From positions 1 through 33,058 of the forward strand of contig JAJRTB010000236.1 of assembly GCA_024278495.1 (NCBI GenBank): a stretch of DNA of 33,058 bases. The letters are read 5' to 3'. The notes beneath the pieces are model-generated. The model did no database searches and was not told the origin of the DNA. It saw nothing but the letters and a program-made list of their open reading frames with translations. Shown here piece after piece: positions 1 through 33,058 of this stretch. Source of the DNA: Deltaproteobacteria bacterium (GTDB lineage: Bacteria > Desulfobacterota > Desulfobulbia > Desulfobulbales > Desulfobulbaceae). The translations under genes and the position numbers were made by a program. How positions within the stretch are numbered: position 1 is the first letter of the stretch; every line of letters starts with the position of its first letter.

Positions 1-623
1 CGCAGCAGCTCGATTTCGTCCTTGCGCCCGAGCAGGGTCAGCCGGATGGTGTTGGCGACCATGAAGGTGGTGGTCAGGATCAGCAGGGTGCCCGACAGCA
101 GGACAACGATGCGCAGCAGCTTGACGAACGAGTAAAACCGTTCCACCCATTCCCTCCCGTACTGGACCTTGAGCACGCCCGGCAGGGTCTGGAGGTAGTC
201 GGAAAATCGCTTGATCTTGGTCAGGGTGTCCAGGGACCGGTAGGGATAGACCTCAACGGAGGGAGGCAGGAAATCCTCGGGCATGCCGGTCAGAATGTCC
301 CGGTCCTCCTGCAGCTGTTCGGCAAAGCGGCTGAATGCTTCGCTGCGGGTGACAAAGTCGATCCGTTCAACCTTGTCGAACTTGAGAATTTTCTCGCGGT
401 ACTCATCCTGCATGGCCGGAGAAGGTTCCTCTTCCAGGTAGACCACCAGGCGCAGGTCATCATCGAGCTGGCGGCCCGCCTGGATGACATTGGTGTAGAG
501 CAGGTAGAAAAAGGCAAAGATAAGTACCGACAGGCTGACGGTCAGCAGCGTCAGCAACTGGGCCCGCCAGGTCTGGACAAGGTTTCTGGCTGCCTGAACG
601 AATACGGCAATGAGAAAGTTCAT
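1..623 (-). CDS. ftsX: FtsX cell-division permease-like protein (3' truncated by window edge)
   Basis: Membrane subunit of the FtsEX complex, which couples an ATPase in the cytoplasm to peptidoglycan hydrolase activation at the septum. Only the first ~207 codons are in the window; the family is usually about 300 residues, so the last membrane segments lie off the left edge. Visible are a cytoplasmic N-terminus, a first membrane segment at about residues 20-43 (LLTLLTVTLSVLIFAFFYLL), a periplasmic domain of roughly 100 residues, and a second membrane segment (RIVVLLSGTLLILTTTFMVA) followed by NTIRLTLLGRKDEIELL, the typical FtsX cytoplasmic loop. The ATG lies 3 nt after the ftsE stop, so the two are co-transcribed. 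Identification is from recalled family features. Confidence 0.9.
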   Translation of the reverse strand, partial: MNFLIAVFVQAARNLVQTWRAQLLTLLTVSLSVLIFAFFYLLYTNVIQAGRQLDDDLRLVVYLEEEPSPAMQDEYREKILKFDKVERIDFVTRSEAFSRFAEQLQEDRDILTGMPEDFLPPSVEVYPYRSLDTLTKIKRFSDYLQTLPGVLKVQYGREWVERFYSFVKLLRIVVLLSGTLLILTTTFMVANTIRLTLLGRKDEIELL

Positions 624-626
624 GGG

Positions 627-1388
627 CTAGGCTTCCGTAAAGAGTTCGTCGTCATCCGTTTCCGGCAGGTAGGCGGGCAGGGGGGCGGGGGCAGGCTCGT
701 CTTCCATGCCGATGATCCGGCCATCCCGCAGTTCAATGACCCGGTGGCTGGTATCCTGGTAGATGGAGGGGTCGTGGGTGGCGATGATCAGGGTGGCGCC
801 CCGCTGGTTGTAGACCTGGAAGAGGTCCATGACCAGCCGGGTCGTTTCCTGGTCAAGGTTGCCGGTGGGCTCGTCCGCCAGGATAAGTTCCGGATTGTTG
901 GCCAGGGCCCGGGCAATGGAGACGCGCTGCTGTTCACCCCGGGAAAGCTCGGATGTCAGGGTGTCGTACTTGTCGGCCAGGCCGAGCCGTTGCAGCAGCT
1001 TCTTGGTCCGCATCCTGATGATGGAGGAACGGGTGTAGGAAACCTCCATGGCAATGGCGATATTCTGGGCCACGGTTTTGTCCGGCAGCAGCTTGAAGTC
1101 CTGAAAGGCGAAACCGATGCCGCGGCGCATCTTCTGGATCGCGCTCCGGGACATGCGGCTTACGTCCTGGCCGTTAATCTCAATGACCCCCTTGGTCAGC
1201 TTTTCAGTGCTGCTGAGCAGCCTGAGCAGGGTGGATTTGCCTGCCCCGCTTTTGCCGGTGAGAAAGACTACCTCGCCTCTCCTGACACTGAGGGACACAT
1301 TGGTCAGGGCCTGGATGTCCGGCTGATAGGTCTTGGAAACCTTGACCATGTCAACCATGAAGGGCGCTTCTTCAGCCTGTGTATGCAT
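627..1388 (-). CDS. ftsE: FtsE-type ABC transporter ATPase
   Basis: ATP-binding subunit partnering FtsX at the divisome. Walker [10 protein letters not shown] is at about residues 45-53, the Q-loop is in [11 protein letters not shown], Walker B LILADEP is at 168-174, and the H-loop THD is present. The ABC signature reads LSRGEQQR, whereas FtsE normally has LSGGEQQR; the Gly-to-Arg change in a nucleotide-contacting motif is unusual. The protein has 253 residues against about 225 for the family. The extra length is an N-terminal ~10 residues (a second Met at residue 11 could be the real start) and a Pro/Asp/Glu-rich C-terminal tail. The gene sits between cooC (6 nt upstream) and ftsX (3 nt downstream), so the three form one apparent operon. 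Confidence 0.93.
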
Positions 1389-1394
1389 AACGGC

Positions 1395-2153
1395 TTACGT
1401 GAAAATGAAGTCAAAGACGGCAAAGGCCTGGCGAATGACCGGGCTTTCGTTCGACAGGGTCAGGTAGGATTCACCGGAAAGCTCCTGGCTGATCAGGTCG
1501 CCGCTGGAGGAGATGATGCCGCCAAGCGGCAGGCCGGACTCCCGCACGGCCTGGTCGATTTTTTCCTGCAGGGCTTCCGGGACCGGATCCGGCGCCCGGT
1601 TGACCAGGAGGAAGCGTTTGTTCACCTCAAGCTGGAGAGGACCTGTCAGCTCGGCAATGCGACGTGCCGTCATGATGCCCCGGGCGGATGGATCCGAGAT
1701 GATCAGCAGGTAGTCGATTGTCCGCAGGTTCATCCTGCTTAAATGCTCCATGCCCGCCTCGTTGTCAACAATGATATACTTGTAGTTGTCGGCCAGCTTA
1801 TCCATGGTCATGGCCAGATACTGGTTGGCGGCGCAGTAGCAGCCCGGACCGTCGGGCTGGCCCATGACCATAAGGTCAAAGCCGGATTCTTCGAGCAGGG
1901 CCTGGTGGATTTTCATTTCCATGAACTGGTCGCGGCTCATGCCCGGGGGCATGTCGCTTTTGAGCTCCTTGCGGATCTGGCCCAGGGTCTGGTGCACTTC
2001 CATGCCCAGCAGTTCGTTGAGATTGGCGTTGGCATCGGCGTCAACCGCCAGAACAGGGGTCATGTCGTGCTCAAGGAGATATTTCAGGAGCAGGGCCGAA
2101 GTGGTGGTTTTGCCGGTGCCGCCCTTGCCGGCCAGGGCTATTATTTTGGCCAT
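1395..2153 (-). CDS. cooC: CooC-like nickel-insertion/CO dehydrogenase maturation ATPase
   Basis: P-loop ATPase of the MinD/ParA (SIMIBI) class. It has a deviant Walker A, GKGGTGKT, at residues 9-16, a DAD metal-type motif near 38-40 (VLAVDADAN) and, diagnostically, the CYC metal-binding motif GPGCYCAAN (Cys105, Cys107), known in CooC to bind Ni or Zn at the dimer interface. CooC proteins use ATP to insert nickel into the C-cluster of carbon monoxide dehydrogenase, which suggests a Wood-Ljungdahl-type CODH/ACS elsewhere in this genome. Length (252 residues) is normal. It leads an apparent operon with ftsE and ftsX, which is an unexpected pairing. The ATG is preceded by a weak GGGAA ribosome site. 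Confidence 0.87.
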   Translation of the reverse strand: MAKIIALAGKGGTGKTTTSALLLKYLLEHDMTPVLAVDADANANLNELLGMEVHQTLGQIRKELKSDMPPGMSRDQFMEMKIHQALLEESGFDLMVMGQPDGPGCYCAANQYLAMTMDKLADNYKYIIVDNEAGMEHLSRMNLRTIDYLLIISDPSARGIMTARRIAELTGPLQLEVNKRFLLVNRAPDPVPEALQEKIDQAVRESGLPLGGIISSSGDLISQELSGESYLTLSNESPVIRQAFAVFDFIFT

Positions 2154-2358
2154 GATGATTTTTCCCGGATGGTTGCGGTTCGCATAATAACGTCTAAAAA
2201 AACTCTAACAGAATGAATATACAATAAAAAAACTCTCTTGGCCAGTCAATCCGTAAAGATGCGTCCAAACAGGAGTGACAGGGGCTGATTATTTTGTGGA
2301 CGAGACCCCTGATCTGCTTTACCTTCCCGACAACAACAAATGCACGGGTACTGTTATC
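2154..2358. promoter_or_regulatory. Divergent intergenic region between cooC and the HAD phosphatase gene
   Basis: AT-rich 205-bp gap separating two outward-facing operons, so promoters for both must lie here. It contains a perfect 12-bp direct repeat, TAAAAAAACTCT, at 2195-2206 and 2225-2236, 30 bp apart start to start (about three helical turns). That spacing would suit a dimeric regulator, but this is inference. I cannot assign a convincing -35/-10 pair on either strand. Confidence 0.35.
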
Positions 2359-3009
2359 ATGCGTTACAGGGCGGTTATTTTTGATCTTGACGGAACATTG
2401 CTGGATACCCTGGAGGACCTTGCCGGCGCCGGCAACAGGGTGCTGCGCAGGGCCGGTCTTCCCGAACATCCGGTCGGGGCCTACCGCTACTTTGTCGGCG
2501 AGGGTCTGACTGCTCTTATCAGCCGGATTCTGCCGGAAGAGTTGCGTGACCGGGGCCGGGTTGAACGGTTTGCCCGTGAGTTCAGGGAAGAGTATGGCCG
2601 GACCTGGCGGGTCAACACCTGTTTGTACGAGGGAATCGCACCTCTTCTGGACAAACTGGCCCACAGGCAGGTCAGCCTGAATGTCCTGTCCAACAAGCCC
2701 CATGATTTCACCCTGCTCTGTGTCCGGGAGTTTTTGTCCGCCTGGAACTTCGAGGTTGTTGCCGGGCGGCAGGAGGGGGTGCCCCGCAAACCGGATCCTG
2801 CCGGTGCCCTGGCAATTGCGCGCGCCCTCGGTCGTGAACCCTCTGAAATTCTCTACCTGGGCGATACCGCGACCGACATGCGTACGGCCGTGGCTGCCCG
2901 CATGTTCGCGGTGGGTGCCCTGTGGGGGTTTCGGGAGGCGGAGGAACTGCGTGAAAACGGGGCCGCGAAACTTGTCAAACATCCGTTGGAGGTGGCGACT
3001 CTCCTATGA
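2359..3009 (+). CDS. gph: HAD-superfamily phosphatase, phosphoglycolate phosphatase-like
   Basis: Haloacid dehalogenase-fold hydrolase. Motif I is FDLDGTLLD (nucleophile Asp9, acid/base Asp11 counting from this start), motif II is the NVLSNKP stretch, the motif III lysine lies in PRKPDP, and motif IV is YLGDTATDM. A helical cap follows motif I, as in Gph/PGP phosphatases that hydrolyse 2-phosphoglycolate. HAD substrate predictions from sequence are weak. The frame is open further upstream to a GTG at 2275, but the family starts a few residues before the first Asp, so ATG 2359 (MRYRAVIFDLDG) is preferred despite a poor ribosome site. The 3' end overlaps the next gene by 4 nt (ATGA), implying translational coupling. 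Confidence 0.82.
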   Translation: MRYRAVIFDLDGTLLDTLEDLAGAGNRVLRRAGLPEHPVGAYRYFVGEGLTALISRILPEELRDRGRVERFAREFREEYGRTWRVNTCLYEGIAPLLDKLAHRQVSLNVLSNKPHDFTLLCVREFLSAWNFEVVAGRQEGVPRKPDPAGALAIARALGREPSEILYLGDTATDMRTAVAARMFAVGALWGFREAEELRENGAAKLVKHPLEVATLL

Positions 3010-4601
3010 ACACCAGCTTTCTCGTCTATATCGGGCCGCCGCTGCTCGGCGCCTTTATCGGCTACCTGACCAATCGGGTTGCCATCCGCATGCTGTTTCG
3101 TCCCCTGAACAAATGGCGGGTACTCGGCGTGCCGGTTCCCATGACTCCGGGCGTTATCCCGGCCAGGCGCCATGAACTGGCCGAAAACATAGGCGAGATG
3201 GTGGGGACCCACCTGCTGACCAGTCGGGATATCGGCACCGCCCTGTCCGAGGAACGGTTTCAGGATCAGCTCCACGCCATTGTTGACGGCTGGATCAGTG
3301 ATGCTCTCGGCCGGGATCTGGGCCCGCTTCACACCCTGGTGCCGGAGCGGTTCCAGGCCTATTACAAGGTCGGCATGCGGACCCTCAGGTACCAGGCACG
3401 CATGGGCGTGCATCAGTACATCCGGGGCAACGAGTTTGAGCAAAAGGTCGGCATTATGCTCCGGGAACAGCTGGCCATGCTGGGCGCCCGGCCGCTGAAC
3501 GATCTGGTGTCCCGGGAGTCGCGGACTTCACTCTATTGCTTTCTCGACACCCTGGTAGATGACCTGCTGGCCGGTCCAGGAGCGGAAGACCGGCTGGCAG
3601 CCTACCTGCGTGAAACCCTGCGCCGGGCTGCCGACGGGAACAGGCGGGTCAGCGACTACCTGCCCGGGCAGCTCCGGGAGCTCATTGTCGCGACCATTCT
3701 CAGGCGCGCGCCCGCCATGCTGGGACAGCTCTCAGGCATACTGAACGAGCCGCCGGTCCGGGAACGGATTATCAGGGCGGTCCGGGGCGGGGTGGACGAT
3801 TTCATCGCCTCCCTGGGACCGATCGGCGCCATGGCCGGAAGTTTTCTTGACATGAATTCCCTTGAGGACGCGATCCGTGGCTATCTGGTCGACAAGCGTG
3901 AAGAGATCAGCGCCTGGCTGGAAAACTCCGAGGTCCAGGAACGGTTCAGCGCGGTTCTTGTTGAGCAGATCAGCAGGTTCATGGAGACTCCGGTCGCGTC
4001 GATCCTCGAGCGCATGGAACCTGCGCAGGAGGAGGAAATCTGCCGGGAGCTTGCCCGACAGATCATGGCGGTCCTGCGAACCCGGGGGGTGGCAGCCGCC
4101 CTGTCCGCCATGCTGCGTGAAAGCTTTGAGGAAATGCTTGCCCGGGGGGAAATTCCCATGGCGGAAATCAGTGACCGGCTGCTGGGCCGGGAAACAGGCG
4201 CAACCCTGCGACAGACACTGGTTGATGAAGTCATTGACCAGCTTCGCTCCCACAGGGTCCGGCGGTTGCTGGACAAGATGATGAACTCCATGTTTGACGC
4301 GGTCCTGGGCAAGTCGATCGGTCGCCTTGAGGACGTGTTGCCCGCAGGAGTCAGGAGCGGCATCACCGATTACGCCGTGCTCTCCATCAACCGCATCCTG
4401 CTGCGCGAGGTGCCGGACCTTGTGGAGTCGCTCAATATCCGCAGGATCGTCACGGAGAAGGTGGATTCTCTTGATCTGCTGCGCCTTGAGCGGCTGCTGC
4501 TCTCCATCATGGAGGAGCAGTTCAAGTATATCAACCTGTTCGGCGGCCTGCTCGGTTTCATAATCGGGTTGGCCAATCTGGTGATCATGCGGCTGGTTTA
4601 A
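3006..4601 (+). CDS. DUF445 family membrane protein
   Basis: 531-residue protein of the DUF445 (YjiN/YheB) family, whose function is not established. The N-terminus has a hydrophobic segment (about residues 4-22) followed by the typical NRVAIRMLFRPL and PGVIPARRHELAENIG signature. The long middle is helical, amphipathic and rich in Arg/Glu, and a C-terminal hydrophobic segment (about 510-531, FGGLLGFIIGLANLVIMRLV) would form a second membrane anchor. Hairpin topology with a large soluble middle is the likely arrangement. It is translationally coupled to the upstream HAD gene (ATGA overlap); no functional link between the two is known to me. Confidence 0.85.
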   Translation: MNTSFLVYIGPPLLGAFIGYLTNRVAIRMLFRPLNKWRVLGVPVPMTPGVIPARRHELAENIGEMVGTHLLTSRDIGTALSEERFQDQLHAIVDGWISDALGRDLGPLHTLVPERFQAYYKVGMRTLRYQARMGVHQYIRGNEFEQKVGIMLREQLAMLGARPLNDLVSRESRTSLYCFLDTLVDDLLAGPGAEDRLAAYLRETLRRAADGNRRVSDYLPGQLRELIVATILRRAPAMLGQLSGILNEPPVRERIIRAVRGGVDDFIASLGPIGAMAGSFLDMNSLEDAIRGYLVDKREEISAWLENSEVQERFSAVLVEQISRFMETPVASILERMEPAQEEEICRELARQIMAVLRTRGVAAALSAMLRESFEEMLARGEIPMAEISDRLLGRETGATLRQTLVDEVIDQLRSHRVRRLLDKMMNSMFDAVLGKSIGRLEDVLPAGVRSGITDYAVLSINRILLREVPDLVESLNIRRIVTEKVDSLDLLRLERLLLSIMEEQFKYINLFGGLLGFIIGLANLVIMRLV

Positions 4602-4606
4602 CCTGC

Positions 4607-4720
4607 ATCCGTGACGAAAATTTGTGTTTTCTGAACGCGGTCAGACCATGGGGCACAGGCCACTATAGCCCCATGGTCCGATCACGTGCATCTGCGCCAC
4701 GGGCGAACGCTCACGGATTC
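4607..4720 (+). repeat. Palindromic intergenic repeat, copy A
   Basis: Non-coding element between convergent genes. It contains a perfect 11-bp inverted repeat (4644-4654 with 4668-4678, GACCATGGGGC and complement; 13-nt loop). It shares two exact 21-bp blocks with copy B in reverse orientation: 4607-4627 equals the reverse complement of 17025-17045, and 4693-4713 equals the reverse complement of 16839-16859. The DNA between the blocks is shorter here, so copy A looks like an internally deleted version. No T-run follows the stem, so it is not an obvious intrinsic terminator, although the position between two 3' ends would allow some termination activity. Confidence 0.75.
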
Positions 4721-4755
4721 TGGTTTAACCCCGGATAGTAGACCACAAATATCCG

Positions 4756-6777
4756 TCATGGATCCTGGTTACGGTCTTTTTCCGGCGCCTGGCCGGTATC
4801 GTCATCCGGAACAGGCTCATTGTCGGGAGGGGTGTCTGTTGTCTGCTCCGGCCGCGGACCGGACTCCTCCCTGAGCTGTTCATACTGCTCCTGCAGGGCG
4901 GAGAGCTCGTCCTGCAGTTCAAAATAGGAGCGTTCCCGCAGGTCCAGCTCACTCTGGAGAGCGCTGCTCCTGTCCTGGAGTTGCCTGATTGTTTTCTGCT
5001 GTTCCCTGCCGTGTTTTTTGAGCTGCTCAAGGCGCTGCCGGAGCTGCTGTTTGTTGTCGACGGCCTTTTGGGCGTTCTGGACTGCCTGGGCCAGGTCCTG
5101 TCTGGTTGCGGCGAGCTTCTGGCGCAGGGCATCGAGATCTTTGCGCATGTTTCTGATCTGCCGGTCCCGCCTGTTGATTTCAGTCCTGGGGATGGACGAG
5201 GCCCGCAGCCTTTCCAGTTCTTCCCGGGTTTTGGTCAGTTCTGCCGCTGTTTTTTTCTGTTTCGCGCGCAGCTTGTCAAGGGCGGTTTCTCCGGCCTTGA
5301 TGGTCGCGGCGGATGCTGCCAGTGACTCTTCCTGCCTGCCGGCTTTCGCGCGCAGTTTGGCGAGCTGGTCCCTGAGGGCGTCCAGTTCTTCCCGGCGGCG
5401 CTGCTCATCGCTCTCCAGTTTTTTCATTCCTGCCCGGGTCTGGCTGAGCTGTTCTGTCAGGCTGTTTCTGTCCTGTTCTGCCGCGGCAAGCTGCTTTGTC
5501 AGCCCTTTGAGCTGCTGTTCAAGGGCCTGTACGGTCTTTTGCCCCTGGTCTCTGTCCTGTTCCGCCTCCTGGAGGGCAGCCTGGACCTCGGCCAGTTCAC
5601 GTGTTCGGGCGGCAAGATCTGTTCCCTGTTTACCGAGCTGGTCGGCCAGTCCTTTGAGCTGTATTTGCAGTTTCTGCTCACGTTCGTTGGCCGCGGCCAG
5701 CTTTTGCCCGGCGTCTTCAAAGGCGGTCAGGCTTTCCCTGTGCTGACGGGCCTCTTCTTCCAGTTCCCGGATTCGGGCGCTGAGTTTCCGGCGTTCTTCC
5801 TGGAGCCGGGCGATGGACTCTTCAGCTTCCAGCAACCGGTTGTTCGCGTCCAGAACCCGGCCGTTCAGAATTTCAACCTGCTGCTGAAGCGGCGTTACCA
5901 GCCGGCCTTGCTCACGGCCGTAGCGGAGCATGGCCTCGGCTTTGAGCAGGGCCCGGTCCCGTTCCTGTCCGGCGACCAGAAGACGCGCCCCGGCGGCCTT
6001 CAAAGCCTTGTCAAGCCTGGCAATGTCGATCAGGGCTTGCTCCTGTTGTCGGCGCAGGCGCGTGTTTTCTTCCTGAAGATCGGCAACCCTGTCTGAGCTC
6101 TTCCTGCGGAGCTTCTGTTCACGTTCCAGGGACAGGGTGAGTTCGCGGATCGTTGTTTCCGAGGCAAGCAACTGGGCCGCCGCGTCCTCAAGGCGCCTTG
6201 CCATCGCCTCTATCCGTTCGTTTGCCTTGTGAAGGGCCTCGGTCCTGCGGCGCAGGCGCTGTTTGAGTTTTTCTGCCTCAGGGATGTCCCGCAGTTTCCG
6301 GCGCGCCGACTGGAGCTCGTCCGTGGCCTCCCGGAGACGCGCCTGGAGCGCTTTTATTTTGAACAGGAGGTTTTCCTTTTCCAGGATAAGAGTCTGACTG
6401 TTTCGCTGCTCCCGCTCAAGGAGGTGGCGCAGCTTTGCCTGGTCTTCTCCGGCTGTGTGAAGTTGCTGGCGCAGGGCGTCGTCCCTGTTTGCCGCTTCCG
6501 TCCCGGAGAGGGGCACTTGTTTCCGGGAACTGGTGGCAGGTGGTGTTCCGGCGCCGGACTCTTCCCTGCTGTCGGGGGCCGCTCCGGGTTCCGTGGTTGA
6601 GACCTGGACCCAGTCCTTTTCCCGGTCAGCGGAGGATATGGCCTGGTCGTTGCCGTGGGAGAGGGGCAGTTGCCTGAGCCTGTGGCCGTGGTAGAAGGCA
6701 AGGAGCAGGTACAGGGCAACGCCCGCAAGGATAAAGAGAACGGCGCGGGGTGAGTGCTTTGGGGAAAATCGTTTCAT
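4756..6777 (-). CDS. Membrane-anchored long coiled-coil protein of unknown function
   Basis: 673 residues. A single hydrophobic segment near the N-terminus (about 13-29, AVLFILAGVALYLLLAF), preceded by Lys/Arg, suggests an uncleaved anchor. A Ser/Gly/Pro-rich linker to about residue 90 follows, then nearly 550 residues of heptad-rich sequence dominated by Glu, Lys, Arg, Gln, Leu and Ala (for example LEREQRNSQTLILEKENLL), and a Pro/Asp-rich tail. No enzymatic motif is visible. Annotation pipelines often mislabel such sequences as SMC or chromosome-partition proteins, but there is no Walker A or B here. It could be a structural or scaffolding protein of the cell envelope. It is transcribed in the same direction as glgB, after a 73-nt gap. 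Confidence 0.75.
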   Translation of the reverse strand: MKRFSPKHSPRAVLFILAGVALYLLLAFYHGHRLRQLPLSHGNDQAISSADREKDWVQVSTTEPGAAPDSREESGAGTPPATSSRKQVPLSGTEAANRDDALRQQLHTAGEDQAKLRHLLEREQRNSQTLILEKENLLFKIKALQARLREATDELQSARRKLRDIPEAEKLKQRLRRRTEALHKANERIEAMARRLEDAAAQLLASETTIRELTLSLEREQKLRRKSSDRVADLQEENTRLRRQQEQALIDIARLDKALKAAGARLLVAGQERDRALLKAEAMLRYGREQGRLVTPLQQQVEILNGRVLDANNRLLEAEESIARLQEERRKLSARIRELEEEARQHRESLTAFEDAGQKLAAANEREQKLQIQLKGLADQLGKQGTDLAARTRELAEVQAALQEAEQDRDQGQKTVQALEQQLKGLTKQLAAAEQDRNSLTEQLSQTRAGMKKLESDEQRRREELDALRDQLAKLRAKAGRQEESLAASAATIKAGETALDKLRAKQKKTAAELTKTREELERLRASSIPRTEINRRDRQIRNMRKDLDALRQKLAATRQDLAQAVQNAQKAVDNKQQLRQRLEQLKKHGREQQKTIRQLQDRSSALQSELDLRERSYFELQDELSALQEQYEQLREESGPRPEQTTDTPPDNEPVPDDDTGQAPEKDRNQDP

Positions 6778-6850
6778 GAGGTTCTATACATTTTTTTCAT
6801 GTTATTCCGGGACAGGTTATATTCGGTTGGATGTATCGGATCGTGGCCGG

Positions 6851-8788
<1,938 letters not shown>

Positions 8789-8959
8789 CTTCGCAGTTGT
8801 CTCGCTCTATGCTCGAGGTTGGAACCGGGCCGGAGCCGCTCGGGAGACCGGACCGGTACTTGTCTTGCCGTTGCAGGGACAGGCTTATAGTATCGCACTC
8901 GGGCGGAAATGTCACCGCTTCTTTGCGGTGGCGCCGGACATCGGGCGGCCCCGGTCCGG

Positions 8960-10123
8960 TCAGCGGCACAGGAGCAGGATCTCCCCGATGGTTTCGCGAC
9001 TGTACCCGTCGAGGCGCCAGACCCGGGCCAGTTTTTCGGCATTTTCCGCGATAGCCGGGATATCGGCTGCCGGAATATCATATTCACACAGCCGTATCGG
9101 GCTGTTGACCCGGCTGAACCAGTTTTCCAGGATCTTGACGGTGGCGGCGGCCGTCGGTTCCAGGTCGCGGCCGGCAAAATCAAAGACGCGCTCGCCAAGC
9201 TGGATGATCCTGTTCCCGTCCCGGCCGGCCCGCCAACGCAGCCAGGCCGGTATGACAATGGAGAGCCCTGCCCCGTGCGGGATATCGTACAGGGCGCTTA
9301 AGGAATGCTCGATCATGTGCATGGGAAAGCCTACCTTGCCCAGGCCGGCTCCGGTCAGTCCGTTTAAAGCCAGGGTGGCGGTCCACATCAGGTCGGCCCG
9401 GGCCTGGTAATCACGGGGATCCTCAAGGCAACGGTCACAGCTGTCCATGGCGTTTCTGACCAGTCCCTCCATTAACCTGTCCTGAACCGGGGTGGCCGGA
9501 TCCTCGGTGGTCATATAGAATTCCAGGACATGGGCAATGGCGTCAACCGCGCCATAAGCGGTGTAGTCGGCCGGTACGCTGTAGGTGGTTTCCGGGTCCA
9601 GAATAGAGGTCCTGGGGTAGAGCCGCTGGTTGCCGAAGCCAAACTTTTCCCGGGTCTCATCATTGGTTATCACCATGCCGGAGTTCATTTCGGATCCGGA
9701 TGCGGCAAGGGTCAGCACCGTGGTCACGGGCAGGGCTCTCCTGATGCTCTTTTTGCCGGTGAAAAACTTCCACACGTCGTGTTCAACGAGAGCGCCGGCG
9801 CTGATGGCCTTGGCGCTGTCCAGGACACTGCCGCCCCCCACCGCGCAGATCACGTCCAGGTTGTGTTTCTTAACCTTGTCAATGCCCGCCCGCACATGCG
9901 AGAGCAGGGGGTTTGACCTGACACCGCCGTGCTCGACGATTTCCAGCCCAGCCTCGGTCAGGGCGGAGATCACGGTGTCATAGACCCTGTTTTTCCTGAT
10001 GCTGCCGCCGCCGTAGACCAGCAGGCACCGCTTGCCCCAGGCCGCTGTTTCCGGCCCTATCGCGGGAATGGTATTCTTGCCGAAGATGATCTTGGTCGGG
10101 TTGTAAAAGACAAAGTTCTGCAT
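8960..10123 (-). CDS. Iron-dependent alcohol dehydrogenase, YqhD/butanol dehydrogenase-like
   Basis: Group III metal-dependent alcohol dehydrogenase, 387 residues, the normal length. The nucleotide-binding motif GGGSVLDSAK is at about 97-106. Metal ligands expected for YqhD-type enzymes are all present: Asp194 and His198 in VDAIAH, His269, and His283 in YDIPHGAG. The N-terminus (MQNFVFYNPTKIIFG) is typical of NADPH-dependent butanol/aldehyde reductases in anaerobes. Likely role: reducing short-chain aldehydes or oxidising alcohols; substrate not predictable. It starts 17 nt after the rsmA stop and so may be co-transcribed. A 171-nt gap without recognisable genes separates it from glgB. Confidence 0.92.
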   Translation of the reverse strand: MQNFVFYNPTKIIFGKNTIPAIGPETAAWGKRCLLVYGGGSIRKNRVYDTVISALTEAGLEIVEHGGVRSNPLLSHVRAGIDKVKKHNLDVICAVGGGSVLDSAKAISAGALVEHDVWKFFTGKKSIRRALPVTTVLTLAASGSEMNSGMVITNDETREKFGFGNQRLYPRTSILDPETTYSVPADYTAYGAVDAIAHVLEFYMTTEDPATPVQDRLMEGLVRNAMDSCDRCLEDPRDYQARADLMWTATLALNGLTGAGLGKVGFPMHMIEHSLSALYDIPHGAGLSIVIPAWLRWRAGRDGNRIIQLGERVFDFAGRDLEPTAAATVKILENWFSRVNSPIRLCEYDIPAADIPAIAENAEKLARVWRLDGYSRETIGEILLLCR

Positions 10124-10140
10124 GGCGTACCTGTCGGTTG

Positions 10141-11025
10141 TTATGGTGTATCCTGCGTACCGGGGATTTCCCGGCGGAAGGCGCTGATCCGGTTGGTCAG
10201 GGCGACAAACCTGTCCAGGGCGAGTTGTTCCGCCCTGACTGTCGGCTCAATGCCAACGGTCCGGATGAGGTGTTCAAGTTCTTTTTTGGATATGGAAAGC
10301 CCGGTCGAGGCAAGGCCGTTGAGCAGGGTTTTGCGGCGCCGGCCAAAGCAGCCCCGCACAATTTTTTTGAGCAGGGACCAGTCGTACGGGGGCAGGGCCG
10401 CGGCTGCCGGGCCGGGCTGGAAGGTGATCTTGATCACCTGTGAATCAACCCTTGGCCTGGGATGGAATTCCGACGGCCTGACATCCAGCAGGCGGGTAAT
10501 GGTCGCGCAGGCGCCAAACAGGAGCGAGGGGACGCCGTACTCCCTGGTGCCGGGCGCGGCCGTCAACCGAAGGGCCACCTCTTTTTGAAGCATGACCACG
10601 GCCCAGTCGATCAGGTCGCGATGGTCAAGGAGCCTGAACAGAAACGGCGAGGAGATGGAGTAGGGCAGGTTGGCAATTATTTTAAGCGTTCCTCCGGCCT
10701 GGGCGGCCAACTGCTCCAGATCCTGCTTGAGTATGTCTCCGTGAACCAGGGTGACATTGTCCGCGAGGTCGCCCTTCTCCTCGTGCAGGCGGATAAGGCC
10801 GGAATCGGCCTCAATGCCGATGACCCGCCGGACCCGGGCCGCAATGGGCCCGGTCAGGGCGCCCAGGCCGACCCCTACCTCGATGATCACGTCTCCGCTG
10901 CCGGGCGCGGCCAGCTCAACAATCCGGCGGGCCGTGTGTTGATGGACCAGGAAGTTCTGGCCCATCCGCTTGTGCGGCGCCAGGTTGCGCTCCCTGAGAA
11001 TTGATCTGGTCCGCTCGTAGGCCAT
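10141..11025 (-). CDS. rsmA: 16S rRNA (adenine1518-N6/adenine1519-N6)-dimethyltransferase
   Basis: RsmA/KsgA, which uses S-adenosylmethionine to dimethylate two adjacent adenines near the 3' end of 16S rRNA during late small-subunit assembly. Seen here are the KRMGQNFLVH N-terminal signature (about 19-28), the SAM-binding EVGVGLGALT loop (49-58), the acidic IEAD motif and the target-adenine motif NLPYSISSP (119-127). The frame is open upstream, but ATG 11025 (MAYERTRSIL) fits the family start and lies 2 nt after the DUF2062 stop. Length is 294 residues, slightly longer than E. coli KsgA. It sits in a tsaD-DUF2062-rsmA run. Confidence 0.95.
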   Translation of the reverse strand: MAYERTRSILRERNLAPHKRMGQNFLVHQHTARRIVELAAPGSGDVIIEVGVGLGALTGPIAARVRRVIGIEADSGLIRLHEEKGDLADNVTLVHGDILKQDLEQLAAQAGGTLKIIANLPYSISSPFLFRLLDHRDLIDWAVVMLQKEVALRLTAAPGTREYGVPSLLFGACATITRLLDVRPSEFHPRPRVDSQVIKITFQPGPAAAALPPYDWSLLKKIVRGCFGRRRKTLLNGLASTGLSISKKELEHLIRTVGIEPTVRAEQLALDRFVALTNRISAFRREIPGTQDTP

Positions 11026-11027
11026 GG

Positions 11028-11552
11028 TCAGCTCTGCCCCTTGTTCCCGGGATGGAGAATATGTTTGCGACGCCTTTTTGCCTGCAGGGTAGCGAAAAAC
11101 CGGAAGGTGACACAATAGCCGATAACCGCCAGCGGCAAGCCGATAACCACTCCGCCGGTCAGCATGACCAGGATGGCGTCGGTGCTGAGATGACTCAGCG
11201 ATTTGAGGCTGTCAAGGAAGCCGCTTTCCTTCAGAACGGTCAGAATCTCCCTGATCCGCTCCCAGCTCAGCCGGCCGGGAAAAGACAGGTCACCCACCTT
11301 CCAGCAGAGATAGTACTGCGGCACCAGGGTAAGCGGGTTGCAAACCGCTGTTCCGGCAATGAGCCCGGCCAGGGTGGAAACCCGCAGGGCCAGGGTGATG
11401 CCTATAATAGCCACGGTGTGGAGCGGAATGGTCGGGGAGATACCGATAAAGATACCAAGCGCCGTGCCCATGGCCAGGGAATAGGGACTGCCGCGGAGCC
11501 GCACAAAGCGCAGCAGGTAGTAGCGGATTGTCCTTTTAGGAGTCAGGGGCAT
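11028..11552 (-). CDS. DUF2062 domain membrane protein
   Basis: 174-residue small membrane protein of the DUF2062 family (function unknown). The N-terminal basic stretch TPKRTIRYYLLRFVRLRGSPYSLAMG leads into hydrophobic segments at about 27-60 (ALGIFIGISPTIPLHTVAIIGITLAL) with the family's IGISPTIPLHT motif, then a NPLTLVPQYYL segment, and a last hydrophobic segment near 125-155. Bacteria often carry it fused to or beside glycosyltransferases; here it lies between tsaD (17 nt upstream) and rsmA (2 nt downstream), so tight co-translation is likely. Confidence 0.85.
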   Translation of the reverse strand: MPLTPKRTIRYYLLRFVRLRGSPYSLAMGTALGIFIGISPTIPLHTVAIIGITLALRVSTLAGLIAGTAVCNPLTLVPQYYLCWKVGDLSFPGRLSWERIREILTVLKESGFLDSLKSLSHLSTDAILVMLTGGVVIGLPLAVIGYCVTFRFFATLQAKRRRKHILHPGNKGQS

Positions 11553-11569
11553 GGTCGGATCCGTGGCGC

Positions 11570-12574
11570 TCAGGGTAAATGCGGTCTGGAGTAGACGTCC
11601 TCGTCCAGACCAAGCTCGTTTCCGTGGCGATAGGCGTGGAAACCGGCCAGTCCGATCATGGCCGCGTTATCGGTACAGTACACGGGTTCCGGCACAAATA
11701 CGGTCAGCCCGGCTGCCAGGCACCGTTCGTTCATTACCTGCCTGAGCCGGGAATTGGCGGCAACACCGCCGCAAACGCATATCCGGCCGATGCCGCACCG
11801 GTCTGCCGCGGCCAGGGTTTTCTCTGCCAGAATATCCACCACCGCCTCCTGGAATGACGCGCAGATATCCTCGACGGGAAGAGTGATGTTTTGTTGGCGA
11901 AAGCGGTTTACCTGGTTCAGCACGGCAGTTTTCAGGCCGCTGAAGCTGAAGTCCAGGCTGTCGGCATCGAGGCGGGCACGGGGAAAGGCAAAGGCGTCAC
12001 TTCGGCCGGCCAGGGCCTTTGCACCGATTGCGGGGCCGCCGGGATAGCCGAGACCGAGCATCTTGGCAACCTTGTCAAAGGCCTCTCCGGCGGCATCGTC
12101 ACGGGTTCGTCCCAGCCATTGAAAGGTGACCGGATCGTCAACCCGGTAGATCGAGGTGTTGCCGCCGGAAACCACCAGGGCGACATAGGGAAAATCGGGC
12201 TTTTGTTCAGCCAGAAACGGCGAGAGCAGGTGACCTGCCATATGATCGACTCCCACGCAGGGAATATCCCTGACCATGGCCAGGCACCGGGCAAAGGTGA
12301 AGCCGACCAGCAGGGAACCGATCAGGCCCGGGCCCCGGGTAACGGCGATCAGGTCAATGTCGTCAAGGTCTGCGCCCGCTTTGTTCAGGGCCTCGGCCAC
12401 AACCGGCCGGATGGATTCGATATGCTTTCTTGAGGCAAGTTCCGGCACAATGCCCCCGTAGGCCGCGTGGACGTCAAACTGGCTGCTGATGATATTGGCG
12501 CGGACAACCTGGTCGTCTTGCAGAACGGCCGCGGCCGTGTCGTCACAGGAGCTTTCGATTGCCAGGATCAGCAT
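11570..12574 (-). CDS. tsaD: tRNA N6-adenosine threonylcarbamoyltransferase
   Basis: TsaD (Gcp/YgjD/Kae1) transfers the threonylcarbamoyl group from threonylcarbamoyl-AMP to A37 of ANN-decoding tRNAs, working with TsaB and TsaE. The ASKHA fold signature ILAIESSCDDTAAAV is at the N-terminus. The iron-binding pair His111/His115 is in DHMAGH, and the nucleotide loop VVSGGNT and the CVCGGVAANSRLR motif follow. Length of 334 residues is normal. TsaB/TsaE genes are not in the window. It heads the run tsaD-DUF2062-rsmA; the gap to pheA upstream is 51 nt. Confidence 0.96.
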   Translation of the reverse strand: MLILAIESSCDDTAAAVLQDDQVVRANIISSQFDVHAAYGGIVPELASRKHIESIRPVVAEALNKAGADLDDIDLIAVTRGPGLIGSLLVGFTFARCLAMVRDIPCVGVDHMAGHLLSPFLAEQKPDFPYVALVVSGGNTSIYRVDDPVTFQWLGRTRDDAAGEAFDKVAKMLGLGYPGGPAIGAKALAGRSDAFAFPRARLDADSLDFSFSGLKTAVLNQVNRFRQQNITLPVEDICASFQEAVVDILAEKTLAAADRCGIGRICVCGGVAANSRLRQVMNERCLAAGLTVFVPEPVYCTDNAAMIGLAGFHAYRHGNELGLDEDVYSRPHLP

Positions 12575-12625
12575 TATTCTTGTCCGCGGCCGGGTTGTTC
12601 TGGCCCGTCGGTTTCCCGGTCAGGG

Positions 12626-13714
12626 TCAGGATTCAAGAGCGGGCGACAGGGGATAGGAGCCGAGCCATTCATAATAGGCACAGGTTTGGCGCAACAGGTT
12701 ACAGGCCTCGCTGATAACCGGGTCTTCCATATGGCCGATCATGTCCAGGAAAAAAAGATAGGTCCACTGCTTGCCCTTGACCGGCCGGGACTCGATCTTG
12801 GCCAGGTTGACGTTCTTGGAGGAAAGGATGGTCAGCACTTCGTTCAGGGCGCCGGGCCGGTCCACCAGCCCGAGCAGCAGGGATGTCTTGTCGTTGCCGC
12901 TTCTTGACGGGGACCGGCGGCCGATGACCAGGAAGCGGGTGGTGTTGCCCTGGTAATCCTCGATACCCTTGACCACCACCTGCAGCTCATAGGTCTTGAT
13001 GGCAAGTGAACTGGCAATGGCGCCGATGTTGGGGTTGTTGGCCGCCATCTGGGCGGCCGCCCCGGTGGAAAAGACCGGCAGGGTCGGCACATCAGGCAGG
13101 TTCTTGCGCAACCATTCCCGGCACTGGGCCAGGGGCTGGGCATGGGAGGCGACCGTCTGGATATCCCCGATATCGCCGGAGCGGCAGACAAGGTTGTGGG
13201 TGATGGGCAGCTGAATTTCGCCGCAGATCTGAACCCGGTACTTCATGAACGAGTCCAGGGTGGAAAAGACCGCGCCTTCGATAGAGTTCTCCACCGGCAC
13301 GATTCCGTAGCTGGTTCTCCCCTTTTCCACCTCGCCAAAGACCTCGTCGATCGACTCCATGGATTTGTAACTGGCAGAGTTGCCGAAATACTCGACTCCG
13401 GCCAGGTGGGTGAAGGTCGCCTCCGGTCCCAGGTAGGCCACCTCGATTTTTTTCTGGGACAGACGACAGGTGGTGATGATTTCGTGGAAAATGGAGAAGA
13501 GGGCCTTTTCAGGAAATACCCCCTGGTTATCCTTTTGCAGACGGGTGTAGATTTCCCGCTCCCGCTTGGGATCCCACTTGGCGCGGCTCGACTGGTCCTT
13601 GAGACGGCCGATCTGCTTGGCGCAGTCGATCCGTTCCTTCAGGAGTTGCAGGATCTGATCGTCTATCGCGTCGATTCTGTTTCGTATTTCTGTAATCTTG
13701 TTCTTTTCTGTCAT
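12626..13714 (-). CDS. pheA: Bifunctional chorismate mutase/prephenate dehydratase
   Basis: P-protein of phenylalanine synthesis, converting chorismate to prephenate and then to phenylpyruvate. Three domains are in order: an AroQ-type chorismate mutase (about 1-88, EIRNRIDAIDDQILQLLKER), prephenate dehydratase (about 93-275, starting VAYLGPEATFTH, with the NTTRFLVIG catalytic TTRF-type motif) and an ACT regulatory domain (about 280-355) with GALNEVLTIL and the ESRP phenylalanine-binding motif. Feedback inhibition by phenylalanine is therefore expected. Length of 362 residues is typical. It is the first gene of the leftward cluster. Confidence 0.96.
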   Translation of the reverse strand: MTEKNKITEIRNRIDAIDDQILQLLKERIDCAKQIGRLKDQSSRAKWDPKREREIYTRLQKDNQGVFPEKALFSIFHEIITTCRLSQKKIEVAYLGPEATFTHLAGVEYFGNSASYKSMESIDEVFGEVEKGRTSYGIVPVENSIEGAVFSTLDSFMKYRVQICGEIQLPITHNLVCRSGDIGDIQTVASHAQPLAQCREWLRKNLPDVPTLPVFSTGAAAQMAANNPNIGAIASSLAIKTYELQVVVKGIEDYQGNTTRFLVIGRRSPSRSGNDKTSLLLGLVDRPGALNEVLTILSSKNVNLAKIESRPVKGKQWTYLFFLDMIGHMEDPVISEACNLLRQTCAYYEWLGSYPLSPALES

Positions 13715-14067
13715 GACGGGGTACGGAAATTGCCGACCGGGGCTGAGCCCCGGTACTGGCTGATGGCCACCGGTCTGTTGTCAGGCCACCTTGAAAATTG
13801 ATGAACTCGTAAATAGGCTAAAATCCTGGCTGAGCACTATGATAATTCAATTTCCTGAATTCGTGCGCGTGTCTCCGGCAATAGTGTCACGGGATCAGAA
13901 TTATATAAGCTAAAGCATCTCGGGTAACTTGCAAAGAAAAAATTGAACCCGGAACATTTGGCGATGAAAAGACTTGCGCTCGTTTGCTTTTACAATAATA
14001 GTTGCTGTACGCGTCCGGCGGGAGAGGGGAAGAAAACGAACAAAAGACAGGGCAGGACCAGTTGATC
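13715..14067. promoter_or_regulatory. 353-bp divergent intergenic region (pheA / DUF39 gene)
   Basis: No gene is visible. The central part (about 13800-14000) is AT-rich and must carry leftward and rightward promoters. On the plus strand a TACAAT at 13991-13996 resembles a -10 box, but no good -35 lies 16-18 nt upstream. I see no T-box, riboswitch fold or strong hairpin that I can support by eye. Confidence 0.3.
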
Positions 14068-15264
14068 ATGAGTGCGTTCAAGGTGAACAAGACATACGAG
14101 GAGATAAACGCCCGGATCAGGGCCGGTGAGGCGGTGGTGGTCAACGCCGAGGAGATGATCGGCATTGTCCGGGAGCACGGTCCGGAGGAAGCCGCCCGCC
14201 GGGTCGATGTGGTGACCACCGGCACCTTCTCCACCATGTGCTCGTCCGGCGCTTTTCTCAATTTCGGCCAGACCACTCCCACCATCAAGGCTGCCCGGGT
14301 CTGGATCAACAAGGTCTCCGCCTACGCGGGCCTCGCGGCCATTGATGTTTTTATAGGCGCCACCGAGCCCAGCGAGGATGATCCCCTGAACAAGATCTAT
14401 CCGGGCGAGTTCCGTTACGGCGGGGGACATGTTATTGAGGACCTGGTGGCAGGCAAAAAGGTGTTTCTCGAGGCCAAGGCCTATCCCACCGACTGCTATG
14501 CCAACCGCAAGTGCAAGAAGGAGCTGACCCTGGCGGATTTTCCCCATGCCCTGCTCTGTAATCCGCGCAACAGCTACCAGAACTATAACTGCGCCGTCAA
14601 CATGTCCGGGCGGACCGTCTATACCTACATGGGTGTACTGAAGCCCAGGTGCCGGAATGCCAACTATTGCAGCGCCGGAGAGCTGAGCCCCCTGCTCAAT
14701 GATCCCCTGTATCGTACCATCGGACTGGGTACCCGTATATTCCTTGGCGGCGGTATCGGGTACGTGACCTGGCAGGGGACCCAGCATAACCCGGGGGCGC
14801 CCCGCGGTCCGAACGGCACGCCCCGCCGGCCCGCCGGAACCCTCATGGTTCAGGGCGACCTGAAACAGATGTCGCCTGAGTGGCTGCGCGGCATAAGTAT
14901 CCAGGGCTACGGCTGTTCCCTTGCCGTGGGCCTTGGCGTGCCCATTCCGATTCTGAACGAGGAGATGGCCTGTTTTACCGGAGTGTCTGACGAGGAAATC
15001 TTTACCCAGGTTGTTGATTACGGGGAGGATTATACCAACCGGGTGGACCGGACCTATGGTGAGGTCAGTTACGCTCAACTCCGTTCCGGCGAGATCGAGG
15101 TGGAGGGCAGAAAGGTGCCGACCGCGCCCCTGTCCAGCCGGGTCAAGGCCCTGGAGATTGCCGAGCAGCTCAAGGGCTGGATCCTGGACGGCCGTTTTGA
15201 GCTGGGCAAGCCGGTGGCGCAACTGGAAACGGTTGACTTTCAGCCGGATACCTTGAATCCGTGA
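14068..15264 (+). CDS. HcyBio/DUF39 protein, probable L-aspartate-semialdehyde sulfurtransferase
   Basis: 398-residue protein of the homocysteine-biosynthesis family (PF01837, formerly DUF39), described in methanogens and sulfate reducers as converting aspartate semialdehyde plus a sulfur donor into homocysteine without the O-acylhomoserine route. Visible features are the family-type N-terminus (MSAFKVNKTYEEINARI), VVTTGTFSTMCSSGAFLNFGQT with Cys58, a Gly-rich RYGGGHVIEDLVAGK stretch, and Cys143/Cys149 in PTDCYANRKCK. Cys58 and Cys143 are candidate persulfide carriers (inference). No CBS domain is fused, and the ferredoxin/NIL partner seen elsewhere is not adjacent. The open frame begins earlier, but ATG 14068 fits the family. 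larE follows in the same direction. Confidence 0.83.
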   Translation: MSAFKVNKTYEEINARIRAGEAVVVNAEEMIGIVREHGPEEAARRVDVVTTGTFSTMCSSGAFLNFGQTTPTIKAARVWINKVSAYAGLAAIDVFIGATEPSEDDPLNKIYPGEFRYGGGHVIEDLVAGKKVFLEAKAYPTDCYANRKCKKELTLADFPHALLCNPRNSYQNYNCAVNMSGRTVYTYMGVLKPRCRNANYCSAGELSPLLNDPLYRTIGLGTRIFLGGGIGYVTWQGTQHNPGAPRGPNGTPRRPAGTLMVQGDLKQMSPEWLRGISIQGYGCSLAVGLGVPIPILNEEMACFTGVSDEEIFTQVVDYGEDYTNRVDRTYGEVSYAQLRSGEIEVEGRKVPTAPLSSRVKALEIAEQLKGWILDGRFELGKPVAQLETVDFQPDTLNP

Positions 15265-15275
15265 CGATAGAATGT

Positions 15276-15290
15276 GAATCCTTCGGATTC
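15276..15290 (+). other. Short perfect hairpin between DUF39 gene and larE
   Basis: Inverted repeat GAATCC-TTC-GGATTC, 6 bp stem with a 3-nt loop, just after the DUF39 stop. No T-run follows immediately, so it is a weak terminator candidate at best. The DUF39 gene end (AATCCGTGACGA, 15257-15268) also matches 12 bases of the core of the palindromic repeats at 4.6 and 17.0 kb. Confidence 0.35.
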
Positions 15291-15336
15291 GCTACTTTTC
15301 GCAAAAGTCGGCAAAACCGGATTTTTTGTTCAAGCT

Positions 15337-16158
15337 ATGGCTCATGGTATCGTATCATCCGCGCTGCGGGAGAAGGTGGACCTGGTGCGCGGCCGCCTGA
15401 AGCGGCACAGGAGGGCGGCCCTGGCCTTTTCAGGCGGGGCGGACAGCTCTCTGCTGTTGTATCTTGCCCTGGATACCCTGGGACCTGACAATGTCCTGGT
15501 TCTGACAGCCCGGAGCTGCCTGCTCACGGAAAGCGAACTTGACCGGGCTGCCTCCTGGTTTGCCCGCCATCCCCGGATACCCAGGGCCCGCCATGTTTTT
15601 GTTGACGTGGATCCGCTGTCCCTGGACGAATTTGTCCGCAACCCTGAAAACAGGTGCTACCTGTGCAAACGTGAAGTGTATCGCCTGTTATGGGAGACCG
15701 TCCGTAGCTCCGGTTTCGTGCACCTGCTTGACGGGACCAATGACGATGACATGCACAGTGACCGTCCGGGGCTTCGGGCCCTCCGGGAACTGGGTATTTC
15801 CACTCCCCTGGCTGAGGCGGGATTAACGAAACCCGAAGTGCGGCTGGCGAGCCGTGACCTGCGGCTTGATACCTGGGATCATCCCTCCGCCTCCTGCCTG
15901 GCAACCCGTATACCCGCGGGGCTTCCCGTGACCGTGGCCAGGATGGAGCTGGTGGCGCGGCTGGAGGCGTACCTGGAAAAGCTGGGTTTTGCCGGTTGCC
16001 GGGCACGGCTGGACCTGCATGATACGCATGCGGTTACCGTGCAGGTTCAACGTCCGGATCTGATCAGGATAACCCGGGAATCAATTCAGGCCTCCCTGCG
16101 GGAACAGTTTCAGCAACTGGGAATTGACAGGATTGCTGTGGACCCGGCTGGCCGGTAA
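15337..16158 (+). CDS. larE: LarE-like ATP-dependent sulfur transferase (three-cysteine type)
   Basis: PP-loop ATP pyrophosphatase of the LarE family, which activates a carboxylate by adenylation and then installs sulfur, classically during synthesis of the nickel-pincer cofactor of lactate racemase. The PP-loop AFSGGADSSLL is at about 30-40. Three cysteines stand out: Cys107 and Cys110 in RCYLCKR, and Cys187 in HPSASCLATRIP. The last corresponds to the sacrificial cysteine of the one-Cys enzymes. The CxxC plus distal Cys arrangement is the pattern linked to a [4Fe-4S] cluster and catalytic (non-sacrificial) sulfur transfer. ATG 15337 is preferred over an upstream GTG at 15274. No larB/larC in the window, so the final product is uncertain. 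Confidence 0.85.
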   Translation: MAHGIVSSALREKVDLVRGRLKRHRRAALAFSGGADSSLLLYLALDTLGPDNVLVLTARSCLLTESELDRAASWFARHPRIPRARHVFVDVDPLSLDEFVRNPENRCYLCKREVYRLLWETVRSSGFVHLLDGTNDDDMHSDRPGLRALRELGISTPLAEAGLTKPEVRLASRDLRLDTWDHPSASCLATRIPAGLPVTVARMELVARLEAYLEKLGFAGCRARLDLHDTHAVTVQVQRPDLIRITRESIQASLREQFQQLGIDRIAVDPAGR

Positions 16159-16281
16159 AGTTGTGACGATTTTTGCCTGGCCGGCGCCATGACAGACTTT
16201 TTTTTGGCCCGACTTTGTTGAAAAATTATATCAAAAGCGTTGAAACCGTTGGCCTGGGCGAGAAAAAAGACATTTTTTCCT

Positions 16282-16310
16282 TTGACAAAGATGGGACTAT
16301 CGGATTAAAT
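16282..16310 (+). promoter_or_regulatory. Sigma-70-type promoter of the HU gene
   Basis: Perfect -35 TTGACA (16282-16287), 17-nt spacer, and -10 TTAAAT (16305-16310; 4 of 6 match to consensus). It lies 87 nt upstream of the HU start codon, leaving an approximately 80-nt leader. This is the best-looking housekeeping promoter in the window. Confidence 0.72.
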
Positions 16311-16396
16311 CCATTTCAAATTAGAGGCGAGTAATCAGGCCTTGCCTGGTAACCCCTGGAAGCCGCAAGGCGAATCAAAAAAAACGGGAGGGAAGT

Positions 16397-16672
16397 ATGA
16401 ACAAAAAGGAATTGGTTGAAGCAATGGCCAGTGCGGCTGATATCAGCAAGGCTGCGGCGGAAAAGGCGCTCAACGGCATGCTCATGGCCGTAACCAAGAC
16501 TCTGGCCAAGGGCGGCAAGGTAACCCTGGTTGGTTTTGGCACCTTTTCTGTTGTCAAGCGTGCCAAGCGTAAGGCAAAAAATCCCCGTACCGGCGAAATG
16601 ATCAATATCCCGGCCAAAAAAGTAGCCAAGTTCAAGCCGGGCAGCAAACTCGCCGAAGCCGTCAAGAAATAA
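16397..16672 (+). CDS. hup: HU-family histone-like DNA-binding protein
   Basis: 91-residue HU/IHF fold protein that bends and compacts DNA as a dimer. The N-terminus MNKKELVEAMA, the VTLVGFGTFSV turn and the beta-arm signature with NPRTGE and the INIPAKK stretch are standard HU. KVAKFKPGSKLAEAVKK forms the C-terminal helix. The pattern favours HU over IHF. It has a strong ribosome site (GGGAGG, about 7 nt upstream), its own TTGACA promoter and an intrinsic terminator, so it is monocistronic. Confidence 0.95.
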   Translation: MNKKELVEAMASAADISKAAAEKALNGMLMAVTKTLAKGGKVTLVGFGTFSVVKRAKRKAKNPRTGEMINIPAKKVAKFKPGSKLAEAVKK

Positions 16673-16696
16673 CATACCTCTTGCAGTGTGAAACAG

Positions 16697-16724
16697 CAGT
16701 CGGCTACACGGCCGGCTGTTTTTT
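16697..16724 (+). terminator. Rho-independent terminator of the HU gene
   Basis: Stem of 8 bp (CAGTCGGC, 16697-16704, pairing GCCGGCTG, 16711-16718, with one G-T pair), a 6-nt loop, and six T directly after (16719-16724). Located 24 nt after the HU stop codon. Confidence 0.85.
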
Positions 16725-16834
16725 ATTTGCGCGGCTTATTGTGCCCGCGTAGTCCATTGAGGTCGCCGCCTCCTTACGAGACGGGCGCTGACTGGAAATG
16801 GGCAGGCAGAAAACAGTGCTGTCAAAGATCTGTA

Positions 16835-17045
16835 TCCCTGAGCGTTCGCCCGTGGCGCAAATGAAAGTGACCGGGCCATGCGGCTATGGAAGGCTATGCC
16901 CCATGGTTTGATCACCTTTATATGGGCCGCGGGTGGGCGCTCTGACGGTTGGATCCGGGTGAGAGCCCGTCTGGTTGAATATGTGAACAGATATTTCACT
17001 TTTTCAATATGTTCCTTGCCAAAGACACAAATTTTCGTCACGGAT
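16835..17045 (-). repeat. Palindromic intergenic repeat, copy B (foldback element)
   Basis: Between 16835 and 16948 the sequence is one long imperfect palindrome with arms of about 55 nt. The left arm contains GAGCGTTCGCCCGTGGCGC, the right arm GCCGCGGGTGGGCGCTC, and the centre is near 16891 with CCATG/CATGG blocks facing each other. With the block at 17025-17045 it matches copy A at 4607-4713 in reverse order and orientation, including two exact 21-bp stretches. Copy B carries about 75 bp of extra DNA between the hairpin and the distal block. No open frame is apparent inside. It resembles a MITE or bacterial foldback/REP-like element. Confidence 0.72.
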
Positions 17046-17063
17046 TCAGAAAAGACAAAGAGT

Positions 17064-17140
17064 CGGGAAGTGGCTCAGTCTGGTAGAGCACAGCGTTCGG
17101 GACGCTGGGGTCGGAGGTTCGAATCCTCTCTTCCCGACCA
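17064..17140 (+). tRNA. tRNA-Pro (anticodon CGG)
   Basis: Cloverleaf read by eye. The acceptor stem CGGGAAG pairs CTTCCCG. The D-arm is GCTC...GAGC with AGTCTGGTA. The anticodon stem CAGCG/CGCTG has loop TTCGGGA, giving anticodon CGG. The T-arm is GGAGG TTCGAAT CCTCT-type. A terminal A plus encoded CCA is present. 77 nt including CCA. It marks the border between conserved housekeeping genes on the left and the CRISPR island on the right, a common place for island insertion. Confidence 0.95.
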
Positions 17141-17149
17141 TTGATCATA

Positions 17150-17189
17150 AAGGGATTTCAACCTGTCAGGTTGGGATCCTTTTTTTTTT
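17150..17189 (+). terminator. Rho-independent terminator after tRNA-Pro
   Basis: Hairpin with inner stem CAACCT/AGGTTG (17159-17164 with 17168-17173, 3-nt loop), extended outward by AAGGGAT against GGATCCTT with a mismatch, and followed by a run of ten T (17180-17189). It ends only 10 nt before the next gene's ATG. Confidence 0.85.
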
Positions 17190-17199
17190 GACCATTGCC

Positions 17200-17661
17200 A
17201 TGGGCGGAAAACGAAAAAAGAAGACTGCGCTCTCCTCTCTGAACCAGGCCCTCCGTCGCCCTGACCTGAGCATTCTTGGTGACGCGGTGAAATCCCTGCC
17301 GCCCGCCCAGTGGCGGAACAGGATGTTTTTCATGGGCGTCCCGGACACCGATCTGCGCCGCCATACGGACGGTGGTTTTCCCGCAACCCTGCGGCCGGAC
17401 AAGGATACCCATCCCCTCTTTGTGCTCTCGGCGCGGACGACCGGCCCCCTGGTTTGCCCCTGTACCTCCAGAAGGGGGAGCAAACGTTCCAGGTACATTC
17501 AAAAAGGATGTCGCCTGGAGATGAAAGGGCATGTCATGGACCGGGATTCCTATCTTGTCGAGCGCTACAGTTTTACCCTGCCTCTGGATGGACGTTTTTC
17601 CCGCAAGTTGTTGTTCATGGGGCTCGTGCCGGACACTTGTCTTCGGGATGGTGGCTCGTGA
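17200..17661 (+). CDS. Unknown protein, first gene of the sigma-factor module
   Basis: 153 residues, basic N-terminus (MGGKRKKK). I do not recognise the family. A central stretch (about 70-147) has the alternating hydrophobic pattern and spacing HPLFVLS...LVCPCTS...DSYLV...RKLLFMG that faintly recalls MazF/PemK beta-barrels; this is a low-confidence impression. Two similar short motifs occur, MFFMGVPDTDLR (43-54) and LLFMGLVPDTCLRD (137-150). Four cysteines lie in the second half. There is no ribosome site and the tRNA terminator ends 10 nt upstream, so the start is uncertain (a TTG at 17188 is also in frame). The stop overlaps the sigma gene start by GTGA, so the two are translationally coupled. 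Confidence 0.6.
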   Translation: MGGKRKKKTALSSLNQALRRPDLSILGDAVKSLPPAQWRNRMFFMGVPDTDLRRHTDGGFPATLRPDKDTHPLFVLSARTTGPLVCPCTSRRGSKRSRYIQKGCRLEMKGHVMDRDSYLVERYSFTLPLDGRFSRKLLFMGLVPDTCLRDGGS

Positions 17662-18413
17662 GGCCGGCTGATTTGGCAGCGAAAAGGCTGCGTGATCTGC
17701 TTCAGACCGAAACCGGCCTGCGCGCGGCCAGGGCTCTGGTGCGCAAAGAGTTGCGCAGACACGTTCTTGACGGGGGCTTTGAACGTTCCCTTTCACGTCG
17801 ACACGGGGACGATCCCGGGGGGGCAGCCGATGAGCTGGTTCAGGATTTTCTTCTGTTCGTGTTCGATGAATTTCTGCCCGCGCTTCCTGCGCATCCCGAT
17901 TTTGTCGCCGCGTTGCTCCAGGGCCGTGGTGAAACAGTCCTGCGCATGGCTGTGCGACGGTTTTTCTGGCGCCGGCAGGATGCGTTCAGGACAAAGGAAG
18001 CAGATCCCAGAGCGTATCTGCACAGGAGAATCCGTGATATTGTGACAGGCGGTGATGCCTTTGTGACCCGTAAACAGGGGGGGAACCTTTTTTTTACCCT
18101 GGCGGACCTGGCTGAACGCATGGACGGCGGTGCGTCTTTCCCGCCCCGGCAATACGCCGGCTGGCCTCCTCCCGCTTCATTGGATGGGGCGGCGGACAGG
18201 GTTTTCAGCGCCCGTTACCTGGCAGAAGCCGCAGGTTTTTTCTGCCGTGAGGCCGTGCAACGCGACATTTATGCCTGGGTGCCTGTGCGGGAGGTTGTCA
18301 GGTATCTCGCGACCCATATCCCCGGCCTGGACCGTCCGAAGCTCCGCGTCCTGAGTGAAAACGATGCGCGGGTCGATTCTGCTTTGTCCCCTGAAAAAAA
18401 TACGCCCTCTTGA
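17658..18413 (+). CDS. Sigma-70-like factor, N-terminal part (region 2); frameshifted
   Basis: 251 codons from a GTG that overlaps the previous stop. Residues 47-75 (GDDPGGAADELVQDFLLFVFDEFL) resemble sigma region 2.1-2.2, where ECF factors read DDLVQEVFL, and 117-130 (PRAYLHRRIRDIV) resembles region 2.3-2.4. The reading frame leaves homology after SPEK, at a run of seven A (18394-18400), and stops at 18413. The next frame (-1) continues with KYALLRERVSVD and a region-4-like helix-turn-helix. Adding one A would give a single protein of about 349 residues, much longer than a usual ECF factor, with an insertion of about 100 residues between regions 2 and 4. It is probably the transcription factor of this island. 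Confidence 0.6.
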   Translation: MRPADLAAKRLRDLLQTETGLRAARALVRKELRRHVLDGGFERSLSRRHGDDPGGAADELVQDFLLFVFDEFLPALPAHPDFVAALLQGRGETVLRMAVRRFFWRRQDAFRTKEADPRAYLHRRIRDIVTGGDAFVTRKQGGNLFFTLADLAERMDGGASFPPRQYAGWPPPASLDGAADRVFSARYLAEAAGFFCREAVQRDIYAWVPVREVVRYLATHIPGLDRPKLRVLSENDARVDSALSPEKNTPS

Positions 18414-18706
18414 GGGAGCGAGTGTCAGTGGATGCCCTGGCCGCCCAGTTTGCCGGGGGACTGGACCAGGCCAGCGGAAAAATTTTTCTCTGGCGCCTGG
18501 AGGAACCACCCCTGACTTTTCGGGAAATAGCTCGCGCGCTCGCTCTTCCGGAACACAAGGTGTACGCGACGCATCGACAGACCGTCAGGGCCATGCAGAG
18601 CTTTGTCGCGAATTGGCCCGGCCCCCCGCTTGCCGATCTGGACGGGGGCGTCGGGCTGTATTTTATCGAGGCGGTGCGGAAAATTTGTGAAAAAAATGTT
18701 CGTTGA
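18410..18706 (+). CDS. Sigma-70-like factor, C-terminal part (region 4 HTH); frameshifted continuation
   Basis: 98 codons in the -1 frame relative to the upstream part, opening with a TTG that overlaps the stop at 18411-18413. The segment RLEEPPLTFREIARALALPEH...THRQTVRAM resembles sigma region 4.2: an EIA helix, a turn and a recognition helix ending in an R-A-M/L pattern. The frame stays open leftward to just before the A7 run at 18394-18400, which supports a single original gene. Alternatives are that the TTG is a true internal start giving a two-subunit sigma factor, or that a slippage event joins the two. The TGA stop of this part forms the first bases of the TGACCGTA motif. Confidence 0.55.
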   Translation: MRERVSVDALAAQFAGGLDQASGKIFLWRLEEPPLTFREIARALALPEHKVYATHRQTVRAMQSFVANWPGPPLADLDGGVGLYFIEAVRKICEKNVR

Positions 18707-18721
18707 CCGTAAAAGAGGGTA
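18690..18721 (+). promoter_or_regulatory. Island promoter-like motif, site 1 (upstream of anti-sigma gene)
   Basis: A7 tract (18690-18696), 7 nt, TGACCGTA (18704-18711), then GAGGGTA (18715-18721). The same order recurs before both CRISPR operons at 22.0 and 27.75 kb. The anti-sigma ATG is 57 nt downstream of TGACCGTA. Part of the motif lies in the last codons of the sigma gene. Interpretation as the recognition site of the encoded sigma factor is inference. Confidence 0.6.
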
Positions 18722-18768
18722 GGGAAATACGATGAAACAGATATTGAACAGAAACGTTTTTCAGCGCC

Positions 18769-19089
18769 ATGGATGAGATTCAGCGCAAACTGAGCTGGCA
18801 GAATGCGTGGATCCTTCGGTGCTGCCCTCCGCCGCATATTCTTCATGGCAGGATGACCCGGGAACTCAGGGAACATCTCGGGATCTGCCCTGCCTGTGCC
18901 GCCGCTCGCGGGGAAGGAAGTCTTTTTGATCTTTCTCCTGTCAGGCCTGATTCTCCTCCCGCCGCACCGCTGCCCGGTGAACTCTGGTCTCTTTCTGGGG
19001 AACTTTCCGGCTGGGGACCCAAAAACGGTACTACCACGGGCCGGTCGTCCTGGTGGTTGACGTGGTTGATTCGGCAGCCGTTCAGGTAG
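18769..19089 (+). CDS. Zinc-finger anti-sigma-like protein, N-terminal part; frameshifted
   Basis: Begins MDEIQRKLSWQNAW and contains HLGICPAC (His at about 37, with the HxxxCxxC spacing), the zinc-binding anti-sigma (ZAS/zf-HC2-type) motif, right next to a sigma-like gene. A Pro-rich linker follows. After GWGPK (about 19020-19026) the frame turns into low-complexity Thr/Ser/Trp residues and stops at 19089, while the -1 frame reads RYYHGPVVLVVDVVD and runs on to 19856. One extra A in the five-A run at 19021-19025 would restore a 362-residue protein. Unlike most membrane anti-sigma factors, neither part has a membrane segment, so the restored product would be cytoplasmic. Confidence 0.58.
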   Translation: MDEIQRKLSWQNAWILRCCPPPHILHGRMTRELREHLGICPACAAARGEGSLFDLSPVRPDSPPAAPLPGELWSLSGELSGWGPKNGTTTGRSSWWLTWLIRQPFR

Positions 19090-19856
19090 TGCAGACCTTT
19101 GGTGACGATTTTTTTCTCGGCCCGGGGGATGTCTCTCTGGACAATAATGTATCCGGCTTCGCGGAATGCTGGAACCGGTATGTCCTGCGGAAAAGCGACC
19201 TGGAATTTGCCCTTGGCCGTGTTTCAGAGAAGCGCCTTGCCCGGATCCGACAGGAGCTGGACGGCGAATCCGGGGCCGACGCCGATATAGAGCCGGGTTC
19301 CCTGCTCTGGTTTTTCCGGCAGATGGAGGTGGAAACGGGATTTTATTTCGCGTCCGGTTCCGTGGCCGGCCTGCTGGAAACAGATCCTGCCGAGCCCGTG
19401 ATTGTCGCGCCGCAGACTCTTCATGACGACCTGAAGGTATTACCCCTTGTCCCCCCTGCCTCCCCGCAGGACATGTCCGTGGAAACTGTGCTGGCCCGCA
19501 CAGTTCCCGCGGACGAACTCCTGCCCATGGCGGCGGCCGGTGCGGAGCCGGCCGGTATACCTGTCTTGCTCTTTACAGTCCGCCAGGGGCGGATTGTCGG
19601 GGCGCGGGTAACGGGCGCCGACATAACGGTTCAGACCGGTGAAGCCGGCGTTCTGCATATCAGCGGCGTGTGCGGTTTTGCGGCCATGCCGGAAGACAGG
19701 TGGATTTTTCGCTGGCAAACGGATGCCTGGTCCGTCGCCCCCCTGCCGGGGCAGTACGGGTTTGAGGATGGAGTGTTCTGGGCCTCATTCCCGGTTGACG
19801 GCCTGAGGGATCCGGCGGAAGGAGAACTGGTTATCCGTGTCCTCGTTTCTTCCTGA
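19053..19856 (+). CDS. Anti-sigma-like protein, C-terminal part; frameshifted continuation
   Basis: The open frame is usable from about 19020; the first internal start codon is GTG 19053 (MVDVVDSAAVQVVQ). The sequence is mostly beta-rich and acidic with no membrane segment. A stretch such as VVQTFGDDFFLGPGDVSL near the start reads as a small folded domain, and the C-terminal ~70 residues (VLLFTVRQGRIVGARVTG onward) look like a beta-sandwich. No catalytic motif is recognised. Continuity with the zinc-finger part is argued from the abrupt loss of plausible sequence in the upstream frame and its resumption here. Its 3' end overlaps the protease gene start by 20 nt. Confidence 0.55.
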   Translation: MVDVVDSAAVQVVQTFGDDFFLGPGDVSLDNNVSGFAECWNRYVLRKSDLEFALGRVSEKRLARIRQELDGESGADADIEPGSLLWFFRQMEVETGFYFASGSVAGLLETDPAEPVIVAPQTLHDDLKVLPLVPPASPQDMSVETVLARTVPADELLPMAAAGAEPAGIPVLLFTVRQGRIVGARVTGADITVQTGEAGVLHISGVCGFAAMPEDRWIFRWQTDAWSVAPLPGQYGFEDGVFWASFPVDGLRDPAEGELVIRVLVSS

Positions 19857-21918
19857 ATCTCCGGATATGCACCCGCACTGGCGGCAGCTTGCCGTGCTTC
19901 TGCGCAGTTCTCCCGAACATGGCAGGCAGCTTTTGCGAACGCCGGCGCCCGGTTCCTTCCCTGATCAGGAAACCCTGGAAACTCTCATGGCAACGGCCCG
20001 TTGCGCGGGCCTGGATGCGCTTTTTCAAAAGCACCTGCTGTCTGGTCTTGTCCGCGCTCCCGGGGAGGAGCGGTTGAAGCTGAAGGCGCGGGTCGGGTCC
20101 CTTTGTTCCGGCTGCATTGATGAACTGGTCCCGGCATCCCTGCTTAGCCGGCCCTGGATATCCGTGCCGGTTCCTGTCTCGCGTGCGGGATGGGCCGGTG
20201 TCGTCTGGTTTTGTCTCTGCCGGACAGGAGAGGAAACCGATTTCTCACCAGCGGGCAGGCCCGTTCCCGATGACCAGACCCTGAAAGCGATGCGCCTGGC
20301 GCTGGATGTTGGCGATCCCCGGAGCGGTCATCATCTCTGGTCACTGCAGGCGGACGAAGAGGTTCCGGTTACCGGCGGATCCCTGGGGCTTCCCGTGTTT
20401 CTGGGGGCGCGTTTTCTGGCGGAGAATGCCGCCTGGCCGTCAGGTCTGTTTGCAAGCGGCGTGATTGGTCGGGACGGCGTGATTGGCGCTGTGGCCAACC
20501 TGCCGGAAAAATACCGGTACGCGCGGGCCCGGCTTTTTCTCGCGCCTGCTGAAAACGGTGCGGAAATCATAAAACAAAAGAACGTGATTGCCTGCGCTGA
20601 AGCCGAAGACGCCTGGTTTGCGGCGGAACTCCTGGCAGGCGGCATCCAGCCGGGCCGGATCTCCCGCTACCAGTCCTGCAGGCACGATCCCGGAGAACTT
20701 CTTGCCCGGTTCCACTGTCTGCCGCTCCCCTTTCTTTTGAACAAAGAGACCTGTTTGCTGCTTGAACAGGTGCGGCAGCAACCTGTTGTCCATCTGAAAC
20801 AACTTGCGGAATGTCTGCGCAGGTGCGGGTTTGACCCTGCTCGCGGTTCCCTTGCGGCCGGATTGTTTTCACCCGGTGAGATCGGGGCTCTGGTCCGGGC
20901 TCCCGGGAATCCCCCTGATTTTGTCTTTGCCCTTTTTGACTGGTGCCTCGCGGTGATGGCTTTTGCCGATCATCAGGGGCGAACCGGCGAGTCCGCCGCC
21001 TGGGGCAGGGTAGCCGCCCGGATGATGGACATGGTTGAGCCGGGTGAGCGTGCCGAGCTGGCCAACCGCCTCATGGTTTCGGGCCGGTTCAACACCTATG
21101 ACTTCCGGCCGGAACTGCCCGACCTGTTCCGCCGTGCCCTGGAGCTGGAAGAGAGACATTACGAAGATTACCCGCACAGCAGTCATACCCTGGGCGCCAT
21201 GTACGGCACCCTGGCGCAGAACTGCGGTTTCTGCGGCCCGGACTTTCTGGAACAACTGCTTGGCGCTGCCGACAGGTCCCAAAAAGCCTTTGGCCGGAAA
21301 AACTGCCGCGAGGCAGGACGGCTCGATAACTACCGGATTTACGGCCTGCTCGATGCCGGCCGGACAGACGAGGCGGCTTCCCTTCTGTCCGGCTATTTCG
21401 GCCTGGATGGAGAACGCGATGCAGACGCCTTGTGGCGAACCGCCTGCGCCATGGCCGCTGACGGGACGACAGAGGACGTGTTCAGGGCGGCGCTCGGGTT
21501 TCGTTTCCTTGCCGATACCGGGTTTCGGGTCTCCGGTCCCCGGAACCTGCCGGTGCACTATGCCCTGGAGGGTGCCGGCCATCCGTGGCAGCTCTTGTCG
21601 CGCAATCTTGGCCGCATCCTCCTGGCCTCCGGCCGGCACAGCGAAGCGGAGCGGATGTTTCGCCGCAGTGTCGGGATCTGCCTGGCAGGCGGTGAGACAA
21701 TGCGGGCCATGGCGCTTTGTTCCCTGGCCGAACTGCACGCGGCAGGCATGGCAGGTGACGCCGATTATGAGCAGGCCGCCGCAACTGTCCGATGGATAGC
21801 GGAGGACTCACATCTGAACAGGGAGCATTTCAGCCGTCTGTACGGGGTGCCGGGCCGGGAGATCCCCGGCCTGGTCTTCCGGTGCGGAAATGAACTTTTT
21901 CCCTTCAGCTACCGATAA
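19837..21918 (+). CDS. Lon-type Ser-Lys protease domain protein with C-terminal helical repeats
   Basis: 693 residues from GTG 19837 (ATG 19867 is an alternative; an AAGGAG lies about 12 nt upstream of the GTG). Residues 160-270 resemble the proteolytic domain of Lon: a Ser in VTGGSLGLPV (Ser182), then SGVIGRDGVIGAVANLPEKYRYA (Lys225), followed by LFLAPAENGAE. The Ser-Lys spacing of 43 residues matches Lon. There is no Walker A or B, so it is not an AAA+ Lon. The first ~150 residues are unassigned. Residues ~290-693 are helical and TPR-like towards the end (AERMFRRSVGICLAGGETMRAMALCSLAEL). In context, the anti-sigma protein is the obvious candidate substrate. I see no SAVED or CARF motif, unlike CalpL. 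Confidence 0.65.
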   Translation: MSSFLPESPDMHPHWRQLAVLLRSSPEHGRQLLRTPAPGSFPDQETLETLMATARCAGLDALFQKHLLSGLVRAPGEERLKLKARVGSLCSGCIDELVPASLLSRPWISVPVPVSRAGWAGVVWFCLCRTGEETDFSPAGRPVPDDQTLKAMRLALDVGDPRSGHHLWSLQADEEVPVTGGSLGLPVFLGARFLAENAAWPSGLFASGVIGRDGVIGAVANLPEKYRYARARLFLAPAENGAEIIKQKNVIACAEAEDAWFAAELLAGGIQPGRISRYQSCRHDPGELLARFHCLPLPFLLNKETCLLLEQVRQQPVVHLKQLAECLRRCGFDPARGSLAAGLFSPGEIGALVRAPGNPPDFVFALFDWCLAVMAFADHQGRTGESAAWGRVAARMMDMVEPGERAELANRLMVSGRFNTYDFRPELPDLFRRALELEERHYEDYPHSSHTLGAMYGTLAQNCGFCGPDFLEQLLGAADRSQKAFGRKNCREAGRLDNYRIYGLLDAGRTDEAASLLSGYFGLDGERDADALWRTACAMAADGTTEDVFRAALGFRFLADTGFRVSGPRNLPVHYALEGAGHPWQLLSRNLGRILLASGRHSEAERMFRRSVGICLAGGETMRAMALCSLAELHAAGMAGDADYEQAAATVRWIAEDSHLNREHFSRLYGVPGREIPGLVFRCGNELFPFSYR

Positions 21919-21989
21919 CCTGAACCAGTGCGCATTCACGCGCAGCGCGGGAGGAGCTGACCGGGCGGGTGCTAAAGTTCATTGTTTTG

Positions 21990-22024
21990 AAAAAAAATAC
22001 ATTTCTGACCGTATAGAGAGGGTA
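21990..22024 (+). promoter_or_regulatory. Island promoter-like motif, site 2 (ancillary CRISPR operon)
   Basis: A8 tract (21990-21997), 8 nt, TGACCGTA (22006-22013), 4 nt, GAGGGTA (22018-22024). It lies 35 nt before the ATG of the small acidic protein that starts the csx20-csx1-cas6-cad1-nudix run. It is the closest match to site 1, sharing both the TGACCGTA and GAGGGTA blocks. Confidence 0.62.
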
Positions 22025-22048
22025 AGAAGATGAACAATGGAGAAAACA

Positions 22049-22324
22049 ATGGATCAGGATGATTTTTTTGATGATGATTGCATGGAAGAACCCCCGGATG
22101 AATCAGGCGAAGATGTTTATGACGACGATTTATCTGCGGGCGAATTCATTGAACCGGAACATGAACTTGATGAATTCGAGACAGGGGAGAAAACCGCGCA
22201 ACCTGACGCGGTACCTCCAGAAACAGGACCGGACAACGTTGATTTCGGCGCCGCCTTCATAGTCGGTTCAATGATAGCAGGCAACATGTATGGGCAGCGC
22301 AGGAGAACAAAGAAAAATGGCTGA
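22049..22324 (+). CDS. Small acidic protein with C-terminal hydrophobic tail, paralogue 1
   Basis: 91 residues. It begins MDQDDFFDDDCMEEPP, is extremely acidic (Asp/Glu-rich) through about residue 60, and ends with a Gly/Ala/Ile-rich hydrophobic stretch (FGAAFIVGSMIAGNMYG) and a basic tail RRRTKK. It could be a tail-anchored membrane protein, but the segment is short. ATG 22049 is chosen because GGAG sits 8 nt upstream and the paralogue at 27.8 kb starts the same way (MDEDNLFDDDD); an in-frame ATG at 22037 would overlap that ribosome site. The last 8 nt overlap csx20. I know of no named family. It is the first gene behind motif site 2. Confidence 0.7.
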   Translation: MDQDDFFDDDCMEEPPDESGEDVYDDDLSAGEFIEPEHELDEFETGEKTAQPDAVPPETGPDNVDFGAAFIVGSMIAGNMYGQRRRTKKNG

Positions 22325-22706
22325 CATGTTTTTGCTCTTTAACCACACCCTCACCCCGGTTCAGGAGGAGCAGGCCCGCCGGGAACTCGGAGTTAGGCAG
22401 ATTATCGAACCACCGGGGGATCTCCGCCGTATCTGGGCCGCTGTCCCGCCACGGGAGGAAGCCATCCGCCCGCACCTTCTCCCGGTCATAACCTGGCTTG
22501 ATGCCCAGGCGGTTGCGGGTGATTTTGTCCTCATCCAGGGTGACTTCGGCGCCTGTTTCCTGCTGGCAGACCATGCCCTGAACCAGGGATATATCCCTGT
22601 CTATTCCACCACGGAGCGCCGGGCAGTGGAAGAACAGCTCGCTGACGGCGGAATACGGCTGACCCACACCTTCCGGCACGTCCGGTTCAGAATCTATGGC
22701 AGGTAA
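22317..22706 (+). CDS. csx20: Csx20, putative cyclic-oligoadenylate ring nuclease
   Basis: 129-residue CRISPR accessory protein. MFLLFNHTLTPVQEEQARRELGV at the start, GDFVLIQGDFGACFLLA in the middle and IPVYSTTERRAVEE then FRHVRFRIYG at the end fit the Csx20 family as I recall it. Csx20 has been grouped with ring nucleases that degrade cyclic tetra-adenylate and thereby switch off type III effectors; activity here is inferred from family. ATG 22317 overlaps the preceding gene by 8 nt and starts the MADMFLLF family N-terminus. It is followed 9 nt later by csx1, so the probable antidote is co-expressed with the CARF effectors. Confidence 0.8.
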   Translation: MADMFLLFNHTLTPVQEEQARRELGVRQIIEPPGDLRRIWAAVPPREEAIRPHLLPVITWLDAQAVAGDFVLIQGDFGACFLLADHALNQGYIPVYSTTERRAVEEQLADGGIRLTHTFRHVRFRIYGR

Positions 22707-22715
22707 GGAGGAATT

Positions 22716-24005
22716 ATGCGGCGCGTATATCTGAGTTTTCTTGGGCTTGGCCAGTATGAAGAAACTGTCTATGAATTGAGTGCTAAACGTTCTGATCCGA
22801 CCCGGTTTGTCCAGGTGGCAGAGCAGATGCTCCTGGGTTGGGACCGGTTCGATATCCTCTATATTGTCGCCACCAGGGCCTCGAAGGAAAGACATTATGA
22901 CGCCCTGAGCAGGGAACTGGAACCCTGCCGCGGTGAGGTTCACCTGATCGAACTGGACGAGGATATGAGCAATGCCGGCCAGTGGCAATGGTTCGAGCGG
23001 ATCTTTTCTGTTGTCCGCGACGAAGATGAGCTTTGTATCGACCTGACCCACGGCTACCGGTCCATCCCGGTGGTCTTTTCCGCGGCCATCAATTTTCTTC
23101 AGAAAACAAAACAGATCCGCCTGGCCCATGTCTTCTACGGGGCCTTTGAACAAGACCGGCAACTGGCGCCGCTGGTGGACATGCGCTCCTTCTTCGACAT
23201 CAACACCTGGGCCGACGCGGTGACACGGCTGACACGTGACGCCGATGCCCGCGGCCTGGCCGAGGCTGCCGAAAGCACCAACAGACACCAGTTTGCCGAA
23301 TTGTCGGACAGGGACTTTGCCGATGCCTGCACGCAGGTGACCCGAAGAATCATCAATGTCGATGTCAACAATGTCGCGGATGATATTTCCAGGCTGATGA
23401 CTTGTATCGAACAGCTCGACAGCGCCAGCTCTCCGGCTGCCAAAATACTTCTGGAAATGGTCGCAAACAAGTTTTCTCTTCCCGGGGCCGCAAATGTCAC
23501 CAACCCGGACAGAACCGGCTATACCCTCGGGTATTACAAATTTCAGCTCAACCTGGCCGGACTGCTCCTCGAGCATGGCCTGCTCATGCAGGCATTTACG
23601 GTTATGCGCGAATGGCTGAGCTCGCTCGTCATGCTCCATTTTGAGCAAGAGGAAAGCCTGAATGCCAAAAAACGGCGGAAACGCGTCGATCATTACGGCG
23701 GCGTCTTTTTCAGGATGCTGCAGAATGTCGAGGAATCCTGGAATTTCAAGGGGTCGGAAGAACAGCGGCAACGGGTGGAGCCCTTGTACCGCAGGCTGAA
23801 GGAGGCCGGAGTGATCGAGCCCCTGATCAGCACTGATCCGTTACTGGCCAGTGAGTTGTCCAGTTACAGAAACGGCTTTGACCATGCCTGGCTTGGTAAG
23901 GCCGGAATGAAAGACGATCTGGAGGAGAAAGGCAGGTATTTCCACGAGACTCTTCAGGAAGTCCTGCTGAGGCTGGAAGGGTCTGACCGGTACGGAATAA
24001 TGTAA
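22716..24005 (+). CDS. csx1: Csx1-family CARF-HEPN ribonuclease (DxTHG motif)
   Basis: 429 residues. An N-terminal CARF domain (about 1-200, RVYLSFLGLGQYEETVY) carries the DxTHG signature at Asp109-Gly113 (DLTHGYRSIP) of the TM1812/Csx1 group and would bind cyclic oligoadenylate. The C-terminal helical domain has the HEPN motif RNGFDH (Arg385-x4-His390), the RNase active site formed in the dimer. Such proteins cut RNA non-specifically when the type III complex signals infection. It has a very strong ribosome site (AAGGAGG) overlapping the csx20 stop. It takes the role played by Csm6 in many III-A loci; no separate csm6 is seen. Confidence 0.9.
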   Translation: MRRVYLSFLGLGQYEETVYELSAKRSDPTRFVQVAEQMLLGWDRFDILYIVATRASKERHYDALSRELEPCRGEVHLIELDEDMSNAGQWQWFERIFSVVRDEDELCIDLTHGYRSIPVVFSAAINFLQKTKQIRLAHVFYGAFEQDRQLAPLVDMRSFFDINTWADAVTRLTRDADARGLAEAAESTNRHQFAELSDRDFADACTQVTRRIINVDVNNVADDISRLMTCIEQLDSASSPAAKILLEMVANKFSLPGAANVTNPDRTGYTLGYYKFQLNLAGLLLEHGLLMQAFTVMREWLSSLVMLHFEQEESLNAKKRRKRVDHYGGVFFRMLQNVEESWNFKGSEEQRQRVEPLYRRLKEAGVIEPLISTDPLLASELSSYRNGFDHAWLGKAGMKDDLEEKGRYFHETLQEVLLRLEGSDRYGIM

Positions 24006-24134
24006 TTCTCCGGCACCATTGTCAAATAGCTATGCACATTGACGATAGTATCGCCAGGCGAGAAGGGCGGGAAAGAACTACAGCCGGAGCAGGTGGCTCT
24101 GGGACCATTTACCGATAACCGACTGAAGAGAACC

Positions 24135-25100
24135 ATGACCATCAAAGCACAGACATACACCTTCCACTGCCGGTTTACCTCCGGTGCACGCTTGCCCGGC
24201 TATCTCGGCTCCACCCTGCGCGGGGCCCTGGGCTGGGCCCTGAAAAAGACGAACTGCGCCCTCAGACGGCAGCAGTGCAGCGACTGCCTGCTGCGGGAGC
24301 AGTGCACCTATGCCTGGATCTTCGAGACCGAGCGCTACCGGGCCAGGGACGGCCGCAGGGTCAATGCCCGGCCGCATCCCTTTGTCCTGCAGCCGGAAGA
24401 GGTCGTGGCCGGGGAAAAGAACATCGGTGATCCGCTTGTTTTTTCCCTGCTTCTCCTGGATCGGGCCAACGACCTGCTGCCGCAGATCGTTTACGCGGTC
24501 CGCCTCATGGGTGAATCCGGCATCGGCGCCGGTCGCAGGCACGGCATGGGCAGGTTTGTGCTGCAGCAGATTGTCACCACAGGCCGGAACATCTACTTAG
24601 CCGACAACGAGGTGCTGCGCCAGCCGGAGAAAATCGAACGGCTCCGGCTGGCTGACCCCGGCGATGGCGCTATATCAAGGCTGCAGGTTGACCTGCTGAC
24701 CCCGCTGCGCCTCAAGCAGAGCAACAGGATGGAGCTGAACCTGCCCTTTCACGTGCTCATCCGCGCCTGCCTGCGCCGCATCTCCTCCCTGGAGGACGCC
24801 TACGGAGCCGGCGAGCCTGATCTTGACTACCGGGGCCTGGCGAGCAGGGCAGGAGAGGTGCGGGAAAAAACAAAAAACATCCGCTGGCAGAAACTGCTCC
24901 GCTGGTCCAGCCGGCAGCGGCAGAATACCTCCCTGAGCGGCCTGGCCGGTTCCATCGGTTACCAGGGAGAACTTCGGGAATTCCTCCCGATCCTGCGCTA
25001 TGCCGAACAGGTCAACATCGGCAAGCAGACCGTGTTCGGCCTGGGAAAATTCCGACTGAGCCTCCATGGAGAAGGCAAAACCTGCCGGGGAGATAACTGA
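24135..25100 (+). CDS. cas6: Cas6 pre-crRNA processing endoribonuclease
   Basis: 321-residue RAMP protein that cuts the repeat in pre-crRNA. The C-terminal half has the Cas6-C pattern GLAGSIGYQGELREFLPILRYAEQVNIGKQTVFGLGKF, with the Gly-rich loop near the end. The N-terminus has RGALGWALKK and a Cys cluster C41-x6-C48-x2-C51-x5-C57, which could bind zinc and occurs in one Cas6 subfamily. Catalytic His cannot be assigned with confidence. A 129-nt gap separates it from csx1 and contains an 11-bp palindrome CGATAGTATCG (24043-24053) and a TTGTCA at 24019, so a second promoter here is possible. cad1 follows after 2 nt. Confidence 0.88.
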   Translation: MTIKAQTYTFHCRFTSGARLPGYLGSTLRGALGWALKKTNCALRRQQCSDCLLREQCTYAWIFETERYRARDGRRVNARPHPFVLQPEEVVAGEKNIGDPLVFSLLLLDRANDLLPQIVYAVRLMGESGIGAGRRHGMGRFVLQQIVTTGRNIYLADNEVLRQPEKIERLRLADPGDGAISRLQVDLLTPLRLKQSNRMELNLPFHVLIRACLRRISSLEDAYGAGEPDLDYRGLASRAGEVREKTKNIRWQKLLRWSSRQRQNTSLSGLAGSIGYQGELREFLPILRYAEQVNIGKQTVFGLGKFRLSLHGEGKTCRGDN

Positions 25101-25102
25101 AA

Positions 25103-27082
25103 ATGCAGAAAAACAGGCGGCCCGGCCCGGAACCGGTGGTTCTTCTCGCGGCCCTGGGCAATGTGGACCTGATCCTCGAATACCTGGATTTTTTCAATGG
25201 CGGCGCCCGCTTTTCCTATACCGGGGAAGCCGAACAGGTTCGCCGGGCGTTTTCCGGCTCCGGCATTGCCGCGGTGCACCTGATCTGTACCGCCGACAGC
25301 GGGAAAAAGCTGAAGGAACTGGAGGGCAAGGTTGTCGCCGACTATCCGGAGGTTGCCATCGAGCCGTTGTTCCTGCGATGTACGGACATCGAAACAGCCG
25401 CAGACGAACAGGAGATGAAGGAAGAAGTCTATGCCCTGGTCGAAAAGCTGGCCGGCTCCACCGGCAGGCTCATCATTTCCTCCGGCGGCCGGAAAACCAT
25501 GACCAACCGGCTGATCGAGGCCGGTCTCCTGCACGGCTGCGAGGGATACCTGGCCATCACCGATTCCCGGCAGACAGACCGGGACAAGCCAATAAGGGAC
25601 CAGACGAATACGTTCAACATCCTGTGGATTCCGGCCCGGCAATTCTATCGGGAACGGTGCGACGCCATACCCCTCAGGGATGGTATCGGAGACAACTTCC
25701 GTTCGCTTGCGATTCTTCCGCAAAGCGTGCTGAAAAAACTTCAGGAAGAACGGATCGGCGTGGACCGGGAACAATCCGACAGGGAACTGGTCTGGCTCAG
25801 AAAGCTGCCCAAGGCGGACCTGCACTGTCATCTCGGCGGCGCCTTTGACCTGCCTCTGCTCAGGAAGCTGGCACGCCTGATGGTCGAGGATTGTAGGCTT
25901 GACACCTCTGCCGTGAAAAAAATCGTCGAGGAAAAAACCGGTGTCTCTCTGCCGCGGCTGACTTCCGGACACCTGCGGAGCCTGCGACCGGAAGTCCGTC
26001 ACTGTCTCGACAATCTGGAAGAGCTGCTCGATCCGGTTCCCCCGGACGGCGGTATTCCGGCCCTGGTTGCCCAGCTCACGGACGAGCAGATCGAGGATCT
26101 CTCCTTTGACAGCAGGAAGATGCGTGACTGCCGCGCCAAGGACCTGGCCTGGTACATGACCTGCGGCGACCTGGGCGGCTCGGCCCTGCTGCAGACAGAG
26201 CGATGTCTGCGGGCAGCCATGTCCTGGCTTCTGCAGCGCTGTTACGACGACGGAGTCCGCTACCTCGAGGTCCGCTGCTCGCCGGACAACTACTGTCGCC
26301 GGGACCTGGACATCAGGGACGTGCTGAACATCCTTATCGACGAGGGCCGCAGTTTCATGCGGCGCCATGACGACTTCACGGTCAACCTGCTCGTCATGGC
26401 CACCCGTCACAAATCCCGGGCCGCCATGGCCAGCCATGTGAGCGCAGCGGTCTGTTTTGCCGGGAATACGCATCAGGGCTCCTCCAGGACACCCCGGGTT
26501 GTCGGCTTCGACCTTGCCGGCCAGGAAAAGGACCATGATCCTGTTCAGTTCCGGGATCTGTTCATGCCGCTTCATCACCATTTCATCAATATCACCATCC
26601 ATGCCGGCGAAATGGAGGATGACGACAGGATCTGGCAGGCCCTCTACGTCCTGCACGCCAAACGGATCGGCCATGGCCTCAAACTGATCAACAACAGGAA
26701 AATGATGCATTACATCCGCGACTACGGAACCGCCATCGAGATGTGTCCATCGTCCAATGTCCAGACCAACAGTTTCCATCTTCCCGGTGATGCATCTCCA
26801 CGTGACCGCTATCCTCTCAAAGAATACCTGCGTCACGGAATAGCGGTGACGATCAATACGGACAATCCCGGCATATCGGCTACCCACCTGTCCAGGGAGT
26901 ACCTGGTCGCGGCCCGCCTCAGCGAGAATGGCCTGTCACGCTGGGACATCCTCAAACTGGTACGCAATGGTTTCCGGGCCGCTTTTCTTCCCAAAGACGA
27001 GAAAGACCGGCTCCTCAAAAAGGTGGACAGACAGATATTCGACATCATTCTCAACAACTACTTTCAGGAGGATCGATCCTGA
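25103..27082 (+). CDS. cad1: Cad1, CARF-adenosine deaminase fusion effector
   Basis: 659 residues with two domains. The N-terminal CARF domain (about 10-185) has the ligand-binding loop ISSGGRKTM (125-133). The C-terminal adenosine deaminase-type amidohydrolase domain (about 235-645) has all metal and catalytic motifs: HCHLGG (His241, His243), ITIHAGEMED (His500, catalytic Glu503), RIGHGLKL (His524), CPSSNVQT, and INTDNPGIS (Asp587). Cad1 enzymes, recently characterised in type III CRISPR systems, are switched on by cyclic oligoadenylate and convert ATP to ITP, arresting growth of infected cells. It starts 2 nt after cas6 and overlaps the Nudix gene by 1 nt, so the three are one transcription unit. 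Confidence 0.9.
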   Translation: MQKNRRPGPEPVVLLAALGNVDLILEYLDFFNGGARFSYTGEAEQVRRAFSGSGIAAVHLICTADSGKKLKELEGKVVADYPEVAIEPLFLRCTDIETAADEQEMKEEVYALVEKLAGSTGRLIISSGGRKTMTNRLIEAGLLHGCEGYLAITDSRQTDRDKPIRDQTNTFNILWIPARQFYRERCDAIPLRDGIGDNFRSLAILPQSVLKKLQEERIGVDREQSDRELVWLRKLPKADLHCHLGGAFDLPLLRKLARLMVEDCRLDTSAVKKIVEEKTGVSLPRLTSGHLRSLRPEVRHCLDNLEELLDPVPPDGGIPALVAQLTDEQIEDLSFDSRKMRDCRAKDLAWYMTCGDLGGSALLQTERCLRAAMSWLLQRCYDDGVRYLEVRCSPDNYCRRDLDIRDVLNILIDEGRSFMRRHDDFTVNLLVMATRHKSRAAMASHVSAAVCFAGNTHQGSSRTPRVVGFDLAGQEKDHDPVQFRDLFMPLHHHFINITIHAGEMEDDDRIWQALYVLHAKRIGHGLKLINNRKMMHYIRDYGTAIEMCPSSNVQTNSFHLPGDASPRDRYPLKEYLRHGIAVTINTDNPGISATHLSREYLVAARLSENGLSRWDILKLVRNGFRAAFLPKDEKDRLLKKVDRQIFDIILNNYFQEDRS

Positions 27083-27711
27083 TGGAACAGGTTTTCTGTA
27101 TCGCCCGAAAAGACCTTGAAACGGTTTTTTCCAGCCCACTGCCCGAGGGAGTATCTCCGGAGCCGCCCCTGGAAACAGTGCTCGCGCTGCCGCATCACTT
27201 CATCAAGCGGACCGTGGCGGAAAAGAACCCGGCATACAAGCAAATCATTCCCTACCAGGTTTTTCACAGCAGCGGGCGTTTTTTTGTCTTCCGCAGGGGT
27301 GGAGGTGTGGGAGAGCAACGGTTGTCCGGGCGATGCTCCCTGGGGATCGGCGGGCATCTGAACCGCAAGGATGCGACTTCCAACCGTATGAACAAAACAG
27401 ACTATGAGCAGGGCCTTGTCAGGGAACGAACAGAAGAGCTTATCTGCCACGGCGATATATCGACCCGGTTCATCGGCTGGATAAATGACGATTCCGACCC
27501 GGTGGGCCGGGTGCACCTGGGAGCGGTTCATCTCTGCCTGGTGCGGGATGAAAACCATGTCCGCCTGCGGCCCGGCGGCGAGGACCTCCATTCCCTGGGG
27601 TGGTTGTCCAGCGACGAGATAGAGACCGGGAAGGATCAGTTCGAGCCATGGTCCCGGCTGGCCCTGGAACTTGCCAGCGCGTCACTGGCCCGGAAAAAAC
27701 ACGGTCGTTAA
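27082..27711 (+). CDS. Nudix hydrolase, putative partner of Cad1
   Basis: 209 residues. The Nudix box is present but stretched: GIGGHL (88-93), then an insert of about 10 residues, then YEQGLVRERTEEL (108-120), which supplies the REXXEE metal-binding helix (Arg114, Glu115, Glu118, Glu119). This form resembles the 'predicted phosphoesterase, MutT family' group (COG4112) as I recall it. Nudix enzymes cut diphosphates of nucleotides and derivatives. Because it is translationally coupled to cad1 (TGATG overlap) it may act on ITP/IDP made by Cad1, or clear another modified nucleotide; this is inference. A good ribosome site (AGGAGG) precedes it inside cad1. Confidence 0.72.
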   Translation: MEQVFCIARKDLETVFSSPLPEGVSPEPPLETVLALPHHFIKRTVAEKNPAYKQIIPYQVFHSSGRFFVFRRGGGVGEQRLSGRCSLGIGGHLNRKDATSNRMNKTDYEQGLVRERTEELICHGDISTRFIGWINDDSDPVGRVHLGAVHLCLVRDENHVRLRPGGEDLHSLGWLSSDEIETGKDQFEPWSRLALELASASLARKKHGR

Positions 27712-27730
27712 AATTTCCAGAAAAAAAACT

Positions 27731-27770
27731 AAAAAAAATCACAATCTGACCGTACAAATAAAAAGAGAGC
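27731..27770 (+). promoter_or_regulatory. Island promoter-like motif, site 3 (cas10-csm operon)
   Basis: A8 tract (27731-27738), 8 nt, TGACCGTA (27747-27754), followed by an A/G-rich stretch with GAGAG at 27765-27769 instead of GAGGGTA. The spacing between A-tract and TGACCGTA equals site 2. It lies 61 nt before the ATG of the second small acidic protein. Another A8 run begins at 27721. Confidence 0.6.
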
Positions 27771-27815
27771 GAAAAAACATACCCGGAGCACTGCCAGGAA
27801 AAAAAGGAGCGAACA

Positions 27816-27998
27816 ATGGATGAAGACAACCTGTTTGATGACGATGATGCCCTGGATTACATCATCTATAAGGAATGTGAAAAAGACGAACGGCAGGACA
27901 TGAACAACAGCGGCGGCGGCAAGGGCGGATGCCTGGGAGTTGCGTTTTTTCTGCTTACGCCCGCCCTGACCGGCCTGCTGGCATGGAGGTGGATATGA
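27816..27998 (+). CDS. Small acidic protein with C-terminal membrane segment, paralogue 2
   Basis: 60 residues. The N-terminus MDEDNLFDDDDALDYI parallels MDQDDFFDDD of the 22.05-kb gene. Gly-rich linker GGGKGG and a clear hydrophobic segment (about 40-57, GVAFFLLTPALTGLLA) ending WRWI follow, so it is predicted to be a tail-anchored membrane protein. AAGGAG lies 8 nt before the ATG, the same arrangement as its paralogue. It is the first gene behind motif site 3, and cas10 follows after 22 nt. Function unknown; possibilities include membrane tethering, a membrane effector or a regulatory ligand. Confidence 0.72.
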   Translation: MDEDNLFDDDDALDYIIYKECEKDERQDMNNSGGGKGGCLGVAFFLLTPALTGLLAWRWI

Positions 27999-28020
27999 AA
28001 AAACATTACGGAGATCACTT

Positions 28021-30594
28021 ATGGACCAGACAGTTATGAAAATAGCCCTTGCCGGCCTGATGCATGATGTCGGCAAGTTTGCCCAGGGAAGCATGGAGGT
28101 GTCTCCGCAATATGTCAATGATAATGCGGGACAGTATCAGCCTTTTTACAACAAACGCCATACCCATGTTCATGCACTCTACACAGCGGCCTTCATCGAG
28201 CAGTTTGGTGAGAAGATGCCCCGCTGTCTCAACGAACCTGGCTGGGGCGAAGGAGACAGTTTCGTCAACCTGGCGGCCGGCCACCACAGGCCGAAAACTG
28301 CAATGCAGGAATGTATTACCCAGGCGGATTGCCTGAGCGCAGGACTTGATCGGGCTGAATTTTCCGACCAGACGAATATCCCGTTTACGCAGTTTCGTTC
28401 CACCAGGCTGCTCTCGGTTCTTGAAGCTCTGGCCGTTGACGGTGACCCGCGGCAGCAGCAATTTGCGCAGTCTGACAGCTACAAAACCGCCTATGCACTT
28501 GCGCCTCTTTCGGCGACTTCTGCCTTTCCCGAACCAAGAAAAAAAATCAGCAGGCAAGAGGCCGTTAAGGAGTACCAGCAATTATTTGACGGGTTTATCG
28601 TACAACTTGCGGACCTGCCCCACAGGGAGCAACCGGAAATTTGGAGCCAGCATTTTGACAGTCTGCTTGCCTGTTATACCTCACATATTCCGGCGGCGAG
28701 AGTCGGGGGCGTTATTCCGGATGTCTCGCTGTACGACCACTGCCGGACAACGGCGGCCCTGGCGGTTCCCCTGTATATCTATCACAGGGAGACAGGTACT
28801 CTTGCCACAAAGGCTGTTCAGGACACCCGTCCTGAAAAATTTCTCCTGGTGTCAGGAGATTTTTACGGCATCCAGGACTTTGTTTTTTCAGCCGGTGGCG
28901 AGCAGCAGCGATTACGGGCCAAGCTCCTCCGGGGCCGGTCATTTGCGGTGTCCCTGTTCAGCGAGCTGGCGGCGGAGTCGTTGTGCCGGGCGTTGGATCT
29001 TCCCTTCACCGCCGTTTTTCTCAATGCCGCGGGTAAATTTCACCTGCTGGCCGCCAATACGGCCAACGCCCGAACGATTATCGACGAGACCGCCGAAAAA
29101 CTGAACGACTGGCTGTTCAGGATTTCTTACGGTCAGGCAAGCCTGGGAATAACTGCCACGCCGGCATCAGCGGCCAGATTCTGCCAGGGAGAATTTTCCC
29201 GGTTGTGGGATGAACATCTCCGGGCCATGGATCGCCGGAAATATCAGCGGATGCATCCTGGACGATACGGGGTCGTGGAGTCGTTTCTCAACTCCTTTAA
29301 CAACGATCTTGACAAGCCCCTCTGTCCTTTCTGCGGCAAGAGACCTTCCGTGCGAAAAGCTGAAAACAATGACTGGATTGACCGGCAGGGCAGTAGTTGC
29401 GCCATCTGCCGCGACCACATAATGCTTGGCGCCAACCTGGTCAAGGGCAGGAACCTGGCAATCTTTGATGGTGATGTACAGGCCCGGGAAAACGAACTCC
29501 TGCTGGAGCCCTTCTTTGACCGTTTCCAGGTGCGGTTCATGGAAGAGAAAGAGGTACCGGACGACGACGCGCTGGTAAAATTCTGCTGTCTTAACGTAAA
29601 TGAGGACGGTTCAATACCTGCGGCCGGGACAACCCGCCTGCTAAACGGTTATGTCCCGGTGTACTCGGAGAGTGTGCTGAAAAAACGCGCTGTCCTGGAT
29701 GTGCTGGAAAAAGAAGAAGATACCGTAGATCCCCGGGAACTCGTTGGCAACAGGGTTCCCCTGACATTCAACGCTCTTGCTGCCCTGGCCAAAAAGGATG
29801 GCCGGGGAACTGCGGCGCTTGGCGTCCTGAAAGCCGATGTCGATCATCTCGGCATGTTCATGTCCTGCGGTATGCCAAGAGAGCGATTTACCATATCGCG
29901 TATGGCAACACTTTCCCGGCGGCTGGACCAGTTTTTTACCCTGTACCTTCCGTATCTTCTTGGTTCCTGTGAAGAGTTCAACACAGTGTACACCGTGTTT
30001 GCCGGTGGTGACGATCTCTTCCTGATCGGCCCATGGAGCACCATGGCAGCCCTGGCCCGGAAACTCAGAAGGGACTGGAGTCGGTATGTCAGCGGCAACG
30101 ACCAGGACGGAGGCCTGACCTTTTCCGCAGGGATTACTCTGCACAAGACCCATGAACCGGTGGACAAACTGGCCGAAGCCGCGGAAGAAGCCCTTAAGCA
30201 GGCCAAGGAAAGCGGTCGCAACCGTATCTCCATGTTCGGGGAAACCGTGACCTGGGCAAAATTTGAAACCCTGCGTGAAAAGCAGCAGGCCATGGCGGGC
30301 TGGGTGGATCGGGAACTTATCTCAAAGGTCACGCTCTACCGCTTCAACGCCTTTATCGACATGGCAGGCAAGGCCGGGCGGATAACCCGCGCCGGCCGGG
30401 CCGTGTACATGCGTGACATGGAATGTTTGAAATGGCCGGCCCTGCTCAGGTACAGCCTGGAGCGGAATATCAGGAAAAAGGGCGCGGAGAGAGACGCGGC
30501 CATGCGGGAGGTTGTGGTGGTGAAAAACTGGCTGGAAGAATACGGCTCCGCGCTGAAGATAGCGCTTTGGAGCCAACTCTATGAACAACGATAA
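28021..30594 (+). CDS. cas10: Cas10/Csm1, large subunit of type III-A complex
   Basis: 857 residues. The N-terminal HD nuclease domain has LMHDVGKF (His15-Asp16) and, further on, AGHHRPK. A zinc ribbon is formed by Cys435/Cys438 and Cys460/Cys463 (CPFC and CAIC). The cyclase palm domain carries the GGDD motif at 662-665 (FAGGDDLFLIG). All active residues are intact, so target-RNA-activated ssDNA cleavage and synthesis of cyclic oligoadenylates from ATP are both expected. The C-terminal D4 helical domain ends at a TAA followed 14 nt later by csm2. GGAG precedes the ATG. This protein would produce the signal for Csx1 and Cad1. Confidence 0.95.
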   Translation: MDQTVMKIALAGLMHDVGKFAQGSMEVSPQYVNDNAGQYQPFYNKRHTHVHALYTAAFIEQFGEKMPRCLNEPGWGEGDSFVNLAAGHHRPKTAMQECITQADCLSAGLDRAEFSDQTNIPFTQFRSTRLLSVLEALAVDGDPRQQQFAQSDSYKTAYALAPLSATSAFPEPRKKISRQEAVKEYQQLFDGFIVQLADLPHREQPEIWSQHFDSLLACYTSHIPAARVGGVIPDVSLYDHCRTTAALAVPLYIYHRETGTLATKAVQDTRPEKFLLVSGDFYGIQDFVFSAGGEQQRLRAKLLRGRSFAVSLFSELAAESLCRALDLPFTAVFLNAAGKFHLLAANTANARTIIDETAEKLNDWLFRISYGQASLGITATPASAARFCQGEFSRLWDEHLRAMDRRKYQRMHPGRYGVVESFLNSFNNDLDKPLCPFCGKRPSVRKAENNDWIDRQGSSCAICRDHIMLGANLVKGRNLAIFDGDVQARENELLLEPFFDRFQVRFMEEKEVPDDDALVKFCCLNVNEDGSIPAAGTTRLLNGYVPVYSESVLKKRAVLDVLEKEEDTVDPRELVGNRVPLTFNALAALAKKDGRGTAALGVLKADVDHLGMFMSCGMPRERFTISRMATLSRRLDQFFTLYLPYLLGSCEEFNTVYTVFAGGDDLFLIGPWSTMAALARKLRRDWSRYVSGNDQDGGLTFSAGITLHKTHEPVDKLAEAAEEALKQAKESGRNRISMFGETVTWAKFETLREKQQAMAGWVDRELISKVTLYRFNAFIDMAGKAGRITRAGRAVYMRDMECLKWPALLRYSLERNIRKKGAERDAAMREVVVVKNWLEEYGSALKIALWSQLYEQR

Positions 30595-30608
30595 ACAGGG
30601 GAAAAGAC

Positions 30609-31046
30609 ATGGCTACAGTGACACTTTGGAAAAACAGGGACAAGAGAGAGGTCGATCCCTATCTCTTCTCGAAAACCGCTGATCAGTTGGCAAAAAAAAT
30701 TCATGAGGACGGTCTTGAAACATATTGGGACAAAAAAAATAACTGCAAAAAAAGCAGGGAAAAAAATAATTCAAGCACCCAGCTGCGCCGCTTCTTCGAC
30801 GAGTTGACCAGGCTCAACATCAAGGCGCAAAGTGGTGACGAGCCATGGGAGCTGATCATGCCCCAGGTCCACATGATGGTGGCCAAGGTCGCCTATGCCA
30901 AGGGGCGGGGCCTGGTCACGGATTCTTTTGTCAGCCTGTTTGGCGACACCATCCGCGACCAGGTGCAGGACAGGGACGATCTGTACACCTTTACCAGTTT
31001 TTTTGAATCCTTTATCGGCTTTTACAAATCCTATCGCAAGAATTAA
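30609..31046 (+). CDS. csm2: Csm2, small subunit of type III-A complex
   Basis: 145-residue, mainly helical, basic protein between cas10 and csm3, the invariant csm2 position. The C-terminal half (STQLRRFFDELTRLN, PQVHMMVAKVAYAKGRG, FTSFFESFIGFYKSYRK) fits Csm2 helices that line the crRNA-target duplex. The N-terminal ~55 residues are Lys/Asn-rich and less conserved. Its presence, rather than Cmr5, fixes the subtype as III-A (or the related III-D is excluded by Csm2/Csm5). Confidence 0.9.
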   Translation: MATVTLWKNRDKREVDPYLFSKTADQLAKKIHEDGLETYWDKKNNCKKSREKNNSSTQLRRFFDELTRLNIKAQSGDEPWELIMPQVHMMVAKVAYAKGRGLVTDSFVSLFGDTIRDQVQDRDDLYTFTSFFESFIGFYKSYRKN

Positions 31047-31063
31047 GAGAAGAGGTGACTTCG

Positions 31064-31765
31064 ATGAAATTGAAAGCAATCAGACAGATCACAGGCCGGA
31101 TTACCCTGCTCAGCGGCCTGCATATCGGGGCCGGAGACACGGAAATGCACATTGGCGGCACTGACAACACTGTGGTCCGCCATCCGCACACCAGGTTGCC
31201 CTATATCCCCGGATCATCCCTCAAGGGCAAGGTCCGGGCCCTGCTGGAAATGCGCTCCGGCTGCATGGCCGGGACCGAAGGCAGGGCGCTGCGGTTTACC
31301 CATCTGGAAAAATTCCATGGCCGGCAGTTAGAGGAAGCCAGGAAAATCTGCGCCCTGTTCGGCACCAGTGGGGCGGATGGCGAAGACGCCCGGGCATTCG
31401 GGCCGACCAGGGTCTCTTTTGCCGACTGCAGCCTCACCCCGGAATGGGAGGCAAAGGCCAGGGACGTTGCCCTGACCGAGATCAAGGCCGAAACCGCCAT
31501 TGACCGGATTTCCGGCACAGCTCTCGGGAAGTCTTTACGCCAGACCGAACGGGTGGTGGCCGGTGTTGCATTCGCCTTTTTCATCGCTATCAAGGAAATG
31601 GAAGGCGACGAGGATAAAGACCTTACCGGGCTGCTTCTCGAAGGCTTGAAAATGCTTGAACTGGATGCCCTGGGCGGAAGCGGTTCCAGGGGATATGGCC
31701 GAATTGCCTTTGCCTTTGATGATGCAACCATCCAGCAGCAGTTTGATGCGATCTCCTTTTCCTGA
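31064..31765 (+). CDS. csm3: Csm3, backbone RAMP subunit with target-RNA nuclease site
   Basis: 233 residues. Csm3 copies form the filament along the crRNA and cut target RNA every 6 nt. It has the typical N-terminus RITLLSGLHIGAGDTEMHIGGTDNTVV with the putative catalytic Asp34, then PYIPGSSLKGKVRALLE (the RAMP SSLKG loop), and a C-terminal Gly-rich GGSGSRGYGRI. ATG 31064 is chosen because GAGGTGA lies 6 nt upstream; a GTG at 31055 overlaps this ribosome site. It follows csm2 by 17 nt. Confidence 0.94.
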   Translation: MKLKAIRQITGRITLLSGLHIGAGDTEMHIGGTDNTVVRHPHTRLPYIPGSSLKGKVRALLEMRSGCMAGTEGRALRFTHLEKFHGRQLEEARKICALFGTSGADGEDARAFGPTRVSFADCSLTPEWEAKARDVALTEIKAETAIDRISGTALGKSLRQTERVVAGVAFAFFIAIKEMEGDEDKDLTGLLLEGLKMLELDALGGSGSRGYGRIAFAFDDATIQQQFDAISFS

Positions 31766-31775
31766 GGCCGTAACC

Positions 31776-32807
31776 ATGAAAATATACGCCATAACCCTCA
31801 AACCGGAATCACCGTTCGGCACCCCGCTCAAGGGAGACACCCTGTTTGGCCAGTTCTGCTGGCAGGCGGCGCTGCAGGATGACCTGCTCGATCGTGGATT
31901 CAAACACTGGGTCCACCTGTACCCGGAACGGCCGTTTGCCGTCTTTTCATCGGCTTTTCCCCAAATAACAGACACGGCCGGTACAGCCACATACTTTCTG
32001 CCCAGGCCTGCCATGCCGATGGATTTTCCGCCAAGCATGCCCCGCAAGATCCGGGCCGAATCCCGAAAGCGGGAAAAGGCCAGGAAATGGCTGCCGGTGG
32101 CGGAAAACAAGCTGTCCGACATAGCAGCCTGCAACCCGGTTACCGACAGGAAGCTGTTTGCACTGCACCTGGCAACACTTTCCGACCTGGAAAAACGCTC
32201 TTTGCAGGATATGCCTGAAAGTCGGCAGAAACCGATTCTCTCCGCAAACCGGGCGCACAACTCCATCGACCGCCGGACCATGACCACCGGCAAGGGGTTT
32301 GATCCGTTTTCCATGGAGAACATTCATTATCTTCCCGGCCTGGAACTGGTTGTCTTTGCCGCCATAGACGAGGATGCCCTGGACATGGAGCGACTATGCC
32401 GCGGCCTGGAAGCCATCGGCTGTTTCGGTTTCGGCCGTGACGCCTCCACCGGGCTCGGGCGTTTCAGCCTTGGTGAGGTCGAGGAGACCGACTGGCCCCG
32501 GCTCAACAAGGCAGAGGGGTGCTACACCCTCGCGCCCTGTGTGCCAGGGCCGGACAGGTTTTGTAACCATTTTTCCCTGCCCTTTACCCGTTTCGGCAAA
32601 CACGGCGATCGGTTGGTCCTGAGCAGCAACCCCTTCAAGAACCCCATCGTCATGGCTGACGAAGGCGCTGTTTTTTATCCTGATGGCGACTCTCTGCCTG
32701 ACACACCCTACATCGGGACTGCCGTTACCGGGCTTTCCCTGGCTGAGAAAAAAACAGTCGCCCAGGGGTACAGCCTGTATCTTCCCTTCTCGAGGAGCGT
32801 ATCATGA
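31776..32807 (+). CDS. csm4: Csm4, crRNA 5'-handle binding RAMP subunit
   Basis: 343 residues. The N-terminus MKIYAITLKPESPFGTPLKGDTLFGQFCW is characteristic of Csm4, which caps the crRNA 5' handle and contacts Cas10. A Gly-rich loop FGFGRDASTGLGRF lies at about residues 217-230. The C-terminal part (FCNHFSLPFTRFGKHGDRL) continues the RAMP fold. An open frame extends upstream inside csm3, but ATG 31776 gives the family start 10 nt after the csm3 stop. The stop overlaps csm5 by 4 nt (ATGA). Confidence 0.93.
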   Translation: MKIYAITLKPESPFGTPLKGDTLFGQFCWQAALQDDLLDRGFKHWVHLYPERPFAVFSSAFPQITDTAGTATYFLPRPAMPMDFPPSMPRKIRAESRKREKARKWLPVAENKLSDIAACNPVTDRKLFALHLATLSDLEKRSLQDMPESRQKPILSANRAHNSIDRRTMTTGKGFDPFSMENIHYLPGLELVVFAAIDEDALDMERLCRGLEAIGCFGFGRDASTGLGRFSLGEVEETDWPRLNKAEGCYTLAPCVPGPDRFCNHFSLPFTRFGKHGDRLVLSSNPFKNPIVMADEGAVFYPDGDSLPDTPYIGTAVTGLSLAEKKTVAQGYSLYLPFSRSVS

Positions 32808-33058
32808 AACCTGAAACCGTTTATTTTCAGATAACCCTGGCCGCGCCCCTGCATATCGGCTGCGGGGAGGTGTATGAACCCGTGGGCTTTGTGGTGGACG
32901 AGCAGGCGCGAGAGCTGGTCAGCTTTACACCCGCCGATTTCCTGGCCCGCCTGACCAGTGACGAGCTTGCGGAATATTCGGGTATCTGCAGACAGGGCAC
33001 GGTAGAATCCATCCAGGAACTGTACAAATTCATGCGACGGCACCAGAACATGGTGACC
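32804..33058 (+). CDS. csm5: Csm5, RAMP subunit (3' truncated by window edge)
   Basis: Only the first 85 codons are present. MKPETVYFQITLAAPLHIGCGEVYEPVGFVVDE followed by LVSFTPADFLARL matches the Csm5 N-terminus (LHIGxGxxYxP signature). Csm5 caps the 3' end of the crRNA and recruits maturation nucleases. GGAG lies 7 nt upstream of the ATG, and the start overlaps the csm4 stop, completing the csm2-csm5 order. The rest of the gene, and probably any array or adaptation genes, lie to the right. Confidence 0.92.
   Translation, partial: MKPETVYFQITLAAPLHIGCGEVYEPVGFVVDEQARELVSFTPADFLARLTSDELAEYSGICRQGTVESIQELYKFMRRHQNMVT

Follow-up and report, generated by a model that had tools for sequence, protein, structure and literature searches.

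A sigma-like, anti-sigma-like and Lon-TPR gene cassette beside a type III-A CRISPR locus, starting behind a tRNA-Pro gene in a Desulfobulbaceae bacterium

Two described systems come closest to the locus analysed here, and both are taken as the accessible parts of their published accounts present them. CalpL/CalpT/CalpS of Sulfurihydrogenibium comprises a SAVED-Lon protease, an anti-sigma factor and an ECF sigma factor (PMC11417357, PMC11229360). The CASP system of type III-E comprises Cas7-11, the TPR-CHAT protein Csx29, Csx30 and CASP-sigma, and CASP-sigma motifs within its own locus suggest autoregulation (PMC10028731). The window, that is, the whole stretch of DNA that was analysed, is an entire contig (C184; 33,058 b) of a draft genome (G000) of 306 contigs and 2.55 Mb, and holds a cassette of comparable content upstream of CRISPR genes.

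A candidate sigma cassette and its type III-A neighbours

The cassette genes, the first of which we call P1, are these:

17200..17661, + strand: P1, first cassette gene, uncharacterised protein
17658..18413, + strand: sigma-like gene, N-terminal frame, in GTGA overlap with the P1 stop
18410..18706, + strand: sigma-like gene, C-terminal frame (region 4), columns 272-364 of the 367-column sigma profile
18769..19089, + strand: zinc-finger anti-sigma-like gene, N-terminal frame, weak zf-HC2 match (0.014), profile columns 3-93 of 372
19053..19856, + strand: remainder of the anti-sigma-like gene, profile columns 90-368 of 372, by alignment
19837..21918, + strand: Lon (S16) protease domain with a C-terminal TPR-like helical region, matching Lon structures at 5.4e-8

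Searches of PDB and Pfam gave P1 nothing better than chance, and those of NCBIfam and PADLOC were likewise uninformative. Its stop codon overlaps the sigma-like start, as an NTGA overlap does in 12 of 13 loci, and the two genes may be translationally coupled by this means. For the sigma-like gene, several matches point the same way: the frame at 18410..18706 resembles Sigma70_r4 of Pfam (0.034, a weak match), the family profile reaches region 4 of SigF among known structures at E 0.0058 and an ECF sigma factor at 0.39, and Pfam sees region 4 in two and region 2 in one of nine family members, all below cut-off. A structural model of modest confidence (mean pLDDT 70.0) has sigma-RNAP or sigma/anti-sigma entries as 22 of its first 23 fold matches, none at E <=0.001. 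The anti-sigma-like protein shows an invariant HxxxCxxC in all eight members; its zf-HC2 match is weak and its profile ranks RsiW (E 0.8) after two unrelated proteins, so that its putative role is deduced from gene position. Both assignments thus combine weak sequence matches with gene order, weak but consistent in the case of sigma.

The Lon-TPR protein has a Ser-Lys dyad, S182 and K225 being invariant in 10 of 10 members. Its C-terminal region is all-helical in a model that is likewise of modest confidence (mean pLDDT 66.5), and the first 50 of 1005 fold matches are all helical-repeat or Lon chains; CalpL is absent from these 50, and no match reaches E <=0.001. SAVED was not found among the 14 Pfam families tested on the 10 members. 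The genes that follow are:

22290..22706, + strand: Csx20 (ring nuclease family), NCBIfam CAS_Csx20 9e-42
22716..24005, + strand: Csx1-like CARF-HEPN effector, TIGR02221 2e-28, PADLOC CARF_HEPN 2.9e-119
24039..25100, + strand: Cas6, Pfam 1.9e-17, PADLOC 1e-84
25103..27082, + strand: CARF-adenosine deaminase effector, PADLOC CARF_ADA 9.4e-137, Pfam A_deaminase 2.2e-53
28021..30594, + strand: Cas10/Csm1 with HD and GGDD motifs, Pfam palm2 5.5e-32, PADLOC Cas10 5e-118, GGDD in the translation
30609..32807, + strand: Csm2, RAMP/Csm3-like and Csm4-like genes, Pfam Csm2_III-A 1.1e-15 and RAMPs 3.6e-19, the Csm4 label being given by gene position and phmmer relatives

The Cas10, Csm2 and RAMP genes of this type III-A locus are separate. 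The CARF-adenosine deaminase effector is presumably the protein named Cad1. Two further open frames have no Pfam match: a small acidic one of 95 aa just 5' of csx20 (22037-22324) and one of 209 aa that precedes cas10, downstream of the CARF-deaminase gene (27082-27711). In the interval from Lon to csx20 (21700-22400), where a promoter of the cas genes might lie, the scan recognised no plus-strand site.

As far as the accessible accounts allow a comparison, the locus resembles CalpL/CalpT/CalpS in placing a Lon-family protease gene together with anti-sigma-like and sigma-like genes next to a type III locus whose Cas10 has the cyclase motif GGDD, and CalpL (7qda) is also reached by our Lon profile (A3), at E 0.009. 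It differs in that the Lon protein carries TPR-like C-terminal helices in place of a detected SAVED domain, that the additional gene P1 is putatively coupled to sigma, that the anti-sigma-like protein is larger and has a zinc-finger motif, and that the neighbours are Csx20 and a CARF-HEPN effector. With type III-E CASP, as described in the same partial sources, it shares a CRISPR-linked protease joined to TPR repeats and a sigma-like factor with its putative inhibitor; however, the protease is Lon (Ser-Lys) where CASP has CHAT, and the effector is a multi-subunit Cas10-Csm complex where CASP has Cas7-11. Since it shows neither the SAVED domain of CalpL nor the CHAT protease and Cas7-11 of CASP, we regard the cassette as a variant of these systems and not as a member of either. 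The open literature, to which subscription journals mostly do not belong, gave among the matches listed no account of a Lon-TPR protein with sigma and anti-sigma factors beside a type III-A locus.

The junction between tRNA-Pro and P1

Upstream of the cassette, the window contains:

16397..16672, + strand: HU-family DNA-binding protein gene, Pfam Bac_DNA_binding 8.8e-32, with tRNA-Pro the left synteny marker in congeners
16695..16720, + strand: intrinsic-terminator-like hairpin 3' of the HU gene, from the terminator scan
16827..17051, strand not given: MITE-like repeat of ~225 bp, ~12 nt 5' of the tRNA
17064..17140, + strand: tRNA-Pro(CGG) with encoded CCA, ARAGORN, Rfam concurring at 17064-17137; border of the putatively inserted block
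17149..17189, + strand: strong intrinsic terminator, 16-pair hairpin and T run

A preliminary description of this DNA had placed the P1 start 10 nt beyond the tRNA-Pro terminator, with no room for a promoter, and both coordinates and scans bear it out. The gap between the tRNA end and ATG 17200 is 59 nt, 41 of which belong to the terminator, and only 10 nt remain after the T run; the gap is indeed mostly terminator, as had been said. The stem-loop (17149-17183) has 16 pairs and a 3-nt loop and runs into a T tract whose last base is 17189. Folding of 17141-17200 gives -19.3 kcal/mol (z -3.13), a value reached by 2 of 200 shuffles. No such hairpin lies directly 3' of tRNA-Pro in any of the four congeners scanned. 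Neither 16150-17320 nor 16660-18900 contains a plus-strand sigma70-like site recognised by the promoter scan, and the best partial match in the 100 nt 5' of ATG 17200 (7/12) is as good or better in 204 of 300 shuffles. That the scan can detect such sites in the genus of the window follows from a perfect TTGACA-18-TATAAT that it finds in a congener (G006, L104 3958-3987) between tRNA-Pro and a cytochrome gene.

The start codon itself appears to be correct. The P1 frame is open from 16987 and a TTG at 17188 falls within the T run; the suspicion that the first start might be wrong is countered by the homologue in G009, which begins MGKQR where the window has MGGKR. A ribosome-binding site is not visible there, as had also been pointed out, no SD-like tetramer being found upstream of ATG 17200; however, the same holds for 7 of the 12 P1 starts examined, the window counted in, so that the missing site is nothing special.

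In relatives, the region 5' of P1 offers a promoter-like element. TATGAT occurs 34-36 nt 5' of P1 in four of five loci of one related genus, and this register in at least three loci was never obtained in 20,000 shuffles that preserved base composition alone; the four loci are not independent, because L053 and L098 share similar upstream DNA. The register is not found in the other eight loci of the 13-locus promoter scan, which leaves out L011 and L017 (little or no upstream DNA) as well as L012 and L016. Promoter matches upstream of P1 in these 13 loci are mostly at chance level; L052 alone stood out (10/12, reached in 4 of 300 shuffles). In the window there is no counterpart to TATGAT, and the matching position lies inside the terminator hairpin. 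The insertion would thus have left a tRNA terminator-like hairpin where relatives have their promoter-like element, and from this position of the hairpin we conclude that P1 is probably without a promoter of its own in the window, having lost one or never had it.

The HU hairpin has counterparts of similar kind in G001, G004 and G006. As for the MITE-like repeat, the block 16830-17049 is aligned in all 20 copies fetched, most with complementary ends, and the genome holds at least 46 matches, counting the window and partial inverted matches (40 of 129 candidates were scored); among the matches listed, the same DNA search shows none in six congeners.

Gene order in relatives and the site without the block

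Genomic islands associated with tRNAs are foreign blocks whose start abuts the 3' end of a tRNA that is left intact. The left side of the junction is shared with congeners: HU and tRNA-Pro are found together, as in the window, in G001, G002, G004 and G006, and where compared the left-hand genes are a homocysteine-biosynthesis family gene, the next gene, HU and tRNA-Pro. The right side differs. The block starts at the tRNA 3' end and is missing there in three congeners. Such genomes, with the same tRNA-Pro and no island, were what the preliminary description had suggested looking for, and G002 gives the clearest case, with tRNA-Pro directly before TSCPD, cobO and ileS, within ~115 nt. A cytochrome gene and an Msr gene lie between tRNA-Pro and TSCPD in G004 and G006, and the G001 contig stops ~1 kb 3' of tRNA-Pro. 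In the genome of the window, TSCPD and ileS are on another contig (C173), where cobO was not found beside them, and this contig breaks off within TSCPD, at the end expected to point towards the tRNA. The CRISPR block is therefore most likely located between tRNA-Pro and TSCPD, a placement inferred across two unjoined contigs, C184 and C173, which is also why the right border of the block is unseen.

A repeat of the tRNA 3' end, the att site that the preliminary description had suggested looking for, is absent from the assembled genome: at <=3 mismatches only the tRNA itself and a second tRNA-Pro are recovered, within the window only tRNA-Pro itself, and long repeats in 16600-33058 include nothing att-like. 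The expected location falls in the unassembled gap at the far border. The second tRNA-Pro has anticodon GGG and is 78% identical to that of the window (L117 1033-1109, contig C237 of the same genome). Scans with Pfam and NCBIfam found no integrase among the window genes. The locus thus resembles a tRNA-associated island in its position at the tRNA 3' end and in the congener site without the block; it differs in that neither att repeat nor integrase was found in the window and genome scans, the right border being unassembled. Among the three options that had been put forward for the missing promoter, an island that entered at the tRNA 3' end and lost its native upstream DNA is the best fit, because the left synteny is shared, the 3' side differs, the site in G002 is empty and TATGAT has no counterpart. 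These comparisons make insertion of the block at the tRNA-Pro 3' side the most likely history.

Profile A2 detects P1 in 13 of the 257 class-set genomes; in the family set, 10 of 73 have it, and a Lon relative is present in 10 of 96 genomes. Carriers of cassette relatives include Syntrophobacteraceae drafts and Desulfobulbus sp. Tol-SR, whose copy (L010) is intact. The order P1, sigma, anti-sigma, Lon recurs in 11 loci beyond the window, two of them incomplete: in L015 the contig ends within Lon, and in L101 the anti-sigma gene is split. At 15 of 17 P1 loci, counting L011, which has no upstream DNA, and L017, which has ~0.5 kb, the available DNA contains no tRNA. This count treats G158:C22 as the same locus as L010, the two contigs being of equal length (26,785), and does not include a match on G015:C40 without profile support (E 4.3e-4, 34% identity, internal stops), three Lon relatives without P1 (L055, L057, L058) or two contigs with a partial cassette lacking P1 (L056, L059). 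The gene order is thus kept where there is no tRNA, an observation that the preliminary description had itself named as refuting its proposal; the tRNA does not belong to the system, and dependence of the module on read-through from the tRNA promoter is not supported.

The two loci with a tRNA are the window and G074. In the latter, a tRNA-Met (L052 4966-5042) is followed by a terminator-like hairpin and then by P1, 243 nt downstream of the tRNA; the tRNA-Met 3' end has no duplicate in the 19-kb stretch and only weak or partial matches genome-wide. Two different tRNAs at the same cassette edge fit insertion beside tRNAs.

Broken reading frames and the putative working of the switch

The sigma-like and anti-sigma-like genes of the window are each split across two frames; the break lies in an A run, near 18394 in the former and near 19021 (five A) in the latter, and both changes are in the same sense. 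Most relatives are intact. P1 and Lon are open and full length. We consider it rather probable that a block carrying P1, the sigma-like, zinc-finger anti-sigma-like and Lon-TPR genes was inserted with its left edge at 17064-17200, that P1 is promoter-less there, and that this copy yields hardly any functional sigma switch, if any, the downstream CRISPR genes remaining intact. With a terminator replacing the start signal and two reading frames broken, the copy is probably faint or switched off.

An assembly artefact is the most serious competitor, though we think it rather unlikely: the cassette would be intact and working, the frame changes would be errors and a non-sigma70 promoter would lie in or just past the terminator. 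Since the assembly is a metagenome-type draft in 306 contigs, both changes could indeed be assembly or sequencing errors; both breaks fall in A runs, and P1 and Lon are full length with invariant catalytic residues. However, 71 runs of at least five equal bases, three of them of eight, occur in 14 other open genes of the window (14,766 bp in all) without a break; five other loci also have broken cassettes; and the 10 nt between T run and ATG leave such a promoter little space. That the same A runs serve a regulatory device, programmed -1 frameshifting or transcript slippage decoding both genes, seems very improbable. The common sense of the two changes and their location in A runs would suit it, but sigma is in a single frame at 12 of 17 P1 loci, the anti-sigma site in the relatives displayed has no A run comparable to that of the window, and the second site of the window has only five A.

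Between these two in probability, and in our view improbable, is weak expression of the cassette through transcription that runs past the tRNA-Pro terminator, or through HU/tRNA transcripts that extend into it, with sigma amplifying its own operon. The shared strand, the 59-nt gap and the failure to find an own promoter are in its favour, as is the autoregulation suggested for CASP-sigma, to the extent that the accessible account of type III-E bears on it (PMC10028731). Some read-through of the terminator is possible. However, the idea that low constitutive read-through feeds a self-amplifying sigma lacks support because the sigma and anti-sigma frames are changed here, and the gene order persists without the tRNA. 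The tRNA promoter itself is not recognised in the scan, with the MITE-like repeat immediately upstream, and a terminator-like hairpin within 300 nt 5' of P1 in 6 of 15 loci (L011 and L017 left out), as against 3 of 75 shuffles, looks like insulation.

How would intact copies work? In CalpL/CalpT/CalpS it is cA4 that triggers cleavage of the anti-sigma factor. The cassette analysed here travels with a type III-A CRISPR locus, and by analogy with CalpL/CalpT/CalpS and CASP, type III activation may switch on the Lon protease, which would cut the anti-sigma factor and so free sigma for a transcriptional response. We tentatively propose a third kind of CRISPR-driven switch, in which a Lon-TPR protein lacking a cyclic-nucleotide sensor of its own, activated when it touches the type III-A complex or via P1, would free sigma; the cassette would be mobile among sites at tRNAs and elsewhere, with the sigma part disarmed again and again (in 6 of 17 loci) and the CRISPR genes kept. 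If this is true, a protease-sigma switch without the SAVED sensor of CalpL accompanies the type III-A loci of this order of bacteria, and how infection is sensed therefore becomes a testable question. The junction also illustrates that a promoter-less start behind a tRNA may reflect the edge of an insertion and a module in decay, and not a regulatory design.

The six damaged cassettes are those of the window, G031, G237, G154 and two in G008; errors are possible in the others too, since all genomes are drafts. In G237 the anti-sigma gene is split, and G154 retains only a piece of P1. The single genome G008 contains two CRISPR loci (L016 and L017), both with cassette deletions: one is without the sigma C-terminus and the anti-sigma N-terminus, the other without most of the cassette, and both retain csx20, cas6 and cas10.

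Follow-up and report, generated by a model that had tools for sequence, protein, structure and literature searches.

What does a cassette encoding a sigma factor, a zinc-finger anti-sigma factor and a Lon-type protease do at the head of a type III-A CRISPR locus? In the window, the 33,058-nucleotide stretch of DNA analysed here, these genes run in the order gene A, sigma factor, anti-sigma factor, protease (17200-21918, + strand), and we conclude that they probably form a type III CRISPR-linked transcriptional switch that is triggered by proteolysis. The sequence-only reading of this DNA had placed the four genes at 17200-21918, and this position proved accurate: gene A lies at 17200-17661, the sigma factor at 17658-18706, the anti-sigma factor at 18769-19856 and the protease at 19837-21918. 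Its description of four consecutive genes holds for position and order, but the sigma and anti-sigma genes each fall into two open reading frames (ORFs) in the window. The cassette is real and conserved: a genome-neighbourhood check of the suggested link to type III systems found the same four-gene order in many Desulfobacterota, recurring across the phylum with type III CRISPR genes adjacent in nearly every case. PADLOC holds no model for any of the four proteins, and the literature searched yielded no description of a TPR-Lon module lacking SAVED; large gene-neighbourhood surveys may list the genes.

Downstream of the cassette, on the same strand, lie Csx20, CARF-HEPN, Cas6, Cad1, Cas10/Csm1, Csm2, Csm3 and Csm4. 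The first gene after the predicted promoter encodes a small acidic protein (22037-22324), an ORF whose DNA resembles the start of a second small acidic gene (family D11). It is followed by Csx20 (22290-22706; NCBIfam NF040559, 142 bits), a member of a cA4 ring nuclease family (PMC12409355), a Csx1-like CARF-HEPN effector (22716-24005; TIGR02221; PADLOC CARF_HEPN, E=2.9e-119), Cas6 (24039-25100; PF10040, E=1.9e-17) and the CARF-adenosine deaminase Cad1 (25103-27082; PF00962; PADLOC CARF_ADA, E=9e-137). A small acidic protein whose C-terminus is hydrophobic (27816-27998; an ORF with a homologue of 53% identity in relative L025) precedes Cas10/Csm1 (28021-30594; TIGR02578, 570 bits), in which a motif check found both GGDD (662) and HD (15) intact; GGDD is kept in 8 of 8 Cas10s checked. 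Together with the III-A backbone of Csm2, Csm3 and Csm4 (30609-32807; Csm2 and Csm3 by models, Csm4 by tblastn to relatives), Csm1 bears out the reported type III-A linkage.

The sigma, anti-sigma and Lon assignments were upheld by curated models in syntenic homologues, by profile comparison and by Lon profile matches. The interrupted N-terminal part of the sigma factor, on the region 2 side (17658-18413, +), can be aligned to residues 2-236 in relatives where the gene is one ORF. Its C-terminal part (18410-18706, +) matches Pfam Sigma70_r4 at E=0.034 (relatives, 0.012-0.026), and profile-profile comparison identifies it as sigma region 4 (probability 89%, E=2.3e-6). Region 4 alone is recognised in the window, and region 2 goes undetected in the closest members of the sigma family. 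Membership of the sigma-70 family through regions 2 and 4 is supported by family members L085 and L084 and the syntenic sigma factor of L082, which match TIGR02937 across regions 2-4, all below its curated cutoff (E values among relatives, 8.4e-9 and 2.2e-4).

The N-terminal ORF of the anti-sigma factor (18769-19089, +) carries an HxxxCxxC zinc finger (zf-HC2, E=0.014) whose histidine and two cysteines are invariant in an alignment of 13 relatives, and the syntenic homologue in L082 passes the zf-HC2 cutoff. The zinc finger named in the sequence-only reading is therefore conserved, but that ORF encodes far less than the whole anti-sigma factor. Its remainder (19053-19856, +), which in relatives shares one ORF with the zinc finger, comprises a MazF-like domain and a C-terminal domain. 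The MazF fold appears in the predicted model of the L007 relative (Foldseek E=1.7e-4, probability 1.00), which indicates a zinc-finger domain joined to a MazF-like fold. Gene A, the first of the cassette, encodes 153 amino acids and is conserved with the cassette across the phylum, sharing 42-61% identity with 12 aligned relatives and a set of invariant cysteines (CPC...GC...C). It found no match in Pfam, NCBIfam, PADLOC or PDB. An assignment of gene A to PemK/MazF was rejected, as the profile comparison was not significant (probability 3.6%).

Both splits are one-base offsets in runs of A; in relatives the sigma factor is a single ORF of ~355 amino acids and the anti-sigma factor one of ~370. 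We rejected programmed frameshifting as a means of joining the halves because relatives do not conserve the A-runs and, in the anti-sigma gene, the site offers no usable slippery heptamer. The frameshifts in this contig are error or decay. Decay confined to the source genome, in which two real frameshifts disabled sigma and anti-sigma factor and left the promoters as relics, is compatible with the switch and is a possibility we take seriously while leaning against it. It would account for offsets in both genes and has a parallel in relative G008, where two cassettes (L025 and L039) are eroded; against it, A homopolymers are where sequencing or assembly typically errs, and the other genes examined in the locus, the protease included, are intact. 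Given the frameshifts in this contig and the two eroded cassettes in G008, some genomes may carry a module that no longer works.

The shared promoter motif mentioned in the sequence-only reading is real and supplies the most telling new evidence. It is bipartite, AAAAAA-N8-cTGnCCGTA, and its strict form occurs at three sites in the 2.55-Mb genome, all within the CRISPR locus (reversed control, 0). These predicted sigma promoters, each on the + strand, precede the anti-sigma and protease genes (18690-18711, A-tract plus TTGACCGTA), the csx20 operon (21990-22013) and the cas10-csm operon (27731-27754). Among relatives, the motif stands before csx20 or an equivalent operon in 10 of 10 cases (shuffle means below 0.1) and before the anti-sigma gene in 11 of 21 (shuffles mean 0.06), with none before gene A (0 of 15). 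In a genome-wide scan, five relatives also showed this promoter ahead of TPR-PrimPol-cas1-cas2. Conservation of these predicted sites supports the view that the type III operons are controlled at transcription, and we infer that the cassette's sigma factor reads them. The site before the anti-sigma gene reaches back into the sigma gene, overlapping the 3' end of its coding sequence. Curli genes, which adjoin some cassettes, gave one loose match to the motif in L088 and none in L086, and we claim no CRISPR promoter there.

The promoter evidence favours transcription as the output over toxicity, in which cleavage would release the anti-sigma factor's MazF-like domain to act as an RNase, sigma control being secondary. 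The predicted MazF-like fold fits such an output, which was first proposed for CRISPR-T (PMC9704534), the CRISPR-T/CalpT protein having a MazF-like part too. A later description of CalpT, however, makes it an anti-sigma factor (PMC11417357), the anti-sigma sequence has no significant match to PemK/MazF, and we hold toxicity as the main output to be very improbable.

How would the switch be thrown? The protease was proposed to be a Lon-type enzyme with a Ser182/Lys225 dyad, and both residues are invariant across the family (alignments A4/A5), whose profile retrieves Lon proteases from the PDB (E=1e-8). AlphaFold places helical repeats at residues ~260-693, with pLDDT mostly 70-92 from residue 260 and low confidence in the Lon part, and Foldseek with this model returns general TPR proteins. 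These results agree with the TPR-like repeats seen earlier, here a predicted superhelix ending in FPFSYR. The reported lack of a recognisable SAVED domain was likewise confirmed: CalpL in the PDB is matched in its Lon part alone, and neither SAVED nor CARF was found in the protease by PDB profile search, Foldseek or C-terminal profile search.

The C-terminal half holds motifs that are strongly conserved in CRISPR-linked proteases and common to III-A, III-B (Cmr) and Csx11-type loci; conserved positions in this half include R417/N419, N462, H582 and FPFSYR. Of 18 genomes that encode the complete C-terminal domain, 16 have a Cas10. In G482 and G503, which are metagenome-assembled genomes (MAGs) in short contigs, the protease is present and Cas10 is not detectable. 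Two cassettes in genomes without Cas10 adjoin curli genes, and therefore the module exists outside CRISPR. They would suit a general stress-responsive sigma/anti-sigma/protease module with an input unrelated to Cas10, the CRISPR genes merely coming under stress control. Yet these curli-linked versions lack the conserved C-terminal motifs, which points to the C-terminal half as a CRISPR-specific input domain; with Cas10 accompanying the full domain so regularly, a stress input seems improbable to us.

The input could instead be the target RNA itself, the TPR half docking on the Csm or Cmr complex as Csx29 (TPR-CHAT) docks on Cas7-11, with no second messenger. The TPR-plus-protease layout is as expected for such a partner, and so is locus L035, where the same Lon protein sits with a III-E-type sigma factor and homologues of Csx30 (157 bits against a cutoff of 125) and Csx31 (142.7, nearly reaching 150); L037 has a Csx30-like protein below cutoff (106.7). 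Csx30 and Csx31 are absent from the window. The same C-terminal motifs, however, accompany Csm-, Cmr- and Csx11-type loci of differing protein surfaces, as would also be expected of a sensor of a shared Cas10 product. The C-terminal profile finds no Csx29 homology in the PDB, Foldseek offers general TPR proteins, and Csx20, from a family of cA4 ring nucleases, is nearly always close by. An RNA-guided protease partner is thus rather unlikely. A bolder reading, to which we give somewhat less than even odds, is that the TPR-like half is a sensor of type III signals with a new fold, distinct from both CARF and SAVED. It would be exchanged between sigma/anti-sigma and Csx30/Csx31 cassettes and would make spacer acquisition and interference genes infection-inducible via one dedicated sigma factor.

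The proposed switch would work as follows. At rest, the anti-sigma factor, with its zinc finger and MazF-like domain, would hold the sigma factor. Detection of foreign RNA by the type III complex would yield a Cas10-derived signal, most likely a cyclic oligoadenylate and less likely contact with the ribonucleoprotein, acting through the TPR-like domain of the protease; the earlier suggestion that this protease senses a different signal is possible. The Ser-Lys dyad would then cut the anti-sigma factor of its own cassette, and the freed sigma factor would transcribe its own anti-sigma and protease genes as feedback, the csx20-effector-cas6 and cas10-csm operons in the source genome and a primase-cas1-cas2 operon in relatives.

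This route of induction was thought to be new, and it is so as a variant; its logic, a protease cutting an anti-sigma factor so that a sigma factor induces CRISPR genes, is known from Calp and Craspase. With CalpL-CalpT-CalpS (SAVED-Lon, anti-sigma, ECF sigma) the cassette shares a Lon-family Ser-Lys protease, a sigma factor, type III linkage and, by predicted fold in L007, a MazF-like part in the anti-sigma factor. It differs in having no detectable C-terminal SAVED domain of the kind that binds cA4 but a TPR-like half with family-specific motifs, and in its HxxxCxxC zinc finger, its additional gene A and its occurrence beside curli genes. ECF sigma/ZAS pairs of the RsiW and RsrA type also place an HxxxCxxC domain next to an ECF-like sigma factor, but here the inhibitor is ~370 residues long, contains a MazF-like domain and is linked to a Lon protease. 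In the SAVED-CHAT/PCaspase cascade (III-B), too, a type III system responds by proteolysis, whereas neither SAVED nor a protease of CHAT or caspase-like type was found here.

CRISPR pathways that respond to infection through transcription are few, and the cassette would bring them a third type of protease architecture. It stands apart from most of them in having a readable, conserved promoter, from which its full regulon can be predicted and then tested. Because natural cassettes exist with and without the CRISPR-specific domain, they give clean access to what may be a new type III signal sensor. Craspase/DiCASP (Csx29 TPR-CHAT, Csx30, Csx31, CASP-sigma, Cas7-11) shares with the cassette TPR repeats joined to a protease, a sigma inhibitor and predicted sigma sites, here within the locus and in five relatives before cas1, but uses a caspase-like CHAT protease rather than a Lon-type Ser/Lys enzyme and Cas7-11 rather than multi-subunit Csm with Cas10. 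In L035, the Lon protein sits with Csx30/Csx31 homologues where Craspase has TPR-CHAT, linking the Calp and Craspase pathways.

The cassette of gene A, sigma, anti-sigma and Lon-type protease genes (17200-21918) lies on contig C184, which is 33 kb long, belongs to a 2.55-Mb MAG and makes up the entire window. A tRNA-Pro (17064-17140) is upstream of gene A, and cassette and CRISPR genes occupy a single strand throughout. The protease is followed by a small acidic ORF, Csx20, CARF-HEPN, Cas6, Cad1, a 209-amino-acid ORF (27082-27711) with no NCBIfam or PADLOC match that precedes the predicted cas10 promoter, a second small acidic ORF, Cas10/Csm1, Csm2, Csm3 and Csm4. A motif check found both the GGDD and HD motifs kept in Cas10. 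Cad1, a CARF-adenosine deaminase (25103-27082), shares the locus with the CARF-HEPN effector and Csx20.

The order A-sigma-anti-sigma-Lon repeats across class and phylum, among relatives from the same family, class and phylum that include a Desulfobulbus and Syntrophobacteraceae records. We found the full-length C-terminal domain in 18 of 395 phylum genomes, exclusively within these Lon proteins. Sixteen of the 18 encode a Csm1- or Cmr2-type Cas10; the two exceptions are MAGs whose cassettes lie on short contigs. Within the class, Csm1 scored above cutoff in 9/15 genomes with the protease versus 12/236 without (Fisher p=1.2e-7). Csx20, whose family shows cA4 ring nuclease activity (PMC12409355), is a usual cassette neighbour; among relatives closer to the window its gene comes directly 3' of the protease gene.

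The sigma, anti-sigma and Lon assignments of the sequence-only reading were borne out. Sigma region 4 gave a weak Pfam match and a profile comparison match (probability 89%, E=2.3e-6). An ECF model spans regions 2-4 in family members from loci L085 (8.4e-9) and L084 (2.2e-4) and in the syntenic sigma of L082 (1.2e-6), all under the NCBI curated cutoff. The anti-sigma HxxxCxxC is invariant in the alignment, and the syntenic L082 protein exceeds the zf-HC2 cutoff. For the anti-sigma of a relative, L007, a model that is weak overall (pLDDT 52.5) and fair over residues 90-187 (block means 59-88) had only MazF among its top PDB matches in Foldseek (E=1.7e-4, probability 1.00, TM 0.76 by target length). 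This predicted MazF-like fold is a likeness to Calp: CRISPR-T (later CalpT), the substrate of CRISPR-Lon, was likewise described as MazF-like (PMC9704534).

Relatives encode sigma (~355 amino acids) and anti-sigma (~370) as one ORF each. In the window each is two ORFs (sigma, 17658-18413 and 18410-18706; anti-sigma, 18769-19089 and 19053-19856), whose halves align to opposite ends of the relatives' proteins. Each break is a one-base offset inside a run of A. These runs lack conservation in relatives, which makes programmed frameshifting unlikely, and the breaks reflect either sequence error or decay. Decay has precedent in genome G008, whose two type III-A loci (L025 and L039) carry truncated, eroded cassettes and retain the csx20 promoter.

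In a PDB search, the protease family profile matched Lon proteases (E=1e-8), with Ser182 and Lys225 invariant across alignments, and matched CalpL over its Lon part only. AlphaFold predicts a helical superhelix in the C-terminal half (pLDDT mostly 70-92 from residue 260 on); the Lon part was modelled poorly (pLDDT <50 in places). Foldseek's best matches were only TPR-type and other helical-repeat proteins, in keeping with the earlier description of TPR-like repeats and no recognised SAVED domain. This half holds 33 of 43 invariant positions, in stretches including RFNRYDFRP, YGTLAQNYGFCGP, HPWQL and a terminal FPFSYR. The protease/anti-sigma/sigma logic is already known; the TPR-Lon architecture is new to the literature searched, where we found no description of such a cassette (older neighbourhood surveys lay outside that search), and PADLOC holds none. 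L082 (7333-14891) carries two neighbouring Lon-family proteins of ~700 amino acids, the second matching the family profile in part only, and in L036 (2079-9803) a 2,574-amino-acid ORF lies immediately 3' of a truncated protease gene.

The proposed neighbourhood search with and without type III loci also turned up cassettes in other settings. Those of G528 (a one-contig genome) and G423, with no Cas10 above cutoff, adjoin curli genes (csgG, csgF, csgA/B and csgD-like); their Lon proteins keep the dyad and lack the conserved C-terminal motifs. In these curli-linked loci, L086 and L088, the protease C-terminus differs. In L035 (G029), the genes 5' of Lon encode a III-E-type sigma (68.7 bits, cutoff 100), a Csx31-like protein (142.7, cutoff 150) and a Csx30-like protein (157.3, cutoff 125), and a reverse transcriptase-Cas1 follows Lon; this single run (559-10338) resembles a Craspase set. 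L037 has a Csx30-like protein (106.7 bits) before Lon, with Cas6 and Csx11 nearby. In both loci Lon occupies the place held by TPR-CHAT in Craspase. Given curli-linked Lon proteins without the motifs and Lon proteins alongside Csx30/Csx31 homologues, the best reading of the C-terminal half is that of a putative CRISPR-specific input domain.

A strict promoter pattern, AAAAAAN{4,10}YTGNCCGTA, matches the genome three times, each time on the window's plus strand: ahead of the anti-sigma gene, the csx20 operon and the cas10 operon. Its reversed control has no match in the genome. The small acidic ORFs (22037-22324 and 27816-27998), with similar starts (MDQDDFFDDD and MDEDNLFDDDD), are each the first gene 3' of a predicted promoter, and the second has a hydrophobic C-terminus. 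Because the pattern was derived from the window's three sites, relatives serve as the test. A loose form (A5-N7-15-CCGTA, <=200 bases from a gene or operon start) occurred before csx20 or the equivalent operon in 10/10 relative loci (shuffle mean 0.09) and before the anti-sigma gene in 11/21 (0.06), and in relatives before 0/15 A, 0/8 Cas6 and 0/7 Cas10 genes. The last bases of the sigma coding sequence overlap the motif 5' of anti-sigma, whose conservation is therefore partly a matter of coding constraint; the motif 5' of csx20 is free of such overlap. A looser scan of eight whole genomes, with background matches present, placed a site ~50 bases or less from the gene that opens a TPR-PrimPol-cas1-cas2 operon in five (Cas1 was confirmed in 5/5, and the primase and Cas2 wherever these were scanned for). 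In 3/3 loci examined, CRISPR arrays lay close by. The alignment of 28 sites, AAAAAa-N8-cTGnCCGTA with nearly fixed spacing, is by its sequence a -35/-10 type layout.

On the model of Craspase, in which sigma sites lie within the system's own locus, cas1 included (PMC10028731), and of Calp (PMC11417357), a type III signal would lead the protease to cut the anti-sigma factor. The freed sigma would then increase expression of the genes for interference, effectors, the ring nuclease and acquisition, along with its own inhibitor and the protease. The protease may instead dock on the type III complex as its activating input. Since the C-terminal motifs are common to III-A, III-B and Csx11-type loci, a shared Cas10 product would fit better as the signal than a protein surface. 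An extra promoter-motif match outside the CRISPR locus of a one-contig genome (G092:C1:2624357-2624379) marks a possible further regulon member.
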